Under the pieces are notes generated by a model. That model ran no database searches, had not been told where the DNA came from, and was given only the letters and a program-made list of their open reading frames with translations. 64,000 bases of DNA from Henriciella sp. (GTDB lineage Bacteria; Pseudomonadota; Alphaproteobacteria; Caulobacterales; Hyphomonadaceae). The stretch spans positions 124,001 to 188,000 of the forward strand of contig JABSPZ010000006.1 in NCBI GenBank assembly GCA_013213785.1. Reading direction: 5' to 3'. Within the stretch, counting starts at the first letter, position 1. Each line of letters opens with the position of its first letter. This document shows, one piece after another, positions 1 to 64,000 of this stretch. Made by a program: the position numbers and the translations under genes.

Positions 1-1052
1 TGATCCGCTCCACCGATGATGACCTCGCCTTTGAACGCGTCGTCAATCAGCCGAAACGCGGCGTCGGGAATACGACCGTTCAGAAGCTGCAGCGCTACGC
101 CCGTGATGATGGCCGCAGCCTGTTCACGCTTACGCCGATGGTGTTGCAGACAGACGAGATCAAAGGCCCGGGAAAACGCGGGCTCACGCAATTCATCGAT
201 CAGATCAATCTCTGGCGCGATCGTCATAATAGCGGCATGAGCCATACCGAGCTTGCACAGGTTATCCTCGACGAGTCGGGCTATACTGACATGCTGCAAA
301 AGGACCGCAGCCCTCAGGCGCAGACGCGGCTCGACAACCTCAAAGAGCTGATCAACGCCATGGGCGAGTTCGACAATCTTACCGGGTTTCTCGAGCATGT
401 TGAACTGGTCATGGATACAGGCGGCAAGTCGAACGGCGATGAGGTGCAAATCCTCACCCTGCACGGCGCGAAAGGGCTCGAATGGCCGCTCGTCTTTTTG
501 CCAGGTTGGGAAGAAGAGGTGTTCCCCTCACGCCGCTCGCTCGATGAAAGCGGCGCCAAAGGGCTCGAAGAGGAACGCCGCCTCGCTTATGTCGGCATCA
601 CACGTGCCCGGGAAGTCTGCCGTATTTCTTTTGTCGCCAATCGCCAGATTTTCGGGCGCTGGCAAAGCGTCCTGCCCAGCAGGTTTGTTGACGAGCTACC
701 GCACGAACACGTCGAAGCTGAAGCAGAGACGGGATACTCCTCCCTACCCGGCAGCGACGATGGCTTTACCGGAACCGTTGAAGATCTTGGCGAGCGATCC
801 AACTATACCTCGCCCGGCTGGAAACGCTTGAAGGAGAATGCCGGAAAATATGACTCCGCACCGGTCATCGATGGCAAGGCCACCCTTGTCGCCTCCGAGT
901 CTGGCCAATCCGGGTTCAAGCTCAACCAGCGCGTCTTCCACGAAAAATTCGGCTATGGCAAAGTGATGGACGCTAACGGCACCAAACTCACCGTCGCCTT
1001 CGAGAAAGCGGGCCTGAAAAAAGTCATCGCGACATTCGTCACCGCAGCTTAG
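1..1052 (+). CDS. UvrD/PcrA-type DNA helicase, C-terminal part (5' end outside window)
   Basis: Superfamily 1A 3'-5' DNA helicase of the UvrD/PcrA type, acting in excision and mismatch repair. The reading frame is open from base 3, so the Met at 138 is internal and the N-terminal ATPase half is missing. Visible in order are VNQPKRGVG near the start, motif V with the TLHGAKGLEW core at about visible residues 150-165, motif VI (RRLAYVGITRAR), and a C-terminal FHEKFGYGKV segment followed by a short beta-rich tail, as in the PcrA/UvrD Tudor-like domain. The tail makes a non-UvrD SF1 helicase (Rep, AddA) less likely. A small hypothetical gene follows after 39 nt on the same strand. Confidence 0.93.
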   Translation, partial: IRSTDDDLAFERVVNQPKRGVGNTTVQKLQRYARDDGRSLFTLTPMVLQTDEIKGPGKRGLTQFIDQINLWRDRHNSGMSHTELAQVILDESGYTDMLQKDRSPQAQTRLDNLKELINAMGEFDNLTGFLEHVELVMDTGGKSNGDEVQILTLHGAKGLEWPLVFLPGWEEEVFPSRRSLDESGAKGLEEERRLAYVGITRAREVCRISFVANRQIFGRWQSVLPSRFVDELPHEHVEAEAETGYSSLPGSDDGFTGTVEDLGERSNYTSPGWKRLKENAGKYDSAPVIDGKATLVASESGQSGFKLNQRVFHEKFGYGKVMDANGTKLTVAFEKAGLKKVIATFVTAA

Positions 1053-1091
1053 CCAGCTTTATCCCTAATATCAGCAAGCAGGATCGATCTC

Positions 1092-1436
1092 ATGAAAACA
1101 CCCGAAGATGCCCTCGATGATTTTCTCGAAACGCTGCGCCGGGAGTTCCGATCCGATCCAGAACTCGCCCATCGGGTAGTCAAAGCCCTTGGCGTGAAAG
1201 TTGAGCTGCGCGGATCGAAAGCAGCCGATGTGCTCAATGCGCTTGAGCTGGTCGACAAAGAAGGACCAGACAGTGCGCGCGAGACGCTTCGCACTTTCTC
1301 AGCTGCAGAGCTGAAAAAGATCGCGAAGAATAACAACCTCGCCACGCCGATTGATATAAAATCGCTGGGCGATGCGGGCCTGGTCGACATGATCGCAAGC
1401 CGCGCCGCCAATAAAATTGCGGAGCGTCGTCGCTAA
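1092..1436 (+). CDS. Small conserved-type hypothetical protein (114 aa)
   Basis: I do not recognise the family. The protein is 114 aa, charged and predicted almost wholly helical. It has no signal peptide or membrane segment. Its middle (about residues 70-105) alternates Lys-rich and hydrophobic stretches (SAAELKKIAKNN, then a VDMIASRAANKI helix), which resembles a SAP-like or helix-extended-helix nucleic-acid-binding fold only loosely. An AGGA ribosome site lies 9 nt before the ATG. The stop codon interlocks with the stop of the convergent metY (4-nt overlap). Placement directly behind the helicase gene hints at a shared transcript but does not prove a shared job. Confidence 0.7.
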   Translation: MKTPEDALDDFLETLRREFRSDPELAHRVVKALGVKVELRGSKAADVLNALELVDKEGPDSARETLRTFSAAELKKIAKNNNLATPIDIKSLGDAGLVDMIASRAANKIAERRR

Positions 1437-2734
1437 CTTGCCGCTTTAAGCGCCTGGTCAAGATCCGCCATCAGATCTTCTGCTTCTTCAATCCCGATTG
1501 AGAGACGGACTGAGTCTGGCGCCGCACCCGCAGCCACCTTTTGCTCATCTGTGAGTTGCCGGTGGGTCGTGGAAGCTGGGTGGATAACCAGCGACCGCGC
1601 ATCGCCTAGGTTCGCGACATGGCTGAACAGTTCGAGGCCGTTCACAAACTTCACGCAAGACTCATAGCCGCCCTTCAGCTGAACCGTAAACAGCGCGCCG
1701 GCGCCCTTCGGGCAAAGCTTCTGCGCGCGGGATTTGTAAGGCGAGCTATCGAGGCCGGCATAAGTCACGCTCGAAACGGCATCATGACCTTCGAGCCAGG
1801 CTGAAATTTTCTCAGCGTTGGCAACGTGCTTTTGCATGCGTAGAGACAGGCTCTCAATGCCCATGAGCGTGTAGTGCGCGCCTTGCGGATTCATCGTCAT
1901 ACCGAGATCGCGAAGACCGATTGCAATCGAGTGGAAGGTGAACGCAGCCGGGCCGAAGGTCTCGTGGAACTTAAGGCCGTGATAAGCTGGCTCTGGCTCA
2001 GTGAGTGATGGGAACTTGCCCGCCGCCGTCCAGTCAAAGCCACCAGAATCGACGACCGCGCCACCTGTCACAGTCCCATTTCCAGTTAAATACTTAGTCA
2101 ATGAATGGGTGACCAAGGTCGCGCCGTATTGGATCGGGTTACAGAGGTACGGCGTCGCCGTCGTGTTATCGACGATGAGCGGGACTTGCGCCGAGTTGGC
2201 GATCACCGCGATGGCTTCGAGGTCTGTGACATAGCCGCCAGGATTGGCGATTGTCTCACAGAAGATCGCGCGTGTGTCTTCGTTCACCGCTGCTTTGACA
2301 GCGTCAAGATCATCGAAATCGACAAAGGTCGCGTCCCAGCCGAAACGCTTAATCGTGTGGGTGAATTGCGTGACAGAGCCACCATAAAGACGCGTAGAGA
2401 CCACGACGTTTCTGCCCGGCTCCATGAGTGGGAAGAGCGCCATGAGCTGCGCCGCGTGTCCGGATGAACAGCAGACCGCCCCAGCCCCGCCTTCGAGCTG
2501 CACGATCCGGTCCCCAAGTGCGCCAACCGTTGGGTTGGTTAGGCGGGAATAGATGTAACCAACTTCCTGGAGATTAAACAACGCGGCCGCGTGGTCGGCG
2601 TCGCGGAACACATAGGCCGTCGACTGATAGATCGGCACTTGCCGCGCGCCTGTGGCCGGATCGGCAACCGCGCCGGCATGAATTTGTTTCGTGTCAAAGC
2701 CGAGGTCTTGTTCGCTCACTGGATCATCTCCCAT
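1433..2734 (-). CDS. metY: O-acetylhomoserine sulfhydrylase (PLP-dependent)
   Basis: Cys/Met-metabolism PLP enzyme that makes homocysteine from O-acetylhomoserine and sulfide in the cytoplasm. The 433-aa length fits MetY rather than the shorter (about 390 aa) cystathionine gamma-synthase or MetZ group. Seen are YSRLTNPT at residues 62-69, the SGHAA PLP-phosphate region near 91-95, and the Schiff-base lysine K214 in HSLTKYLTG. Start choice is open: the ATG at 2734 lies inside a perfect 8-bp inverted repeat with no good ribosome site, whereas an in-frame GTG at 2719 (VSEQDLGF) has GGGAG 8 nt upstream. It sits 56 nt downstream of dnaJ on the same strand. Confidence 0.93.
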   Translation of the reverse strand: MGDDPVSEQDLGFDTKQIHAGAVADPATGARQVPIYQSTAYVFRDADHAAALFNLQEVGYIYSRLTNPTVGALGDRIVQLEGGAGAVCCSSGHAAQLMALFPLMEPGRNVVVSTRLYGGSVTQFTHTIKRFGWDATFVDFDDLDAVKAAVNEDTRAIFCETIANPGGYVTDLEAIAVIANSAQVPLIVDNTTATPYLCNPIQYGATLVTHSLTKYLTGNGTVTGGAVVDSGGFDWTAAGKFPSLTEPEPAYHGLKFHETFGPAAFTFHSIAIGLRDLGMTMNPQGAHYTLMGIESLSLRMQKHVANAEKISAWLEGHDAVSSVTYAGLDSSPYKSRAQKLCPKGAGALFTVQLKGGYESCVKFVNGLELFSHVANLGDARSLVIHPASTTHRQLTDEQKVAAGAAPDSVRLSIGIEEAEDLMADLDQALKAAS

Positions 2735-2749
2735 CTCGTTTGAGATGGG
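2730..2749. repeat. Perfect inverted repeat over the annotated metY start
   Basis: CCCATCTC and GAGATGGG form an 8-bp perfect stem with a 4-nt loop. The ATG at 2732-2734 lies inside one arm, so the RNA hairpin would bury that start codon while leaving the GTG start at 2719 and its GGGAG free. It may regulate start choice, or it may simply show that 2719 is the true start. I found no match to the SAM-II riboswitch core. Confidence 0.45.
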
Positions 2750-2777
2750 TGGTAGACTACGGGGCTAACGGGTTCAA

Positions 2778-2794
2778 CTAAAGCTTGGCTTTAG
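2778..2794 (-). terminator. Short hairpin at the dnaJ stop, weak terminator candidate
   Basis: CTAAAGC and GCTTTAG make a 7-bp perfect stem with a 3-nt loop. The hairpin overlaps the dnaJ stop codon. There is no T-run after it on the minus strand, so it would be a weak terminator or only a 3'-end stabilising hairpin between dnaJ and metY. Confidence 0.3.
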
Positions 2795-3957
2795 TGTTTC
2801 GTGGCTTCGTCTTCGCTGCCAATACCATCCCAGAACTTTTTCACGCGGCCCATAAAGCCTTCAGATTCTGGGTTACAATCTTTGCCTGAGCAATCGCAAA
2901 ACTCGCGAAGGATTTCTTTCTGGCGGGCTGTGAGATTGCGCGGCGTTTCGACGAACATCTCAATATAGAGATCGCCAGTCTGATGGTTGCCGCGCAGGCT
3001 TGGCATGCCTTTGCCGCGCAGACGAAGTTTACGACCGGTTTGAGCGCCTTCTGGAATACTGACGCGTGCGCGCCCGCCATCAATGGTCGGGATTTCAATC
3101 TCGCCGCCCAGGGATGCTGTCACCATTGAAACCGGTGTCCGGCAATACAGATTTGGCCCATCACGCTCAAAGATATCGTGCTCTTCGACATTCACGAAAA
3201 TATAGAGGTCGCCCTTCGGACCGCCTTGCGTACCCGGCTCGCCTTCGCCGGAAAGACGGATACGCATCCCGGTTTCAACGCCGGCAGGGATTTTGACAGA
3301 CAGATTGCGATCTTCCTGAACTTGCCCGGCGCCGTGACAGGTTTTGCAGGGCTTCGCAATGATCAGGCCCTTACCGTGGCAGCGCCCGCAGGTGCGTTCC
3401 ATTGTGAAGAAGCCTTGCTGCGCACGGACACGGCCGCTGCCGCCGCAGGCAGGACAGGTTTCCGGACTGGTTCCAGGTTCAGCGCCCGATCCATCACAGG
3501 TTGGGCAATCAACGGCGGTCGGCACGTTAATCGTTGCCTCCTTGCCGTTGAAGGCCTCTTCCAGCGTGATGTCCATGTCATAGCGCAAATCTGCGCCGCG
3601 TTGCGGTCCACCGCGACGGCGTCCGCCGCCGAACGGATTGCCGCCAAAGACTTGGCTGAAAATGTCCTGGAAGATGTCGTTCGGATCACCGCCGCCAAAT
3701 GGGTTGCCGCCACCGCCGCCGCCCATGCCGTTTTCAAAGGCTGCATGGCCGAAACGGTCATACGCCGCTTTCTTTTCAGCATCAGACAGAACAGCGTAAG
3801 CTTCACCGACTTCTTTGAACATCGCCTCGGCTTCAGCATCATCCGGATTCTGGTCCGGGTGATATTTCATTGCCAGCTTCCGATAGGCGCTCTTGAGGGC
3901 CTTCTCGTCCGCATTTCGGTCTACGCCGAGCACGTCATAATAGTCGCGTTTGCTCAT
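2791..3957 (-). CDS. dnaJ: Chaperone protein DnaJ
   Basis: Hsp40 co-chaperone that stimulates DnaK ATPase and delivers unfolded clients. The 388-aa protein has the full type-I layout. There is a J domain with HPD at residues 33-35, a Gly/Phe-rich linker at about 75-125, and four CxxCxGxG zinc repeats (CPTC, CPAC, CGRC, CKTC) at roughly 150-210. The C-terminal substrate-binding domains follow, with the final 30 residues including an extra CDCSGKDC cysteine patch that is less usual. dnaK is not adjacent. The gene lies 85 nt downstream of gltB on the same strand and may be read through from it. Confidence 0.98.
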
Positions 3958-4042
3958 GAAGCGGGTACCTGCCGTTCAAACTCTCTCTCGATCGCCAAGG
4001 TGGGGAGGTCCGTAGCGAAGTGCAAGGCCTTTAACTGCAGGC

Positions 4043-7000
4043 CTATCCCACCTTTTTGATTTTGCTGTCGCCAAGCACACGCTCTGAGATTTCTTTAGGC
4101 ACAATCATCAGCGTATCTGCGAGAGTTTGATCCCACTCTTGAAGCAATTCTGTTGCTCTTGCGGATCCCGTACGATCCCGGTGGATTTCAAGCATCATCT
4201 TGAACACATCGACATGCTTTTGATCCATATCGCCAACGGCGTACCAATCAATCGCATCAGGGTTCGCAACGTGCTCGAACCGCTTTTCAGGATCCCAGAT
4301 GTACGCGACACCGCCGGTCATCCCAGCACCGAAATTATCACCTACAGAGCCGAGGATCGCGACGCGGCCACCGGTCATATATTCGCAGCCATTGGCGCCG
4401 CAGCCTTCGACAACCGCTTCTGCGCCTGAGTTTCGAACGCCAAAACGGACGCCAGCTTGGCCTGCTGCGTAGAGGTTCCCACTCGTCGCACCATAGAGGC
4501 AGGTATTGCCGATAATTGTGTTCTCACCGCTCTGGTAAGAGGCATCTGCCGGTGGGCGCAATTGGATCGTCGCGCCGGACAAGCCTTTGCCGACATAGTC
4601 ATTCGCATCACCCACCACGTCTAGGAGTAGGCCTTGCACACTAAAGGCCCCGAGCGATTGCCCTGCACTCCCCGTTAGACGGATGTGCAAACGACCTTCC
4701 GGCAGCGCCTTCTCACCAAACTTGCGGACGATAGCAGAACTCGCTCGCGCGCCAATCGTGCGCTGCACGTTCTGCACCTCATACGTGAGTTGCATCTTCT
4801 CACCGCGCGCAAAGAACGGTTCGCCATCGCGCAGTATTTGAGCGTCCAGCGTATCTGGAACGTCTTCCCGACGATCCGGCTGATACGAGATCGACTCAGC
4901 GGTATCGACTTGCACCAGAAGCGGGTTCAAATCCAAATCGTCCAGGTGCGGCGCGCCGCGAGAAACCTGTGCGAGGAGGTCTGTTCGGCCAATCGCTTCA
5001 TCAAGCGAGTTAAGGCCGAGGGAGGCCAAGATTCGGCGAACATCCTCCGCGACAAAGCTCATCAAATTGATGACTTTGTCGGCTGTTCCGGTGAACTTGG
5101 CGCGCAGCGACTCATCCTGCGTGCAGACGCCGACAGGGCATGTGTTCGAGTGGCACTGACGCACCATGATACAGCCCATAGCAACCAAGCTGGCGGTCCC
5201 GATGCCATACTCTTCAGCGCCGAGCATCGCGGCGATTACAATATCCCGGCCAGTTCGAAGACCACCATCGGTTCGCAGTGTAACCTTGTCGCGAAGATTG
5301 TTCAGGCTGAGCACTTGATGCGCTTCAGCGAGGCCCATTTCCCAAGGCAAGCCAGCATACTTGATACTGGTCTGCGGCGAGGCGCCTGTACCGCCGACAC
5401 CGCCAGCGATCAGGATGATGTCAGCTTTCGCCTTCGCCACACCAGCAGCAACCGTTCCGACCCCAGATTGGGCGACGAGCTTCACACAAACTCGGCAATC
5501 TGGGTTGATCTGCTTCAGATCATAGATCAGCTGCGCCAAGTCTTCGATGGAGTAGATATCGTGGTGTGGCGGTGGGCTGATCAGGGTTACGCCGGGTGTC
5601 GAATGTCGGTTTTTCGCGATGAACTCGGTCACTTTGAAGCCAGGCAGCTGCCCGCCCTCGCCGGGCTTAGCGCCCTGCGCGACTTTAATTTCGACTTCGC
5701 GGCAATTGTTCAGGTATTCAGCGGTGACGCCGAAGCGGCCAGAAGCAACCTGCTTCACGGCAGAGTTCATATTGTCGCCATTGGGCAGCGGACGGTAGCG
5801 CTCGCGCACTTCGCCGCCTTCACCGGAAACAGACTTCGCGCCAATCCGGTTCATCGCAACGTTTAGCGTGCCGTGTGCTTCGGGACTGAGGGCTCCGAGC
5901 GACATGCCTGGTGTTACGAAACGCTTGCGGATCTCGTTGACCGATTGCACGCGCTCCAGCGGCTCTTCTGGGCCTGCAGGTTTGAAATCGAGCAGGTCAC
6001 GCAGCTGGATCGGCTGATCGCGTTTCTCGATGACGTCCGTGTACTTTTGGAAGAGGCTATAATCGCCGCGGTCACAGGCCGCCTGCAACATATGGATGGA
6101 GTTTCCATCCAGAGCATGTGGCTCTGAGCGCGCCCGCAAGCGGTAGAACCCGCCGACTGGAAGCGCGATGACGTCCTCATCAAACGCCTCTTCATGGCGA
6201 GTGACGGCGTTCTCTTCGATCCCCGCAAGACCGAGCCCAGAAATCCGGCTCGCAAGCCCTGGGAAATAGTCTGCGACCAGCGCGCGAGAGAGGCCTAGCG
6301 CCTCAAAGTTATAGCCGCCGCGATAAGATGAGATCACAGAGATCCCCATCTTGGACATGATCTTCAACAGACCTGCCTCAATGGCCTTTTTGAAGTTCAG
6401 AACGGCGTGGCCGAGCGTGATGTCGCCGAGCAATCCACGATCGTGGCGATCTGCAATTGCGTCTTGCGCGAGATAAGCATTCACACAGGTCGCGCCTACG
6501 CCGATCAAGACCGCAAAATAGTGCGTGTCGATACACTCAGACGAGCGCACCGTAATCGAACAGAAGCTTCGTAGGCCTTGAGCCACAAGGTGCGAGTGCA
6601 CCGCGCCCGTCGCGAGGATCATCGGGATGGCGACGTGCGTGTCGCCTTGAGTTTCATCGGTTAGAACGATGTGCTCTCGTCCGGCGCGGACCGCGTCTTC
6701 AGCTTCTTGTCGGATCCGTGCGAGGGCTTTCTTCAGAGCCTGCCCGTCACCCGTCGCGTCCTCCAGCTCGAATGTACAATCGATCTTCTGGACACCCTTG
6801 CCGAGCATCTTCGACAGCCGCTCATACATGCCGGTCGATAGAACCGGACTATCCAGCACGAACACATCTTGCTGCGTCTCATCGGTCGTAAGGACATTTC
6901 CGAGATTTTTGAATCGAGTTTTGAGGCTCATCACACGGTCTTCGCGCAGAGGATCAACCGGTGGGTTGGTCACCTGGCTAAAGTTCTGACGGAAGAAATG

Positions 7001-8569
7001 TGAGAGTGGCCGGAACTGCTCAGACAGGACCGCGACCGGGCTGTCATCCCCCATAGAACCAATGGCTTCTTTGCCATTCTCTGCCATCGGCGCGAGGATG
7101 AGCTCCAAAGTTTCGAGCGTGAAGCCAGCCACTTTCTGGCGACGCATCATCATCTCGGTTTCGAACAGGCGCGGCTCTGGCCCCGGACCAATCTCCGGAT
7201 CCAAATCACGAACGTTCTTCAACCACTTCTCGTACGGATGCGCTTCGGCGAGCTCGTCGACAATCTCTTCGTGCTCGTAGAACTTTCCAGTCTGCAGATC
7301 AGCAGCGATCATACCGCCCGCTTGGACGTGACCGCGGCGAACGACTTCATGGCCTGAAAGCGGGCACATGCCGGTTTCTGAGCCGACAGCGAGAATTCCA
7401 TCGCCGGTTAGGGCATAGCGAAGCGGGCGCAGACCGTTACGGTCCAAACCAGCCACGGCCCAACGGCCATCATAAGCGCAGACCGCTGCCGGTCCGTCCC
7501 AAGGCTCCATCACAGAGTTACAATAGGCGTACAGAGCGGCATGCTTTTCCGGCATAATCGACGCACGTTTTGACCAAGCTTCTGGGATCAGAAGTGCTTT
7601 CGTCATCGGCGCCGTGCGGCCCGCTTTACAGAGGATCTCGAACACAGCGTCGAGCGCGCCAGAATCTGAGCTCCCTTGCGGCGCAACTGGCTTCACGTCG
7701 TCGACATAGTCCCCGAAGGTCCCAGAGACCATTTTGATCTCGTGGCTTTTCATCCAGTTCAAGTTACCGCGCAGCGTGTTGATTTCGCCATTATGAGCGA
7801 GCATCCGAAACGGCTGGGCCAACGCCCATTGCGGGAACGTGTTGGTTGAATAGCGCTGGTGATAGATCGCGACAGCAGACTCAAATCGCTCGTCTTTCAG
7901 ATCGAGATAAAAATTATCGATGTCCTCGGCGAGGAACATACCTTTGTAAATCAGCGACTTGTGGCTGAGCGAACAGATATAGAAGCTTGGGATACCCGCT
8001 TCGCGCGCGCGGCGTTCAATCCGGCGGCGGCAGATGTAAAGCGCCCGCTCAAGCTCTTCCGGATCACGCGCGCGATCATCGCGGAACATGATCTGTTCAA
8101 TCTCAGGACGCGTGTCCTGCGCTTTTTGGCCGATGATGGAGACGTCGACCGGAGGCTGGCGCCAACCATAGATATAGAACCCAAAGTGGAGGATTTCTGT
8201 CTCAACAATCGCACGGGCCGCTTCCTGCTGTCCGAGATCGGTGCGCGGCAAGAAGATTTGCCCCACACAGATCGGATCTTCGGTTGGCTCATGGCCGCAG
8301 CGGCTGACTTGATAGCGGAAGAATTCCTGCGGAACCTCAACCCGGATACCGGCGCCATCACCGGTCTTGCCGTCTGCATCAACGGCGCCGCGGTGCCAGA
8401 CGTTTTTAAGGGCCTTGATACCCATTTCCACGATTTCACGGCGCGGCTTTCCATCAAGCGCTGCCACAAGCCCTACGCCGCAGGCGCTATGCTCATCCTC
8501 AGGATTATAGGCATGCGCATCAATCAGGCGTTGGCGATTGTCTTCGTAATTGCGAACAAAATCAGTCAT
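4043..8569 (-). CDS. gltB: Glutamate synthase (NADPH) large subunit
   Basis: Large subunit of NADPH-GOGAT; it hydrolyses glutamine, channels ammonia and makes glutamate from 2-oxoglutarate. I place the start at 8569 (1508 aa) instead of the upstream in-frame ATG at 8677. From 8569 the nucleophile in SACGVG is Cys30 after a 29-aa propeptide, as expected for a processed class II amidotransferase. The start overlaps the previous gene's stop by 8 nt and a GGAG lies 10 nt upstream. Also seen are the FMN-binding synthase domain, the [3Fe-4S] cysteines in CHSNTCPVGVC, and the C-terminal GXGXG beta-helix region. It is last in an operon with gltD, csaA and a GFA protein. Confidence 0.98.
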   Translation of the reverse strand: MTDFVRNYEDNRQRLIDAHAYNPEDEHSACGVGLVAALDGKPRREIVEMGIKALKNVWHRGAVDADGKTGDGAGIRVEVPQEFFRYQVSRCGHEPTEDPICVGQIFLPRTDLGQQEAARAIVETEILHFGFYIYGWRQPPVDVSIIGQKAQDTRPEIEQIMFRDDRARDPEELERALYICRRRIERRAREAGIPSFYICSLSHKSLIYKGMFLAEDIDNFYLDLKDERFESAVAIYHQRYSTNTFPQWALAQPFRMLAHNGEINTLRGNLNWMKSHEIKMVSGTFGDYVDDVKPVAPQGSSDSGALDAVFEILCKAGRTAPMTKALLIPEAWSKRASIMPEKHAALYAYCNSVMEPWDGPAAVCAYDGRWAVAGLDRNGLRPLRYALTGDGILAVGSETGMCPLSGHEVVRRGHVQAGGMIAADLQTGKFYEHEEIVDELAEAHPYEKWLKNVRDLDPEIGPGPEPRLFETEMMMRRQKVAGFTLETLELILAPMAENGKEAIGSMGDDSPVAVLSEQFRPLSHFFRQNFSQVTNPPVDPLREDRVMSLKTRFKNLGNVLTTDETQQDVFVLDSPVLSTGMYERLSKMLGKGVQKIDCTFELEDATGDGQALKKALARIRQEAEDAVRAGREHIVLTDETQGDTHVAIPMILATGAVHSHLVAQGLRSFCSITVRSSECIDTHYFAVLIGVGATCVNAYLAQDAIADRHDRGLLGDITLGHAVLNFKKAIEAGLLKIMSKMGISVISSYRGGYNFEALGLSRALVADYFPGLASRISGLGLAGIEENAVTRHEEAFDEDVIALPVGGFYRLRARSEPHALDGNSIHMLQAACDRGDYSLFQKYTDVIEKRDQPIQLRDLLDFKPAGPEEPLERVQSVNEIRKRFVTPGMSLGALSPEAHGTLNVAMNRIGAKSVSGEGGEVRERYRPLPNGDNMNSAVKQVASGRFGVTAEYLNNCREVEIKVAQGAKPGEGGQLPGFKVTEFIAKNRHSTPGVTLISPPPHHDIYSIEDLAQLIYDLKQINPDCRVCVKLVAQSGVGTVAAGVAKAKADIILIAGGVGGTGASPQTSIKYAGLPWEMGLAEAHQVLSLNNLRDKVTLRTDGGLRTGRDIVIAAMLGAEEYGIGTASLVAMGCIMVRQCHSNTCPVGVCTQDESLRAKFTGTADKVINLMSFVAEDVRRILASLGLNSLDEAIGRTDLLAQVSRGAPHLDDLDLNPLLVQVDTAESISYQPDRREDVPDTLDAQILRDGEPFFARGEKMQLTYEVQNVQRTIGARASSAIVRKFGEKALPEGRLHIRLTGSAGQSLGAFSVQGLLLDVVGDANDYVGKGLSGATIQLRPPADASYQSGENTIIGNTCLYGATSGNLYAAGQAGVRFGVRNSGAEAVVEGCGANGCEYMTGGRVAILGSVGDNFGAGMTGGVAYIWDPEKRFEHVANPDAIDWYAVGDMDQKHVDVFKMMLEIHRDRTGSARATELLQEWDQTLADTLMIVPKEISERVLGDSKIKKVG

Positions 8570-9005
8570 TGTTTTGCTGCTCCGCTTCATATTTTTCGAA
8601 CCGTTCGAACATTTCTGCGCTGGTAATCCGCGGGGCATCAGTGTCGAAACGATAGTAATCTGGTTGCTCGTCCACAAAGATCTCTTCGTGGATAGAAAGT
8701 CCTTCTGGAAGGTCGAATAAGCCAGCTTGGCTGGAATGGATCACGTCTGAACCAGTCAGGTGGTAATAGAGCGTGGTGCCACACTTGCTGCAGAATGCTC
8801 GCTCAGCCCAATCTGAGCTTTGAAAAGTTTGGATGGCATCCTTGCCTTGAACAATATGCACACCCTGCTCAAAAGACGCCGCCACAGCGGGGCTGCCATG
8901 CCAACGACGGCACATGTCGCAGTGACAGATTTCTAGCTTCGGCGCGCCGCGGCCTTCCAGCTGCACAGCGCCGCACAAACAGTGTCCTTTATGCACTTCC
9001 GTCAT
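8562..9005 (-). CDS. GFA/CENP-V domain zinc protein
   Basis: A 147-aa member of the GFA (glutathione-dependent formaldehyde-activating enzyme-like) family, a zinc-binding beta fold. The zinc ligands are all present: C9 and C11 (CLCG), C27-x-C29-xx-C32 (CHCDMC) and C72-xx-C75 (CSKCG). Real substrates are unknown for most family members, and true formaldehyde-glutathione activity is not assured. It is translationally coupled on both sides: its ATG is 1 nt after the csaA stop (TGAAATG) and its stop lies inside the gltB start region. Its position inside the glutamate synthase operon is unusual. Confidence 0.9.
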   Translation of the reverse strand: MTEVHKGHCLCGAVQLEGRGAPKLEICHCDMCRRWHGSPAVAASFEQGVHIVQGKDAIQTFQSSDWAERAFCSKCGTTLYYHLTGSDVIHSSQAGLFDLPEGLSIHEEIFVDEQPDYYRFDTDAPRITSAEMFERFEKYEAEQQNND

Positions 9006-9006
9006 T

Positions 9007-9378
9007 TCAACTCATCCTCGTGCCATTGGCGATGGTCGCATCGGGGCCCGCCAAACGGATGGCGCCCGCATCATCTGCGAAGCCCAAGGTCAGCACTTCC
9101 GACATAAACTTTCCGATCTGCCGGGGCGGGAAGTTGACGACGCCCATGACCTGGCGTCCGATCAGCGCGTCTGGTGCGTAGTGCTCGGTGATTTGGGCCG
9201 AGCTCTTTTTCGCCCCAATCACGTCACCGAAATCGATCACCATCTTGATCGATGGCTTGCGCATGCCCTCCAGCGGCGCCGCCTCAATGACGGTGCCGAT
9301 CCGGACATCGACGGCTAGAAAGTCGTCGAAACTAATTTCGGGCATTGCCGGCGCATCCGGCGTAAAGCTCACATGCAT
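9007..9378 (-). CDS. csaA: CsaA-like tRNA-binding domain protein
   Basis: A 123-aa protein with a stand-alone EMAP/tRNA-binding OB-fold, as in CsaA, a chaperone-like protein-export factor that also binds RNA. Family signature seen: DVRIGTVIEA at about residues 24-33, IDFG near 48, and the MGVVNFPPRQIGKFMSEVL core in the second half. An alternative start at Met12 would give the usual CsaA length of about 110 aa, but only the 9378 start has a ribosome site (GGAG, formed by the last codons of gltD). It is 3 nt downstream of gltD and 1 nt upstream of the GFA gene, so clearly part of the glt operon. Confidence 0.87.
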   Translation of the reverse strand: MHVSFTPDAPAMPEISFDDFLAVDVRIGTVIEAAPLEGMRKPSIKMVIDFGDVIGAKKSSAQITEHYAPDALIGRQVMGVVNFPPRQIGKFMSEVLTLGFADDAGAIRLAGPDATIANGTRMS

Positions 9379-9381
9379 GCT

Positions 9382-10827
9382 CTACTCCGCCGCGACTTTG
9401 CGCGCTTTGGCAGCCGCCCGCATAGACTTATGCATTTGTTCCGCCGCCTCACGGCCATCGACAATTGCCCAGACCACCAAAGAGGCGCCGCGCACGATAT
9501 CCCCTGCCGCATATACGCCTGGCAGGCTTGTTTCCATGGTCTTGAAGTCGACCTGGATCGCGCCCCAGCGATTTACGCGAAGGGCAGATTCATCGAACAG
9601 GACCGGCAAGTCTTCAGGGTCGAAACCAAGCGCTTTGATCACCATATCGGCTTTCATATCGACGGTCTCATCCGTCTTTTCTGGCGACTGACGGCCTGAT
9701 GCATCTGGCGCACCGAGTTTCATGCGGCGGACTTTTACGCCTTTCACTTTGTTCGCTTTGGTGTGCAGCACCGCTTCCGGGCCAGACAGCCATTCGAACT
9801 TAACGCCCTCTTCCTCAGCATTTGCCACCTCGCGCTGCGAGCCCGGCATATTGGCGCGGTCGCGGCGATAGAGACAGGTCACCGCTTTCGCGCCCTGGCG
9901 CACGGCTGTGCGGACACAATCCATCGCCGTATCACCGCCGCCAATCACAACCACACGCTTACCATCAGCATTGAGCGGACCTTCTTCAAAAGCTTCGACC
10001 GTATCGCCAAACCCAACGCGGTTTGAGGCGGTTAGAAAATCGAGCGCGGCGTGGACGCCGTCTGCACCGACGCCGGGAACTTTAAGATCCCGCGCTTTGT
10101 AGACGCCAGTCGCGATCAGGACTGTGTCATGGCTGTCGCGGATTTCGTTGAGGGAGATGTCATTGCCGACATCGCAGTTGAAGCGAAATGCAATGCCGCC
10201 CTCTTCCAGATGTTTGATGCGGCGTTCGACAATGTCTTTTTCGAGTTTGAATCCCGGAATACCGTAGACGAGCAGACCGCCGCCGCGATCATAGCGGTCA
10301 TAGACCGTGACTTGATAGCCTTTCCGGCGAAGCTGTTCCGCAGCGGCCAAACCGCCAGGGCCAGCGCCGATGATCCCCGCAGACTGGGTGCGCTCGCGAG
10401 GCGGCTTAATTGGTTTGATCCAGCCCTCTTCCCAAGCCGTGTCTGTAATGTGGCGCTCGATAGAGCCGATCGTCACCGTTCCATGACCAGACTGTTCAAT
10501 CGTGCAGATGCCTTCACACAGCCGATCTTGAGGACAAATACGACCGCAAATCTCCGGCATACTGTTTGTCGCGCTGGAAACGGCGTAGGCTTCTTCTAGC
10601 CGATCTTCTGCCGCAAGTTTCAGCCAATCCGGGATATTGTTCGAGAGCGGGCAGCCCTGCTGACAGAATGGCACTCCGCACTGCGAACAGCGAGAGGCCT
10701 GGTCTCGCGCGGCCTTTTGAGCGTAATCCCCATAGATCTCATTAAAGTCGGTCTTGCGCGTCTTTGCCGAACGCTTTTTCGGCATCGCGCGGTCAACTTT
10801 GATGAATTGCAGCATTTTTTCTGCCAT
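9382..10827 (-). CDS. gltD: Glutamate synthase (NADPH) small subunit
   Basis: FAD/NADPH subunit of GOGAT that feeds electrons to GltB. The protein is 481 aa, normal for the family. N-terminal cysteine clusters for two [4Fe-4S] centres are seen: CSQCGVPFCQQGCP near residues 42-55 and CGRICPQDRLCEGIC near 94-108. The FAD Rossmann motif GAGPGGLAAAE lies near 153 and the NADPH motif GGGDTAMDC near 300. It is first in the gltD-csaA-GFA-gltB operon; the promoter should lie in the 236-nt divergent spacer shared with uppP. Confidence 0.98.
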   Translation of the reverse strand: MAEKMLQFIKVDRAMPKKRSAKTRKTDFNEIYGDYAQKAARDQASRCSQCGVPFCQQGCPLSNNIPDWLKLAAEDRLEEAYAVSSATNSMPEICGRICPQDRLCEGICTIEQSGHGTVTIGSIERHITDTAWEEGWIKPIKPPRERTQSAGIIGAGPGGLAAAEQLRRKGYQVTVYDRYDRGGGLLVYGIPGFKLEKDIVERRIKHLEEGGIAFRFNCDVGNDISLNEIRDSHDTVLIATGVYKARDLKVPGVGADGVHAALDFLTASNRVGFGDTVEAFEEGPLNADGKRVVVIGGGDTAMDCVRTAVRQGAKAVTCLYRRDRANMPGSQREVANAEEEGVKFEWLSGPEAVLHTKANKVKGVKVRRMKLGAPDASGRQSPEKTDETVDMKADMVIKALGFDPEDLPVLFDESALRVNRWGAIQVDFKTMETSLPGVYAAGDIVRGASLVVWAIVDGREAAEQMHKSMRAAAKARKVAAE

Positions 10828-10898
10828 AGTGAGCTCCCAGGGGTAGAGGCATGCTTATGAGCAACGGGAACGGGCATCGCAAGGGCAAATTCTACCTT

Positions 10899-10919
10899 TA
10901 AATATTATTTTGATATTTA
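10899..10919. repeat. AT-rich inverted repeat in the gltD/uppP spacer
   Basis: TAAATAT and ATATTTA are 7-bp arms separated by 7 nt, in an AT-rich stretch about 75 nt upstream of the gltD start. It could be a promoter-proximal operator for gltD, or chance in AT-rich DNA. Confidence 0.3.
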
Positions 10920-10953
10920 ATAACTGCCACAAGTAGATCCACGACCACCAGAC

Positions 10954-10966
10954 GAGAATCATTCTC
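10954..10966. promoter_or_regulatory. Fur-box-like palindrome upstream of uppP
   Basis: GAGAATCATTCTC is a perfect 13-bp dyad (6-1-6), and with its flanking bases it reads CGAGAAT-C-ATTCTCA. This is close to the 7-1-7 Fur consensus (TGATAATnATTATCA) and to the GAGAAT variants seen in many proteobacteria. It lies 97 nt before the uppP start and about 130 nt before gltD in their divergent spacer. Which gene it controls, if either, is not shown. Confidence 0.45.
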
Positions 10967-11063
10967 ACTTAAATAAAATCATTTTGATATATATAATTGA
11001 TCTGTGCGAGACTGGGCGAATTGTGCAAGGGATATTGCGTCTTCAAACCCCGCGAGCTCATCC

Positions 11064-11915
11064 ATGTCCTTGTTACAACTCATCATCATTTCGCTTGTCC
11101 AAGGTGTTACTGAGTGGCTCCCCATATCATCATCCGGACACGTCCTGCTCGCAGCTAACATGTTCACGCTTCAGGGGCGCGACGAGCTCCTCATCAATGC
11201 TGTGTCTAATCTCGGAACACTCGCCGCGATGCTGATCTATTTCCGAAAAGACGTTGTCGCGGCAACGCTCGGCGGCTTCGAACTCATCGGTGCTGGGTTT
11301 CGGAAAGCGCCTCTGTCCCGCGGTGCAAACCTGGCGCTCTGTATTATCGTCGCCACGCCCATCGCACTCATTGCCGCGATCGCGCACGAAATGTTCGTTC
11401 CAGATAGCATCCAGGCGCATTTACGCAGTGTGTGGACCGTAGCAGCCGCCACAATCGGCTTTGGGCTTTTACTATGGTGGGCAGATGTTGCAGGCGGCAA
11501 AGACCGCACAGAAAAGGATATGACCCTCGGCCATGCCGTCATGATTGGCGCCACTCAAGCGATTGCCGCATTGATCCCCGGTACCAGCCGATCTGGCATA
11601 ACGATGACGGCCGCGCGCGCACTGGGATATGAGCGCACTGAAGCCGCCAGGTTTTCCATGCTCATCGGCGCCCCAATCTTAGCAGCAGCGGGCCTCTATG
11701 GCGCGATCGGATTGCTGGATGCTGAAGCCGCTGGAGGAGTGGTTAAGCTGCAGGATGGAATGATCGTCGCGGCGCTGGCATTCGTCTCTGGGATTGCCTC
11801 CATCCATGCGCTGATGACGCTTTTGAAGCGTATGAGCTTCCTCCCCTTCGTGATTTATCGGCTCCTATTGGGTGCTGGCCTCATCCTCGCGGCACCTGTC
11901 TTGGGACTGATTTAA
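11064..11915 (+). CDS. uppP: Undecaprenyl-diphosphatase (BacA/UppP)
   Basis: Integral membrane phosphatase that converts undecaprenyl diphosphate to the monophosphate carrier used for peptidoglycan and exopolysaccharide units. The start at 11064 gives MSLLQLIIISLVQGVTEWLP, which matches family N-termini; the longer frame from 11004 adds 20 unlikely residues. Both catalytic motifs are present: VQGVTEWLPISSSGH at about residues 12-26 and PGTSRSGIT near 172-180. There are about eight hydrophobic segments and the length is 283 aa. Carrier recycling is relevant to the EPS locus 2.6 kb downstream. Confidence 0.96.
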   Translation: MSLLQLIIISLVQGVTEWLPISSSGHVLLAANMFTLQGRDELLINAVSNLGTLAAMLIYFRKDVVAATLGGFELIGAGFRKAPLSRGANLALCIIVATPIALIAAIAHEMFVPDSIQAHLRSVWTVAAATIGFGLLLWWADVAGGKDRTEKDMTLGHAVMIGATQAIAALIPGTSRSGITMTAARALGYERTEAARFSMLIGAPILAAAGLYGAIGLLDAEAAGGVVKLQDGMIVAALAFVSGIASIHALMTLLKRMSFLPFVIYRLLLGAGLILAAPVLGLI

Positions 11916-12034
11916 AAGCGAAAAATTCTGTCCTGACACTTTTTTACTGGCGTCTTGGCAGGTTCATCCTTTTATAGAGAGCGATATGTCGAAAAGTGCG
12001 GACCACTGGTCCAGCCAATCCGATCGAGTACGTG

Positions 12035-12841
12035 ATGAAGCGCCGAGAAAAGAAAAGCGAAAGCTTAGACATCCGTCTGCCATACCAACAGAAGCAAGAC
12101 TTCATGGCAGCGACAAAGCAACGGGGCGAGAACGCCTCGGAGGCCCTTCGCCGCTACATCACTGACTATATCGAGGAAGCTCGACTGGCCGAACAACCCC
12201 ATCCGGTCCAGGAGATTACCATGACCCTCGCACGACATCGCTTTAAATCCCTCGCGACAGCTGCTGGCGCCGCTATCGGCGTGTTTTCCATCACCGCGCT
12301 CCCCTCCGCCGCAGACTCCGCCGCCTTTGAGGCGCTGGATAAGAATAATGACGGCATTCTCACAGAGGGTGAGATTGCGCCGGGCTTTGATGCCGACATC
12401 ATCGAAAAGCTCGACACGGATGGCTCGGGCGGCGTGAGCCAAGCCGAGCTGGAAGCCGCTGGCAATCACATCGTCATCCATGACAGCGAGACCTCGTCCG
12501 AGGAAGATGGCCAAGACGTCACCCGAAAGACGATGAAAGTGCTGAAGTTTAGCGACTCCGCGGATGGTGAAATTCACGGCGAGCTGACCACCGAAGTCGA
12601 CAAACGCATCACCATCAAACGCATGGGCTCAGGCGCCGAGCTTTCTGAAGAAGAGCTCGAAGCCTTGATCGAGCAAGCCCTGGCGGAAACGGATGCTGAC
12701 TTCGACATGGACATAGATTTCGACACAGAAACCGTGTTCGAAGACGTCAGCGAGTCCGGCGACAAACGCATCATCGTCAAGAAGATCCACCGCTCTGAAA
12801 CAACGTCCAGTTCAGAGACTGACGCAGACGAAACCAAATAG
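12035..12841 (+). CDS. Ribbon-helix-helix domain joined to a signal/TM segment and periplasmic EF-hands
   Basis: A 268-aa protein of unusual build. Residues about 8-50 look like an Arc/CopG-type ribbon-helix-helix: strand LDIRLP, helix YQQKQDFMAATKQRG, then NASEALRRYITDYIEE. A basic stretch and a hydrophobic segment follow (about 64-95, ending LPSAAD, like a signal peptide). Two canonical EF-hand loops come next (DKNNDGILTEGE and DTDGSGGVSQAE), then a highly acidic tail with two DKRI-IK/VK motifs. The frame is open upstream to GTG 11996, but 12035 aligns with the next gene. Met63 (12221) has its own strong ribosome site, so a short exported Ca-binding form is also possible. The role is unknown; membrane-bound regulator or overlapping two-product gene are both open. 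Confidence 0.75.
   Translation: MKRREKKSESLDIRLPYQQKQDFMAATKQRGENASEALRRYITDYIEEARLAEQPHPVQEITMTLARHRFKSLATAAGAAIGVFSITALPSAADSAAFEALDKNNDGILTEGEIAPGFDADIIEKLDTDGSGGVSQAELEAAGNHIVIHDSETSSEEDGQDVTRKTMKVLKFSDSADGEIHGELTTEVDKRITIKRMGSGAELSEEELEALIEQALAETDADFDMDIDFDTETVFEDVSESGDKRIIVKKIHRSETTSSSETDADETK
12210..12223 (+). promoter_or_regulatory. Internal ribosome site and start codon in the RHH/EF-hand gene
   Basis: AGGAG at 12210-12214 stands 6 nt before an in-frame ATG at 12221. Translation from here yields a protein that begins with a typical Sec signal peptide (basic MTLARHRFK, hydrophobic core, small residues before the Asp). This site is better than anything before the upstream start at 12035. 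The same arrangement recurs in the next gene. Confidence 0.55.
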
Positions 12842-12871
12842 CGCGCGGCGTATTTCACAATTCACAACAAG

Positions 12872-12923
12872 ACCGAAAGCCTGTCCGGACACGAAAAGTC
12901 TGGCGTATGAACGGGCTTTCGGT
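12872..12923 (+). terminator. Long-loop hairpin between the two RHH genes
   Basis: ACCGAAAGCC (12872-12881) pairs perfectly with GGCTTTCGGT (12914-12923), and TTT follows. The 32-nt loop is long for an intrinsic terminator but can fold further. It may attenuate between the two paralogous genes or end the first transcript. Confidence 0.45.
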
Positions 12924-12981
12924 TTTCATGCCCTGACGAAGCGGTCCTGATACGGGCATCGACGAACCTTCGGAGACCGGC

Positions 12982-13587
12982 ATGACAAAACCACGCCCTG
13001 AGAAAAAGACTGAAATGATTGAAGTGCGCCTGCCGCACTCCAAGAAAGAGGCTTTTAAACGCGCGTGTGAAGAGGAGGGGATCACGGTCAGCCACGCCGT
13101 ACGCACCTTTGTCGATGCTTATCTTCGCCGGTCTCGCCGGATGAAAGCAAAACGTATCGCAAAGGACATTTCGATGACTCTCATTCGCAATCCATTGAAA
13201 ACGACCGGCAGCCTCGGTGCGGCGGTCGCAGCCGCATTTGGTATTGCAGCTTTGTCAGCGTCACCAAGTTTCGCTGATCGTGACACGCCGCCAATCGAAC
13301 CACCAGTACCTGAATATCCAATCGATTTGGCCAATCAGGGGATTGGGGCGCATTGTGACAATTATTTCGATGTCAGCCCGGAAGGCTACGTCATCAATCT
13401 AGAGGTCAAATGCGGACATCCTGGCTTCGTAACCTCATCGCACAACGCAGTTTCGACACTCCGGTTCAAACCCAAAATGGTCGATGGCGAAGCGGTGACC
13501 CGCAAAGGCGTGATCTATCCCATCGTCTATTTGCTGCAAGATGAAGACGGAAATGACATCGAGCCGCTTATGCCGAAAAAAGACTAG
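12982..13587 (+). CDS. Ribbon-helix-helix domain joined to a signal/TM segment and TonB-C-like periplasmic domain
   Basis: A 201-aa paralogue of the preceding gene in its first 95 residues. It has an RHH-like part (strand MIEVRLP, helix SKKEAFKRACEEEG, then TVSHAVRTFVDAYL), a basic stretch, and a signal-peptide-like segment ending SPSFAD at about residues 65-97. The exported part starts with a Pro-rich linker. It continues with a fold resembling a TonB C-terminal domain: YPIDLANQGIGAHCDNYFDVSPEG, then STLRFKP and VIYPIVYLL near the end. It has a good site for the long form (GGAG, 6 nt before ATG 12982) and another for an internal ATG at 13174. No TonB N-terminal box is visible, so energy transduction is doubtful. 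Confidence 0.75.
   Translation: MTKPRPEKKTEMIEVRLPHSKKEAFKRACEEEGITVSHAVRTFVDAYLRRSRRMKAKRIAKDISMTLIRNPLKTTGSLGAAVAAAFGIAALSASPSFADRDTPPIEPPVPEYPIDLANQGIGAHCDNYFDVSPEGYVINLEVKCGHPGFVTSSHNAVSTLRFKPKMVDGEAVTRKGVIYPIVYLLQDEDGNDIEPLMPKKD
13161..13176 (+). promoter_or_regulatory. Internal ribosome site and start codon in the RHH/TonB-C gene
   Basis: AAAGGA at 13161-13166 lies 7 nt before an in-frame ATG at 13174, and MTLIRNPLK then opens a signal-peptide-like segment. The position matches the internal start in the upstream paralogue (Met65 here, Met63 there). Confidence 0.5.
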
Positions 13588-13633
13588 CGCACATTGGGCG
13601 AGACCATGGCGACCTCGCTCGAAACGCTAATGG

Positions 13634-14758
13634 CTAGGGCTTCGCGACTTCCAAGAAGGTCTGTGCAACGCGGTCGATTTGAACATCTGAGAGCTCTGGG
13701 TACATCGGAATACTCACGATCCGTTTCGCAATGCGCTCAGTGACACTCAGATCGCCCGCGCGCATAGCCGTTCCTTGCAGTGCAGGCTGGAGATGCAGCG
13801 GAATCGGATAGTGGATCATGCAGGCGATATTGTTCGCCGCCAGGTGCGCCATCACGTCATCGCGGTTATCGACCTCGACAATGTAGAGGTGCCGCGCCGA
13901 AGCCGACTGGGCCGGCAGCTCAATAACTTTGAAGCCCTGCGGCTTGAAGTGATCATCATATTTCTGCGCGATCTCGCGGCGTTGGCCCGTCCAGGCGGCA
14001 AGACGCTTGAGTTTTACGGTTAGAAAGGCCGCCTGAAGACTGTCGATCCGCAAATTGTCGCCGACCATATCGTGTAAGTAGCGGTCTTCTCGGCCATGAT
14101 CGATCAGCTTCCGGATCACCTTGCCGAGATCATCATGGCGGGTCATCACCAATCCCGCATCGCCATAGGCCCCGAGATTCTTCGACGGATAAAAACTATA
14201 GGTCCCTGCATCTCCGTAAGTCCCGGACATCTTTCCGTTCCACGCCGCCATTTGCGCCTGCGCAGCATCTTCCAAAACTTTCAGGCCATGCGTCTCAGCG
14301 ATTGCCATGATCGCATCCATGTTTGCCATATTGCCGTAAATGTGGACCGGGATGATCGCTTCCGTTTGTGGAGAAATCAGAGCCTCAACTTGTGCCGGAT
14401 CGATTGTGTAATCATCCGGATTGATGTCGGCAAAGACAGGCTTGTACCCGGCCAGAATGACCGATTCAGCCGTCGCGAAAAATGTGTGAGACGGCAAAAT
14501 AACTTCAGCACCCGGCGACAGATCGAACGCCCGAAGCGCCACGGTCAGAGCGGACGTACCATTCGAGCAGCCAATCGCATGCCCCGACCTCAGACCGTGC
14601 AACTGCGCAAACAGCTGTTCCATTTCCGCGACCTGCGGGCCATTGAGAAATGCGAAATTCTCGAAAATGCCATCGAAGGCCTGCTGAATTTCAGGCTTTA
14701 TGTCAGCATATTGCGCACGCAAATCGACGAGGGCAATCGGATCAGAAGAGTGTTCCAA
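13634..14758 (-). CDS. DegT/DnrJ/EryC1/StrS-family sugar aminotransferase
   Basis: PLP-dependent transferase that aminates a nucleotide-linked keto-sugar in polysaccharide precursor synthesis. The 374-aa protein shows the family pattern GCSNGTSAL near residues 63-71, LPSHTFFAT at 88-96, the ED pair near 163, and Schiff-base Lys193 in FYPSKNLGAYGDAG. This lysine context is the aminotransferase form, not the PLP-independent dehydratase form that has His. It is 3 nt downstream of the GT39 gene on the same strand. The amino-sugar product cannot be named from sequence. Confidence 0.93.
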   Translation of the reverse strand: MEHSSDPIALVDLRAQYADIKPEIQQAFDGIFENFAFLNGPQVAEMEQLFAQLHGLRSGHAIGCSNGTSALTVALRAFDLSPGAEVILPSHTFFATAESVILAGYKPVFADINPDDYTIDPAQVEALISPQTEAIIPVHIYGNMANMDAIMAIAETHGLKVLEDAAQAQMAAWNGKMSGTYGDAGTYSFYPSKNLGAYGDAGLVMTRHDDLGKVIRKLIDHGREDRYLHDMVGDNLRIDSLQAAFLTVKLKRLAAWTGQRREIAQKYDDHFKPQGFKVIELPAQSASARHLYIVEVDNRDDVMAHLAANNIACMIHYPIPLHLQPALQGTAMRAGDLSVTERIAKRIVSIPMYPELSDVQIDRVAQTFLEVAKP

Positions 14759-14761
14759 AGG

Positions 14762-16390
14762 TCAGGATCTCCTTTTGTAGAGGCGCACAATCGTTTGTGG
14801 GTGAATGAATACAGGCGTTTTACCAGACTCTTCGCTGTATCTTTTTGTCTCAACCAGTTCGAAGGACGATTCCAATAGCGCTTGTTCTATCTTTTCAACG
14901 AAACGAGACTGGCAATAGGATTCGATCACCACGGCCTGGTCTTCTTGTGCCAGCAGCTCCAGCAATCCGCCATTGATGATCCAGCCTTCCCCTAATTCAT
15001 TCGTGGTTTCTTCCGGCGTCAGTTTCTGATGCCCCCACGCGCCATGCTTCAAAAGCATCCAATAGCTTGGATCTTTATAATGTGTCAGCGGCATGGAAGT
15101 GGTCAGCGGCGCATCACCAAATCCATAATTATAGAGGCGAATTTCAGGTCGCGCCTCCCAAAGCGCGGCCATTGAGTAAATGTTGCAAGAGATATGAGGC
15201 GCATCGCCCATGCCGCGCTCGACGGCAAATTGGGTCGCTTCTCGGTTCTGATCGAATTTGAAGCGATTGTTCAGCTCCACAACGGTCGAGCTCATGAATG
15301 CAGTCAGAAGAACTGCCAACGCGCCAAGTCGCCAGGTATGCTTTAATCGCGATAGTCCGTATCCAACGGCTATCATGACCCCCAAGAGGCTTGGGATCAT
15401 AACTCGGGTCGAGAGCACAGGTTCGTGCAAGTGATAGAGGCCGAGGATGATCGGATAGATGAGCCACAACCCGGTCAGCGCCAATGCAAACGGGTACTTT
15501 TTCTGCGCAAACGCAAACGCCGTCCCGATCGCTGCTAGCACGAGAAGAGAGCCTTCAATGATGGGACTGAAGTTAAACAGGCCGGGCGCTCCAATCGCAT
15601 TGCGATAGAACCACTGAATCTCCGACAATTTCACCGCGTCACCCAAGCCCGTGAACGCCTGCGATGCGCCATAGAGGCTGATCAGCCAAGGCAAAGCAAT
15701 CGCCAGCACGACGAGGTTCACCCCGAACCATGGCAACACGACCTGCCGGCCTTTTAGGATGTAGCCGCCAACCAATCCCGCACCGCCAATCATCGCCATA
15801 GCGATGAGGCCAATCGCGTGAGAGTAAATTGCAATCGCTGCACCGAGCACGTAGGCGGCCATCCGCCATTTCGACTCTGTAATCCGAAGCGCGCCATAAA
15901 ACGCGATCATCAACCCGCACATCAAGAACGGATACATCCGCGCGTCTTGGCTATAATAGACATGGGCGGTTGAAACCGCCAGCAAAGCGCCCGTGATCAA
16001 GGCGGCTCTTCGAGATGCGAAGCCCCGCACCACATAGATTGCGAGACCAATGGAGGCGATACCTGCGATCGCGGCCGGGCCACGCATAAATTCGAGGCCG
16101 GGAAAAACGCGATGCCAAACGTGTTGGATTGCATAGGTGAGTGGCGGGTGCACATCGATATTATGGAAGAGAATTATATCGAGCGGCAGGCGCGCCCAGG
16201 CACGCGTTGCCCCCTCATCCATTCCGATCGATCCGCCGCTGAGGTTCCAAAAGCGGAGAACGGCCGAAACTACCAGAATTAGAATGAAGCCCGCGCGGAA
16301 CATCTGGCGCGATAGGTCACCGTCTGCATCCGACGCGGTAATACGCTCAAGCAGAGCGTCGATTTTACTTAAGACAGAACGAATGCTCAT
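14762..16390 (-). CDS. GT39-type membrane glycosyltransferase (ArnT/PMT superfamily)
   Basis: Polytopic membrane protein of about 542 aa that transfers a sugar from a polyprenyl-phosphate donor on the periplasmic side. The first loop has the acidic DEG pair (SIGMDEGATRAW, about residues 55-65) and the DVHPPLTY motif near 83-90, both typical of GT39/GT83. Some ten hydrophobic segments follow, and a soluble C-terminal domain of about 150 residues ends the protein. ATG 16390 is preferred; the frame is open three codons further to a TTG. It heads a two-gene unit with the aminotransferase. A lipid-linked donor could come from the GT2 gene read the other way at 16668. Confidence 0.87.
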   Translation of the reverse strand: MSIRSVLSKIDALLERITASDADGDLSRQMFRAGFILILVVSAVLRFWNLSGGSIGMDEGATRAWARLPLDIILFHNIDVHPPLTYAIQHVWHRVFPGLEFMRGPAAIAGIASIGLAIYVVRGFASRRAALITGALLAVSTAHVYYSQDARMYPFLMCGLMIAFYGALRITESKWRMAAYVLGAAIAIYSHAIGLIAMAMIGGAGLVGGYILKGRQVVLPWFGVNLVVLAIALPWLISLYGASQAFTGLGDAVKLSEIQWFYRNAIGAPGLFNFSPIIEGSLLVLAAIGTAFAFAQKKYPFALALTGLWLIYPIILGLYHLHEPVLSTRVMIPSLLGVMIAVGYGLSRLKHTWRLGALAVLLTAFMSSTVVELNNRFKFDQNREATQFAVERGMGDAPHISCNIYSMAALWEARPEIRLYNYGFGDAPLTTSMPLTHYKDPSYWMLLKHGAWGHQKLTPEETTNELGEGWIINGGLLELLAQEDQAVVIESYCQSRFVEKIEQALLESSFELVETKRYSEESGKTPVFIHPQTIVRLYKRRS

Positions 16391-16667
16391 CTTCCCCAAC
16401 CCACTTTACCGCTCAACTGTCGCGCGAACGAATGTTTACGCGGATGATACAGCAATTGCCCTGTACTTTCGGGGCGAAACGACCGTCAAGCCGATTCCCC
16501 CAGAATCAATAAAGTTCCCCAAAAACGCGAACCCTATTGATCTCTTGTTCAGAAGATAACAGAGAGTGATCCTCGGTGTGGGGATCGAACAATCTAATTT
16601 CGCCGCTCAAACCATTCAGAGGCTCCGCCCTTCTGATTATTGTTGCGTATAAACCATAAGTAGTACC

Positions 16668-17393
16668 ATGAAGCTCGAAATTACGATTCCGGTTCTGAAT
16701 GAAGAAGAAACCTTGGATCGGCAAATCCGGATCGTTGACGCCTTTTTGGCGGAACATTTCGATGCCGACTTCCAAGTTCACGTTCTTATCGGCGACAATG
16801 GGTCGACAGACAAAACTGAGGCCATTGGACGGGCGTTGGAGCAAGAGCTCGAGCGCGTACGATATATAAATGTCGGGCAACGCGGTGTCGGACTCGCGCT
16901 CAAAAAGTGTTGGGGCGACTCAAGCGCCGACATTATCGGCTATATGGATCTCGACCTCGCAACAGATCTGAAACACCTCAAAGAGGCCATCCTACCCCTT
17001 GCGGCGGACGAAGCTGATCTGTCTGTTGGCAGTCGCCTTTTGAAAGGTTCACGCGTCGTCGGGCGTACGATGAAGCGGGCATTTGTGAGCCGCGTCTTTA
17101 ACTTGATGCTCAAGACCTATCTCGGTGTGAAATTCACCGACGGCATGTGCGGGTTCAAGTTTCTACAAAGAAAACAATTGGATCTTTTGACATCCCTCGG
17201 CACGCAATCCGACGGATGGTTTTACTCTACTGAGCTATTGGCCTGCGCCGAGCATGCGGACCTAAGACTCCTCGAATTGCCAATCACCTGGACGGATGAC
17301 CCGAATACCAAAGCGAAGATCGGTCCCCTCGCGATCGAGTACATTCAGGCCATGCGCGACCTCAAGCGTAAATTATCTACGGCGGTCGTATAA
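16668..17393 (+). CDS. DPM1-like GT2 glycosyltransferase without TM segments
   Basis: Soluble GT-A enzyme of 241 aa resembling dolichol-phosphate-mannose synthase, which loads a sugar on polyprenyl phosphate. Motifs are intact: IPVLNEEET at residues 7-15, DNGSTDKT near 44-51, the DLDLATD metal-binding motif near 92-98, and GSRLLKGSR near 122-130. Unlike GtrB it lacks C-terminal membrane helices; these may be supplied by the gene at 19301. It opens a five-gene plus-strand unit that ends in gtrA, and its stop shares one base with the next start (TAATG). Confidence 0.9.
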   Translation: MKLEITIPVLNEEETLDRQIRIVDAFLAEHFDADFQVHVLIGDNGSTDKTEAIGRALEQELERVRYINVGQRGVGLALKKCWGDSSADIIGYMDLDLATDLKHLKEAILPLAADEADLSVGSRLLKGSRVVGRTMKRAFVSRVFNLMLKTYLGVKFTDGMCGFKFLQRKQLDLLTSLGTQSDGWFYSTELLACAEHADLRLLELPITWTDDPNTKAKIGPLAIEYIQAMRDLKRKLSTAVV

Positions 17394-18169
17394 TGCGGAT
17401 GATGCTCTCTCTCGAGGCTTTGCAGAGAGCGTCGCCGGATGGCGTAGCGGCTTTGCTCGACCAGTTTATCGAGAATGGCGGGACGTATATTCATGTTCTC
17501 GCCCCAATGGCAGACGAGACCTCGAGCCTGAGCGATGCGTCGATTCTCCAAGCCGTGTCGGATTGGCTGAGCACGCATTTAGACTCGAACCCGAAAGTGT
17601 TCTGCACGATCAGTAAAAAAGAACGGCTTCGCGACAGTGATGGCTATAGTTCATCCGCAAACCTTCTTACCAAAACCGAACTCATTCGCGGCGATGTGTT
17701 TGACGCGCTTTATGGCGTTCTCTTTGGCCTCGAGAAGGGCGAAGGCGAACCGCAATCAGCTTTAGAACAAGCTACGGAAGCGCTGAAATACCTACATGCG
17801 TCTGGATTGTTGATCGGGCTGCGCAGTTTGAACGGCGACGAACCTCTCACCGAGTTCATTCATGAGTCCGGATTGGATTACATCCCATATCTTGAGCTCT
17901 CTGCAGAACCCTACACTCAAATCTCGCAGCACCTCGACTTAAATCCAAAACGCAAATTTATTTTTCATATCCCGCACCTTTCGATGCTCTCCGAACCAGG
18001 ATTCGAGAACTCATTGGACGTCCTCAAGAATTTTAGCTTCGCTTGGTCGTACGCCCCGACATCGGCGATGGAGCTTGAGCGCTTTATTACCTGGTTCGCT
18101 TCGATTAGTATCACCAACGCACCTCCCGAGCCCGTCGCGGAAGATGCCGTCGCCTCAAAACTGCGATGA
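17393..18169 (+). CDS. Unknown protein, possibly a degenerate aldo/keto-reductase-like barrel
   Basis: A 258-aa soluble protein I cannot assign firmly. The alternation of strands and helices, with phrases such as FIENGGTYIHV, LLTKTELIRGDVFDALYGVL and ALKYLHASGLLIGLRS, recalls the (beta/alpha)8 aldo/keto reductases. In those a 'GVNYIDTA' strand and an 'ALEEL..GKIR.IGVS' unit occur. The catalytic Asp-Tyr-Lys-His set is not evident and the protein is shorter than usual, so any AKR origin would be non-catalytic or altered. It is translationally coupled to the GT2 upstream and overlaps the FAD oxidoreductase start by 4 nt, so it belongs to this pathway. Confidence 0.6.
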   Translation: MRMMLSLEALQRASPDGVAALLDQFIENGGTYIHVLAPMADETSSLSDASILQAVSDWLSTHLDSNPKVFCTISKKERLRDSDGYSSSANLLTKTELIRGDVFDALYGVLFGLEKGEGEPQSALEQATEALKYLHASGLLIGLRSLNGDEPLTEFIHESGLDYIPYLELSAEPYTQISQHLDLNPKRKFIFHIPHLSMLSEPGFENSLDVLKNFSFAWSYAPTSAMELERFITWFASISITNAPPEPVAEDAVASKLR

Positions 18170-19308
18170 GTGGCAAAGAGACATACGACTTAGCTATTCT
18201 GGGGGCTGGCTTTTTCGGGTCCTATGCCGCGCTTCACTTTGCGCAAAAGGGGCTCAAAGTGCTGCTGATTGACCGGGAACCGCGTCCGTGGAGCAAGGCC
18301 AGCCTCGTCAATCAAGCTCGCGTTCATTCCGGCTATCACTATCCTCGGAGCATAAAAACAGCACGTCTCGCGCAGGATCACCGAGAGCAATTCATCCGCG
18401 AGCATGCCTACGCGATCAACAAGACCTTCACGGCTTATTACGCGGTCGAACGGCGCAACTCGCTGACCAACGCCTCACAATTTGAGCGGTTCTGTAAGAA
18501 AATCGATATCCCTGCCGTGGAGACGAAACGGCTAGATCTGTTCAATCACGATACGTTTGAAGCGATGTATGAGACGGAAGAGTACTCCTTCGATCCACTG
18601 CTCATTCGCCGCAAATATTTTGATCAGATCGCGTCATCTCCGATCAAAAGTCTGTATGGTTGGTACCCGGTTAGAGCTGAGAATGAAGATACCCATTGGG
18701 CTCTGACGCTGGGAAGCGATGACGATAACGCGATCCAAAATATTCGCGTGAAGAATGTCATCAACGCCACATACGCGAACATAAATTCGGTCAATCGACT
18801 GTTCGGGGTCCAGGAGATTCCGGTTAGCCACGAACTGTCGGAAATGGTTCTGCTCCAATCCGGCCCGCTAAGCGATGTTGGATTGACGATCATGGATGGT
18901 CCCTTTGTATCGGTCATGCCTTATGGTCGTTCTGGGCTTACATCGCTGTCTTCGGTCCGGTACACGCACACCGCCTATAGCGCGAAGTCAGACCCCGAGT
19001 TTCCGTGCCAGCAAAAACGGCCGGATTGTACGCCGGAATTACTGCGTGCTTGCAATTCTTGCCGCGTCAAACCCCCATCAAACGCGCGTAAAATGCTCAA
19101 GCAGCTCAACACCTATTTGGCGCCTGGTTTGCGGGTTTCCAAACAAGGGTCGCTGATGACGGTCAAAACAAAACTCCGCAGCGCGATGCGGGATGATGGC
19201 CGTCCAACAGAAGTGCACACCTATTTGAAACAACCGTTTTACGGATGTGTTTTCTCGGGCAAGATCAATTCAATCTATGAAGTCGAGGAGTTTGCGATCA
19301 ATGATTAG
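18166..19308 (+). CDS. FAD-dependent oxidoreductase (DAO-type) with a four-cysteine insert
   Basis: Flavoprotein of 380 aa. The N-terminal GAGFFGSYAALHF at residues 13-25 and LLIDRE at 33-38 form the FAD Rossmann fold. NQARVHSGYHYPRS at 49-62 is seen in DAO-fold proteins of surface-polysaccharide clusters. Residues 281-299 carry C-x6-C-x7-C-x2-C, a spacing able to bind zinc or an iron-sulfur cluster, which is not part of the plain DAO fold. The substrate is unknown; oxidation of a sugar or lipid-linked intermediate made by the adjacent transferases is inference. It overlaps both neighbours (4 nt upstream, 8 nt downstream). Confidence 0.85.
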   Translation: MSGKETYDLAILGAGFFGSYAALHFAQKGLKVLLIDREPRPWSKASLVNQARVHSGYHYPRSIKTARLAQDHREQFIREHAYAINKTFTAYYAVERRNSLTNASQFERFCKKIDIPAVETKRLDLFNHDTFEAMYETEEYSFDPLLIRRKYFDQIASSPIKSLYGWYPVRAENEDTHWALTLGSDDDNAIQNIRVKNVINATYANINSVNRLFGVQEIPVSHELSEMVLLQSGPLSDVGLTIMDGPFVSVMPYGRSGLTSLSSVRYTHTAYSAKSDPEFPCQQKRPDCTPELLRACNSCRVKPPSNARKMLKQLNTYLAPGLRVSKQGSLMTVKTKLRSAMRDDGRPTEVHTYLKQPFYGCVFSGKINSIYEVEEFAIND

Positions 19309-20242
19309 CACGTTCTTGAGTGTCGTGGTTGAGATCAATCAATACCACACCCGTGAGCAGGTCGTTTCGTTTCTCGACAGCTTCAGCAAAGACCTTGCTG
19401 GCGATCTCGAGGATTATGAAATTATTCTCGTCGACAATCGAACGCTTGTAGATCTAGACGATCTCGATCTTGCGCCAGAGTTTCGGCGCAACTGTTACGT
19501 TTTGAAACTCGCCCGCGCCGTGACACCGGATCATGCGCGGTTTGCCGGCCTGGAACAGTCGAACGGCGATTTCGTACTCTGCACTGAAGTCGAACTTGGC
19601 GAACAGATAAATCTCATTCGAGAAATGGTTCAGGAGGGCATCGAAGGCGCAGATATGGTCTATCTCAGAGATCGAAAATCGCTGCTATCAGGACCATCTT
19701 TGAGACGCCGTTTGTTCTTCGCCGCGATCAGACTCGCAGGTGAAAGACAATATAACCCTCGCGATCGGCGGGAATTCCTATTGTCACGCAGGGCCCTGAA
19801 TTGGGTTGTGAGAGACCAGACAGAGTCCGTTTTCTTGAGAGAGACGATCACCTCGCTTGGCTTTGAAACGAAAGTCATGGAAGTGAACCTGCCGGCGCCG
19901 CAACGAAGCCCGTCCGCTACGGCGGCGTTTAGCGAAGCTTGGAATACGCTTGCCCGTTCGCCAAGATTCTTGAGCGGAGTGGCACAGTTCGTCATCCTCT
20001 CCTTCTTTATCATTTTCGTGCTGACCAGTGCAGATGCTCTGCTCGTTCGCTTGTTGGAACGAAACATTTTTGGTCAACCGGATACGGTCGTCCCAGGCTG
20101 GACCCTCTTGGTATTGATTATTTCCTTAGGCTTTATGCTTTGCTCAGGCTTGCTCTACATCATTCTAAGGCTGAACCTGATCATTCTATCTAATATCAAA
20201 CAACAACCACGTTACATCATCGAACATTTTGGGCGTATCTAA
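19301..20242 (+). CDS. GtrB-like membrane protein with a degenerate GT2 domain
   Basis: A 313-aa protein built like GtrB/DPM synthases: a GT-A-like domain at about residues 1-210 and two membrane helices (about 224-245 and 266-292). The GT-A signatures are eroded. LVDNRTL at 43-49 stands where active enzymes have VDDGSTD, and FVLCTEVEL at 91-99 stands where the DxD metal motif is expected. A non-catalytic scaffold or anchor role is therefore likely. ATG 19301 has GGAG 10 nt upstream; the frame open from 19247 is inside the oxidoreductase gene. It lies 3 nt before gtrA. Confidence 0.75.
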   Translation: MISTFLSVVVEINQYHTREQVVSFLDSFSKDLAGDLEDYEIILVDNRTLVDLDDLDLAPEFRRNCYVLKLARAVTPDHARFAGLEQSNGDFVLCTEVELGEQINLIREMVQEGIEGADMVYLRDRKSLLSGPSLRRRLFFAAIRLAGERQYNPRDRREFLLSRRALNWVVRDQTESVFLRETITSLGFETKVMEVNLPAPQRSPSATAAFSEAWNTLARSPRFLSGVAQFVILSFFIIFVLTSADALLVRLLERNIFGQPDTVVPGWTLLVLIISLGFMLCSGLLYIILRLNLIILSNIKQQPRYIIEHFGRI

Positions 20243-20245
20243 TAT

Positions 20246-20620
20246 ATGAGTGGCGAGTTCATCCGATTTCTGATTGTCGGCGTGTTCAACACGATCGCAG
20301 GCTACGCAATCTTTCTGTTCGGTCTGTGGGGCCTGTCCATGAACGCCTTCGCGGCGAATGCCATGTCCTACATGATCGTGGTCTTTGTTGCTTACTTCAT
20401 CACCGCGAAATTCGTTTTCAAGAAACCCATCGCCCCATCGGGAATGGGTCAATTTCTAGCGGCGTTTTCAATCGCCTTTGGTTTGAACCAGGCGGTTTTG
20501 CTGGGCTTTGACCGGTTTACCGGTCTGCGGCCCGAGTTTGCCCAAGTTTTCGCGATGGGCACTTACACCGTCGTCTTCTTCTTGCTGAACAAGTTTGTTG
20601 TGTTTCGGTCAGCAGAATAG
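20246..20620 (+). CDS. GtrA-family membrane protein
   Basis: Small polytopic protein (124 aa, four hydrophobic helices). GtrA members are thought to help flip undecaprenyl-phosphate-linked sugars made by GtrB-type transferases. Family features are FLIVGVFNTIAGYAIF near residues 8-23, the second helix ending FVAYFITAKFVF, and the C-terminal FLLNKFVVFR. It is last in the 16668-20620 unit and converges with the GT2 gene ending at 20637. With the preceding genes it makes a plausible lipid-carrier side-branch or modification module. Confidence 0.92.
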   Translation: MSGEFIRFLIVGVFNTIAGYAIFLFGLWGLSMNAFAANAMSYMIVVFVAYFITAKFVFKKPIAPSGMGQFLAAFSIAFGLNQAVLLGFDRFTGLRPEFAQVFAMGTYTVVFFLLNKFVVFRSAE

Positions 20621-20636
20621 CTGCGAGCGTTGCAGA

Positions 20637-21575
20637 CTATGCCGAGCTTGGGCTCGGCTCGACCGGCGTCAAGGCACCATAATATTCGGCTTCTTGCGCA
20701 GAGAAGAAGGCCCCCGCTACACCAGAGTGAAAAATGGCCCGGACATAGTGCTGACGGCTCGTCGTTTTCGACCCAATGGTCACCCCAGACATCACGAACA
20801 GAAAGGCTGCTTTCACGCTCGCCATGCAGGCCTGAGCAAACCGGCGGAGCACCGATCCTTTGTAGTAAATGACTTTTCCGTAGGTGATCCCAGATCTGAA
20901 TTTGTTTTTGACCAGCCAGTCCAAAGACAAGCGGTTCTCATGTACAGGCTCGTGAGCAATCGCATTGGGCGTTTCACCAAGCACGGCACCAGCCAAAAAA
21001 CACTCATAGAAAAACTGAGTGTCTTCGCCGCCTGTACGCCCGCGCTCTTCATTAAATCGAAGTGGTTTAATAGCCGGATGGGTGCGCTTGAAGAATGAGT
21101 TCGATGTGTGCCCGGTCATCACAGGGCGGTGATGGCTGACATTTAGCGTATGGAAATCAGCTTCTTTAATCCATTGCGGCGCATGATCGGGATAAAGCGC
21201 CAAAACTGGCCCAATCGAAACGTCAAAACTCTGCGCCATGGCATTATCGAAATGGGTCTGAAGCCAAGTTTCGGTAGCGACTTCGTCATCATCAATGAAG
21301 GCAATCCAGGTTCCACTCGCATTGTCGAGGCACGCATTGCGCGCGATAGAGATATTACGGGACGGCGCGTGTATATAGGTGATATCAACGTCCGGATGTT
21401 CGTGCTGCATGCTCTCAACATACGCTCGACCTGATGGTTCGATGTCATTATCAGCGATGACAATCTCGAAGCTCAGCTCGTCAGCGACATGCTGCGCCAC
21501 AATCGAAGAGATTGTTTCGCGAACCGACGGACGCCGGAACGTACAAATACATACGCTGATTACTGGTTTCGTCAT
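20637..21575 (-). CDS. GT2 family glycosyltransferase
   Basis: GT-A transferase of 312 aa, probably adding one sugar to the lipid-linked EPS unit at the inner membrane. Motifs: CICTFRRPSV at residues 8-17, IADNDIEPSG near 39-48, and the FIDDDEV metal site near 94-100. GGEDTQFFYE further on resembles the ED acceptor-side motif. MTKPVISVC at 21575 is taken as the start; the frame extends 67 codons upstream into the preceding GT gene, which is unlikely coding. It is last of four minus-strand genes (exoA, exoP, GT4, this one), 16 nt after the GT4 stop. Confidence 0.92.
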   Translation of the reverse strand: MTKPVISVCICTFRRPSVRETISSIVAQHVADELSFEIVIADNDIEPSGRAYVESMQHEHPDVDITYIHAPSRNISIARNACLDNASGTWIAFIDDDEVATETWLQTHFDNAMAQSFDVSIGPVLALYPDHAPQWIKEADFHTLNVSHHRPVMTGHTSNSFFKRTHPAIKPLRFNEERGRTGGEDTQFFYECFLAGAVLGETPNAIAHEPVHENRLSLDWLVKNKFRSGITYGKVIYYKGSVLRRFAQACMASVKAAFLFVMSGVTIGSKTTSRQHYVRAIFHSGVAGAFFSAQEAEYYGALTPVEPSPSSA

Positions 21576-21591
21576 AACGTCTTCGCTCGAC

Positions 21592-22782
21592 CTATGTTCG
21601 CTTTGGCTGAGAGAGTGCATCGTTGGAGGCAAATGCAATTTTCGTGTCGCGTTCGAATATTTGCTGTAAAATGTCACGCAGAAAGCCTGCGGGCTCAACA
21701 AATGTATCCTTAGGCAAATCCAAAAGCGCATTCCGGTAGCGAGATATCTCGCTGCGATCATCGAGCAATTCTTCAAGCTTAGCTGTCAGCGTTTGTTCCA
21801 AGGGCTCGTTCAGCGTAATTCCGCTATCGTGGGTAGAAGTCCAGTCGGCAGTTTGCGTTCCGGCTGGCGTGATAAAGGGTGTCGCAAAATAGCCCCCTTC
21901 ATAAATTCGATTTGGCAGGAGCCATGTTGAATTAAGGCCTGCTTCCATAAAATCGCCGGTCCAAGTGAGATCAAACGACTGATAGATACTTGGTAGATCT
22001 TCAGGAGCGCAATAGGCGCCTGCGAAGATCATGTTCGGGTTTTCTGAAATCGTTTGATGAAATTCTGGAACACTTCGCAAAGCAGGTTTTCCATGAATTC
22101 GAATTTCAACTTTGCCCGCAAGTTTACGAGACACGCGGTCCAATAAATCCAAGGTTCGCTGACAGCGCAATATCCCCACCCAGCCGATCTTGAGGGGCTC
22201 ATTTTTTATTTCTAGAGCTTGCTCAACCTGAGTGGGGCGCGGGGTGATGTCCGCGAAACGCGCGGTCAGTCTATTTTCAATCAGAAAGGCTCGGTAGAGA
22301 TCTGGATAGTGCCGACTAAAGTGATGCTCTACGAATGCTGGTGAGCTTACGAGCACCCCCATACTTCGTTTCAGCAAGCGCCGCTCGATGCCTCGCGCAA
22401 TAGTACCTATCAGATCTTCTCGGCATAGAAGCCTATGAATGTCCAAGCACTCATAAATAACCGGTGTCTTCAGACCTAACCAAAACTTGGTCAGATAGGC
22501 TGTCGCCAGCATATCGAAATTTCGCGCAATGATCGCATCGGCAGCTACCAGATCACGCTTGTGCCGACCTGCAGCAAACGCGCCTTTGAAGATGCTGTAC
22601 ACGCGGTGCAGGTAAGCCCCATTTTTAGTCACGCCCAATTCGACATTGTTCCAATCTGGCTGATGATACGGATCGCGGGTCATCATATAACTGTAAACCT
22701 CCACGCCGATCTCACGAAAGCTATGGACGCGCTTTCGTATCGCCGCGTCCGACGAGTCGTGCCCGAAATAAGCAATACGCAT
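21592..22782 (-). CDS. GT4-like glycosyltransferase
   Basis: A 396-aa GT-B fold transferase. The N-terminal IAYFGHDSSDAAIRKRV, the mid-protein IGWVGILRCQRTL strand and the C-terminal half with RIYEGGYFATPFI (where family members carry the conserved E-x7-E region) support a GT4/GT1-like assignment, though the sequence is divergent. Its ribosome site AAAGGATAA is made from the last two codons and stop of exoP, so translation is coupled to the polymerisation regulator. The donor and acceptor cannot be told. Confidence 0.82.
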   Translation of the reverse strand: MRIAYFGHDSSDAAIRKRVHSFREIGVEVYSYMMTRDPYHQPDWNNVELGVTKNGAYLHRVYSIFKGAFAAGRHKRDLVAADAIIARNFDMLATAYLTKFWLGLKTPVIYECLDIHRLLCREDLIGTIARGIERRLLKRSMGVLVSSPAFVEHHFSRHYPDLYRAFLIENRLTARFADITPRPTQVEQALEIKNEPLKIGWVGILRCQRTLDLLDRVSRKLAGKVEIRIHGKPALRSVPEFHQTISENPNMIFAGAYCAPEDLPSIYQSFDLTWTGDFMEAGLNSTWLLPNRIYEGGYFATPFITPAGTQTADWTSTHDSGITLNEPLEQTLTAKLEELLDDRSEISRYRNALLDLPKDTFVEPAGFLRDILQQIFERDTKIAFASNDALSQPKRT

Positions 22783-22787
22783 CTTGC

Positions 22788-25148
22788 TTATCCTTTGTTG
22801 AGCAGGGAACGAAGCTGAGATGTTGCTGCTTCGTCTTCGATCACTTCATTAGGCTCGTTTATGTTAGCAGCCGGGATCGGCACGACAGACTTGTCCTGAC
22901 GTGGTTTCAGCCAGCGCCACTTCGACTCCGTCGTATAATACTTGCGATAAGCGTTTGACGACGAAGACTGCTCTGTATGGTGACGCTTCTTCGTCAAATC
23001 GACCATATTCAAGGCAAGTCCCAACACATCGGCTTTCATGCTCTTCAGCATTTCCAATGAGCGACGGACGGACGTGCGGCGAGAGCGCATCCAGCGCAGG
23101 ATGAGGATGGTCTTGTCTGTCTTACTCGCGATCACACCAGCCTCCGCAATTAGCAGCAGCGGCGCCGTATCGATTAGGATGAGATCGTACTGTGTTTTCA
23201 GCTGCGCAAGCAGCGTGTCGAAGCTCTTGGTTCCGAACACATCGAACAGTGTCTTACCGTTCGGTGTTAGGGCCAGAAGATCGAGGCCAGTATGCTCTTC
23301 GCGGTAGATCGCTTCTTCGAGCTCACACTCACCGAGCAAGAATTCAACCAAGCCGGTCTCTGGAGAAATCCCGGCTGAAGCCGTCAATTGCCGGCGACGG
23401 AAATCGCCATCAATGACCAGCGTCTTATCGCCGGATAGAGCTGACATGCGGCCGAGGCTGAGCGTCAAGCTGGTCTTACCTTCATCAGGAAGCGACGACG
23501 CAATCGTGACCGTTTTTGTACCCTCTTCCATCGCGGAGATCGCAATCGAAGCACGCAAGTAGCGCATACTCTCAGCGTATGCTGACAATGGATCTTGGAT
23601 CAGGAAGTCGGCCGGCACTCGGCTGCCGAAGCCCAGGAATTTCAGAGAGCGAATGAGCGGCACGGCGCCCAAACTCGGGAAGCCAAACTTGCGTTCGATC
23701 TCTTCGACAGAGCGGATTTGATTGTTGAAGATCTCCAACGCGATCGCGATGCTGACACCAACACAGCCACCCAAGAGCATACCAATGATCAGGTTCAGCA
23801 TCTTCCGTGGCGATGACGGAGATACTGGAACAGATGCCGGCGACAAAACGCGTGAGTCGGGTTGTACCAGCTCATCCTGCTCACGTGTTTGCTTAAAACG
23901 TTGAACAAACTCTTCGAGGATCAGGCGGCTGGCTTCAGCTTCACGCTCAAGCTCGTTCAATCGAACTTGCGAGCGGTTGTTTCGTGCCAGATTGGAGCGT
24001 GACTGACCAATACGCCGATCCAAAGCCGCGATTTGGTCATTCGCAACGTCGAGCTCGACTCGCAGGTTATCCACGATGCGGCTCGCCTCGTTCGTCATTT
24101 GCTGCTCATAGTCGCTAATCTCGCCAAGCACGGCAATCATGCGCGGGTGCTCAGGTCCCAATGAGGTCGACAGCTCGGCTCGGCGGCGTCTGGCTTCTGA
24201 CAGTTGGGTCTTCAGCTGAGCAATAACAGCTGAGTCCAAAACCTCGCCGATCGCATCAACGCCGGCGCCTGTATTGAGCTGGCGGCGCATGCCATCATAT
24301 CTCGCACGAAGTCGGGCAACCTCACCCTCGAGCTCAACGCGTTGGCGTTGCAAAAGGGCGATATTCGCTTCGGTTAGCGTCGCACCCTGTGCCGCCAAGA
24401 GACCAGATTCAGAGCGATAATTCTCAACCAAGATTTCTTTCGCGGAAACCTCTTCTTCAAGCGTTTCAACACGCTCGGCGAGATAACGTGTAGCCCGGGC
24501 CGTCGCTTCCAGTTTCACTTCCAGTTGCTCTAGGCCGTACTGTTCAGCAATCGCATTCGCGAGGCGCGCAGCGTTCTCAGCCGACTCACTCGTGACGGTA
24601 ACTTGCATCAAATAAGTCGTGCCGACACGGCTCACTTGAACCTTCCACATCAGGTTCCGGAGTACGATTTCCTTGATATCTTCTTCGGTGAGCGGCTCGG
24701 TCTCTTCTGCCTCGTCACTCCCTGGCAGCAAACGTGCCAGCATGCCCGGCTCTTTCGGTGGAATCAGGGTCGGATTGAATTCCGGATCCTCAATCAGATT
24801 TTCTTTTTCGACGACCTTCGCCAAAAGGGCTTTCGAGCCCATAACGCGAACTTCGGTGTCGATCACGGCCGTGTTTAGCGCCGCACCGCTCAAAACAGCG
24901 CCGAGGTCGATAACATTCGTCTGCTTACTGTCGACAATCACAGTCGCCGTCGACGTATACTGCGGGGTCTGTGTGAACGTGTAGAACCCGATCAAACCAA
25001 ACACGAGCGCGGCCGCAATCGAGATCGTCCAAAAGCGGCGGATCGCCAGCTCGACGATAGATTTAACGTCGCGAAAAATATTATCGCTCGTGGATTCGGA
25101 CGCGTCGTTCCTATCCTGTGCAATTTCGAAACTAATTTTCTGCGACAT
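22788..25148 (-). CDS. Polysaccharide co-polymerase with tyrosine autokinase domain (ExoP/Wzc type)
   Basis: Inner-membrane BY-kinase of 786 aa that sets EPS chain length and couples polymerisation to export. The Wzz domain is flanked by TM1 (about residues 40-60) and TM2 (about 445-470), with a long coiled coil between (about 215-420, rich in Leu/Glu/Arg heptads) and a Pro-rich PCP motif before TM2. The kinase domain has Walker A SSLPDEGKTSL, Walker A' LVIDGDFRR and Walker B LILIDTAP. The tail has a small tyrosine cluster (YRKYYTTES) as probable autophosphorylation site. Asp instead of Gly in the P-loop (DEGK) is a mild oddity. It lies 21 nt after exoA. Confidence 0.95.
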   Translation of the reverse strand: MSQKISFEIAQDRNDASESTSDNIFRDVKSIVELAIRRFWTISIAAALVFGLIGFYTFTQTPQYTSTATVIVDSKQTNVIDLGAVLSGAALNTAVIDTEVRVMGSKALLAKVVEKENLIEDPEFNPTLIPPKEPGMLARLLPGSDEAEETEPLTEEDIKEIVLRNLMWKVQVSRVGTTYLMQVTVTSESAENAARLANAIAEQYGLEQLEVKLEATARATRYLAERVETLEEEVSAKEILVENYRSESGLLAAQGATLTEANIALLQRQRVELEGEVARLRARYDGMRRQLNTGAGVDAIGEVLDSAVIAQLKTQLSEARRRRAELSTSLGPEHPRMIAVLGEISDYEQQMTNEASRIVDNLRVELDVANDQIAALDRRIGQSRSNLARNNRSQVRLNELEREAEASRLILEEFVQRFKQTREQDELVQPDSRVLSPASVPVSPSSPRKMLNLIIGMLLGGCVGVSIAIALEIFNNQIRSVEEIERKFGFPSLGAVPLIRSLKFLGFGSRVPADFLIQDPLSAYAESMRYLRASIAISAMEEGTKTVTIASSLPDEGKTSLTLSLGRMSALSGDKTLVIDGDFRRRQLTASAGISPETGLVEFLLGECELEEAIYREEHTGLDLLALTPNGKTLFDVFGTKSFDTLLAQLKTQYDLILIDTAPLLLIAEAGVIASKTDKTILILRWMRSRRTSVRRSLEMLKSMKADVLGLALNMVDLTKKRHHTEQSSSSNAYRKYYTTESKWRWLKPRQDKSVVPIPAANINEPNEVIEDEAATSQLRSLLNKG

Positions 25149-25169
25149 AACCGATCACCACGTTCTGTA

Positions 25170-26210
25170 TCATCGTTGTTTTTGTATATTGTTCGAAACC
25201 GATCGTTCAGACCGGCCTGAATAGTGCTTTAGCACTTGCGAAAGAAAACCTGATCCCCACGACAGATGCATTGTCGCCAAAGCGAAGCCTGTCCATAGGC
25301 CACATAGACTCATTTTGGACAACGCAAACGTCAAGGAGACGGTCACCGCCACTACTAAATAGCTCACTGGGAGTAAAGCGAACCAAGGGGAGAGGGGCAA
25401 TAAGGCGACACCGAACAAAATCCCTAAAACGGCCGCGACCGGCACGAGTTGCCTAATCTTCGGGCGAACGGCATGTTTCAGGATCGTTCTGGCGCGTCCT
25501 TTACCGTAATTGAAATATTGTCTTGCGAGGCTCTGAATATCGCCTCTTGGCGTATATTCGATACGCGTGTCAGCATCTAAATAGATAGATCCACCGGCGA
25601 GGCTAAGCCGGTGGTCATATTCTGCATCTTCATTGTGCGAGAACGACTCATCGTATCCGCCGACCTTGCGAAACCAACCAAGATCAAAACCGGCATGATG
25701 CCCATGATCGACGTAGCCAGATTTCGATCCGCCGCGATGCGCAGCGCCGCCCGATCCAAGCAATGAGTCGACGGCCCAAGCATTAGCCTTTTCAAAACAA
25801 GTCGTGCCCACCGAATCCATCGCCGTCACGACTGAAGCCGCGCCCGTTGTTTCGAGCGAGCTCACGATGTCGTCCAAAAAGTTCTCGGGGTAAATCGAAT
25901 GGGCATCGCATCGAATGATGTATTTCGTGTCCGGCGAGGTGACTTGGGAGACGGCTAGGTTTACCGCCGCTGATTGCAGCTTTTTGGGATTCTTCAGCAA
26001 GCTCAGTTGGGGAAACTCGGTGCTCAGGTCGCCAACGATTTCCCGAGTGCGGTCGCTGCTTCCGCCATCACACACCACAGCAGTGTAACGGTCGGCGGCA
26101 CCGCCGAGTAAGGAGCGCAAACAGGCCTCAATGTATCCCTCCTCGTTGAGAGTCGGGAGCACAACCAAAACATCGCGTGAGGCAGTATGTTGGGCTGAGC
26201 CAGCTGGCAT
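25170..26210 (-). CDS. exoA: ExoA-like GT2 glycosyltransferase
   Basis: Membrane-associated GT2 of 346 aa resembling ExoA of succinoglycan synthesis, which adds a beta-1,3-glucosyl unit to the lipid-linked chain. Motifs: VLPTLNEEGYIE at residues 17-28, CDGGSSDRT near 47-55, IIRCDAHSIYP near 98-108 and HNEDAEYDHRL near 191-201. The C-terminus has three membrane helices (about 255-325). There is no clear ribosome site at 26210. The gene is first in the exoA-exoP-GT4-GT2 unit; the 260-nt spacer to the divergent wzx gene should hold both promoters. Confidence 0.9.
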   Translation of the reverse strand: MPAGSAQHTASRDVLVVLPTLNEEGYIEACLRSLLGGAADRYTAVVCDGGSSDRTREIVGDLSTEFPQLSLLKNPKKLQSAAVNLAVSQVTSPDTKYIIRCDAHSIYPENFLDDIVSSLETTGAASVVTAMDSVGTTCFEKANAWAVDSLLGSGGAAHRGGSKSGYVDHGHHAGFDLGWFRKVGGYDESFSHNEDAEYDHRLSLAGGSIYLDADTRIEYTPRGDIQSLARQYFNYGKGRARTILKHAVRPKIRQLVPVAAVLGILFGVALLPLSPWFALLPVSYLVVAVTVSLTFALSKMSLCGLWTGFALATMHLSWGSGFLSQVLKHYSGRSERSVSNNIQKQR

Positions 26211-26470
26211 GTTCGTTCAAAATCCCCGTTCAACGCAAACAGATCAACGCAGGGCTTCCATTGGCAGACCGCTGCGATGCACCATGGTCCGTATTCAAGT
26301 TGTGTGCCAAAAATGGGGCACTGCAGCAGGTTTTCACGTCGTTAAAACGAAGATGATATCCCGAGCCACAGAATGGCCAATTGAAACCACACCCGAAACC
26401 GTCAAGAAGACCCAACTGGCGCCTCAGACACCGGGGCGCATCATGAGCAACCGGACAGCAAAACCAGAAA

Positions 26471-27907
26471 ATGCCTGAGCACACCTCAAAAAGCATTATA
26501 AAATCAATTGGCTGGGTCTCCATCGGAAATATCGCGACCTTGCTGTCGGGTATGATTTCGCTGATCGTCATTGCGCGCATTCTGGATCCCGCGGATTTCG
26601 GATTGTACATCACCGCTATTTTGGTGATCGCCCTTCCAGGCACCGTGTCTTCAACTCTAGCTAATGCGTTGATTCAAAAGTCAGAAATTTCAGAGCGCGA
26701 GATAAAAACTGTAAACGGCGTCAGCGTCGCGCTCAGCATGATTTTCTGTGCGGCACTGTTCGTTTTAGCGCCCACCATTTCAGATGCACTCGGCCAAAAC
26801 CAATTAGTCATGATCGTGAGGGTCTGCGCCTTTTTCATGATTTTTGACGCCATCACCTCAGTCTCTGCTGGGCTGCTGACGCGGAACATGGAATTTAAGA
26901 AGATCTCAGCGGTCGACATCATCTCCGGTTTGATCAGCGTGACCTGCGGGATCACCTTTGCCATTTTGCTCGAAAATGCCTGGGCCCTCGTGATTATGGA
27001 GGGGACCCGTCGGTTTTTGAGGATGGTTCTGTTTTCCACGTTTGCAAAATGGCTTCCCAGCGTTGCGTTCGATATGGCTGCCTTAAAACGAGTGGCCCTG
27101 TTCGGTACTCATATGACGCTCCTGAAATTATTGGTCCAAGTTCAGGATGTCGTCACAGGGCTCATTGTGGGGCGTGTGAATGGTCCCGCAGGCCTGGGAC
27201 TTTATAATCTCGCCAATCGTCTGCTTCAGCAGGCGACGCAGACTCTCATCTGGCCCGCGAGCGTCGTCGCGTTCCCATTGCTCGCTAAAGCAAAACCCGG
27301 GTCTCCAAATTTTCGACAATCACTCTCTGAGTGCATCTCCCTCGTCACTCTGATCAGCTTCCCAGCTTTTGCAGGAGCATTTGTGGTCGTACCAGAATTG
27401 ATCCCGATCTTGTTCGGGGAGAAATGGTCTGGAGCGATTGTGGCCACACAAATCGCCTTGGCTCTGGGTGTCTTTAGATCAATCGCGACCGTCAATGAAA
27501 GCGTGCTTAGCTCAGTCGGCAAGCCTGAGCGTCTAGTCTTCATCAATTGCGCGACCTTGGCCTGGATTATCATTGGTCTCACGCTGTTCGCGAAGAATGG
27601 ATTAGAAGCCGTTATGCTGGTCATGCTCGCGCGTGAGGCGCTTCTATTTGCGCTAGGAGTCTGGCAAATTGATCGTGCCGTGGGCATCCAAGTGATGGAT
27701 CAGCTGCGACCGGCGATGCTGCCATTGTTTGCTGCGTCCGGTATGTTCGTCGCAATCTTCGCTTTGAACAGTTTTGCAATTGTAAGCTGGCCTGCGATCG
27801 CTGCGATCGGGATCACGATCTTCACGGGTATCCTAAGTTACGCCGCGTGTTTGTATCTTGTTGCACCGGCCACGGTACGCCGTGTGCTCGCCATGGTGAA
27901 AAAATAG
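26471..27907 (+). CDS. Wzx/ExoT-type lipopolysaccharide/EPS flippase (MOP superfamily)
   Basis: Polytopic inner-membrane flippase of 478 aa with about 12-14 hydrophobic segments, moving undecaprenyl-diphosphate repeat units to the periplasm. The N-terminal pattern (SIGWVSIGNIATLLSGMISLIVIARILDPADFGLY) and the central NLANRLLQQ segment, where YsxaxrL is usual, fit the PST/Wzx group; it resembles the WzxC/ExoT set associated with exo-type loci. It is transcribed alone on the plus strand between two minus-strand transferase groups and converges closely (16 nt) on the next GT2. Confidence 0.92.
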   Translation: MPEHTSKSIIKSIGWVSIGNIATLLSGMISLIVIARILDPADFGLYITAILVIALPGTVSSTLANALIQKSEISEREIKTVNGVSVALSMIFCAALFVLAPTISDALGQNQLVMIVRVCAFFMIFDAITSVSAGLLTRNMEFKKISAVDIISGLISVTCGITFAILLENAWALVIMEGTRRFLRMVLFSTFAKWLPSVAFDMAALKRVALFGTHMTLLKLLVQVQDVVTGLIVGRVNGPAGLGLYNLANRLLQQATQTLIWPASVVAFPLLAKAKPGSPNFRQSLSECISLVTLISFPAFAGAFVVVPELIPILFGEKWSGAIVATQIALALGVFRSIATVNESVLSSVGKPERLVFINCATLAWIIIGLTLFAKNGLEAVMLVMLAREALLFALGVWQIDRAVGIQVMDQLRPAMLPLFAASGMFVAIFALNSFAIVSWPAIAAIGITIFTGILSYAACLYLVAPATVRRVLAMVKK

Positions 27908-27923
27908 CGCACGGATATGGCGT

Positions 27924-28889
27924 TTAGCGCGTCCGCGATGAATTGAGTTTGTTGGCAATCGTGCGAACCGCGAAGCCTAAGGTCGCTCGAGAGATGAAGA
28001 AAGAAGAGACGATTTTCCCAAGGTCGCGCTCGCGGGCGCCGTCGAGCAAAGTCCATATACCCCATTCCTTACGGGAATAAGCAAGGTGCCCAGAAATCGC
28101 TTTGCGCTCAGACTTCGAAAGATCTTTTCGGCTCAAAAAGGTCTGATCGATCATCGCAACTTTCTTGTGTTCATCGCCTGCTTGTGAGCGAGAACTGCTA
28201 TGTGGCCGCTGGATGAAATAATATCCGCACGGGTCAACCAGGACCGCTGAAGCACCGTCCAAAAGAAGACGGGTGTAGAGCTCGTAGTCTTCGGCAAAAC
28301 GAAGCTCCGGTTGATATGGCGCCTCAGGGATTTCTAGCCGCTTTCTCGAGATAAGGGGCTTGAGAAACCCGAGTTCAGATCTTTCCCGGGGCATATCGTA
28401 TGAGTGCTCGACAAAGTAAGCCGCGCCTATCGGGACAATTCCCTCAGGCTTCTCCAGCCAGAGAACACGATCGACCTCGAGCGGTGTGTCAGCCTGGGTA
28501 ATCAGAAGATTATCGGCCACAATGTCGGCGCCCTGATCTTTGGCGATCTGGATGAGTTTGCTGACCCGCTCAGGATCCATGATGTCATCGCTATCCAGAG
28601 GCAAATACCATTCCGCATCCGTGTGTCCGAGCGCGATGTTACGGGCCTTCGATGGACCACCATTTTGCGGGGCTTGAATAAAGCTGGCGCAGTCAAATTC
28701 CGCACACACAGCCCGTGCGACTCGCGCCGTATCATCCGTCGAGCAATCATCGACAATCACGACTTCTAAGGAAAATCCAGACGGCAGTGTCTGTGCAGCC
28801 GCCGACCGGATCGCGCGTTCAATATTCGCCTCATCATTGAACACGGCAATGACGATCGCGACTTTGTTTTCATCTAGCGCAATTGTCAT
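27924..28889 (-). CDS. GT2 family glycosyltransferase
   Basis: Soluble GT-A transferase of 321 aa. Seen are IVIAVFNDEANIERAI at residues 12-27, VVIVDDCSTDDT near 44-55, and YLPLDSDDIMDP near 94-105 holding the DxDD metal site. An FAEDYELYTRLL motif near 218 is the usual ED catalytic region. The acceptor is unknown. It is the second of two adjacent GT2 genes on the minus strand with a 110-nt gap, so the two may share a transcript. Confidence 0.92.
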   Translation of the reverse strand: MTIALDENKVAIVIAVFNDEANIERAIRSAAAQTLPSGFSLEVVIVDDCSTDDTARVARAVCAEFDCASFIQAPQNGGPSKARNIALGHTDAEWYLPLDSDDIMDPERVSKLIQIAKDQGADIVADNLLITQADTPLEVDRVLWLEKPEGIVPIGAAYFVEHSYDMPRERSELGFLKPLISRKRLEIPEAPYQPELRFAEDYELYTRLLLDGASAVLVDPCGYYFIQRPHSSSRSQAGDEHKKVAMIDQTFLSRKDLSKSERKAISGHLAYSRKEWGIWTLLDGARERDLGKIVSSFFISRATLGFAVRTIANKLNSSRTR

Positions 28890-28999
28890 TTTGGCTCAAA
28901 CGCTCCCAACTGATCGTGGATAGAGAAAATGCACGTGAATTTCAGCCTCTTATTCAGCAAGCTACGTGCCGAAATTTTGCTTCACCGCAATCGGCAGGT

Positions 29000-30103
29000 C
29001 TAGCGTCGAGTGAGCCGTTTAATGAACCGGCCAATATTCTGCACCCAAGACGGCCTCGCGTCTGCATCGATCGCCGGTTTAATCAAAAACAGTCTGAGGT
29101 TGGACGGCGCAATTTGAAGGGTCGACCACCACACATAGGATAAAACTTTAGTCAGCCCCTGCGTCTCACTCTGAGCGCGGCGTTTGGCGCGATCCAAAAG
29201 GACGGCCAAATCATCACCTTCGATTTCATGCAGCTCTGGCTCGATAATCAGCGAGACGATGCGCTCTCGCAGCAAAAAATGGTCTTCATCAAAAACTGCT
29301 GGACCATGTTCGAGCCCGAGACGTTTAGCGTGCTCATGCATAGACGTACGGCGGTCATGTCCATGTTTGATACGCCACCGCGCACGCTTTGCGTAGACCT
29401 TTCGGAATTGAGAATGTTGTCGGGTGTGCAGTCGATAGGCAGACATCGGCTCATCGATCGTCAGGCTCGCCCCATAAAGCGGCACCGTTGAACAAAGAAA
29501 CCCATCCGCGCCGTATCGATAGACGTCTTCATCCATTGGCAAAGCTTGGGACAAAGCTTCGCGCGAAAACACCATTCCAGATGTTACGGTGCTATCATAT
29601 TCGCCCGTGGTCAGCAGTCGTTTGACGATATCGCCACTCGCAAGGGTTTGGTCAATTGGGGGGAACAGGCCTCGAGTGTTCCCACCTGGATCGCCGTATT
29701 TCATCCGAAAATGATAGATCGCTGCTCCGGGTTGATAAGCGGATAAAATGGTCTTCACGCCATCGGGTAGAAGAAAATCATCCGAATCCAAAAACATGAT
29801 AAGGTCGCCTGTGGCGTACTGTAAGCCCTCATTGAAACCGGCACCCTGGCCCCCGTTTTTTTCCCTTAGGACCAGGTCTGCTCGACCTGCATACTGTTGG
29901 ATCACATCTCGCGATCCATCTGTCGACGCATCATCAACCACAATGAGTTGAACCTTGGGCTCTTGAGACAATACGCTTTCGATCGCAGCCCCGACGAATG
30001 TCTCATAATTGTAATTAGTGATGATGACCGAAAGCGTCGGTGTCTGAGAATGTGCCAAGTAATGCCCCGTGAGCGGAAAAACGCGGTAATTTGCAGGATT
30101 CAC
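29000..30103 (-). CDS. GT2 family glycosyltransferase
   Basis: GT-A transferase of 367 aa with VIITNYNYETFVG at about residues 27-39, VVDDASTDGS near 55-64, and MFLDSDDFLLP near 98-108. The protein starts at a GTG (30103); no ATG lies before the first GT strand, so the GTG is the best available start. The C-terminal 100 residues are helical and basic. It is divergent from the GH16 gene with a 152-nt spacer between them. Confidence 0.9.
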   Translation of the reverse strand: MNPANYRVFPLTGHYLAHSQTPTLSVIITNYNYETFVGAAIESVLSQEPKVQLIVVDDASTDGSRDVIQQYAGRADLVLREKNGGQGAGFNEGLQYATGDLIMFLDSDDFLLPDGVKTILSAYQPGAAIYHFRMKYGDPGGNTRGLFPPIDQTLASGDIVKRLLTTGEYDSTVTSGMVFSREALSQALPMDEDVYRYGADGFLCSTVPLYGASLTIDEPMSAYRLHTRQHSQFRKVYAKRARWRIKHGHDRRTSMHEHAKRLGLEHGPAVFDEDHFLLRERIVSLIIEPELHEIEGDDLAVLLDRAKRRAQSETQGLTKVLSYVWWSTLQIAPSNLRLFLIKPAIDADARPSWVQNIGRFIKRLTRR

Positions 30104-30156
30104 ACCAAGCCTATGTCGAATGCCTTTCGATCGCGTTTACCTTTAAGGTCAGATGA

Positions 30157-30174
30157 CCATGCCCATTGGCATGG
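30157..30174. repeat. Perfect inverted repeat in the GT2/exoK spacer
   Basis: CCATGCC and GGCATGG are 7-bp arms around a 4-nt CATT loop, about 80 nt before the GH16 start. It could be an operator between the two divergent genes; nothing identifies the regulator. Confidence 0.3.
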
Positions 30175-30255
30175 CGTTTGCAACCATAGCCATTATCAAC
30201 AAAAGTTGTCGCGGCCTTACCTTGTGGTGAGGGCCGGCAAGGCATGGAGTTCTAG

Positions 30256-31095
30256 ATGCTCAAATTCGCAACCACATCCGCGATGATGGCAGCCGCCGGT
30301 CTGCTAGCTGGATGCCACGGCCTAACAGAAGCCGAGTTCAACCAATCCGCCGCTCAACCTTTAGAAAACGACGCAAAAGTCGCGCCCATTTTTGTCGACT
30401 GGAGTCAGTTTGCGGTAAGCGACGACTGGTACGTCTCCGATCACCCCCTTCCAGGCGGGCATTGGAAAAGCGATTTCGCATCCAAAAATGTGCTCGCGCT
30501 TCCCAATGGGCTTAACATCAAAATGACTTCTAAGACGCCGGCAAATGAAAGCTGGCATTGGGATGGCGGGGAAATCCAGCACAAGGCTCGCGTCAAGTTC
30601 GGTGAATATCATACCATCATGCGCGCTGCGAGCGGCTCAGGCCTCGTCTCAAGCTTTTTCACCTACACTGGTGAGTATTACGGAACCCCGCATGAGGAAA
30701 TCGATTTCGAATTTGTCGGCAAAAGCCCTTACGAAGTCCAACTAAACTCTTTCACAAACGGCACCTCTCATGGTCGCATTGAACATCCGGTGGATTTCGA
30801 CACAAGCAAGAACTTCGCTCTCTATTCCTTCACTTGGAACCCTGACCGGATCTCTTGGTTTGTGAATGGTGAACTCGTCCACGAAATCACAAGCGAACTG
30901 CATCCGATCCCACAAAACCCCGCCATACTTTTCGCGAACGTATTCCAAGGGCGGGAAGAAGGCTGGGTCGGCGCACCAGAGTTTGTCGACGGCGCACAAG
31001 CGACGTATCGCTGCATGTCATATCGACCAACGGGCGATACTACTTCACCGACATGCGCTGAAATTTATGACCTCGAGTATAATCAGAAAGATTAG
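30256..31095 (+). CDS. exoK: GH16 family glycoside hydrolase lipoprotein (ExoK-like)
   Basis: Secreted beta-glycanase of the laminarinase/lichenase family, probably trimming nascent EPS as ExoK does for succinoglycan. Residues 1-20 are a lipoprotein signal with lipobox LAGC (Cys20), so the enzyme should be membrane-anchored, whereas ExoK is released. The GH16 signature EIDFE is complete (E148 nucleophile, D150, E152 acid/base), and a WHWDGGEI segment lies upstream. The length is 279 aa. GGAG 6 nt before the ATG supports the start. It stands alone on the plus strand inside the EPS locus. Confidence 0.93.
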   Translation: MLKFATTSAMMAAAGLLAGCHGLTEAEFNQSAAQPLENDAKVAPIFVDWSQFAVSDDWYVSDHPLPGGHWKSDFASKNVLALPNGLNIKMTSKTPANESWHWDGGEIQHKARVKFGEYHTIMRAASGSGLVSSFFTYTGEYYGTPHEEIDFEFVGKSPYEVQLNSFTNGTSHGRIEHPVDFDTSKNFALYSFTWNPDRISWFVNGELVHEITSELHPIPQNPAILFANVFQGREEGWVGAPEFVDGAQATYRCMSYRPTGDTTSPTCAEIYDLEYNQKD

Positions 31096-31152
31096 AAGAT
31101 CGATCTGCTCAACGCGTCTGACAGCTTACCCAACGTAGCGAGGGCTTACGCC

Positions 31153-32160
31153 TTAAGCGTTCTGATTTTTTTGAGCGTACTGTCCGTAAGGTCGGAACCG
31201 GTAGAGATAGCTTGGCACGATCGCTTCGATCGTTTCAAGCTGCTCGACCCCGAGATCCGCAAGGGTCAGGGCGCCATCAGACACGACATTGTCCTGCTTT
31301 AACAACTCGACCTGATTGCCCGTGATCGGGGGCGCACCCAAAATCCCAGAGGAGAGTGGCCAGACATAGTGATATAGGGCGCCAAAGGTTAGGCCCATCG
31401 GCTTTGCGAGCGAAAATGGCATCGGCAAAGGGTAACGTTTCCGATGAACGGTTTCGCAAATGTACTGATACAGCTCTGCAAACGTGTAAGTCGACGGCCC
31501 GCCCAGCTCGTAGGTCTTGCCGGCACTTTCTTCAGACGAAATGGCTTGCACCAGAGCGCTCGCCACATCCCCGGCATAGACCGGTTGAACCTTCGTTTTT
31601 CCGCCGCCAATCGCAGGCAGGAAGGGCAGAATGGAGGCGATTGGGTGCGCGGTCATTGCTGCAAAACGATTGAAGAATTCGTCTTCAGGCCCAAACACGA
31701 TCGATGGCCGCAATATGACAGAAGACGGGACAAGGTCGCGAATCGCCGCTTCCGCTTTGCCCTTAGTTTCAGCATAGTCCGCATTCGCCTCAGCATCCGC
31801 GCCAATGGCTGAAACGTGAACCAGTTTCTCGATCCCAGCAGCGGCGCACGCCTCTGCGACATTCACCGCGCCCTCGAGCTGTGTTGCTTCGAAGCTTTGG
31901 GCGCCTTTTTCATAGAGAATGCCAACAAGATTTATGACGGCATTGGCTCCGTCGATCGCCGCATCAATGGATGCGCGATTGCGTACATTAGCTTGAACGA
32001 TATCCACCAGACCAGGCGCGCCAGCCAATCTAACTTCACCAGCCAAGTGCGGTCGGCGTACGGCCACTCGAACCCGATATCCTTTCGCGACGAGCGCGCG
32101 GGTCGCGTATCGTCCGATGAAACCAGATCCTCCAAAAATGGTGACGAGACCTTTTGCCAT
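31153..32160 (-). CDS. Complex I NDUFA9-like / NAD(P)-binding SDR-type protein
   Basis: Atypical extended SDR of 335 aa. FGGSGFIGRYATRAL at residues 9-23 is the dinucleotide-binding loop. VHVSAIGADAEANADYAETKGKAE near 113-136 holds the Ser/Tyr-x3-Lys region, and LRPSIVFGPED near 146-156 is typical of the NDUFA9-like group. That group is common in alphaproteobacteria and is thought to assist complex I assembly or quinone chemistry. It has no evident part in EPS synthesis and separates the GH16 gene from the pseudogene region. Confidence 0.9.
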   Translation of the reverse strand: MAKGLVTIFGGSGFIGRYATRALVAKGYRVRVAVRRPHLAGEVRLAGAPGLVDIVQANVRNRASIDAAIDGANAVINLVGILYEKGAQSFEATQLEGAVNVAEACAAAGIEKLVHVSAIGADAEANADYAETKGKAEAAIRDLVPSSVILRPSIVFGPEDEFFNRFAAMTAHPIASILPFLPAIGGGKTKVQPVYAGDVASALVQAISSEESAGKTYELGGPSTYTFAELYQYICETVHRKRYPLPMPFSLAKPMGLTFGALYHYVWPLSSGILGAPPITGNQVELLKQDNVVSDGALTLADLGVEQLETIEAIVPSYLYRFRPYGQYAQKNQNA

Positions 32161-33057
32161 CGTTTAGCTCTCCAAAATCCTCAGCTGAGATTCGAAACGC
32201 TTTGATCATGATCGCCGCAAATTGTCTATCTGTGAGCGCTGTGGCGAATTGCCGGAGGTATATCAATCTCATGCAGTAAGAAAACGCCCATGTCCGCTAG
32301 ACTCAACTGGGTACATCGCTGTCCAGCGCCCCATTCTTTGGAACGCTACCAGATGGTTTTTTTCATCGGCTCAAGGTCGGGATATTCCGCGTTTTGCTCT
32401 AGGAACTGCCGCTTCGTATAGTGCGAAAAGGCCATAACACGCCGGCAATTATTCGAGCAAATCCGCTTGTGCATCCAATTTTCAACCTGAGCGGTGACAT
32501 GTGCGTGACGGTCAAAAAATACGTGGTAGGTGAGATTCAAACGAAATGACAAAGCGGCCTAGATTTACCGAAACGCGGTTCCAAGTTTGCATCAAGTCCG
32601 GCGCCTCGAGGCGCTGCATAACTGTGACGCCATCATAGGAATTATGGATGAACCGACCTCGCAAGAATCGCTTCAGGTCGATCTGGTGACGCGAAATACG
32701 GGGCAGCACAAAGCTCGTGGGATACCGATCTGTGTGGGTCTGGATTGTGAGAGACTTGATGCCAGTCGGCCCCCAATTTTGATCGATGAACCGTCGTATG
32801 GTGGCAGACATGCAAATCGAAGCAGAGAATCGAGTAAATTGGTTCCAATTTGTGGGCCACTTATGTGACGTTCAAGGTATTGATTGCCCCAAGCCAAAGG
32901 TCTCCAACCAAAAGGGGATTTTGGTTTTACTAGTTGGGAATGAGTATCAGGTCATTCTGGTACGAGATTTGCTGTATAGTGACCTCAATAGTTAAGGATA
33001 TGCGTCTGTAGGATCACTGATCAAGATTGATTGCGTGAAAATCCAGATGATTGACAG
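32161..33057. other. Gene-poor stretch holding a decayed glycosyltransferase
   Basis: About 900 nt with no intact gene. The centre (32346-32811) is the remains of a minus-strand GT4 gene, annotated separately. I see nothing coding in 32161-32345. In 32812-33057 there is only AT-rich sequence that probably includes the promoter of the phosphatase-exoF-barrel operon. Confidence 0.6.
32346..32811 (-). pseudogene. Frameshifted and truncated GT4-type glycosyltransferase
   Basis: Two overlapping minus-strand frames together read like the N-terminal part of a GT4 transferase. The first (32811 down to 32512) has HTDRYPTSFVLPR, then RFIHNSYDGVTVMQ and FVISFESHLPR. The second (ending 32346) continues with FFDRHAHVTAQ and CRRVMAFSHYTKRQFLEQ. 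The junction is in a run of six T followed by GACC, where a +1 shift joins them. A TAG then stops the second frame after about 55 residues, and the catalytic C-terminal half is absent. The Rossmann start of a full GT4 is also not found upstream. It is most likely a dead remnant of an EPS transferase. Confidence 0.7.
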
Positions 33058-33990
33058 ATGATGAGATCGTTACGCGATATTGCAGACAGACTCACAGAGT
33101 GGGCGGTTCGCACTTGGAATGCGCTCCGAAGCAGGCGCCCTTCGCTTAAACGTATCGCGCCGCCCAAAGCTGCTCCAACGACATTTAAACGCCTAAGCGA
33201 CGTAGATAAGTCGGAATCCGCCGCTGGCGGTCTCAAGGTCATGAGCGCGTCCAGCGAGCCAGCTCTTGAATTGCCATTTGACGCGCCTGTTTATGCTATT
33301 GGCGACGTACATGGCCGCGCAGACCTCCTAAAAGGCCTTATGAAGGCAATCGAAAACGACCAAGATACGGGCGAAGAGAAGCCGCACATCGTCTTCCTAG
33401 GCGACTATATTGATCGCGGTTTTCAATCTCGTGATGTCATCGAAATGCTCATCGATCTGGCGGATGATGACCGCTATGAAAGCGTGTTCTTGAAGGGCAA
33501 TCACGAACAAGCGATGCTGCACTTTCTTTCCGATCACAATATCGGACCGGAATGGGCCAATTTCGGCGGACGCGAGACTTTGATTTCTTACAATGTCGCG
33601 CCGCCCAAATCGGTCGAGGCAGCGGAAGAATGGCATCCAATTCAGAAACAACTTCAACGCACTATTCCAAAATCGCACGTGGAATTCTTAGAACAGTTGA
33701 CGGTCAGCCATAAGATTGGCCCATACGCGTTTGTCCATGCAGGCGTGCGTCCGGGAGTACCATATGAGAACCAGTCAGACGAAGATCTGATGTGGATCCG
33801 AGATGAATTCTTAAGCGCGAAAGAAAAAGAAGATCTCTTCATCGTACATGGCCATACCCCTGTAGATAGCCCCTATCTCGATCATCGCAGAGTCAATGTG
33901 GACACCGGCGCTTACTTTACAGGTAGGTTGACCGCAGTTAAAATTTTCCAGGGTCGTATGTCCTTTTTGAACAATAAAACTTCGCCGTGA
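33058..33990 (+). CDS. PPP-type metallophosphoesterase / serine-threonine protein phosphatase
   Basis: A 310-aa protein with the calcineurin-like dimetal centre: GDVHG at residues 82-86, GDYIDRG at 115-121 and GNHE at 147-150. The later metal histidines are in AFVHAGVRPG and VHGHTPVDSP. The first 70 residues are basic and unlike the core. Close relatives include bacterial PrpA/ApaH-like phosphatases acting on proteins or dinucleotides. It is only 11 nt before the export lipoprotein gene. A role in dephosphorylating the EPS machinery is plausible but unproven. Start may be 33058 or the next ATG; neither has a strong ribosome site. Confidence 0.9.
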   Translation: MMRSLRDIADRLTEWAVRTWNALRSRRPSLKRIAPPKAAPTTFKRLSDVDKSESAAGGLKVMSASSEPALELPFDAPVYAIGDVHGRADLLKGLMKAIENDQDTGEEKPHIVFLGDYIDRGFQSRDVIEMLIDLADDDRYESVFLKGNHEQAMLHFLSDHNIGPEWANFGGRETLISYNVAPPKSVEAAEEWHPIQKQLQRTIPKSHVEFLEQLTVSHKIGPYAFVHAGVRPGVPYENQSDEDLMWIRDEFLSAKEKEDLFIVHGHTPVDSPYLDHRRVNVDTGAYFTGRLTAVKIFQGRMSFLNNKTSP

Positions 33991-34001
33991 AGGAACTGAA
34001 A

Positions 34002-34592
34002 ATGTCAATAAATATCAAGAGCATCGCCCAGTACGTGCTATTCTCATTGTTTCTCGGGTTCGCTGCAGCGTGCCAGTCCACACCAGCAGCACCTGTGACC
34101 CAAACTGCACCGCAGCAGGCGGATCTGAATGTCGGTGATTACCGACTGGGCCCTGCAGATCGATTGCGGATCACGGTGTTCGGACATGATGATTTGTCAG
34201 GCGAGTTCTCTGTGGCGAGCAATGGAACGATCTCATTTCCATTGATTGGCGATATCGAAGCCGCGGGACTGACGGTTACCGAATTCCAGAAACAGACAGA
34301 AGATAGCCTGAGCCAAGGCTACTTGAGATCACCACGAGTGACCACCGAAGTCATGACGTTCCGCCCGTTCTACATCCTGGGTGAGGTCAGAAAGCCTGGC
34401 GAGTATCAATACACGAATAGATTGACTGTCATGAATGCGATCGCGACCGCGGAAGGATTCACGCACCGCGCCAATAAGCGCCAAATCGCGATCCGCGGCT
34501 GGAACGACACCGAAGAACGACGCGTCGAGTTGACGCCAAATACGCTCATCCAGCCGGGTGACACCATTCGCGTTCTCGAACGTTTGTTTTAA
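34002..34592 (+). CDS. Polysaccharide export lipoprotein (Wza/ExoF type)
   Basis: Outer-membrane polysaccharide export protein of 196 aa. ATG 34002 has AGGA 8 nt upstream and gives a lipoprotein signal with lipobox AAAC (about Cys24). The Poly_export domain (YRLGPADRLRITVFG, then GTISFPLIGDIEAAG) covers about residues 45-130. An SLBB-like domain (FYILGEVRKPGEY, then TVMNAIATAEGF) follows, and the protein ends VLERLF. It is much shorter than E. coli Wza and lacks its C-terminal helix barrel, as is usual for alphaproteobacterial forms. The next gene may supply an outer-membrane barrel. Confidence 0.95.
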   Translation: MSINIKSIAQYVLFSLFLGFAAACQSTPAAPVTQTAPQQADLNVGDYRLGPADRLRITVFGHDDLSGEFSVASNGTISFPLIGDIEAAGLTVTEFQKQTEDSLSQGYLRSPRVTTEVMTFRPFYILGEVRKPGEYQYTNRLTVMNAIATAEGFTHRANKRQIAIRGWNDTEERRVELTPNTLIQPGDTIRVLERLF

Positions 34593-34668
34593 CTATTTTA
34601 GGGGATTGTAGTTCCCGAAATCACGCGGACGCACTGCGCGGGAAGTACAGTCAGAAGGGACTATCTCA

Positions 34669-35997
34669 ATGTCAAAATTAGCCACGGCAGGCATCACAAG
34701 TCTCCTGCTTAGCGGTTCGATCTGCGCCTATGCGCAAGTTGAGTCGATCAATTACAATAATAATCGGGTCATGCAGGGCAGCTACTATTTTGGCGCTAAC
34801 GTCGACGACCCGGATGGCGAAAGCTTCTTTGTGCGTAACCGCTACACCGCCGCTGACGCCTATTTTTATGAAGGCATTGACCCTCTTCCAGTACAGTTAG
34901 GCGTTTTCGAGACGAGACCGGTTCTACGCCTTAGCCCTGTTTCAAGAAGCAATGTATTCTTGAGCGAGAACGATGAAGTCTCCGATACTTTGGTGGCGAT
35001 CGCTCCATCTATTGCGGCAACAACCACTTGGTCACGGCACAGGCTCGGACTGGACGCCATCGTCCAGCACGAAGAGTTTTTAGACAGCAGCGAAGAGAGC
35101 GCCACGCAGTATGGCATTCGTGGCTTCGGCCAACTTGATATCACTTCGAACTTCGCAATTGCAGGTTCCATTGCTTCGGAAAACCTTCGCGAAAATCGTG
35201 TAAACGTGGGCGGCGTGATCAACTCTCGAGAGCGTGTTGAACTCGATCGGACAGGCGTTGAAGCGAACGCCGCCTATTTCGCGCAAAGAATTCGCCTGAG
35301 AGGCCGGTTTTCTCAAGAAACATTCGACTTCTCTGACGTGACAACGCCAGACGGCCTCCTCTTAGACCAAGACTTCCGAGACTATGATGAGACGCGCGTC
35401 GCAGCGAACGTCGAGTATGCCGTCTCTAGAGACTGGGCTGTGATCGCCGAGCTCGAGAATGTCGATCGCGAATATGACAACCTAACAGCCGGAGGGGTCA
35501 ACCGCGATATCTCGGGTAATATCGTTCGCGTCGGTACAAGTTTTGAACTTCCTGTCAGCTTGCGCGGACAGGTTAGCGCCGAGTATCAAAGCTTTGATCC
35601 AGCTGACCCAACGCTGGAAGATATTGATGAGTTTGGTCTCAACGCCGATCTCCGTTGGTTCTTGACGCAGCTGACAACCGCCAGAGCATTTGCATCACGG
35701 CGCGTATCGGATGCTGGTACGACAGGCGCGTCGAGCGCGTTGGTGTCGACGTACGGCGTGGGCTTGGACCACGAGCTCCTGCGGACAGTCATCCTCTCGG
35801 GAAGCTTGAACTACGAAACGCGTGAGTTCAATCCATTCGACCGTGAAGACGAGCAAACCACGTTTGATGTCGGTGCCGTTTGGAAACTGAACCCAAACAT
35901 TCAGGTTCGAGGCGGATATCGATTTACCAAGCAAGAGTCCGACATTGATCCATTCGAGGACAATGTCCTATCACTGCGTCTGAGCTTCTTCCCGTGA
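34669..35997 (+). CDS. Outer-membrane beta-barrel protein of the EPS locus (BBP2-like)
   Basis: A 442-aa exported protein: signal peptide at residues 1-22 (cleavage after AYA), then repeated amphipathic strands with many aromatic/acidic pairs. The C-terminus SLRLSFFP ends in an aromatic close to the usual BAM recognition signal (here with a final Pro). It resembles the putative beta-barrel porin 2 family often found next to exopolysaccharide export genes. It probably forms the outer-membrane exit or a stabilising barrel for the short Wza-type lipoprotein 76 nt upstream. It is last in the three-gene unit, followed by a strong terminator. Confidence 0.87.
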   Translation: MSKLATAGITSLLLSGSICAYAQVESINYNNNRVMQGSYYFGANVDDPDGESFFVRNRYTAADAYFYEGIDPLPVQLGVFETRPVLRLSPVSRSNVFLSENDEVSDTLVAIAPSIAATTTWSRHRLGLDAIVQHEEFLDSSEESATQYGIRGFGQLDITSNFAIAGSIASENLRENRVNVGGVINSRERVELDRTGVEANAAYFAQRIRLRGRFSQETFDFSDVTTPDGLLLDQDFRDYDETRVAANVEYAVSRDWAVIAELENVDREYDNLTAGGVNRDISGNIVRVGTSFELPVSLRGQVSAEYQSFDPADPTLEDIDEFGLNADLRWFLTQLTTARAFASRRVSDAGTTGASSALVSTYGVGLDHELLRTVILSGSLNYETREFNPFDREDEQTTFDVGAVWKLNPNIQVRGGYRFTKQESDIDPFEDNVLSLRLSFFP

Positions 35998-36049
35998 GCT
36001 AAGGGAAAGCATCACAGCCCTTAGTCATCTGGGAGCTATAGAACACTGG

Positions 36050-36084
36050 AAGCCGGCGGCCGTTCCCGTAGGTCGCCGGCTTTT
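36050..36084 (+). terminator. Rho-independent terminator after the export operon
   Basis: AAGCCGGCG (36050-36058) pairs with CGCCGGCTT (36074-36082) around a 15-nt loop. A T-run closes the hairpin. It ends the phosphatase-export lipoprotein-barrel transcript. Confidence 0.87.
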
Positions 36085-36159
36085 ATTCCAAGATCTGTTC
36101 AAACTCTATAGGCAGCGGGCGCGGGAGCAATACGAAACGGTCCCCGCCCCCAATCGGCG

Positions 36160-37011
36160 TTACTGAGCCTTGATCATCTTACGCCAAACTTCAGGGGCCG
36201 CTCGCAAGGCGCAAAAGGTGATGATGAGCCACGTTTGCCACGCCGTCCAAATGCCACTTTCCGGAGTCGCTAGGCTCACGAATCCGACGATCATCGCAAA
36301 GAAAACCAACCGGATCAGTTGGCTCGACAAAAAGTCTATGTCTCCGCCAGAACGCCGAACAGCGTATGCCGCCCAAGTCCTGACGATGTGAGCAGCCAAA
36401 AGCACAGCGCCCACCAATCCGATCTCGAAAAACACGATGGGTGCCAGATATTTAGAGATATGGAGCGGGACGTATGTATAGACCCGCCAGATCAAGGTCG
36501 CATGATTGAAGATCGCAAAAATGGCCTGACACAACGCAACCATTCCAAGCCAGATCGCAACCATTGCCCCCATGCCAGTCGGGCCTGCACCAAGGTCTTC
36601 CAGTCCTATTCGCGATAAGGCCTCTGCGCGATTTCCGTCGCCCAGCAAAAGCACTCCCAAAATGGTAAAAATGACCGCCCATCCCCAGGAATAAGGAGCA
36701 ATTACAAACTGGTCTAGGTCCTGAAAACTTTTTGAGAGTTTTGGGTCGGCTTCTTTGCTCTGTCCGATCCGGTCGTTCTCAGCATATCCGATCTCGTAAA
36801 CACTGATCATCGCCGCGAACAAAGAGATTAGGCAAACGATCACGCTCAAATCGAATGATGCCCGAAAAAGACTGAAGGCTAGGAGGACAATGACAAACTC
36901 TTCCAAGAAAACTTGTTTAATCAAAAAGCTCGGGGTGCGTTTGATTTTCGCTGTATAATAGAAGGGCCACTTAAGATGTGTCATCGCGGTCTTGTCGGTC
37001 CTCATAGCCAT
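36160..37011 (-). CDS. Polytopic membrane protein, possibly UbiA-like
   Basis: A 283-aa inner-membrane protein with about seven hydrophobic helices. I do not recognise the family with certainty. SVYEIGYAENDRIGQSKEADP at about residues 70-90 falls after a membrane segment and has an N-D pair, which recalls the first Asp-rich loop of UbiA prenyltransferases. No second Asp motif is clear. It overlaps the HAD hydrolase gene by 10 nt. HAD-UbiA fusion proteins exist elsewhere, so the two genes may be a split version acting on a polyprenyl phosphate; this is inference. Confidence 0.65.
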   Translation of the reverse strand: MAMRTDKTAMTHLKWPFYYTAKIKRTPSFLIKQVFLEEFVIVLLAFSLFRASFDLSVIVCLISLFAAMISVYEIGYAENDRIGQSKEADPKLSKSFQDLDQFVIAPYSWGWAVIFTILGVLLLGDGNRAEALSRIGLEDLGAGPTGMGAMVAIWLGMVALCQAIFAIFNHATLIWRVYTYVPLHISKYLAPIVFFEIGLVGAVLLAAHIVRTWAAYAVRRSGGDIDFLSSQLIRLVFFAMIVGFVSLATPESGIWTAWQTWLIITFCALRAAPEVWRKMIKAQ

Positions 37012-37628
37012 TCAATATGAAATCCATGCTCAACATATTCGAGCAAGTCTCGGTCATCATGATCAGAGTCTGTGATAATCACATCGCCGGTGCGATCAGG
37101 CAGACATTGAGCCGCCTCTAACATTTGAATCTTTCCATTTCGTCGATCCGTCACCAAATCTTTTTGGCTTGAGGCGACAATGTCACAAGATTCCAATTGG
37201 CTGCCTTTTAACATCGCCCTTATTGCGTCTTTTAGGCCAAAGGAGACAATCGTAATTTTGCTGGGGTCGACCGCTTCTAGCATTTGAAGGAGCTTGTCAT
37301 TTTTCTTCAGAGCGAACCGCTCGCGCGCGATGCCTTCAAAATCAGAAGAAAGCGCCGGTCTTAGCTTTTGCATCACATTCAAGCGTGTTGCGTCTCTGTA
37401 CAAAAAGACCCCATTCCGACCTCGAAAAACCCAAGGGCGAACAAGCCCGAGCAGTTTTAGGAACGGCCTGAACAAGAAGCTCGGTCTGGCAGACTGCAAA
37501 TACTCATCCGTCGAGCTGGCGAGCAAAAGCGTAAAGTCAAAATCGATAAAGTATCGGCGGTTCGGATCACTTTCCTTGATACATTTTTCCAATGCATCGA
37601 TTGCTCTGTCGCCTGTCAGATATTGCAT
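37002..37628 (-). CDS. HAD-superfamily hydrolase
   Basis: A 208-aa soluble phosphatase-like protein. Motif I is DFDFT at residues 29-33 (nucleophile D29, acid D31). Motif II is probably the Ser of IVSFG near 128, followed by a Lys in the VTDRRNGKI region. Motif IV is ITDSDHDD near 185-192. The cap lies between about 40 and 100. The substrate is unknown. It overlaps the downstream membrane protein gene and lies 48 nt below the Wzy-like gene, so it is probably co-transcribed with the EPS genes. Confidence 0.8.
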   Translation of the reverse strand: MQYLTGDRAIDALEKCIKESDPNRRYFIDFDFTLLLASSTDEYLQSARPSFLFRPFLKLLGLVRPWVFRGRNGVFLYRDATRLNVMQKLRPALSSDFEGIARERFALKKNDKLLQMLEAVDPSKITIVSFGLKDAIRAMLKGSQLESCDIVASSQKDLVTDRRNGKIQMLEAAQCLPDRTGDVIITDSDHDDRDLLEYVEHGFHIEWL

Positions 37629-37676
37629 TTTGTGTCCGCGCGCTCGGCAAGAAGAATGAGAGATCGACTGAAGAAC

Positions 37677-38951
37677 TTATTGCGCTTGAAAAGCCTGTTT
37701 ATTGCGATTGTCGATGATGAGATGGCCGATCAATTTACGGCTTGGACGCTGGGCATACGCCGCGCCTCCAACGAAGAATAAGAAAGCCTGAATGTTGAAC
37801 GGTCCCCATAATGACGATTCAACAAAAGATGAAATCAAGCCAATCACAATCACGGTGCAGAAACCGATCACCTGCATGTCAGGTTGGCTGAATAGGCGCT
37901 TTAAGTTTAAGATTATGACGGCTAGGATGGATAAGAAGAAGAGGCTATATCCGACATAGCCGGTATGTACCATTACCTCTAAATGAACGTTGTGGAACGT
38001 CAAATTCGTCCCGAAGGGTTTGTGATCGTTCTCATTCAGAGTCTGAGCTGCTCCAATGTCATACTGCCAAAAACCTTCAAGGCCGACGCCGAGCAACGGC
38101 CGCATACTAATCTGGTGCTCGGCCTCGTCCCACAAACTGGTACGCCCCGTGAAACTTGAGTCTTTGCCGAACGCACCGAGAAACGAGTCAATGACCTGCT
38201 GATCAACGAAAATCAGCATCGCATACATTATCGCCAGTCCGAGCCCGAACGCGAAGACGAGCAAAAATCCAAATAAGTTTCGTACACCGCGCGCATCCAG
38301 GAAGAAGACCCGCAATCCGGCAATCATCACAAAGCTCACAAACAGCATGAATAGCGCGGTGGTTGATTGAGCGCTGATGACCAGAAAAGCAAAGAATGGC
38401 GTGAACAGAACCCCAAGCATTCTAAGTTGTTTTGTCTCGCCTCGATCCAAGATGGTAACGAAACTCACGATAAAAGCTGTCAGCATATGCAAGGCCGCGA
38501 AGTTCTTACTTCCCCAAGGCCCACCTTCCGTAATCGGCACTGGGTAAGCGACGATATACAATCCCAAAAAGATACTCGAAATAAACACGCACCTAATGAT
38601 CTGGCGCGGTGTAAATCTCGCTGCTGAAATGATAATAATCAGCGTGGAGATGCACATCAGAGCCGCTAATCGCAATGCCGCAGAGGCGTATGGTGACCAG
38701 TAAAAAGATAGCAGTGCGATCATCGCGAAGGGTAAGAGCCACCAGGATCGGGCCAAGCTCGAAAACACGTTTCTCGAATCCAATAAGAAAAACGAGAAAA
38801 AGTATAATATGAACAGATATCTGAGCGGCGTGATCGCATCAATTGGCAGACCGATCACCAAGAACCAGATCACAAACAGTGACTGCTCGAAGAGAGTCCC
38901 GCCTGCGCGGCTCGAATAGACGCGCGCAATAGTGCCATCGTTCTGCATCAT
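37677..38951 (-). CDS. O-antigen ligase/Wzy-type EPS polymerase (ExoQ-like)
   Basis: Polytopic protein of 424 aa with about 11-12 membrane helices. The large periplasmic loop has GRTSLWDEA and GVGLEGFW, then FHNVHLEVMVHTGYVG near residues 320-335, the pattern of the Wzy_C/O-antigen ligase family. It should polymerise lipid-linked repeat units in the periplasm. ATG 38951 or the next codon (38948) can start it; the second overlaps the TGA of the upstream acyltransferase remnant as ATGA, a sign of former translational coupling. Confidence 0.9.
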   Translation of the reverse strand: MMQNDGTIARVYSSRAGGTLFEQSLFVIWFLVIGLPIDAITPLRYLFILYFFSFFLLDSRNVFSSLARSWWLLPFAMIALLSFYWSPYASAALRLAALMCISTLIIIISAARFTPRQIIRCVFISSIFLGLYIVAYPVPITEGGPWGSKNFAALHMLTAFIVSFVTILDRGETKQLRMLGVLFTPFFAFLVISAQSTTALFMLFVSFVMIAGLRVFFLDARGVRNLFGFLLVFAFGLGLAIMYAMLIFVDQQVIDSFLGAFGKDSSFTGRTSLWDEAEHQISMRPLLGVGLEGFWQYDIGAAQTLNENDHKPFGTNLTFHNVHLEVMVHTGYVGYSLFFLSILAVIILNLKRLFSQPDMQVIGFCTVIVIGLISSFVESSLWGPFNIQAFLFFVGGAAYAQRPSRKLIGHLIIDNRNKQAFQAQ

Positions 38952-38969
38952 TTACCAACCAAACTCGGT

Positions 38970-39151
38970 TTATCGATAGGACTGAAGTATACGAAAATCG
39001 TTTTCCAACCTAAACCGAGTATACAATTTTTTAAATAGCCGCGTCGTCGGCTGTTCAAAGAACTTGTAGCAATTCGCCGAAACGATAATGCAAACTGCAA
39101 ACAAAGGAGCGCTACAATCGCTCGAAGGGCTTGCAGGTTGTAGAATTTCAT
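38970..39151 (-). pseudogene. Acyltransferase-3 (ExoZ-like) remnant with the middle deleted
   Basis: The frame from 39151 begins MKFYNLQALRAIVALL, the characteristic start of acyltransferase family 3 membrane proteins of EPS clusters. At about 39107 the reading moves to another frame. That frame gives PLFAVCIIVSANCYKFFEQP and then RLFKKLYTRF, the typical C-terminal helix and tail of the same family (xFFExP). It stops at 38970. About 300 or more residues between them are missing, so a large internal deletion, ending out of frame, has joined the two ends. The 67-aa frame to 38948 is the out-of-frame product. Loss would remove an acetyl or other acyl decoration from the EPS. Confidence 0.75.
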
Positions 39152-39254
39152 AGCGCAGTAATTCCCTGGTGCTGACGCACGACCAGGGCGAAGCGCCTAG
39201 CTCGTACGTCAGTCTCGTCAGGAATTTATGCAGTCTTCATGCCATGAAGGCGCT

Positions 39255-39446
39255 TTAGAGAAACAAGAATTGAATGATTGCGCCCCAAACCATCGCGCAG
39301 AAAATCGTCACCCCAAGAACCGTCCACCAAAGCGGCCATTTCTCACGTTTAGAGGAATGAACAACGTCTTTTTGCTGTGAGCTTTTGGTAGATCGAAAGT
39401 CGATCGAACCCGCTCGGGCTTCGTTTTCGCCCGCAATATAGTTCAT
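39255..39446 (-). CDS. Small single-TM hypothetical protein (63 aa)
   Basis: A short charged N-terminal part (about 38 residues) precedes one C-terminal membrane helix (WWTVLGVTIFCAMVW, then residues to the end). The topology is N-in, tail-anchored. I recognise no family. It lies between the ExoY gene and the acyltransferase remnant on the same strand and could be a small accessory of the EPS complex. Coding status is moderately supported by its clean hydrophobic pattern. Confidence 0.5.
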   Translation of the reverse strand: MNYIAGENEARAGSIDFRSTKSSQQKDVVHSSKREKWPLWWTVLGVTIFCAMVWGAIIQFLFL

Positions 39447-39528
39447 GCAACCCTCTCGATATCCCGCTTTAGATATAGCAGCGTTCGAGAAAGAACATAA
39501 TTAAGCTTTGTTGATCAGATCTTAAGCT

Positions 39529-39559
39529 GCGAAGTAGAGCAAGTCTGTATCTACTTCGC
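39529..39559 (-). terminator. Perfect 10-bp hairpin at the exoY stop codon
   Basis: GCGAAGTAGA (39529-39538) and TCTACTTCGC (39550-39559) are perfect 10-bp arms with an 11-nt loop; one arm contains the exoY stop. No T-run follows on the minus strand, so it may act as an attenuator or RNA-end stabiliser between exoY and the following EPS genes. Confidence 0.5.
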
Positions 39560-40240
39560 GCCGTCTGACATTAAGACTGCAGGGACTGTCTGGAACATGA
39601 TCTTGATATCACCAGAGTAGGATCCATTGCGAACATATTCCACGTCGAGTGCCACGCGCCGCGCGTAAGTCGTACCGCTTCGGCCGCTTACTTGCCAAAG
39701 TCCCGTCAAGCCAGGGCGAACGCTGACATACTTATCGAAATCGTCGCCATATCTTTCGATTTCGCTCTCTGTAATCGGGCGTGGTCCAACGATGGACATC
39801 TCACCCTTCAAGACATTGATAAGTTGCGGCAATTCATCGAGCGAGGACTTCCGCAGGAATGCCCCCAAAGCTGTAATGCGTGGGTCATTGGTCAGCTTTT
39901 GGGTCGCTTTCCACTCTGCTCGAGCAGCTTCATCGCTTTCCAGCAGGCGCTCTAGTCGAGCTTGAGAATCGGTCACCATGGAGCGAAATTTGAAGCATTC
40001 AAACGCCTCACCATTTCGACCGATACGTTTGTGTTTGAACAGAGCCGGTCCGCCATCAGTTAATCTGATCAGAATGGCGATTGGCAATAGTACGGGTAAA
40101 AGGAAAGTGATCGCGGCTGTCGCAATTACAATATCCGTTGCACGCTTCAGCCGGAAATAACGCCTGCGATCGGCTTCTTTTTGCTGCGCCGCAACATATT
40201 CTATGTCGCGCAAATCTCTAGTATAAGGTTGATAACCCAT
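39551..40240 (-). CDS. exoY: EPS priming sugar transferase (ExoY/WcaJ type)
   Basis: Polyprenyl-phosphate hexose-1-phosphate transferase that starts each repeat unit on undecaprenyl phosphate. I choose ATG 40240 (229 aa, close to ExoY's length), with GGGA 6 nt upstream; the frame open to 40318 lacks such a site. Features are a single membrane helix after KRATDIV (about residues 28-50), GPALFKHKRIGR and FKFRSM in the catalytic start, SLDELPQLINVLKGEMSIVGPRP near 140-162, and RPGLTGLWQVSGRS near 177-190. It leads the minus-strand group running to 36160. Confidence 0.95.
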   Translation of the reverse strand: MGYQPYTRDLRDIEYVAAQQKEADRRRYFRLKRATDIVIATAAITFLLPVLLPIAILIRLTDGGPALFKHKRIGRNGEAFECFKFRSMVTDSQARLERLLESDEAARAEWKATQKLTNDPRITALGAFLRKSSLDELPQLINVLKGEMSIVGPRPITESEIERYGDDFDKYVSVRPGLTGLWQVSGRSGTTYARRVALDVEYVRNGSYSGDIKIMFQTVPAVLMSDGAK

Positions 40241-40612
40241 TTTTCGTCCCACACTCACCCACACCAAAGGGGTTTGTTCATAGCTCAGTAACCATTGAGC
40301 AAGAACCTTGCCAAACACATCGCAGAATGTGTTTGGGCGCGTCCCCTTGTGATCTTTCCCGGAAAGGATACTTCACTGATTGTTAAGAATGATACCGATT
40401 TTGCTGCGTTTGCAAACAGGTTCGCCTGTAAGGGGAATTTTAACGCAGCAACCCATGGGTTGCGAGAAGATCGTGCAAGAGCGACCGACTTGTTAGCACG
40501 CAAATCTTTTCTTCATTCCCAATATCGATCAACTGTTTCGACTGCGACTCACTAACAACCCTTCCGGGCGCGCGGCTTCTATGCCAAAACAGTCGCGACG
40601 GAGAGGGACAAT
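40241..40612. other. Divergent regulatory spacer exoY/parA
   Basis: A 372-nt stretch with no convincing gene between the divergent exoY and ParA-like genes. It holds an imperfect dyad CTTTCC-C-GGAAAG at 40354-40366 and AT-rich DNA around 40380-40440. Promoters for both genes should lie here, but I cannot fix their boxes. Confidence 0.5.
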
Positions 40613-41536
40613 ATGTCTGCAACAATTGCGGCGATCGCCAATCTTAAAGGCGGCGTAGGAAAATCAACGACGACGCTCATGCTCGCGGACGGGCTGGCTT
40701 ATTATTATGGCGCGGACGTGCTCGTAGTGGATCTCGATCCACAGGCCAATTCGAGCCAAATGCTGCTGACCGATCGCGGTCTTCAGATGGCTTTTGAGCA
40801 AGGCAAAGGCGTCCACCATCTGATAAAGCAGTTCGCCGAGAATGAACCGCCAAACATCGCCAATCTCATCTTACCGAATGCCGTAACTCTTGAAGAGCTG
40901 CGCCGGGCCGAAGAACGCGACGAGCGTATGGGATGGGTGTCGATCCTTCCCGCTCACACGCAACTCCGCCTGACTGAGATGGAGCTGGAAGAAAAGCTCT
41001 ACACAAAAGGCATGGCGCCTAGCCGGCTTGCTAGCTATCTCGCTGGACATATGGAAAAGGCACTCGAGCCTCTGGCGAATCTGTACGACGTGATTTTGAT
41101 CGACACGCCGCCTTACCTCTCGCCTTTGGCGCGTGCAGGCCTCTCGATTGCCAACCAGTATGTGACGCCTACACTCGCCGACTCTGTTTCGATCTGGGGC
41201 ACCAAGCAATTCTCCGATTGGATTATCGGCAATGTGACACCGCACTTGGCCTCCAACAATTTTGTTGTGATCACCCGCTTCCGCAACACAAAGTATGCGC
41301 GGACGGCTGAGACGGAATTGAAAGAGATTTACCTCAAAGACCGAACCTTTGGCCCGACCATTCCCGAATCCGTACAGGCATTAAACGCGATGGATCGCGC
41401 GGATCTCGACAGCTATGATACGCTTCGCGGCAAGTATGGCCGCCTACGCGGGGACGTGAAACGCTTGTCAGAGAGCTTCGTCAAATTCTTGTCCAGCAAA
41501 TCGAACGGAACGCCGCCGAAAATGGTACGCGACTAG
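40613..41536 (+). CDS. ParA/MinD-type ATPase
   Basis: A 307-aa deviant Walker ATPase: KGGVGKSTT at residues 12-20 with the signature lysine, VVDLDPQANSS (A') near 37-47, and VILIDTPP (B) near 158-165. No N-terminal helix-turn-helix is present, so it is a short ParA/Soj-like form. No parB or centromere-like repeats are adjacent, which argues against a classical partition pair. Orphan ParAs often position surface or regulatory complexes. Its stop interlocks with that of the convergent rluD (CTAG shared). Confidence 0.9.
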   Translation: MSATIAAIANLKGGVGKSTTTLMLADGLAYYYGADVLVVDLDPQANSSQMLLTDRGLQMAFEQGKGVHHLIKQFAENEPPNIANLILPNAVTLEELRRAEERDERMGWVSILPAHTQLRLTEMELEEKLYTKGMAPSRLASYLAGHMEKALEPLANLYDVILIDTPPYLSPLARAGLSIANQYVTPTLADSVSIWGTKQFSDWIIGNVTPHLASNNFVVITRFRNTKYARTAETELKEIYLKDRTFGPTIPESVQALNAMDRADLDSYDTLRGKYGRLRGDVKRLSESFVKFLSSKSNGTPPKMVRD

Positions 41537-42579
41537 AGACGCTTGAGGGCTCTGTGCAGAGCAGCCAAATCATCTGGCAGCGGCGTTTCAACGAAGACAT
41601 GCTCTCCTGTCACCGGATGCTTAAACCCAAGACTTGCCGCATGCAGCGCCTGACGGGTTAGCTTTCGCGCGAGACTGGTGGCTGCATCAAAGTCGGGCCC
41701 GCTCCCAAAAGCTTTGATCCCGCGATGACGGCCGTAAACAGGATCGCCGATCAGAGAATAGCCAAGGTGCGCCATATGCACCCGAATTTGATGGGTTCGT
41801 CCTGTTTCCAGTTTGCATTCGATCAATGCTGCTGCGGGCAGCGCTTCGCTTTTGCTGATCTCACCAAAAGACTCGAGTGTCTTGTAATGGGTCACGGCGT
41901 GTCGGCCTTCGCCATCTGGGACCACTGCCATCTTCTTTCGATCGCGCGGACTTCTTGCGATGTCTCCGGTAACCGTACCCGCGGACGGGCGGGGTCGACC
42001 TCGGGTCAGCGCAAGATACGTCCGGTCGATATCGTGCGTAGCGAAAAGGTCTGACAAGCCTTTGTGCGCCGCTTCAGTCTTCGCGACGACCAAGACACCC
42101 GTAGTCTCTTTATCGATCCGATGTACGATGCCGGGGCGCTCAACCCCGCCAATTCCCGGCAGCTGTCCTTTGCAATGGTGGAGCAGCGCGTTGACCAGAG
42201 TCCCCTGCCAGGTTCCTGGTGCAGGATGCACGGCCATTCCAGAGGCTTTATTGATGAGGATCAGGTGCTCATCCTCAAACAGAATATCGAGTGGAATATT
42301 CTCGGGCGCCGGGACGGCCGGGACGGGATCAGGCATAATGACCGTGTACTCGACGCCAGGAATCGCCGGTGTTTTTGGATCATTTTGAACGATTTCATCA
42401 TCGCCGCGACGCTGTCGAACATGACCCTCTTTGATCAGCGTTTTGGCGCGTGATCGTGAAAGCGACTCAATCTGCTCGCTTAGGAAACGGTCCAGCCGGG
42501 TTCCCTTATCGTTTTCGCCTGCTAAAGCTGATAATTCTGTCATAAGAGCGGTATAAACCGACGATAAGGCAAAGGTCAT
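41533..42579 (-). CDS. rluD: RluD-family 23S rRNA pseudouridine synthase
   Basis: Pseudouridine synthase of the RluA/RluD family; RluD itself modifies 23S rRNA helix 69. An S4 domain (LDRFLSEQIESLSRSRAKTLIKEG) is followed by the catalytic domain, with IVHRIDKETTGVLVVAKT containing the catalytic Asp. RTHQIRVHMAHLGYSLIGDPVYG lies further on. The 348-aa length includes a 12-residue extension before MTELSALAG (42543); neither start has a clear ribosome site. S4 plus length favour RluD over RluC, but the exact target is not certain. Confidence 0.88.
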   Translation of the reverse strand: MTFALSSVYTALMTELSALAGENDKGTRLDRFLSEQIESLSRSRAKTLIKEGHVRQRRGDDEIVQNDPKTPAIPGVEYTVIMPDPVPAVPAPENIPLDILFEDEHLILINKASGMAVHPAPGTWQGTLVNALLHHCKGQLPGIGGVERPGIVHRIDKETTGVLVVAKTEAAHKGLSDLFATHDIDRTYLALTRGRPRPSAGTVTGDIARSPRDRKKMAVVPDGEGRHAVTHYKTLESFGEISKSEALPAAALIECKLETGRTHQIRVHMAHLGYSLIGDPVYGRHRGIKAFGSGPDFDAATSLARKLTRQALHAASLGFKHPVTGEHVFVETPLPDDLAALHRALKRL

Positions 42580-42620
42580 GCTGCAATCGCAACTGCAGCC
42601 GCAAGAAGAGAGACGGAACT

Positions 42621-44351
42621 ATGGGAAAACTGACCCGGCGCGGGCTTTTAGGGGCAAGCGGTAGTGTTTTAGGCTTGGTGGCGTGCAGCCAAGAGCCGAT
42701 CATTGATTCAGAAGCACGTATTACGGTCAGCCCGGATGATCGTCCCGCCTATCCCGGTAACGTCAACTTCATTCATGGCGTCGCCTCCGGGGATCCGCTG
42801 CCCGATAGCGTCATCATCTGGACGCGAGTGACCCCAGATGCCGCTTATCCAGATGTGGCCGTTCCGGTTAGTTTCGGTGTTTTCGAAGATGCCGAGATGC
42901 AGCGCCCTGTTAAGTATGGCCAAGGCTATGCGGTGCCAGAACGCGACTATACCGTGAAGGTCAATCTGACCGGTCTTGAGGCCGACAAAGAATACTATTT
43001 CCGCTTCAATGCGAAAGTCACCTCCGGCGATGTTGGCTCTCCGATTGGACGGACGCGAACGACGGCCGCGAGCGGCGGTGCGCCGGTTAAGTTTGCCGTC
43101 ATATCTTGCTCAAACTATCCGTTCGGCCGATTCCACGTGTATCGCGAGATCGCCAATACCGCAGATTTGGACGCCGTGATCCATCTCGGCGACTATCTTT
43201 ATGAGTATGGCATTGACGGCTATGGCGGCACAGTCGGCCAAGAGATTGATCGCAATCATGAGCCACCGCTCGAGATCGTCTCGTTGGATGATTACCGCAC
43301 ACGCCACGCGCAATATAAGACGGACGCAGACCTTCAGGCCGCGCATGCCGCTGCGCCTTGGATCTGCACCTGGGACGATCATGAGAGCACCAACAACTCC
43401 TATCGCTCTGGGGCTGAGAACCACAATCCGGAACAGAATGAAGGCAATTGGACAGATCGCAAACAAGCTGCAGTTCAAGCCTACCTAGAATGGATGCCGG
43501 TGCGCGATCCAGCCGTCGGAAAGGCCCGAGAAGCTTTGTATCGGCGCTTTGACTTTGGCGACGTCGCCTCTGTGATGTGCCTGGAGACCCGGCTCACCGG
43601 ACGGTCAGACGAGATTAGCTGGTTTGCTGAGCTTGGGGGGCTGGAATCGAGCGCAATCCCCCTCGCTGCAACCAACACAATGATCCGCGTTCAAGATCCG
43701 GAACGGACGATGCTCGGCGCTGCTCAAGAATCCTGGCTGGATCAAGAACTCAAAACCTCCGCTGAATCTGGCAAGAGCTGGCAGGTGCTCGCCAACCAAA
43801 TCGTCATGGCAAGAGTTCGACCGCCAAACTTCATGCAGACCATGACAGACGAGCAGAAAGCCGCTCAGGATGTTGGCTATATTCAGCAACTGATCCCGTT
43901 CAGCCAGCTCGGCCTTCCATTCAACCTCGACGCTTGGGATGGATTTCCAGCCGCCCGCGACCGCCTCTATGCGAGCGCGAAAGAGGCCGGTGCACGTTTG
44001 GTGACCCTCACCGGGGATACTCACACCGCTTGGGCGAACACCCTGGTGGATGCCGAGAATGAACAGCGCGGCGTCGAGTTCGGGTGCACCTCAGTAACCT
44101 CTCCAGGGCTGGGCACGTACATTAAAGAAGTGCCAGACCTTGGGGCCCAGTTTGAAGAGGCCAATGCTGAAGTCGATTTCCATGACCCATTCGATAATGG
44201 CTGGATCCTGGTCACACTGACCCAAGACGAAGCGCGCGCGGATTATAAGAAAGTCACAGATGTGACGCAGGAAACCTACACGTCCAACGAGGTCGCGACT
44301 TATGTGACCACACGAGACGGCGATGGAATGACACCGCTGCAGTCTAGCTAG
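42621..44351 (+). CDS. phoD: PhoD-type alkaline phosphatase/phosphodiesterase
   Basis: Exported metallophosphoesterase of 576 aa in the PhoD family. It opens with a twin-arginine signal (LTRRGLLGASG) followed by a lipobox-like VACS, so Tat export with lipid anchoring is possible. The N-terminal PhoD domain has FIHGVASGDPLPDSVIIWTRV near residues 50-70. The metal site region includes HLGDYLYEYG near 193-202, WDDHES near 250-255 and LTGDTHTAWA near 460-469. It releases phosphate from phosphodiesters or monoesters in the periplasm. No Pho box is evident in the 40-nt upstream spacer. Confidence 0.93.
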   Translation: MGKLTRRGLLGASGSVLGLVACSQEPIIDSEARITVSPDDRPAYPGNVNFIHGVASGDPLPDSVIIWTRVTPDAAYPDVAVPVSFGVFEDAEMQRPVKYGQGYAVPERDYTVKVNLTGLEADKEYYFRFNAKVTSGDVGSPIGRTRTTAASGGAPVKFAVISCSNYPFGRFHVYREIANTADLDAVIHLGDYLYEYGIDGYGGTVGQEIDRNHEPPLEIVSLDDYRTRHAQYKTDADLQAAHAAAPWICTWDDHESTNNSYRSGAENHNPEQNEGNWTDRKQAAVQAYLEWMPVRDPAVGKAREALYRRFDFGDVASVMCLETRLTGRSDEISWFAELGGLESSAIPLAATNTMIRVQDPERTMLGAAQESWLDQELKTSAESGKSWQVLANQIVMARVRPPNFMQTMTDEQKAAQDVGYIQQLIPFSQLGLPFNLDAWDGFPAARDRLYASAKEAGARLVTLTGDTHTAWANTLVDAENEQRGVEFGCTSVTSPGLGTYIKEVPDLGAQFEEANAEVDFHDPFDNGWILVTLTQDEARADYKKVTDVTQETYTSNEVATYVTTRDGDGMTPLQSS

Positions 44352-44434
44352 ACCGAGACGTCGCGGCGGCACCCTTGCCGCACTCGAAAATCCATGCTGT
44401 CTCGCCACTCATCAAGACAGTTATGGAGGGCGCT

Positions 44435-45358
44435 ATGGGCGTTTTAGACGGCAAGGTCATTCTGATTACAGGTGGCGGCAATGGCATTGGCAAAGAGTGC
44501 GCGCTCTTAGCTGCACGCGAAGGCGCTAAAATTGTCGTCAACGATCTCGGCGGCGCCCTCACCGATAGCGGTGACACATCGGGCGATGCGGGCCTCGCAG
44601 AACAAGTCGCGCAGGAAATTCGGGACGCTGGCGGCGAAGCCGTTTCCAACTCTGAAAGCGTTACTGACATGTCCGCCGTCGAGGGCATGGTTGAACAAGC
44701 CAAAGATACGTTTGGCGACCTCCACGGCATTATTAACCCGGCAGGTATCCTACGGGACGGCATGTTTCATAAAATGAGCGAGGATGACTGGAAGGCCGTG
44801 ATTGATGTCCACCTTCACGGATCGTTCAATGTCACGCGCGCTGCCGTTGAGCATTTCCGTGAGCAAGAAGACGGTAGCTTTGTTCTATTCACCTCAACAT
44901 CGGGCCTGATTGGAAACATCGGCCAAGCAAACTATGCCGCCGCCAAGATGGGCATTGCGGGCCTATCGCGCATTGTTGCAATGGAAGGCGCGCGCAAGAA
45001 TGTTCGCTCGAACATTATCGCGCCATTTGCCTGGACCCGGATGATTGCCTCTATCCCAGTGAAAGACGAAGCGGGCGCCGAGCGTGTTGAGCGGATGCGA
45101 ACTGGTATGCGCGCTGACCAGGTCGCACAGCTTGCCGTTACTCTCTGCGCAGACGGCGCCAAGCACGTAAACGGACAGATTTTCAGCGTCCGCGGCAATG
45201 AGGTTGTTCTGTTCAACCAGCCTCGCCCGGTGAAATCTGTGTCACGTATGGAAGGCTGGACGCCAGAAACCCTGATTGAACAGGGTCTTAGCGCGATGGA
45301 GGGAAGCTTCACCGATCTCGGCGCTACAACCTCTGTGTTCCCCTACCCGCCGGTCTAA
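44435..45358 (+). CDS. SDR family oxidoreductase, MFE-2/hydroxyacyl-CoA-dehydrogenase-like
   Basis: Short-chain dehydrogenase of 307 aa. GGGNGIGKECA at about residues 14-24 binds NAD(P), NDLGG near 42-46 follows, and the catalytic Ser-Tyr-Lys is in FTSTSG and YAAAK near 155-175. The long second half with VRGNEVVLFNQP and a C-terminal FPYPPV is found in SDRs related to the dehydrogenase part of MFE-2, suggesting fatty-acyl or steroid degradation. ATG 44435 with GGAGG 5 nt upstream is chosen over the frame opening at 44375. Confidence 0.9.
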   Translation: MGVLDGKVILITGGGNGIGKECALLAAREGAKIVVNDLGGALTDSGDTSGDAGLAEQVAQEIRDAGGEAVSNSESVTDMSAVEGMVEQAKDTFGDLHGIINPAGILRDGMFHKMSEDDWKAVIDVHLHGSFNVTRAAVEHFREQEDGSFVLFTSTSGLIGNIGQANYAAAKMGIAGLSRIVAMEGARKNVRSNIIAPFAWTRMIASIPVKDEAGAERVERMRTGMRADQVAQLAVTLCADGAKHVNGQIFSVRGNEVVLFNQPRPVKSVSRMEGWTPETLIEQGLSAMEGSFTDLGATTSVFPYPPV

Positions 45359-45397
45359 GGTACTTCTCCAGGCCTAAGTTTTGCAAACAAGGCCGAC

Positions 45398-46891
45398 ATG
45401 GAAAACGAAACAGACCCGCAAGTTATCGCGCAAGTCGATCAGGTACCTGAATCCGCCCAAGCTATGGAGCTCGTTCAGGAGCCTGATGGTCAATACTATC
45501 TCGTGCCTGCATCCGACACGACGACTACAGCGGAAGCTGAGTCTGCACCTGCAGAAGTGACATCTGGCCTGTTCGATTGTGCCGATCCAATCCTCGCCGA
45601 CCCACTCGGTTGGGCGCAGAGCAATTTGCTAAGCGCCGACGTCTTGATGCCCTATCTGTGGCAGTTCGGGGCGATTATCGGTGCCTTATTGATCGGCGCA
45701 GTCCTAACGCCGCGTTTCCGCGACCTGGTCTTCGCTGGACTTGTTCGTTTGCCCAAAAACATCAGAGTCCTCATCGAAGCAACCGCGCCCAAACTCGTGC
45801 GCCCGGCGCTTTGGGCCAGCTTGCTTTACGTGGCCCAGACCGCAATGGCCGGGGCTGGCATGGAGAGCACGCTTGTCCGCATCGCGTCTTCACTCTCGTT
45901 GGCTTGGTTGCTTATCCTCATCGTTACGGCCTTCCTGCCAGAAGGATTTCGCAAGCCGGCGGGCTGGGTGATCTGGGTGTTCGCGGCCTTCTATGCGGTC
46001 GGCATTCTCGATGAAGTCATGACTTGGCTAAACTCGATCGGACCGCCCTTTGGCGGCCGAACGATCAGCCCCGTCTTCGTGGTGCAAGCGATCGCGACCG
46101 TCGCGCTGTTTATGTTCGCGGCCAACTGGCTGGCCAAAAAACTGAAAACGCGGGTCGACGAACTTCCCCAAGTTGAACCGTCACTTCGCATCCTTATGGG
46201 GAATGCGGTTCAGATTGGTCTGTTCTTTGGGGCGGCATTGCTCGCCATGGCAGGCCTCGGCATACCCCTCTCCGGGCTCGCCGTGCTGGGCGGCGCAATC
46301 GGCGTTGGTCTCGGCTTCGGGATGCAGCAGATCGTGGCGAACTTTATTTCGGGCGTGATTCTGCTCACCGACCGATCGATCAAACCGGATGATGTCATAG
46401 AGGTGGACGAGACCTATGGCGTCGTGAAATCTCTCGGCCTTCGTTATGCGTCGGTCATCACCCGCGACGGCAAAGAACATCTTATCCCGAACGAAATGTT
46501 GATCACGGACAAAGTGGTGAACTGGTCTTACTCTAATAAAGAAGTGCGCGTGAAACGCCGCCTTCGGGTCGAGTATGAAACCGATCTTCGCCAAGCCGTT
46601 GCTCTCGTCGAAGAAGGCGCCATGCTCACCGACCGCGTGCTCGCGCGCCCAGCCCCGAAATGCCTGGTCATGGAGTTTGGCGACGAAGCGATTGAGATCG
46701 AAGTGCGGTTCTGGATCAATGATCCAGAGAACGGTGTTTCAAACGTATCTTCCGCCGTCATGCTCAATATTTGGGACAAGTTCACAGAAGCTGGAATTGA
46801 TATTCCTCTACGCCACGAAGACGTGTTGATCACACCAGGATCGACCTTGAAAGTTGAAATGGTCAAAGCCTCGAAGGACGAAGACGCTTAG
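45398..46891 (+). CDS. Mechanosensitive channel of the MscS family
   Basis: Inner-membrane channel of 497 aa that opens under osmotic down-shock. An acidic N-terminal tail (about 60 residues) precedes several membrane helices. The pore helix TM3 is GGAIGVGLGFGMQQIVANFISG near residues 295-317, with the Gly/Ala packing pattern of MscS. The cytoplasmic beta domain (TDRSIKPDDVIEVDETYGVVKSLGLRY) and the alpha/beta cage follow. It has more helices than E. coli MscS, like the larger family members. Its stop interlocks with that of the convergent PepSY gene. Confidence 0.95.
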   Translation: MENETDPQVIAQVDQVPESAQAMELVQEPDGQYYLVPASDTTTTAEAESAPAEVTSGLFDCADPILADPLGWAQSNLLSADVLMPYLWQFGAIIGALLIGAVLTPRFRDLVFAGLVRLPKNIRVLIEATAPKLVRPALWASLLYVAQTAMAGAGMESTLVRIASSLSLAWLLILIVTAFLPEGFRKPAGWVIWVFAAFYAVGILDEVMTWLNSIGPPFGGRTISPVFVVQAIATVALFMFAANWLAKKLKTRVDELPQVEPSLRILMGNAVQIGLFFGAALLAMAGLGIPLSGLAVLGGAIGVGLGFGMQQIVANFISGVILLTDRSIKPDDVIEVDETYGVVKSLGLRYASVITRDGKEHLIPNEMLITDKVVNWSYSNKEVRVKRRLRVEYETDLRQAVALVEEGAMLTDRVLARPAPKCLVMEFGDEAIEIEVRFWINDPENGVSNVSSAVMLNIWDKFTEAGIDIPLRHEDVLITPGSTLKVEMVKASKDEDA

Positions 46892-47607
46892 CGGAGCAAG
46901 CGCCCTTTTCGCGCGCGGTCGACCATCAAGACCGCACCAGTCACCACCATTGTGAGTCCGAGAAAAGCGAACAGCTTCATCCACCATGTGTCGAACCGGT
47001 CTTCGCCCGTGACATCCATGATGTGAAACCGCCAGAGTATATCAAAGATCCGCCAGCGATTTGTTCTGACGGATCTGACGGCGCCGGTCGTCGCATCGAA
47101 ATAGATCCGCTGCTGCGTCCGCGCATCTTCGATCACCCAGGCTGGCAAGCTGCCGCCATACTCGCGAGGGGCTTTGTCTGTCAGATAAGTGGCGGTTGCT
47201 TCAGTTCCAGGAATTCGCGCTTCGCCTTCGCTGTCCGCAAATCGCCGCTGCAAGGCTCTAAACGAGATAGGGTCCAATGGCGACCAGACGTCTCCCGTCG
47301 CCGCGTCGATCATCTGTTTGGTCTCAGATGTTGTGATCACCCAGACTGGCCGATCTAGGAAGGGCTGCAGCTCGGCATTTAGCCAGACACCATCCACTTT
47401 CGCCGCCGCCTCCGCGGCTGCGATCTCAATCGCCATCGTTTCCAAAGACCCATGTTCAATTTTGGGACGCCATGGATCGCCGCGAATGACTTCGATCGGG
47501 AACAGAGTGAAGAACAGGCCGCTCACGGTCCAAAAGAAGAGTTGAATCCCGACCACGACGCCAACGATTTTGTGCAAGCGAGAAAAGCGACGCGCAACAA
47601 GCGACAT
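46888..47607 (-). CDS. PepSY-domain membrane protein
   Basis: A 239-aa PepSY-associated membrane protein. ATG 47607 with GGAG 7 nt upstream gives MSLVARRFSRLHKIVGVVVG, a normal start of the family's first helix; the frame open to 47679 adds unlikely residues. The periplasmic middle has two PepSY-like repeats (VWVITTSETKQMIDAATGDVWS and QRIYFDATTGAVRSV), and FHIMDVTGEDRFD precedes the last helix. Such proteins occur as small relatives of siderophore or reductase membrane subunits. The exact role is unknown. Confidence 0.87.
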   Translation of the reverse strand: MSLVARRFSRLHKIVGVVVGIQLFFWTVSGLFFTLFPIEVIRGDPWRPKIEHGSLETMAIEIAAAEAAAKVDGVWLNAELQPFLDRPVWVITTSETKQMIDAATGDVWSPLDPISFRALQRRFADSEGEARIPGTEATATYLTDKAPREYGGSLPAWVIEDARTQQRIYFDATTGAVRSVRTNRWRIFDILWRFHIMDVTGEDRFDTWWMKLFAFLGLTMVVTGAVLMVDRARKGRLLR

Positions 47608-47748
47608 GACAGGGCTCCGGATTAGGCGTGGCTTCTGCTGGCACAAAAGCCGCGCGCCGTTAAGCCCCGTGCCCGGCAAGCGTAGCGATAAAAAGCCTTT
47701 AGCAACTTCTCTGCGCTAGACCTTCCTCAAATCCTGAGGAGGCGGACT

Positions 47749-48732
47749 GTGCCCACACTCTCAATTGTTGTGCCGATGTATAATGAAGAAGACGCCATGG
47801 ACGGCTTCTTCAAGCGCGTACAGCAGGTGCTTCAAACAGTTACGCCGTCTTACGAAATCATTTGCGTTAATGATGGAAGCCGCGACCTGACGCTGGCCCG
47901 GCTTCGCGCCAAGGCCGAGAGCGATCCGCGCGTAAAAGTCGTGAACTTGTCGCGAAATTTCGGCAAGGAGATCGCGCTTTCAGCGGGCTTGGATCACGCC
48001 TGTGGCGATGCGGTCATACCGATCGACGCAGACTTACAGGATCCGCCTGAAGTCATCCCATTGATGATGGCCAAATGGCGCGCCGGCGCCAAACTCGTGC
48101 TCGCAAAACGTAGAGACCGGTCTTCCGACAGCTGGCTTAAACGCCTCACGGCCAATGGTGCCTATTGGCTGTTCTCCAAATTGACCGACCCACAAATTCC
48201 CCAAAATGTTGGGGACTTTCGTCTGATGGACCGCGAGGTCGTAGATGCGGTGAAGCGGTTGCCGGAGCGCTCTCGCTTCATGAAAGGCCTATTCGCCTGG
48301 ATTGGCTATGAAGCTGAGGTCGTTGAGTATGATCGCGAAGCACGCTCTGCGGGCGAGACCAAGTGGAACTATTGGAAGCTCTGGAACTTTGCGCTGGACG
48401 GCATCACGTCCTTTTCATCGCTTCCTCTGCGGGTCTGGTCGTATCTCGGCTTTGGAGTCAGTCTTCTGGCCATGGCCTATCTTGGCTGGACGATCATGAA
48501 GACTTTGGTCTTCGGATTGGACGTGCCCGGCTACGCATCTTTGATGAGCGTTATCCTCTTCTTCAACGGGATTTCCCTGATCGGAATCGGCGTCATTGGC
48601 GAATATCTCAGCCGGATCTTCACAGAGGTGAAGGCGCGGCCACTTTATTTGGTCTCTGAGAAAATTGGCTTTGAAGCCAAGGCTCAGACTGAACCAACAG
48701 AGACCGCGAGACGCGCCCAGTCCAATCCTTAA
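47749..48732 (+). CDS. GtrB/DPM-type GT2 with two TM helices
   Basis: Bactoprenol-phosphate glycosyltransferase of 327 aa. Motifs are intact: VPMYNEEDAMDGF at residues 8-20, NDGSRDLT near 43-50, DADLQDPPEV near 95-104, and KWNYWKLWNFALDGI near 205-219 before two C-terminal membrane helices (about 230-290). It starts at GTG 47749 with a perfect AGGAGG 6 nt upstream, so a GTG start is firmly supported. No gtrA is next to it; the one at 56407 may serve. Its product could modify LPS or another surface glycan. Confidence 0.93.
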   Translation: MPTLSIVVPMYNEEDAMDGFFKRVQQVLQTVTPSYEIICVNDGSRDLTLARLRAKAESDPRVKVVNLSRNFGKEIALSAGLDHACGDAVIPIDADLQDPPEVIPLMMAKWRAGAKLVLAKRRDRSSDSWLKRLTANGAYWLFSKLTDPQIPQNVGDFRLMDREVVDAVKRLPERSRFMKGLFAWIGYEAEVVEYDREARSAGETKWNYWKLWNFALDGITSFSSLPLRVWSYLGFGVSLLAMAYLGWTIMKTLVFGLDVPGYASLMSVILFFNGISLIGIGVIGEYLSRIFTEVKARPLYLVSEKIGFEAKAQTEPTETARRAQSNP

Positions 48733-48762
48733 AAAAATAACAAAAGAGTCATAATTTCCCTA

Positions 48763-48805
48763 TTGACCACATTTGTAGTCGTCGTTAATGACCACATCTG
48801 TAGTC
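48763..48805 (+). promoter_or_regulatory. blaI promoter with two operator dyads
   Basis: GACCACATTTGTAGTC (48765-48780) and GACCACATCTGTAGTC (48790-48805) are near-identical 16-bp dyads (GAC-Y-ACA-NN-TGT-R-GTC) with starts 25 bp apart. They resemble BlaI/MecI operators (TACA...TGTA). A likely -35 TTGACC (48763-48768) lies in the first dyad and TAATGA (48786-48791) 17 bp later, between the dyads, as -10. Binding of BlaI would block the promoter, giving autoregulation. Confidence 0.75.
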
Positions 48806-48815
48806 AAAAGGTGAG

Positions 48816-49187
48816 ATGATGAGTCTACAAATCACTCCTGCTGAACTTGAAATCATGAAAGTGCTGTGGAAACGGCCTGGCATCGGCGCGTCTGAAATTG
48901 TTGACGCGCTCGACGGTGAACAGGACTGGAGCCCGCGCACCGTAAAGACCCTGCTATCACGGCTGGTCGAGAAAGGCGCGCTGGACACACAGGCCGATGG
49001 ACGACGCTATCTGTACCGTCCTGCCGTCGCCAAGCGTGATTATCAAAAGAAAGAAGCCGGACAGCTGATCGACAAGCTGTTTGGCGGACGTGCCGCACCA
49101 TTGGTGGCGCAACTGGCTGATGCCCGTGGGCTCAGCGAAGACGATATCGAAGAACTCGAAGCTTTGTTGGGGAGACTAAAGCAATGA
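48816..49187 (+). CDS. BlaI/MecI/CopY-family transcriptional repressor
   Basis: Winged-helix repressor of 123 aa. The N-terminal domain has ITPAELEIMKVLWKRPG at residues 6-22 and WSPRTVKTLLSRLVEKGAL near 45-63, the family recognition helix. DGRRYLYRPAV forms the wing, and the C-terminal helices dimerise. In BlaI systems the repressor is cleaved after signalling by the M56 partner, which here overlaps by ATGA. Two matching operators lie directly upstream. No beta-lactamase is adjacent, so the inducing signal and regulon may differ from the classical one. Confidence 0.95.
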   Translation: MMSLQITPAELEIMKVLWKRPGIGASEIVDALDGEQDWSPRTVKTLLSRLVEKGALDTQADGRRYLYRPAVAKRDYQKKEAGQLIDKLFGGRAAPLVAQLADARGLSEDDIEELEALLGRLKQ

Positions 49188-51520
49188 GCTGGACAGAATT
49201 TCACCCATTCGTTCAAGAAGCCATTCTAACCACCGCTGCCGTTAGTGCGCTGGTCTTATTTGTGCTCCTAATCCGCAAGCCATTCGCACGGCGCTACGGC
49301 GCGAAAGCCGCCTATCTTCTATGGGCGCTGCCATTGGCACGTTTCGTGACGCCGCCCTTGCCCGGCAACTGGTCTTTGGCAGGCCTGCTCGGCTTCGCCC
49401 GACCGGCTCCGGAAAGCACGTCTTCGCCTGCAGTGGTCGAAACGGCTTCGATCGAAAACGTCTGGGTCGACACACCGGCGGCCGCAGTGCCTGCTGATAT
49501 CATCGCAGAATCGAGCCCGGCGCCTGTCGCCAATGCCGCGCCCGTTGAAATGACGGTAACCGCTACTCCTGTTGAGACGGGCGTTTTTGCCGCCCCTCCA
49601 ACGATGGTTGAAGCCTCAACCGGAACAAGCTTGCTAGAGGCCACCCTGGTCCAGGCACCCCTGATCCTGACTTGTGTCTGGCTCACTGGGGTGGTCCTCT
49701 GGCTCGGCCGTTCTGTTTACCAGCAGCGCCAATTCTTGAGCCTTATTGAAGCTGACTCTGAACCAGCTGAATCGGCCACCGTGGCTGAAACACACCGGAT
49801 CGCGAAACAGCTTGGTATCAAGCGCGTACCGGACGTGCGGGCGAGCTTGCTGTGCAGCGGTCCACTGGTCACAGGCCTTAAGAACCCAGTCATCCTGCTG
49901 CCAATGTGGTTTGAGGAAGATTATGACGCTGCTGAGCGCCGTGACGCGCTGGTGCACGAGCTTATGCACCTCAAACGCCGTGATCTGTGGGCCTTCCAAG
50001 CCGCGCGTATTGTTGCTGCAACGCAGTGGTTCAATCCTCTGGTTTATGCCGGCCTGCGCGCCTTCCGCACGGACCAAGAAGCCGCTTGCGACGCTGATGT
50101 GATCGCACGCGCAAAACTCTCCCCGGCTGCTTATGGCCGCACTTTGGTTAAGGCTGCGCGCCTTGCCCGCCCATCAGATCGTCGCATCGCCGCGGCGAGC
50201 CTGACCCTCGCTCATCCCATAAAAGAAAGACTAATAATGATGACGCACCCTACTCCAACTCTCCGCAGCCGTTTGATGGGAGGCACGCTCGCCGTCGCGC
50301 TTGGCGCAGGCGCAGTCTTCGCCACGGCCTCCTGCACCTCTTCTGTTGCACAAGAGCTTGATGGCGCCCCGCAAGAAGACAGCTCAAGCGTTCACTCAAT
50401 TACCATCGATCAAGACACGGACATGGCATTCTCCGTCACCGTGGACGGCGAAACCTTCTCGTTCAATGTCGCGGATCTTCCGCCAATGCCGCCTATGCCT
50501 GCTATGCCGCCAATCCCTGGCATGGCGTTCGAGCAGAACGGCAACAGCTTCCACATGGAGTTCGACACCGAAAAGCTGGAAGCCTTAGAAGACAGCCCTG
50601 AATTCGCCGAATGGGAAGCCAAAATGGAAGCCTGGGGCGAAGAGATGGAAGTCTGGGGCGAAATGGTCGAAGAAAGCGCCGATGCGTGGGCTGAGAACAT
50701 GGAACCCCACATCGAAGCATGGGCTGAGGCTCAAGCTGAGCGCTGGGAAAGCCAAGTTGAGCTCATGGTCGAACGTGCAGAGCGAGACGCCGAGCGGGCT
50801 GAAGCCCAGGTCGAACGCGCCCAGGAACGCGCTGAGCGCAATGCAGAGCGGGCCGCTCGTAATGCGGAGCGCGCTGAGAGCCGAAGCGCTTGGACTTGGC
50901 ACCGCAGCCAAAAAGACAATGGCGGTGGTGGCAGCTATTCCGGCGTCACCGAACCTGAAACCCGCGACTTTGGCAACAAGTCCTTCAATAAGGTCAATGT
51001 CGGCAGCGGGATCTCTATGGTCTACACACAAGATCCAAATGCTTCCGTCACCGCGACCTTGAAGCGTGGCAGCTGGGACCAAATCGACATCGAAGTGAAA
51101 AACAACACGCTGATCGCGAAAAAGAAAAAGAACGCCAAGTGGGGCCGCTACGGACCGAAAATCACAGTCTATGCGAGTTCGCCAAACCTGACTGAAGTCG
51201 ACGCCTCTTCCGGCTCATCCTTTAAAGGCAGTGTGGTCGCCGGAAACCTGAGCGTGGATGCGTCCAGCGGGTCATCTCTCAGCATGGAAGGCGCCTGTAA
51301 GAGCCTCAATCTGGATGCGTCTTCCGGCTCAAGCGTCTCGCTCAGCAAGCTAGAGTGCGAAACCGCAAATGTCGATGCGTCTAGCGGCTCTTCGATCAGC
51401 GTCTATGCGTCTAAGAAGGCCGACGTAGATGCCTCTAGTGGTTCTTCTATCTCAGTGAGCGGCAATCCGAGCGATGTCACCACGGACAAATCTAGCGGTG
51501 CTTCCGTTCGCATCCGCTAG
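49184..51520 (+). CDS. BlaR1-type M56 membrane metallopeptidase fused to a GIN/DUF2807 beta-helix
   Basis: A 778-aa sensor-like protein. Residues 1-70 and 155-180 hold membrane helices around a Pro/Ala/Val-rich loop. The M56 zinc peptidase has HELMH at 258-262 and E299 in the third-ligand region (QEAACDAD). A hydrophobic segment follows at about 360-384 ending TASC, like the last helix of BlaR1. In place of a penicillin-binding domain, it then carries a Met/Pro-rich linker, a long acidic to Arg/Glu-rich coiled coil (about 460-575), and a C-terminal DUF2807-like head domain (about 600-778) with repeated DASSGSS turns. The ligand is unknown; the build suggests an envelope-stress or surface sensor. 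Confidence 0.88.
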   Translation: MSWTEFHPFVQEAILTTAAVSALVLFVLLIRKPFARRYGAKAAYLLWALPLARFVTPPLPGNWSLAGLLGFARPAPESTSSPAVVETASIENVWVDTPAAAVPADIIAESSPAPVANAAPVEMTVTATPVETGVFAAPPTMVEASTGTSLLEATLVQAPLILTCVWLTGVVLWLGRSVYQQRQFLSLIEADSEPAESATVAETHRIAKQLGIKRVPDVRASLLCSGPLVTGLKNPVILLPMWFEEDYDAAERRDALVHELMHLKRRDLWAFQAARIVAATQWFNPLVYAGLRAFRTDQEAACDADVIARAKLSPAAYGRTLVKAARLARPSDRRIAAASLTLAHPIKERLIMMTHPTPTLRSRLMGGTLAVALGAGAVFATASCTSSVAQELDGAPQEDSSSVHSITIDQDTDMAFSVTVDGETFSFNVADLPPMPPMPAMPPIPGMAFEQNGNSFHMEFDTEKLEALEDSPEFAEWEAKMEAWGEEMEVWGEMVEESADAWAENMEPHIEAWAEAQAERWESQVELMVERAERDAERAEAQVERAQERAERNAERAARNAERAESRSAWTWHRSQKDNGGGGSYSGVTEPETRDFGNKSFNKVNVGSGISMVYTQDPNASVTATLKRGSWDQIDIEVKNNTLIAKKKKNAKWGRYGPKITVYASSPNLTEVDASSGSSFKGSVVAGNLSVDASSGSSLSMEGACKSLNLDASSGSSVSLSKLECETANVDASSGSSISVYASKKADVDASSGSSISVSGNPSDVTTDKSSGASVRIR
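51196..51520 (+). repeat. In-gene DASSGSS repeat array (beta-helix turns)
   Basis: The 3' end of the M56 gene encodes five exact DASSGSS copies and a sixth, degenerate DKSSGAS, spaced 18-20 residues apart. At DNA level the copies use different codons, so the array is held by protein selection rather than recent duplication. The spacing fits successive turns of the right-handed helix in GIN/DUF2807 domains. Confidence 0.85.
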
Positions 51521-51580
51521 GACCTGACAAAGACCTCTCCCCCCCTGGAACCAACGCACAGGTTCTTTCCCTTGAGAGTG

Positions 51581-51611
51581 AAAAACCCCGCCCAAGTGGC
51601 GGGGTTTTTTT
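51581..51611 (+). terminator. Rho-independent terminator after the M56-GIN gene
   Basis: CCCCGCC (51586-51592) pairs with GGCGGGG (51598-51604) around CAAGT, flanked by five A upstream and seven T downstream. It is a strong, possibly bidirectional, intrinsic terminator. Confidence 0.93.
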
Positions 51612-51723
51612 GTCATCCGTGCGGCTCATTCCAATCTCGCATAATTGAATTCAAAGCTCGCATTCTACTCTGCGGCGCGGACGGTGCCATTTTGGGGTCA
51701 ACGCAACTCAAAAGGAGACTGTT

Positions 51724-52419
51724 ATGATTGAGATCAGACGCTTTTCCGACCTTGGTACTTCTCAGAATGACTGGCTGAACGCCCGCTATCATTTCTCATT
51801 CTCGCATTACCATGACCCAAACCGTATGGGACACGGCAAGCTGCGGGTTTGGAATGATGATACGATCAAATCCCAGACAGGGTTTCCACCGCACGGTCAT
51901 CGCGACATGGAAATCATTACCTATGTCCGGGCAGGCGCGATCACGCACCAAGATTCGATGGGCAATAAAGGCCGCACCGAAGCTGGCGACGTGCAAGTGA
52001 TGAGCGCCGGAAAGGGTGTGCAGCACTCTGAATGGAACGCTGAAAGCGAAGACACGACGATTTTCCAACTATGGATTGAACCGGCCGAAACCGGCGGCAA
52101 TCCAGACTGGGGGGCCAAGGCTTTCCCAAAAGCGGACAGATCTGGAGAATGGGCAACGCTCGCGAGCGGGCGAGGCGATACTAAAGCCCTGCCAATCCGG
52201 CAAGACGCAGCCGTCCTCGGCGCAACTTTGAAGGCGGGTGAGCAGCTCGACTATGAGGTTAAGGCTGGCCGCTATGGCTATTTGGTGCTGGCGGCAGGCT
52301 CCATCGAGTTGAACGGGGAAGTCCTAAAAGCCCGAGATGGCGCCGCAATCACTGGTGATGCGAACCTCACCCTGACAGGGATTGAGGACGCCGAGATTGT
52401 CTTTGTCGACACCATCTAA
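51724..52419 (+). CDS. Pirin family protein
   Basis: Bicupin of 231 aa in the pirin family (YhhW-like); some members are quercetin dioxygenases, others act as redox-linked regulators. Metal-site histidines are in PPHGHRDMEIITYV near residues 57-70 and in GVQHSEWNAE near 98-107, with a Glu nearby. The first cupin is well conserved and the second (KAGEQLDYEVKAGRYGYLVLAAG) follows. GGAG lies upstream of the ATG. It is monocistronic after the strong terminator. Confidence 0.94.
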   Translation: MIEIRRFSDLGTSQNDWLNARYHFSFSHYHDPNRMGHGKLRVWNDDTIKSQTGFPPHGHRDMEIITYVRAGAITHQDSMGNKGRTEAGDVQVMSAGKGVQHSEWNAESEDTTIFQLWIEPAETGGNPDWGAKAFPKADRSGEWATLASGRGDTKALPIRQDAAVLGATLKAGEQLDYEVKAGRYGYLVLAAGSIELNGEVLKARDGAAITGDANLTLTGIEDAEIVFVDTI

Positions 52420-52447
52420 CAGAATGCTCGCAAGGGCGTGATTGGAT

Positions 52448-52479
52448 CAGAATAGGATATTGCCCTATATTCTATTCTG
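52448..52479. repeat. Inverted repeat upstream of the 52506 gene
   Basis: CAGAATAG (52448-52455) and CTATTCTG (52472-52479) are perfect 8-bp arms; the 16-nt spacer continues with GATAT/ATAT pairing, so a longer hairpin or operator is possible. It lies just before the ribosome site of the next gene. Confidence 0.4.
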
Positions 52480-52505
52480 GTCCGACTAGAAAAGGAGCTG
52501 ACACC

Positions 52506-52982
52506 ATGAAAACCATCTTTGCAGCCATTGGCACCCTCGCCATTTTGCAAACCGCCGCCGCAACCGAAATCGCTGTGACCTATAGCGATGAATTCGCTGA
52601 AGATCTCGCTGACAACCTCGGCGAACGTGAAGGTGAAATCCTGACCGAGGATATTCTCGAAGACTTGGAATATGCCTTCGAGAAGGCTGGTGTCGATCCC
52701 GCAAAAGTTGATGTCGAAATCGTCAATGCCAAGCCAAATCGTCCAACCCTCGAACAGATCTCAGCCGAACCAGGACTAGACGCCTTTCGGTCAATTTCTC
52801 TGGGTGGAATGAAGCTCAACGCAACCGTCTATGACGCTTCTGGTGACGTTGTTGCGACCCAAGAATATGGTTGGTTCGAGAATGACATTCGCGATGTCAT
52901 CGGCTCTGGCGTTTGGACAGATGCTAACCGCGCCTCACGCCGCTTTGCGAATAAGCTCGCGAAGCAGCTCAGCACCAGCTAA
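52506..52982 (+). CDS. Exported hypothetical protein (158 aa)
   Basis: A periplasmic or secreted protein with a signal peptide at residues 1-20 (core IFAAIGTLAILQTAAA, cleavage after AAA or AAT). The mature part is acidic at first (EFAEDLADNLGEREGEILTEDILEDL) and has a C-terminal GVWTDANRASRRFANKLAKQL helix. The central GMKLNATVYDASGDVVATQEYGWFE reads like a beta sandwich, as in periplasmic 'DUF3313/DUF4410-like' proteins with a final helix. I cannot assign it to a family. Its stop interlocks with the convergent nitrilase gene. Confidence 0.75.
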   Translation: MKTIFAAIGTLAILQTAAATEIAVTYSDEFAEDLADNLGEREGEILTEDILEDLEYAFEKAGVDPAKVDVEIVNAKPNRPTLEQISAEPGLDAFRSISLGGMKLNATVYDASGDVVATQEYGWFENDIRDVIGSGVWTDANRASRRFANKLAKQLSTS

Positions 52983-53917
52983 CCGCGATCGCCGGGATAG
53001 ATCTCCCGGCCATCCACTTCTAGTCTAAAGAGATCCGGCCGGGAGTAATGTCCCGCCGGGTCGCTTGCCACTTTGCACGCGCGCGCCAGAGCCAAATCTG
53101 CGTCTGCGACCAAAATCCCTTCTTCGTCAGATAGAATGCCGGCCACGACCTCGCCGCGAGGATCGATGATCGCCGCGCCGCCATTATGATCGAATTCGTA
53201 CAGAGACTGAAAGCGTTCCGGAACGTCCTTCTTCATGCGAATTCCCGCCGAACAAATCACCCAGGCCCCCGCTTGGCTTGCAAACGCGCGGCTAAGCAGA
53301 AGCTGCCGAGCCCATACCGGTTGACTTGGGGCTTCTTCTGGCTCGCGACCTGGCCAGGCCGCGACGTGTACGTCCACACCCTGCGCCATCAGGGCATAAG
53401 CTGGCAAAACAGCATTATGCTCCCAGCAATTGAGCGACGATAAGCGCCCCCAGGATCGCGGAACGGGTTTCAAGCCTTTCGCGTCGCCATCACCCCAAAC
53501 AGAACGCTCATGATGTGTCGGCTTCAGCTTGCGATGCCGGTTGAGGATTTTCCCTTCGCGGCCAATCGTCAGCATGGTGCAGTACAGGGTCGCTTCCGTC
53601 TGTGGATCGAGCTCATTCACGCCGATGACAAGATCAGACCCTGCCCGTTTCGCAGCATTGCAAAGCGCGTCGACTTCTGGTCCATCGAGGCGAACCCCAT
53701 TTTTGAGAAGCTCGCTCGCGGCCTGCCACCAGGTGTCTGATAGAGGGCTATCGATGAAGAACGGATAGCCCGGCAACCAAGCTTCGCCGAACGCAATGAC
53801 ATCCGGTTTTTCCTTCGCCGCTTTGTCGATCCAATCGATCGCAATATCGAGACTAGCTTTTTTGTCGAAGAGCGCGGGCGCGGCCTGGACGGCACATAAG
53901 CGAACAGTATCAGTCAT
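52979..53917 (-). CDS. Nitrilase-superfamily carbon-nitrogen hydrolase
   Basis: A 312-aa enzyme with the Glu-Lys-Cys triad in place: E45 (FGEAWLPGYP), K132 (RKLKPTHHER) and C164 (LNCWEHN). The context CWEHNAVLPAYALMAQG and the THHERSVWGDGD segment favour the true nitrilase branch, which turns nitriles into carboxylates plus ammonia, over amidase branches. It could act in nitrile detoxification. The gene stands alone on the minus strand. Confidence 0.93.
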   Translation of the reverse strand: MTDTVRLCAVQAAPALFDKKASLDIAIDWIDKAAKEKPDVIAFGEAWLPGYPFFIDSPLSDTWWQAASELLKNGVRLDGPEVDALCNAAKRAGSDLVIGVNELDPQTEATLYCTMLTIGREGKILNRHRKLKPTHHERSVWGDGDAKGLKPVPRSWGRLSSLNCWEHNAVLPAYALMAQGVDVHVAAWPGREPEEAPSQPVWARQLLLSRAFASQAGAWVICSAGIRMKKDVPERFQSLYEFDHNGGAAIIDPRGEVVAGILSDEEGILVADADLALARACKVASDPAGHYSRPDLFRLEVDGREIYPGDRG

Positions 53918-53985
53918 GCGCTCCGATAAGCCGGAAATCGCTCGAAAAACAAGGGGCTCACGAAAAGTGTGATTGCTTGTCTAGA

Positions 53986-54768
53986 TTAAACCAGATATGA
54001 CGCGCGCAATTGATCCCGCTGCGCATCGCCAACACCGAGTGTATCCCGCAAATAGGCATCAATGCTGCCCGACTGGGCCGCAATGCTGTTCAGGGCCGCG
54101 TCCAGAAACTTACCATCCACCCCAACAAAAGGATGGTAGACATCGTTCGCATAGTCTTTGCCGATATGCTCGTTAAAAAGCCGCGCCATTTCCGGCAGAC
54201 GCTCTTCGACATTTGCCGCGGAGTTAGTCAGCTCGTAGTCGGCAAAGATCGTATCTCGATCGACACCCAGAACATGGTGGGTCAAAGCGCAAAGGATCCC
54301 GGTCCGGTCTTTCCCGGCAGCACAGTTCACGACCGCAGCTTCGTCTTCGCTCAAATCTGCGATTGCTTTGAACCAAGCCGTGAAGGACTCGATGTGCTGC
54401 TCTTTGTAGGGAGCGGCCTGATAATATTCGGTCATCCAGCCATGCGCCTTGGGCGCGTCGACGGCGACTTCGGAGAGAAACCGGACATGCGGTGCCTGCG
54501 TCGCCTCACCCTTATCGCTTGAGATGACGTTGACGCCTTCAACGGGCCAGCGATGACCATGACGCTCGCGTTCATCTGGGCGCCGGAGATCTGCTTGAAC
54601 CTTGATATTATAGGCCTTCAGGGCCTCCATATCCGCATCGCTTGCTTCGCCAAATTGCGCGGAACGGAACAAGACGCCGGTGCGAACGCGTCGTCCGCCA
54701 GCACCCTCATACCCGCCAAAATCGCGAAAGTTTCGAATGTTCTCGAAGGACTTCACTCGGTCTTGCAT
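53986..54768 (-). CDS. Tyrosine-protein phosphatase-like (Y_phosphatase3 type)
   Basis: A 260-aa phosphatase with the family N-terminal NIRNFRDFGGY at about residues 10-20 and the P-loop NCAAGKDRTG at 148-157 (Cys149, Arg155). The usual HC is NC here, so the histidine that lowers the cysteine pKa is replaced. The LFRSAQFG segment near 33-40 is also typical. Substrates of this group may be phosphotyrosine or phosphoinositide-like. It is 8 nt downstream of amn and may share its transcript. Confidence 0.88.
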   Translation of the reverse strand: MQDRVKSFENIRNFRDFGGYEGAGGRRVRTGVLFRSAQFGEASDADMEALKAYNIKVQADLRRPDERERHGHRWPVEGVNVISSDKGEATQAPHVRFLSEVAVDAPKAHGWMTEYYQAAPYKEQHIESFTAWFKAIADLSEDEAAVVNCAAGKDRTGILCALTHHVLGVDRDTIFADYELTNSAANVEERLPEMARLFNEHIGKDYANDVYHPFVGVDGKFLDAALNSIAAQSGSIDAYLRDTLGVGDAQRDQLRASYLV

Positions 54769-54776
54769 TATCTCTC

Positions 54777-56225
54777 CTATCGGAATGGCGGCTCGTCGAA
54801 GGCACGCAGCTTTCGGCTATGTAGCTTGGCATCGCCGCTCGCCAACTTCTCCAGCGTCGCAACGCCAATCTGCAAGTGTTGACCAATCGATTTCTCATAG
54901 AATTTATTGGCGGCACCCGGCAGCTTGATCTCACCGTGAAGCGGTTTGTCCGAGACGCAGAGAAGCACACCATATGGCACCCGCAAGCGGAAGCCATTCG
55001 CCGCAATCGTCGCGCTTTCCATATCAATCGCAATCGCCCGCGATTGGTTGAAACGCCGCGCGCTATCGGTGAAGCGCAACTCCCAATTGCGGTCATCGGT
55101 GGTCACCACGGTCCCTGTGCGCAGACGTTTTTTTAGCGCGTCACCAGACTCGCCTGTCACATCCGCCGAAGCTTCTTGCAGGGCCACTTGGACTTCTGCG
55201 ATTGGCGGGATTGGAATGTCGGGTGAAAGGACGTCATCCAACACGTGATCATCGCGCAAATAGGCGTGTGCAAGGACGTAATCACCAATTGATTGGCTGT
55301 GGCGCAGGCCGCCGCAATGGCCGACCATGATCCAACATTCTGGACGCAGTACGGCCAGGTGATCCGTAATCGTTTTCGCGTTGGATGGACCGACGCCAAT
55401 ATTGACCAATGTGATCCCCGAGCCATCGTCAGCGGTCAGGTGGTAAGCCGGCATTTGGAACCGGCGCCATGGCGCATTGTCGATCTGCTCGCGGGCGTTC
55501 TCAGTGTCTTTGTCAACGACCAGCCCCCCAGCAACTGAGAGCTCTTTATAGCGGCCACCGGCCTGCAATTGCTCAAGGCCCCAATCCACAAACGCGTCGA
55601 CATAGCGGTGATAGTTCGTGAACAGCAAATAGCGCTGAAAATGCTTCACCGGAGTGCCGGTATAATGCGCAAGGCGCTTGAGCGAAAAATCGGTGCGCGG
55701 CGCGTCGAACAGAGCGAGCGGGCGATGATCAAATGGCTCGAACAGTTCGCCGTCGGCAATCTCGTCACCAATGTCGCTGAGCTGCGGCGCGGGGAACCAT
55801 TTTGCAAGTTCAGCTGGATTGATCTCATCTAACCCGCTGGCTTGGCCCTGGTCCCAGACATAGGCGTAAGGAATTTCTGCGGTCGAGCGTTTCACCTCAA
55901 CCTCGACATCATAGTCCCGCAGCAGCGGAACCAATTGTTCAGCGAGATAGTGGCGATAGAAATTTGGTTGCGTGACCGTCGTTGAATAGGTCCCCGCTTC
56001 GGACATTTTACCAAACGCACGGGAAATAGGCGGCGGCGGGCCCTCAGGATTGTACCGAATAATCAGTTCCGGATAGCAAAAGGCACCATTGGCGCGGGCA
56101 TCCGGATCCGGTGTTTTACCTTCATGGAGATAGTCCTGCAGGGCTGCGCACAGCGCATCTACAGCTTGCGAATAGAGCTTTTCCAGCTCGTCTATGATCT
56201 TTTTTGGAGTTTCTAGTTTTGTCAT
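54777..56225 (-). CDS. amn: AMP nucleosidase
   Basis: Cytoplasmic enzyme of 482 aa that splits AMP to adenine and ribose-5-phosphate, helping purine balance. The long N-terminal domain of the Amn family (with RPLALFDAPRTDFSLKRLAHYTGTP near residues 185-210) precedes the nucleoside-phosphorylase-like domain. The latter has NIGVGPSNAKT near 280 and MVGHCGGLRHSQ near 300, then DMESATIAANGFR near 425. Length is normal for bacterial Amn. It heads the amn-phosphatase pair. Confidence 0.96.
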   Translation of the reverse strand: MTKLETPKKIIDELEKLYSQAVDALCAALQDYLHEGKTPDPDARANGAFCYPELIIRYNPEGPPPPISRAFGKMSEAGTYSTTVTQPNFYRHYLAEQLVPLLRDYDVEVEVKRSTAEIPYAYVWDQGQASGLDEINPAELAKWFPAPQLSDIGDEIADGELFEPFDHRPLALFDAPRTDFSLKRLAHYTGTPVKHFQRYLLFTNYHRYVDAFVDWGLEQLQAGGRYKELSVAGGLVVDKDTENAREQIDNAPWRRFQMPAYHLTADDGSGITLVNIGVGPSNAKTITDHLAVLRPECWIMVGHCGGLRHSQSIGDYVLAHAYLRDDHVLDDVLSPDIPIPPIAEVQVALQEASADVTGESGDALKKRLRTGTVVTTDDRNWELRFTDSARRFNQSRAIAIDMESATIAANGFRLRVPYGVLLCVSDKPLHGEIKLPGAANKFYEKSIGQHLQIGVATLEKLASGDAKLHSRKLRAFDEPPFR

Positions 56226-56406
56226 GGCCTCCTTTGCCGCAAAGCGGTTTCGGGGTCAACGTGGTGAACGATACTGAGCAATAAACGCGGACGGTCGAGC
56301 GCCCAAATCGTAAAAGCGCCATTAGTAACTTCGCCCATCTTCCAAACCTGCTCTTAAGCAAAAAACCCCTATCGAAAGGGCTTGGACATGGTGAAGGTGG
56401 ACCCGC

Positions 56407-56799
56407 ATGACACGGACCTCGCTCCCACAATTCGGACGATTTGCCATTGTTGGCGGACTAGGCTTTCTCGTCGATTCTTGCTTCACGCTCGCGCTCATCC
56501 ACCGCGGTATTGATCCCTATACAGCGCGCGTGTTCTCGATAGCGCTCGCGATGATGGTGACATGGAGGCTCAACCGAGCCCTGACCTTTGAAACGCGAGG
56601 ATCCGATCAGGCTGCAGAAGGATTTCGTTACTTCACCGTCGCGATGATCGCGGCGGTCTTGAACTATGCGATTTATGCGGGGCTTTTGCTCAGCATTCCG
56701 GCGCTACCGCCGCTGCTCGCCATCATTATCGCGATCGGATCGGTTACAATGCTGTCTTTCGCTGGATATCGGCACTTGGTGTTTAAGAGCGCCGTCTGA
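56407..56799 (+). CDS. GtrA-family membrane protein
   Basis: A 130-aa protein with four hydrophobic segments and GtrA features: FGRFAIVGGLGFLVDSCFTLAL near residues 9-30, VTWRLNRALTFET in the middle, and a final [12 protein letters not shown]. It probably aids transfer of polyprenyl-linked sugars across the inner membrane. Its natural partner may be the GtrB-like gene at 47749, which lacks a neighbouring gtrA. The 3' end overlaps the convergent purK by 17 nt. Confidence 0.9.
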   Translation: MTRTSLPQFGRFAIVGGLGFLVDSCFTLALIHRGIDPYTARVFSIALAMMVTWRLNRALTFETRGSDQAAEGFRYFTVAMIAAVLNYAIYAGLLLSIPALPPLLAIIIAIGSVTMLSFAGYRHLVFKSAV

Positions 56800-57850
56800 C
56801 CAAATGACCCATTTTGCGCCCGGGTTTGGCGTCGCGTTTTCCGTAAAGCGTCAAAATACCGTCTGCGGCCAGAACTTCCGGCGGCACCAGGGCTTCTTCG
56901 CCCAACAGGTTTAGCATTTCGACATCGTGATACCGGGTCACAGGTCCGAGCGGCCATCCGGCGACTGCACGCATATGCTGTTCAAACTGACCGGTCGCGC
57001 AGGCTTCAGGTGTCCAATGTCCTGAATTGTGAACGCGTGGCGCAAACTCATTTGCGAGCAGTGTTCCGTCGGACAGCACAAAGAACTCTAGAGCCAATAC
57101 GCCAACATAGTCGAGCGCATCGGCAAGCGCTTTCGCGGCGTCCCCTGCCCGTTCAGCAACATCGGCAGATAAATCGCTTGGCACGACGGACCGTTTCAGA
57201 ATGCCATTCACATGCTCATTGCGCGGAATGTCGAAGCAAATCGATTCACCCGCCCGGTCGCGGGCAACTATGACGGAAACCTCAAACTCGAACGGCACCA
57301 TGGCTTCGAGAATGCAGGGCGCGTGTTTCAGCGCCTTATGAGCCGCTTCATAATCATCGCCGAGTTCTAGGCGCGCCTGCCCCTTACCATCATAGCCATC
57401 GCGCCGGGTCTTTAAGATGCCTTCCCCGCCAAACTGTTCGATGGGTCCGGCAACGTCTGCTGCGGTGTCAATTTGCGCGAAATCAGCAGTCTGAATTCCG
57501 CAGTCTCTCAGAAAGGTCTTCTCAACAATCCGGTCCTGCGAAACTTCGAGCGGCTTGGCGCCAGGGCGCACGAGCGCGCCCGCAGATATCAGCGCCTGGG
57601 CGGCTTCAACGGGAACATTTTCAAACTCATACGTGATCGCATCGCAGGTTTTCGCCCATGCGATCAAAGCATCTGTGTCGGTATAGGCACCTATTGTATG
57701 CTGAGCCGCAACGCGCGCGGCAGGACAGTCCTCTTCCGGACAGTAAATAGAGATATCAAACCCCAAGGCTGCGGCGGCAGATCCGAGCATGCGGCCCAAT
57801 TGACCACCACCCAAAATCCCAATCGTCGCCCCAGCTTTCAGTGCCGTCAT
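56783..57850 (-). CDS. purK: N5-carboxyaminoimidazole ribonucleotide synthase
   Basis: ATP-grasp enzyme of 355 aa that carboxylates AIR with bicarbonate in purine synthesis. [13 protein letters not shown] at residues 9-21 starts the preATP-grasp fold. [12 protein letters not shown] near 147-158 and [26 protein letters not shown] near 248-273 are the ATP-grasp signatures. The start shares ATGA with the purE stop, so the pair is translationally coupled. Confidence 0.97.
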
Positions 57851-58350
57851 CCTTCCGGAATCTCCTGCACTGCATCCGTCTGTTTATCGCGGAAAGCGTC
57901 CAGTTTGGCGGCGACATCATCGTTTTCCAGCGCGATAATCGAAGCGGCCAACAGACCCGCATTGGCGGCGCCCGCCTCGCCGATCGCGAGGGTCCCAACA
58001 GGTACGCCTTTCGGCATCTGCGCAATAGACAATAGACTATCAATGCCGCTCAATGCGCGCGACTGGACCGGGACACCTAATACAGGAAGCGGCGTCATCG
58101 ATGCGGCCATGCCTGGCAGATGCGCTGCACCTCCAGCGCCTGCGATGATCACTTTCAGGCCGCGCCCTTTCGCAGTCTGAGCGTAATCATACAAACGCTG
58201 CGGCGTACGGTGAGCGGACACAATCCGTGCTTCAAACGCGACGCCGAGTTGGTCTAGCAGCTCACACGCCTTCTCCATGATCGGCCAATCGGATTGGCTA
58301 CCCATGATCACGCCCACAACTGGCGCATCACTGTTCGAGGTCAGGGCCAT
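57847..58350 (-). CDS. purE: N5-CAIR mutase (PurE class I)
   Basis: A 167-aa enzyme that converts N5-CAIR to CAIR, the step after Pur[17 protein letters not shown] near residues 13-28 binds the phosphate, and [13 protein letters not shown] near 45-57 carries the catalytic His. [14 protein letters not shown] and GVPV follow in the class I pattern. The presence of purK directly downstream confirms the two-step bacterial route rather than class II PurE. Confidence 0.98.
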
Positions 58351-58449
58351 CGATTCCCCCGTTTCAAAGCGCGCAACATAGAAATGCTGATTGCGGCGTC
58401 AACCGCTCATGCTCTGGGCTTTGCAGCGCCATTCCCGTAAGGTGTCTAG

Positions 58450-59148
58450 ATGATTGAGTCGGGTCGTCCAGAAACAGAAAAAGAGCGGTTTGAAGCGCGC
58501 CGGACGGACCGGCAGCGTTTGGTCGCTGCTCTAGGGCTCAACATCGGCGCTCTTCCACGCGAAGCACAAGCCGCGATCGAAGCCTTAGCTGGTGAAGTTC
58601 TAGGACTGCGAGAGGACCGAGAACGCCTCAAAAAGGAGTTGGATAACGCGGCTCATTTGGCTGATAGAGATGCGCTTTGCCCGATCTTCAATCGGCGCGC
58701 CTTTGAGCGTGAGCTCGCCCGCGAGATTTCTCTAGCGGAGCGTTATGGAACGCCGCTCTGTTTAATCTTTATCGATCTCGACAGGTTCAAACAAATCAAT
58801 GATCGATTTGGCCACGCCACCGGAGACCATGTGATTCAGCACGTCGCTGAAACCCTCGTCGATAATGTTCGTCAAAGCGATATTGCCGGGCGTCTCGGGG
58901 GCGATGAATTTGGGATCGCGCTGACCCATGCAGACCTCGCAGATGGCCAGAGCAAAGCAGCGCGTCTTGAGTCGATTATCAGCGCGGTGATTGTCAGGGA
59001 CGCGAGCGACGACTCTCTTGGCTCGGTGAAGCTCGGCGCCTCATGCGGAACCGTCTTGTGGCGCCCAGGGCGGGATGCAGCGAGCCTCATTGCCGAGGCT
59101 GATGAGACCATGTTTCGTCGAAAAAACGAAAAAAAGCGAGCGCGATAG
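58450..59148 (+). CDS. Diguanylate cyclase (GGDEF)
   Basis: A 232-aa cytoplasmic protein. The N-terminal 70 residues form a helical coiled-coil-like region without a recognisable sensor domain. The GGDEF domain starts with DRDALCPIFNRRAFE near residues 73-87. The active site is GGDEF near 154-158, and an RxxD I-site (RQSD) lies exactly five residues before it, so product inhibition by c-di-GMP is likely. Such c-di-GMP signals could bear on EPS production, but no direct link is visible. It is divergent from purE. Confidence 0.94.
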   Translation: MIESGRPETEKERFEARRTDRQRLVAALGLNIGALPREAQAAIEALAGEVLGLREDRERLKKELDNAAHLADRDALCPIFNRRAFERELAREISLAERYGTPLCLIFIDLDRFKQINDRFGHATGDHVIQHVAETLVDNVRQSDIAGRLGGDEFGIALTHADLADGQSKAARLESIISAVIVRDASDDSLGSVKLGASCGTVLWRPGRDAASLIAEADETMFRRKNEKKRAR

Positions 59149-59275
59149 CCGCCTGGCAGGGAAGAATATTTCAAATTTGGGATTCTTCGGGCATCTCCCG
59201 TGACTCAGCCTGCAACCTATGGTTATCTGTTGCTATAAAGACACAGACTTCATTTCAGCAAGCAGGAGTGCGCCT

Positions 59276-59443
59276 ATGTCCATGCAAGGTCGGATCGAAG
59301 AACTCACGAAACGTCATGCTCAGATCGATGAGAAAATTCACGAAGAGCAAAAACGACCGGCAAGCAACGACATCATCCTGCAAGATCTCAAACGACAGAA
59401 ACTTAGGCTTAAAGAAGAGATTGGTATATTACGCGCGAGTTAG
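59276..59443 (+). CDS. DUF465/YdcH-family small protein
   Basis: A 55-aa helical hairpin protein: MQGRIEELTKRHAQIDEKIHEE, then a Pro/Ser/Asn-containing turn, and LQDLKRQKLRLKEEIGIL. Start at ATG 59276 with GGAG 7 nt upstream; the frame open from 59219 is not needed. Members are common in alphaproteobacteria with an unknown, possibly coiled-coil scaffold, role. Confidence 0.85.
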   Translation: MSMQGRIEELTKRHAQIDEKIHEEQKRPASNDIILQDLKRQKLRLKEEIGILRAS

Positions 59444-59505
59444 GCGCTTACCCCTCTCTTAGACGGGCTCCGCCAGCTTTAATTTGAGCAGGCGGGAGCC
59501 CGGAT

Positions 59506-60276
59506 ATGGACAAACCAGTCACCTTGATCATCGGTCTTGGCCAAACGGTCGGGGACGCGGTTGCGCGTCGTTTTCTAGATGAAGGTCACGCGGTTCTAGC
59601 CGTCGACCCAGATGCGGGATTGCTTGAAGAGCTCCGCAAAACAACAGGCGATAAGATTGCCTACCATCATGGGGCAACCCATACCAAGCTGGGCCTGCGC
59701 AATGCCATGGCCGCCGCTTTGGAAAGCTACAGTTTCGTTGATAATGTGGTCTGCATTCCGCCACTGCCGGAGCCTGATCGGCTCATGGATCTCGACATGG
59801 AAGACTTTGAGTCCGTCCTTATGAAAACAGCGCGGGGCGCCGTCCAAACTCTACGTGTCTTTACACCGGAACTGATTGCAGAACGTCCAGAAGCGGAAAA
59901 TGCCGCCGACCGCACGCGTCAAACCGGGACTTTTACGTTTGTTCTCTCACTTGGCGCGAGCATGGCGCAGCCTGGATGGTTCAGCGAAAGCGTCTCACAG
60001 CACGCAATTATGGGCATCGTGAAGGCCGCAGCAATTGAGCTGGCGCCCGAGGCGGTCCGTGTGAACGCCATTATCGCGCTCCGCCCGCGCGCCGAAGGGC
60101 GTGAGCCCTGGCTCAAAGACAGGACCCCGATGGGGCGTCCGTCTTTGGCGGAAGAGATAGCGGAGACTGCGAATTTCCTCGCGAGCCCCAACAGCGCGAT
60201 CATAACAGGCGAAGCGATCACCCTTGATGGAGGGCGTCGCTTCTTATCTGGTTTGATTGTGTCAGAGGACGATTAA
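59506..60276 (+). CDS. SDR-fold protein lacking the catalytic Tyr and Lys
   Basis: A 256-aa classical-SDR-like protein with GLGQTVGDAVARRF at residues 10-23 in the nucleotide-binding loop. The C-terminal ETANFLASPNSAIITGEAITLDGG near 223-246 is typical of SDRs. At the active site, the Tyr-x3-Lys pair is replaced: in the aligned segment FSESVSQHAIMGIVK the Tyr position is Glu and the Lys position is Gln. The protein probably binds a nucleotide or partner without normal reductase activity, or uses other residues. It is monocistronic. Confidence 0.82.
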   Translation: MDKPVTLIIGLGQTVGDAVARRFLDEGHAVLAVDPDAGLLEELRKTTGDKIAYHHGATHTKLGLRNAMAAALESYSFVDNVVCIPPLPEPDRLMDLDMEDFESVLMKTARGAVQTLRVFTPELIAERPEAENAADRTRQTGTFTFVLSLGASMAQPGWFSESVSQHAIMGIVKAAAIELAPEAVRVNAIIALRPRAEGREPWLKDRTPMGRPSLAEEIAETANFLASPNSAIITGEAITLDGGRRFLSGLIVSEDD

Positions 60277-60289
60277 ACGCCCGACATCA

Positions 60290-61618
60290 TCACTTTGGGT
60301 GACAGATGACCGGCATCCAAGTGTAACCCTTCACGAACGCACCTGAGGTCAGGCTTGGCTCGTCGAGGACTTCGACATGGCTAAAGCGCTCTAGGATCTC
60401 TTCCCACAGAATACGAAGCTGCAGTTCGCCGAGACGGTTACCCACACAGCGGTGAATTCCGAACCCGAATGACAAGTGATTGCGTGCTTGTTTGCGATCG
60501 ATGATCAGACGATTTGGATCTTCTTCCCAGAACCGCTCGTCGCGGTTGCCTGAGACATACCACATAGCGATCTGGTCGCCTTTCTTGATCGTCTTGCCGT
60601 GCATCTCGACATCCTCGAGCGCTGTCCGGCGCATGAAGGCGAGCGGTGTCTGCCAGCGGATGACTTCTGAAACCATGTTCGGGATCAAAGAAGGGTCATT
60701 CTTCAGCTTGGCATACTCTTCTGGGAACTTGTTCAAGCCGTAGACAGAGGCTGTCATTGAGTTCCGCGTAGTGTCGTTGCCGCCAACGATGAGCAAGATG
60801 ACGTTTCCGAGCAACTCCATCGGAGTCATGTCTTTGGTCTTCTCACCATGCGCAAGCAAGCTGATCAGGTCGTCGCGCAGTGGCTCATTTTGCTTCTTCT
60901 GATAAAGCTCCATGAACGCACCGAGGCATTCTAGAAGCTCTTGCTTCCACTGCTCTTCTCCGCCTGGGCAGATATCTGGGTTTTCACGATTGGTTGTGAC
61001 ATCCGACCAGCGTGTCAGCTTCCGGCGATCTTCGAACGGGAAGTCGAACAGGGTCGCGAGCATCATCGTTGTCAGCTCAATCGAAACCGTGTCGACCCAG
61101 TCAAAAGGCTCACCAACCGGGACAGAGTCCAAAATCTCTTTGGTTCGCGCGCGGATCAGCGGCTCAAACTCTTTCAACATGTTCGGGGCAACCGCTGGCT
61201 GAACCGTTTTGCGTTGCTCTGAGTGCTTCGGCTCATCCATCGCGATAAACATTGGAAGCTCAAAGTCTTCGAGCGGATCACCAAGAACAATGCCACCATG
61301 CTCCCAGCTTGAAGAGAAGCGCTTGTGATCAATGTCGATCTTCATCACGTCTTCGTAGCGCGTCACAGACCAGTAGCCGCCCGCGAAACTGTCTTCCGTC
61401 CAGTGCAGCGGATCTTCGTCGCGCATCCGGCGGAACAATTCCCAATAAGCCCCTTTGCGCCAGATCTCTGGATCGATGAGATGCATTTCATCCAGCGGAA
61501 TTCTCGAAACATCTGGCAGTTTTGCATCAAACTCGAGATAGCCCTCAAAAAGTGGTGCTCTCTTCGTGATACTTGGTCGTTCGAGATTGTGTGCGATTTT
61601 GGTCAGCGTGTCTGCCAT
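60290..61618 (-). CDS. Cytochrome P450, CYP153-like alkane hydroxylase
   Basis: Class I bacterial P450 of 442 aa resembling CYP153, terminal hydroxylases of medium-chain alkanes and fatty acids. Motifs are MDEPKHSEQRKTV (C-helix region), GGNDTTRNSMTASVYG (I-helix), SEVIRW (ExxR), and the haem loop FGFGIHRCVGNRLGE with the proximal Cys. Start is ATG 61618 (MADTLTKIAH) with GGAGG 5 nt upstream; the frame open to 61756 is extra. Ferredoxin and reductase partners are not adjacent. The SDR at 59506 is not an obvious partner. Confidence 0.93.
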   Translation of the reverse strand: MADTLTKIAHNLERPSITKRAPLFEGYLEFDAKLPDVSRIPLDEMHLIDPEIWRKGAYWELFRRMRDEDPLHWTEDSFAGGYWSVTRYEDVMKIDIDHKRFSSSWEHGGIVLGDPLEDFELPMFIAMDEPKHSEQRKTVQPAVAPNMLKEFEPLIRARTKEILDSVPVGEPFDWVDTVSIELTTMMLATLFDFPFEDRRKLTRWSDVTTNRENPDICPGGEEQWKQELLECLGAFMELYQKKQNEPLRDDLISLLAHGEKTKDMTPMELLGNVILLIVGGNDTTRNSMTASVYGLNKFPEEYAKLKNDPSLIPNMVSEVIRWQTPLAFMRRTALEDVEMHGKTIKKGDQIAMWYVSGNRDERFWEEDPNRLIIDRKQARNHLSFGFGIHRCVGNRLGELQLRILWEEILERFSHVEVLDEPSLTSGAFVKGYTWMPVICHPK

Positions 61619-61722
61619 TTGAGCCTCCGGATAAGCGATCTTGTTTGCCGCAATAATGACGTCGGCGTCACCGTAACATAGATCCTCAAGAAAAACCATG
61701 ACGCATGCGTCATTTTTTAGTT

Positions 61723-62211
61723 TTATACCGGATATCGCTCGTTGCGCGCTTTCCAAATGGCGGTCTCAAGCGCGTCTTTCAGGCTTTTGCGCTCTGCTGG
61801 TGTCAGAAATCGCCCGATCACCCAAGCCTTATCGGCATGCGCGAGCTTTAACTCGCTCGGGCGTCGCTCTGGAAAATCGAGACTGACACGCGCAAAGGCC
61901 GTTGGGAGTTTGGCGGCCCGCGGCGTCTTACCCGGAACGGAATGCACGAGGTCAATCTCTTCAGCCGTAACCCGGATACGCGTTTCTTGTTTCTGCGCAC
62001 GAAAGCTCCAACGAAAAGCAAGCCATATTAAAAGAGCGTCTAGACCAAAGAAGCCGATCACCGGGAATGCGCCCATGGAGACAAAGGCCAGGCCCGCAAT
62101 AAAGCTCATTGCAGCAACAATCCCCATGACCACCATAAAGGCTTTGGGGCTGAGCGAGCGGTTGGGGGTCAATGTCGCGTCGAAATAGATCGTCTTTGTG
62201 GTTGTCTCCAT
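61723..62211 (-). CDS. DUF2244 integral membrane protein
   Basis: A 162-aa protein of the DUF2244 family, found mostly in alphaproteobacteria. It has an N-terminal LTPNRSLSPKAF, two adjacent membrane helices (about residues 25-65), FRWSFRAQKQ, and a soluble C-terminal part with FGRFLTP-type ending (VIGRFLTPAERKSL). Function is unknown; many members sit near respiratory or DNA-repair genes. It is divergent from nth with a 100-nt spacer. Confidence 0.92.
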   Translation of the reverse strand: METTTKTIYFDATLTPNRSLSPKAFMVVMGIVAAMSFIAGLAFVSMGAFPVIGFFGLDALLIWLAFRWSFRAQKQETRIRVTAEEIDLVHSVPGKTPRAAKLPTAFARVSLDFPERRPSELKLAHADKAWVIGRFLTPAERKSLKDALETAIWKARNERYPV

Positions 62212-62311
62212 CGCTAAGAGTATAGGTCAAAAATTTACGCCGACCGCAAGCGCGGCTTTGCGCCGCAAGAATCGGATTTTCTTATTTCACCGTCTGGCCT
62301 AGGTAGCAGGC

Positions 62312-63043
62312 ATGGCTACCACGAAACGCAAGCGCGCCCCTCGCACCTTCGGCAAAGAGAAAGCGGCAGAGCTCTATGCCGAGCTCGCGAAAGATCGGCC
62401 CAATCCAAAGACCGAGCTCGACTTCGTCAATCCGTATACGCTGGTCGTTGCGGTCGCCCTGTCGGCGCAGGCAACGGATGTCGGCGTTAACAAAGCTACG
62501 AACGAACTCTTCAAGATCGCGGATACGCCTGAGAAAATGCTGGCGCTCGGTCTTGAAGGCGTAGAAAGCCACGTCAAAACCATCGGCCTCTGGCGCAACA
62601 AAGCAAAGAACGTCATCGCGCTCAGCCAGATGATTATCGATGAGTTTGGCGGTGAGGTCCCCCAAACGCGCGACGAACTGGTACGCTTGCCTGGCGTGGG
62701 GCGAAAAACTGCGAACGTTGTTCTGAACGAAGCGTTTGGACAGCCCACCATCGCTGTAGATACGCACATCTTCCGCGTCTCAAACCGCACAGGTCTCGCC
62801 CCCGGCAAGGATCCTGACCAAGTTGAAGCAAGCCTCGAGCGCACGACACCAGATGAGTACAAGCTCGGTGCGCATCACTGGCTCATCCTGCATGGGCGCT
62901 ACACGTGCGTGGCGCGCAAGCCAAAATGCTGGACCTGCTCGATTACGCATTTGTGCAAGTTCAAAGATAAGACACCGGACCCTGCCACGGTCTCTTCACT
63001 CGGCCCCAAAGGCCCGAAGCGCAAAGCCAAAGCTAAGAAATAG
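62312..63043 (+). CDS. nth: Endonuclease III
   Basis: DNA glycosylase/AP lyase of 243 aa that removes oxidised pyrimidines. The helix-hairpin-helix LPGVGRKTANVV near residues 128-139 has the catalytic Lys, and VDTHIFRVSNR near 149-159 has the catalytic Asp. The [4Fe-4S] loop is C-x6-C-x2-C-x5-C (CVARKPKCWTCSITHLC). A basic, Lys-rich C-terminal tail of about 25 residues extends past the family core. Confidence 0.98.
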   Translation: MATTKRKRAPRTFGKEKAAELYAELAKDRPNPKTELDFVNPYTLVVAVALSAQATDVGVNKATNELFKIADTPEKMLALGLEGVESHVKTIGLWRNKAKNVIALSQMIIDEFGGEVPQTRDELVRLPGVGRKTANVVLNEAFGQPTIAVDTHIFRVSNRTGLAPGKDPDQVEASLERTTPDEYKLGAHHWLILHGRYTCVARKPKCWTCSITHLCKFKDKTPDPATVSSLGPKGPKRKAKAKK

Positions 63044-63081
63044 ACTTGCGCGCTTGTTCAATCGCGCCTTAAACGCCGCCT

Positions 63082-63840
63082 ATGCTCAAAACCCGCATTA
63101 TTCCCTGCCTCGATGTTAAAGATGGCCGCACCGTCAAAGGCGTGAACTTTGTCGATTTGCGCGATGCCGGCGATCCGGTGGCTTTGGCGAAAGCCTATGA
63201 CGCCCAAGGCGCCGACGAGCTTTGTTTCCTCGACATTACCGCCAGCCATGAAGGGCGCGGGACGCTGCTCGACATTGTCAGCGCAACGGCAGAGCAGTGC
63301 TTCATGCCACTGACCGTCGGCGGCGGCGTAAGAAGCGCAGAGAATATGGTGCAATTGCTAAGAGCTGGCGCCGACAAGGTTGCGATCAATTCAGCTGCGG
63401 CATCAGATCCAGATGTCGTGTCTCGCTGCGCTGCCAAAGCCGGAAGCCAGTGCGTCGTTGTCGCAATCGATGCTCGAAAAACCGGTGATCATTGGGAGAT
63501 CTTCACCCATGGTGGGCGCAAGCCGACTGGCATTGATGCAGTCGAGTTTGCCAAGCTGGCGCAGAGCAAAGGTGCTGGGGAAATCCTGCTCACCAGCATG
63601 GACAAGGATGGCACTAAATCTGGCTTTGACTTGCCACTGACCAAGGCGATTACGGATGCGGTGTCCATTCCGGTGATCGCAAGTGGCGGTGCAGGTAAAG
63701 CCGAGGACCTCGCTCCAGCAATTTTGGAAGCTGGCGCGAATGCGGTGTTGGCCGCATCTATCTTCCATTTCGGCGAAGTCAGTCTAGAAGAAGCGCGCGC
63801 TGCCTTAACTGCAGCAGGTGCGCCGGTCCGCCCGCTTTAG
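63082..63840 (+). CDS. hisF: Imidazole glycerol phosphate synthase cyclase subunit
   Basis: TIM-barrel subunit of 252 aa that, with HisH, makes IGP and AICAR in histidine synthesis. Catalytic Asp11 is in [14 protein letters not shown], and Asp130 lies in [18 protein letters not shown]; phosphate-binding [11 protein letters not shown] is near 196-206. hisH is not directly adjacent here. The last codons carry an AGGAG for hisE, 9 nt on, so the two are co-transcribed. Confidence 0.98.
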
Positions 63841-63849
63841 GAGCTAATA

Positions 63850-64000
63850 ATGTCAAATACGCCTCTCGGAAATGCGCACGGCCTCATGGATATGCTTGGC
63901 TATCTCGCGATGACCATCGACGCCCGTGCGGACGGCGATGGTGAACGCTCCTATACGATGAGTTTGCTTGAAAAAGGCCCCCTGCACTGCGGCAAGAAGA
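63850..64000 (+). CDS. hisE: Phosphoribosyl-ATP pyrophosphatase, N-terminal part
   Basis: First 50 codons of a HisE-type MazG-fold enzyme that hydrolyses PR-ATP, the second step of histidine synthesis. The visible part MSNTPLGNAHG..., TIDARADGD and YTMSLLEKGPLHCGKK matches the first helix pair of HisE (SYT..L...G..kc.kK). AGGAG of the hisF tail is its ribosome site. The 3' end lies outside the window. Confidence 0.88.
   Translation, partial: MSNTPLGNAHGLMDMLGYLAMTIDARADGDGERSYTMSLLEKGPLHCGKK

Follow-up and report, generated by a model that had tools for sequence, protein, structure and literature searches.

A family of alphaproteobacterial exported proteins with an N-terminal ribbon–helix–helix domain and a candidate operator upstream of their own genes

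Ribbon–helix–helix (RHH) antitoxins and repressors such as RelB/DinJ, ParG, and VapB autoregulate via palindromes adjoining their own gene, and membrane-bound regulators of the ToxR/CadC type have a winged helix–turn–helix as their DNA-binding domain. Transmembrane transcription regulators consist of a DNA-binding domain, one membrane segment, and a periplasmic module in one polypeptide (PMC10269533). A survey of such regulators was built on Pfam DNA-binding models; the words "ribbon," "RHH," and "CopG" are absent from its main text, and RHH members may be in its Table S1 (PMC10269533). Proteins in which an RHH is fused to VanZ, a membrane domain, are on record (PMC12419801). In the open-license literature we recognized neither an RHH with an exported EF-hand or TonB_C module nor a TGTCnnGACA operator, and none of the matches listed for the palindrome was a bacterial regulator by title. 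A first-pass annotation had called an RHH version of a membrane regulator, with two starts and swapped periplasmic modules, undescribed. Within the open-license literature this holds for an RHH with an exported EF-hand or TonB_C module but, in view of VanZ, not for the fusion of an RHH to a membrane domain.

We analyzed a 64,000-nucleotide stretch of DNA from a Henriciella sp. (the window), in which two adjacent genes encode proteins that seem to be transmembrane one-component regulators of an unusual kind. Their open reading frames lie where the first-pass annotation had placed them, 140 bp apart, each with its own upstream palindrome (Table 1). The two are paralogues at the N-terminus, as had been proposed, the first 95 residues showing 36% identity (E 1e-12), with divergence after that. 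Judged by sequence only, each chain combines a cytoplasmic DNA-binding domain with a membrane segment, as expected of a one-component transmembrane regulator. The locus is flanked by an undecaprenyl-diphosphatase gene on one side and a sugar-aminotransferase gene on the other. With these neighbors and no recognized toxin-like gene, a toxin–antitoxin module was rejected, the adjacent toxin gene that marks a type II antitoxin being absent from the window locus. A conserved operon partner was likewise rejected because the open reading frames adjoining 11 relatives, known as open reading frames alone, differ from one relative to another.

Table 1. Features of the two genes, with positions in the window
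Feature	Position	Strand	Remark
Candidate operator box 1, first gene, TGTCCTGACAC	11929..11939	+	106 bp before start
Candidate operator box 2, first gene, CGTCTTGGCA	11951..11960	+	22 bp from box 1
First gene, long form	12035..12841	+	RHH + export segment + EF-hands, 268 aa
RHH domain, first gene	12035..12181	+	model helices at residues 17-30, 34-53
Internal Shine–Dalgarno AGGAG, first gene	12210..12214	+	CAG-GAG codons in 10/10 orthologues
Hydrophobic signal-peptide-like segment, first gene	12221..12313	+	ends LPSAA|D
Proposed short form, first gene	12221..12841	+	signal peptide + EF-hands, from internal ATG
EF-hand loop 1, DKNNDGILTEGE	12338..12373	+	sequence + Pfam
EF-hand loop 2, DTDGSGGVSQAE	12413..12448	+	sequence + Pfam
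Candidate operator box 1, second gene, TGTCCGGACAC	12882..12892	+	100 bp before start
Candidate operator box 2, second gene, CGTATGAACG	12904..12913	+	weak match
Second gene, long form	12982..13587	+	RHH + export segment + TonB_C, 201 aa
RHH domain, second gene	12982..13134	+	model helices at residues 19-32, 36-69
Internal Shine–Dalgarno AAAGGA, second gene	13161..13166	+	AAG in 12/12 orthologues with Lys; 13th has Gln
Proposed short form, second gene	13174..13587	+	signal peptide + TonB_C, from internal ATG
TonB C-terminal domain	13306..13530	+	residues 109-183 of second gene

Several side observations concern the surroundings. At a Ponticaulis locus (L097:1-6276), the neighbors are gltD-like, uppP-like, and epimerase-like, as in Henriciella; they were named by sequence only, and their likeness suggests that the locus is old. 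Elsewhere in the window, positions 22788-40318 hold polysaccharide genes, including those for an exopolysaccharide transport/tyrosine kinase protein (22788-25148), an ExoK-like glycanase (30256-31095), and a WbaP-like sugar transferase (39551-40318), and a BlaR1-like sensor protein is encoded at 49184-51520; all of these are best matches under model cut-offs.

As for the DNA-binding part, profile comparison bears out the predicted N-terminal RHH. A profile of 23 N-termini searched against PDB sequences matched DinJ (9lew) with an E of 1e-4, followed at E 0.025-0.92 by MazE7, VapB26, ParG, ORF56, RelB, AvtR, and MatP, which we take to be RHH proteins, while two unrelated non-RHH chains enter at E 1.1-1.3. 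Among 39 family members, 13 match Pfam RelB at E<=0.01 and six match NikA-like. A Pfam scan of both window proteins gave no RHH model above its curated cut-off, and Pfam-based surveys may therefore miss such proteins. The AlphaFold models of both window proteins show a helix pair in the RHH part, the block over residues 11-50 having a pLDDT of 88-97; overall pLDDT is 72 for the first protein and 83 for the second, pTM is 0.41 and 0.50, and part of the export segment falls below 50. The RHH strand is absent from these models, as expected for one chain, so that assignment to the strand–helix–helix superfamily is by sequence match and modeled helix pair, under Pfam cut-offs. Differences at the three codon positions of the RHH part are 0.138/0.127/0.455 per site in the first gene (10 orthologues) and 0.118/0.104/0.494 in the second (11 orthologues). 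Since substitutions fall mainly at third positions, the RHH part is selected as protein. In the same sets of 10 and 11 orthologues, mean pairwise identity is 0.80-0.81 for the RHH part and 0.85 for the EF-hand pair, and 0.54 for the remaining first-gene C-terminus and 0.57 for TonB_C.

The exported modules are as the first-pass annotation had read them. Pfam EF-hand_1 and EF-hand_6 score above cut-off in the first gene, as does TonB_C in the second, whose model matches TonB C-terminal structures (2gsk, E 1.1e-5). The second protein has the C-terminal fold of a TonB energy transducer, with an RHH and a signal-like segment at its N-terminus.

The linker ahead of the export segment had been described as basic in both genes, which is true of the second but not of the first (EEARLAEQPHPVQE). 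The export segment itself is a constant feature, a hydrophobic stretch being present in 96/96 family genes and the charge more positive before than behind it in 95/96. A signal-peptidase-like motif lies downstream of the stretch in 90/96 genes (shuffle mean 52.3, max 62) and in 49 of the 55 in a thinned set (shuffle mean 29.4, max 38) by a test that is crude, and the segment ends PSxA[DE] in many Henriciella rows. This motif argues against permanent tethering: once inserted, many long forms may be cleaved, with the RHH part left on a membrane peptide. In several Kordiimonas-type rows the segment is more hydrophobic, with no clear cleavage site; these resemble uncut anchors and are also without a box. 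The Kordiimonas-type members without a palindrome include L094, L100, L101, L104, L106, and L108, several of them similar to uncut membrane anchors, and they may have a different operator.

Next, the layout of RHH, export segment, and module was followed across genomes, where the pooled set provides the homologues that the first-pass annotation had counted on; with the RHH part and the fused frame confirmed as well, its proposal came through intact on these points. The N-terminal profile found a match in 53/101 genomes of the bacterial family, and the 49 named loci come from Henriciella, Ponticaulis, Parvularcula, Maricaulis, Kordiimonas, Brevundimonas, Ruegeria, Tateyamaria, Roseibium, and unplaced Alphaproteobacteria. 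Class- and phylum-wide searches gave at least 7/385 and at least 13/299 genomes, own genome included, some matches being an RHH without an export segment; these are lower bounds, because just 13 or 17 candidates were scored per large genome. From 102 distinct open reading frames matched by the profile, six were dropped (five <100 aa, one truncated by the end of its locus), leaving 96. This set takes in the two window genes (as L001 and, in a truncated copy, L136), two frameshifted genes (L019, L020), and a paralogue on contig C6 (L007) read after its in-frame stop only. Near-identical rows stay in the 96, and the thinned set numbers 55. The frameshifted genes are second-gene orthologues (L019 in G005, L020 in G022) broken just past the export segment, with RHH and segment open, which is either decay or assembly error. 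The C6 gene, the fourth paralogue of the own genome (G000:C6:113952-114107; L041:1332-2022), has an in-frame TAG within its RHH part, still has a TGTCCGGACA box 97 bp before the ATG, and carries a third, undescribed module.

The 96 genes confirm that modules are swapped behind a common RHH-export unit: 68 have EF-hands, 17 a TonB-like module, and 11 another, by a motif rule under which "other" includes the frameshifted TonB_C copy L020 and a missed EF-like row, L108. One gene (L080) has TonB_C and EF-hands together. The undescribed periplasmic module (VKVELQGDFQ... and similar; L177, L197-L200, L202, L201, L115), or one resembling it, occurs in nine of the 11 "other" rows; two scanned stretches of it gave no Pfam match below E 0.1 except the RHH part.

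Upstream of these genes we found a palindrome that is new in this analysis and absent from the first-pass annotation. The sequence TGTCnnGACA (exact TGTCNNGACA) lies <=300 bp upstream in 72/96 genes, where 100 dinucleotide shuffles gave 0.24 on average and 4 at most, and in 37/55 of the thinned set. Its distance from the gene is 93-118 bp in 54 of the 72, 178-203 bp in 14, and elsewhere in four. For further comparison we used 82 operator rows, 72 with the exact sequence and 10 picked up by relaxed patterns that were written once those sites were known. In 59 of the 82 the box is followed, at exactly 22 bp, by another that resembles GTCnnGAC (shuffle mean 3.0, max 8). Twenty-two base pairs are two helical turns, a spacing that fits two RHH dimers side by side, as on RHH operators. 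The exact box is absent in 24/96 genes, 13 of which (nine Kordiimonas-type, three Caulobacteraceae-type, and L115) have no near variant at the usual place. Within the window, single boxes with one mismatch number 6 against 2.9 expected, no clear excess, and a sigma-70 scan found no promoter-like site. The palindrome is best read as self-regulation, the protein probably controlling its own production.

Box centers vary with one residue of the RHH strand, at what is presumably the DNA-contacting position in Arc and RelB. With Lys at this position the box is TGTCATGACA in 9/9 rows; with Thr it is TGTCCGGACA in 31 of 33 rows and TGTCCCGACA in two (TGTCC[GC]GACA in 33/33); with Met it is TGTCCGGACA in 7/8. 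Ser goes with five box centers among 22 rows. Leu goes with TGTGGGGACA in 3/4 rows, His with altered boxes in 4/4, and Arg occurs in one row; these three are no independent test, since the patterns behind them had been relaxed once the sites were known. On a tree built with the strand position masked, which is poorly resolved, Lys and CATG change twice each, in the same clades. The Lys/box pairing thus has two origins, with 1-2 independent pairs, too few for significance in a sign test. Because of the poor resolution and the few independent pairs, the co-variation of residue and box is suggestive rather than proven. Together, the palindrome, the 22-bp repeat, and the co-variation point to DNA binding by RHH dimers.

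The palindrome is nearly confined to this family. In the own genome, the two exact sites for the pattern TGTCCNGACAC-N7-CTNGYG are those of the two window genes, and variants of the box precede the remaining two paralogues, by ~93 bp in one, for which a TTG start is assumed, and by 97 bp in the other. With <=3 mismatches the pattern has 136 sites in that genome and its reversed control 173; only exact or near-exact full sites are informative, because the loose pattern is no commoner than the control. A pattern meant for both window operators matched the first-gene site and, on the minus strand, box 1 of the second gene, missing the second-gene site in its proper orientation because box 2 there is weak. 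An earlier pattern with a different (wrong) spacing served as an unplanned control, with 13 sites at <=3 mismatches and none at the genes. A related pattern, searched in 29 genomes of the genus, matched exactly at 14 places (reversed control 1), 13 of them ahead of RHH-export genes. The fourteenth (L203:2370; G007:C39:64869) sits where relatives have an RHH-TonB_C gene. Compared with seven relatives, both flanks of this site align in three, with the gene between missing, and one flank aligns in four; since the flanks align to the relatives' loci with the gene missing between, the site is a relict operator of a deleted gene. The count of exact sites in 101 genomes of the bacterial family is 28, as against five for the reversed control: 24 adjoin RHH-export genes, one is the relict, and three lie elsewhere (G048, G032, G081). 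From this near-exclusive link, it appears that the palindrome acts mostly on the gene downstream of it.

The first-pass annotation had also pointed to an in-frame ATG with its own Shine–Dalgarno site inside each gene. Both ATGs are present, at residues 63 and 65 and in the same alignment column, as are both Shine–Dalgarno sites (Table 1). Whether they amount to a second start is answered in part: there is selection on the Shine–Dalgarno site in Henriciella and more widely, but the start is not universal, whole branches being without it. For synonymous conservation within the first 110 codons, the four-codon window before the internal ATG ranks first in the second gene (13 orthologues) and fourth in the first gene (10 orthologues), there behind the start region and residues 50-54. 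A Met lies between the RHH domain and the hydrophobic stretch in 76/96 genes, mostly 10-15 residues ahead of the stretch, as in a signal peptide; the other 20 have none. A strong Shine–Dalgarno site, defined by a duplex energy of -5 or better, precedes 53/97 of these linker Mets, as compared with 22.7 expected from synonymous redraw (none of 5,000 simulations reached 53) and with 30/351 at other internal Mets. The thinned set gives 23/46 (11.7 expected) and 22/225, respectively. Taken alone, each window gene has an unremarkable internal site (synonymous P about 0.24); in the first gene the duplex energy is -7.4 at the internal start and -2.5, thus weaker, at the primary one. No good internal start was found in 9/9 Kordiimonas-type, 3/3 Caulobacteraceae-type, and 4/6 Ruegeria/Roseibium-type rows, and within Henriciella, H. 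pelagia has ATA in place of the ATG.

The reading that we favor, and hold to be somewhat probable, is that these genes form an alphaproteobacterial family of self-regulating exported proteins, whose RHH would act on boxes at its own promoter and many of whose members would also be made in a short form from the internal ATG. In the full-length product, a signal anchor or signal peptide would link a cytoplasmic RHH with the periplasmic module, which may be EF-hands, TonB_C, or of another kind. The two GTCnnGAC boxes of the gene's own promoter would be occupied by RHH dimers in pairs, over the expected place of the -35 element. A conserved stretch downstream of the boxes, CCTTTTAT or GGTTTC[AT]AT (nine rows each of 82), is a candidate -10, and if it serves as such, the boxes would cover the -35 region. 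Repression is more usual than activation for RHH proteins, and binding would most likely repress the promoter; activation would also be compatible with the sequences, because the -35 element is missing. In many members, both window genes included, ribosomes would also start at the internal ATG just before the signal peptide, giving an exported module that has no DNA-binding part. Ligand or metal on the module, or its export and cleavage, would set the state of the membrane-linked long form and thereby the level of both products. A bolder version, which we regard as possible but short of probable, is a dual-output class of genes, each giving a membrane-linked RHH autoregulator and a free exported copy of its module. 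Here strand–operator co-evolution (Lys-TGTCATGACA, Leu-TGTGGGGACA) would keep paralogues apart and the periplasmic part would have been exchanged among EF-hands for calcium, TonB_C, perhaps for the TonB boxes of outer-membrane transporters, and the third, undescribed domain.

Much of this evidence can be read in other ways. The prevalence of the signal-peptidase-like motif, in the full as in the thinned set, and the PSxA[DE] ends of many Henriciella segments would suit an autorepressor coupled to export with no ligand sensor, in which every long form is cleaved by signal peptidase I and the speed at which the module leaves the cytoplasm is reported by the RHH-signal-peptide stub or by precursor not yet exported. 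We think this rather unlikely, given the more hydrophobic segments without a clear site in several Kordiimonas-type members and the crudeness of the motif test. It is unlikely, too, that the internal ATG and its Shine–Dalgarno site are a relic of the fusion of an RHH gene to a secreted-protein gene, with the long form alone mattering now. A Met at the start of the signal peptide is just the remnant that such a fusion would leave, and several branches, like H. pelagia, lack this Met, but a relic would leave unexplained both the synonymous conservation before the ATG, highest-ranking in the second gene, and the pooled excess of Shine–Dalgarno sites over synonymous expectation.

The palindrome lies at promoter distance and 13/96 genes do without it, as might be seen if it were a promoter or operator for another regulator (e.g., an ECF sigma factor) and the RHH acted elsewhere. 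The two-fold symmetry, the 22-bp repeat, the near-exclusive link to RHH genes across genera, the relict, and the co-variation with the strand residue all speak for the RHH itself and make another regulator improbable. That the window genes are ordinary secreted proteins, translated from internal starts with their good Shine–Dalgarno sites behind a spurious RHH frame or a separate small gene, we consider practically untenable: many genera keep the frame, its substitutions fall mostly at third codon positions, and no stop separates the two parts; a spurious frame was rejected on these grounds. If the favored reading of self-regulating exported proteins is true, a small DNA-binding fold joins the membrane-bound regulators, the odd N-terminal extension on a set of EF-hand and TonB_C proteins is explained, and marine alphaproteobacteria offer a testable regulator–operator pair. 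It suggests a way for one gene to make the level of a periplasmic protein depend on the export or ligand state of the protein itself.

Like regulators of the ToxR/CadC type, these proteins comprise a cytoplasmic DNA-binding domain, a membrane segment, and a periplasmic module in a single chain (PMC10269533), but the family differs in its RHH, signal-peptidase-like site, internal start, and palindrome at its own promoter. They belong by profile match to the same domain family as the RHH antitoxins and repressors RelB/DinJ, ParG, and VapB, in contrast to which the window proteins are fused to an export segment and a periplasmic module and have no recognized toxin-like neighbor. With RHH-VanZ fusions they share an RHH and a membrane domain in one protein; VanZ, however, is a membrane domain, and the account of these fusions, in the part concerned with them, mentions no exported module, operator, or second start (PMC12419801). 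Finally, the exported modules are like those of TonB C-terminal and EF-hand proteins but are attached to a DNA-binding domain, and, unlike TonB, the second gene has just a short proline-rich stretch before its TonB C-terminal domain.
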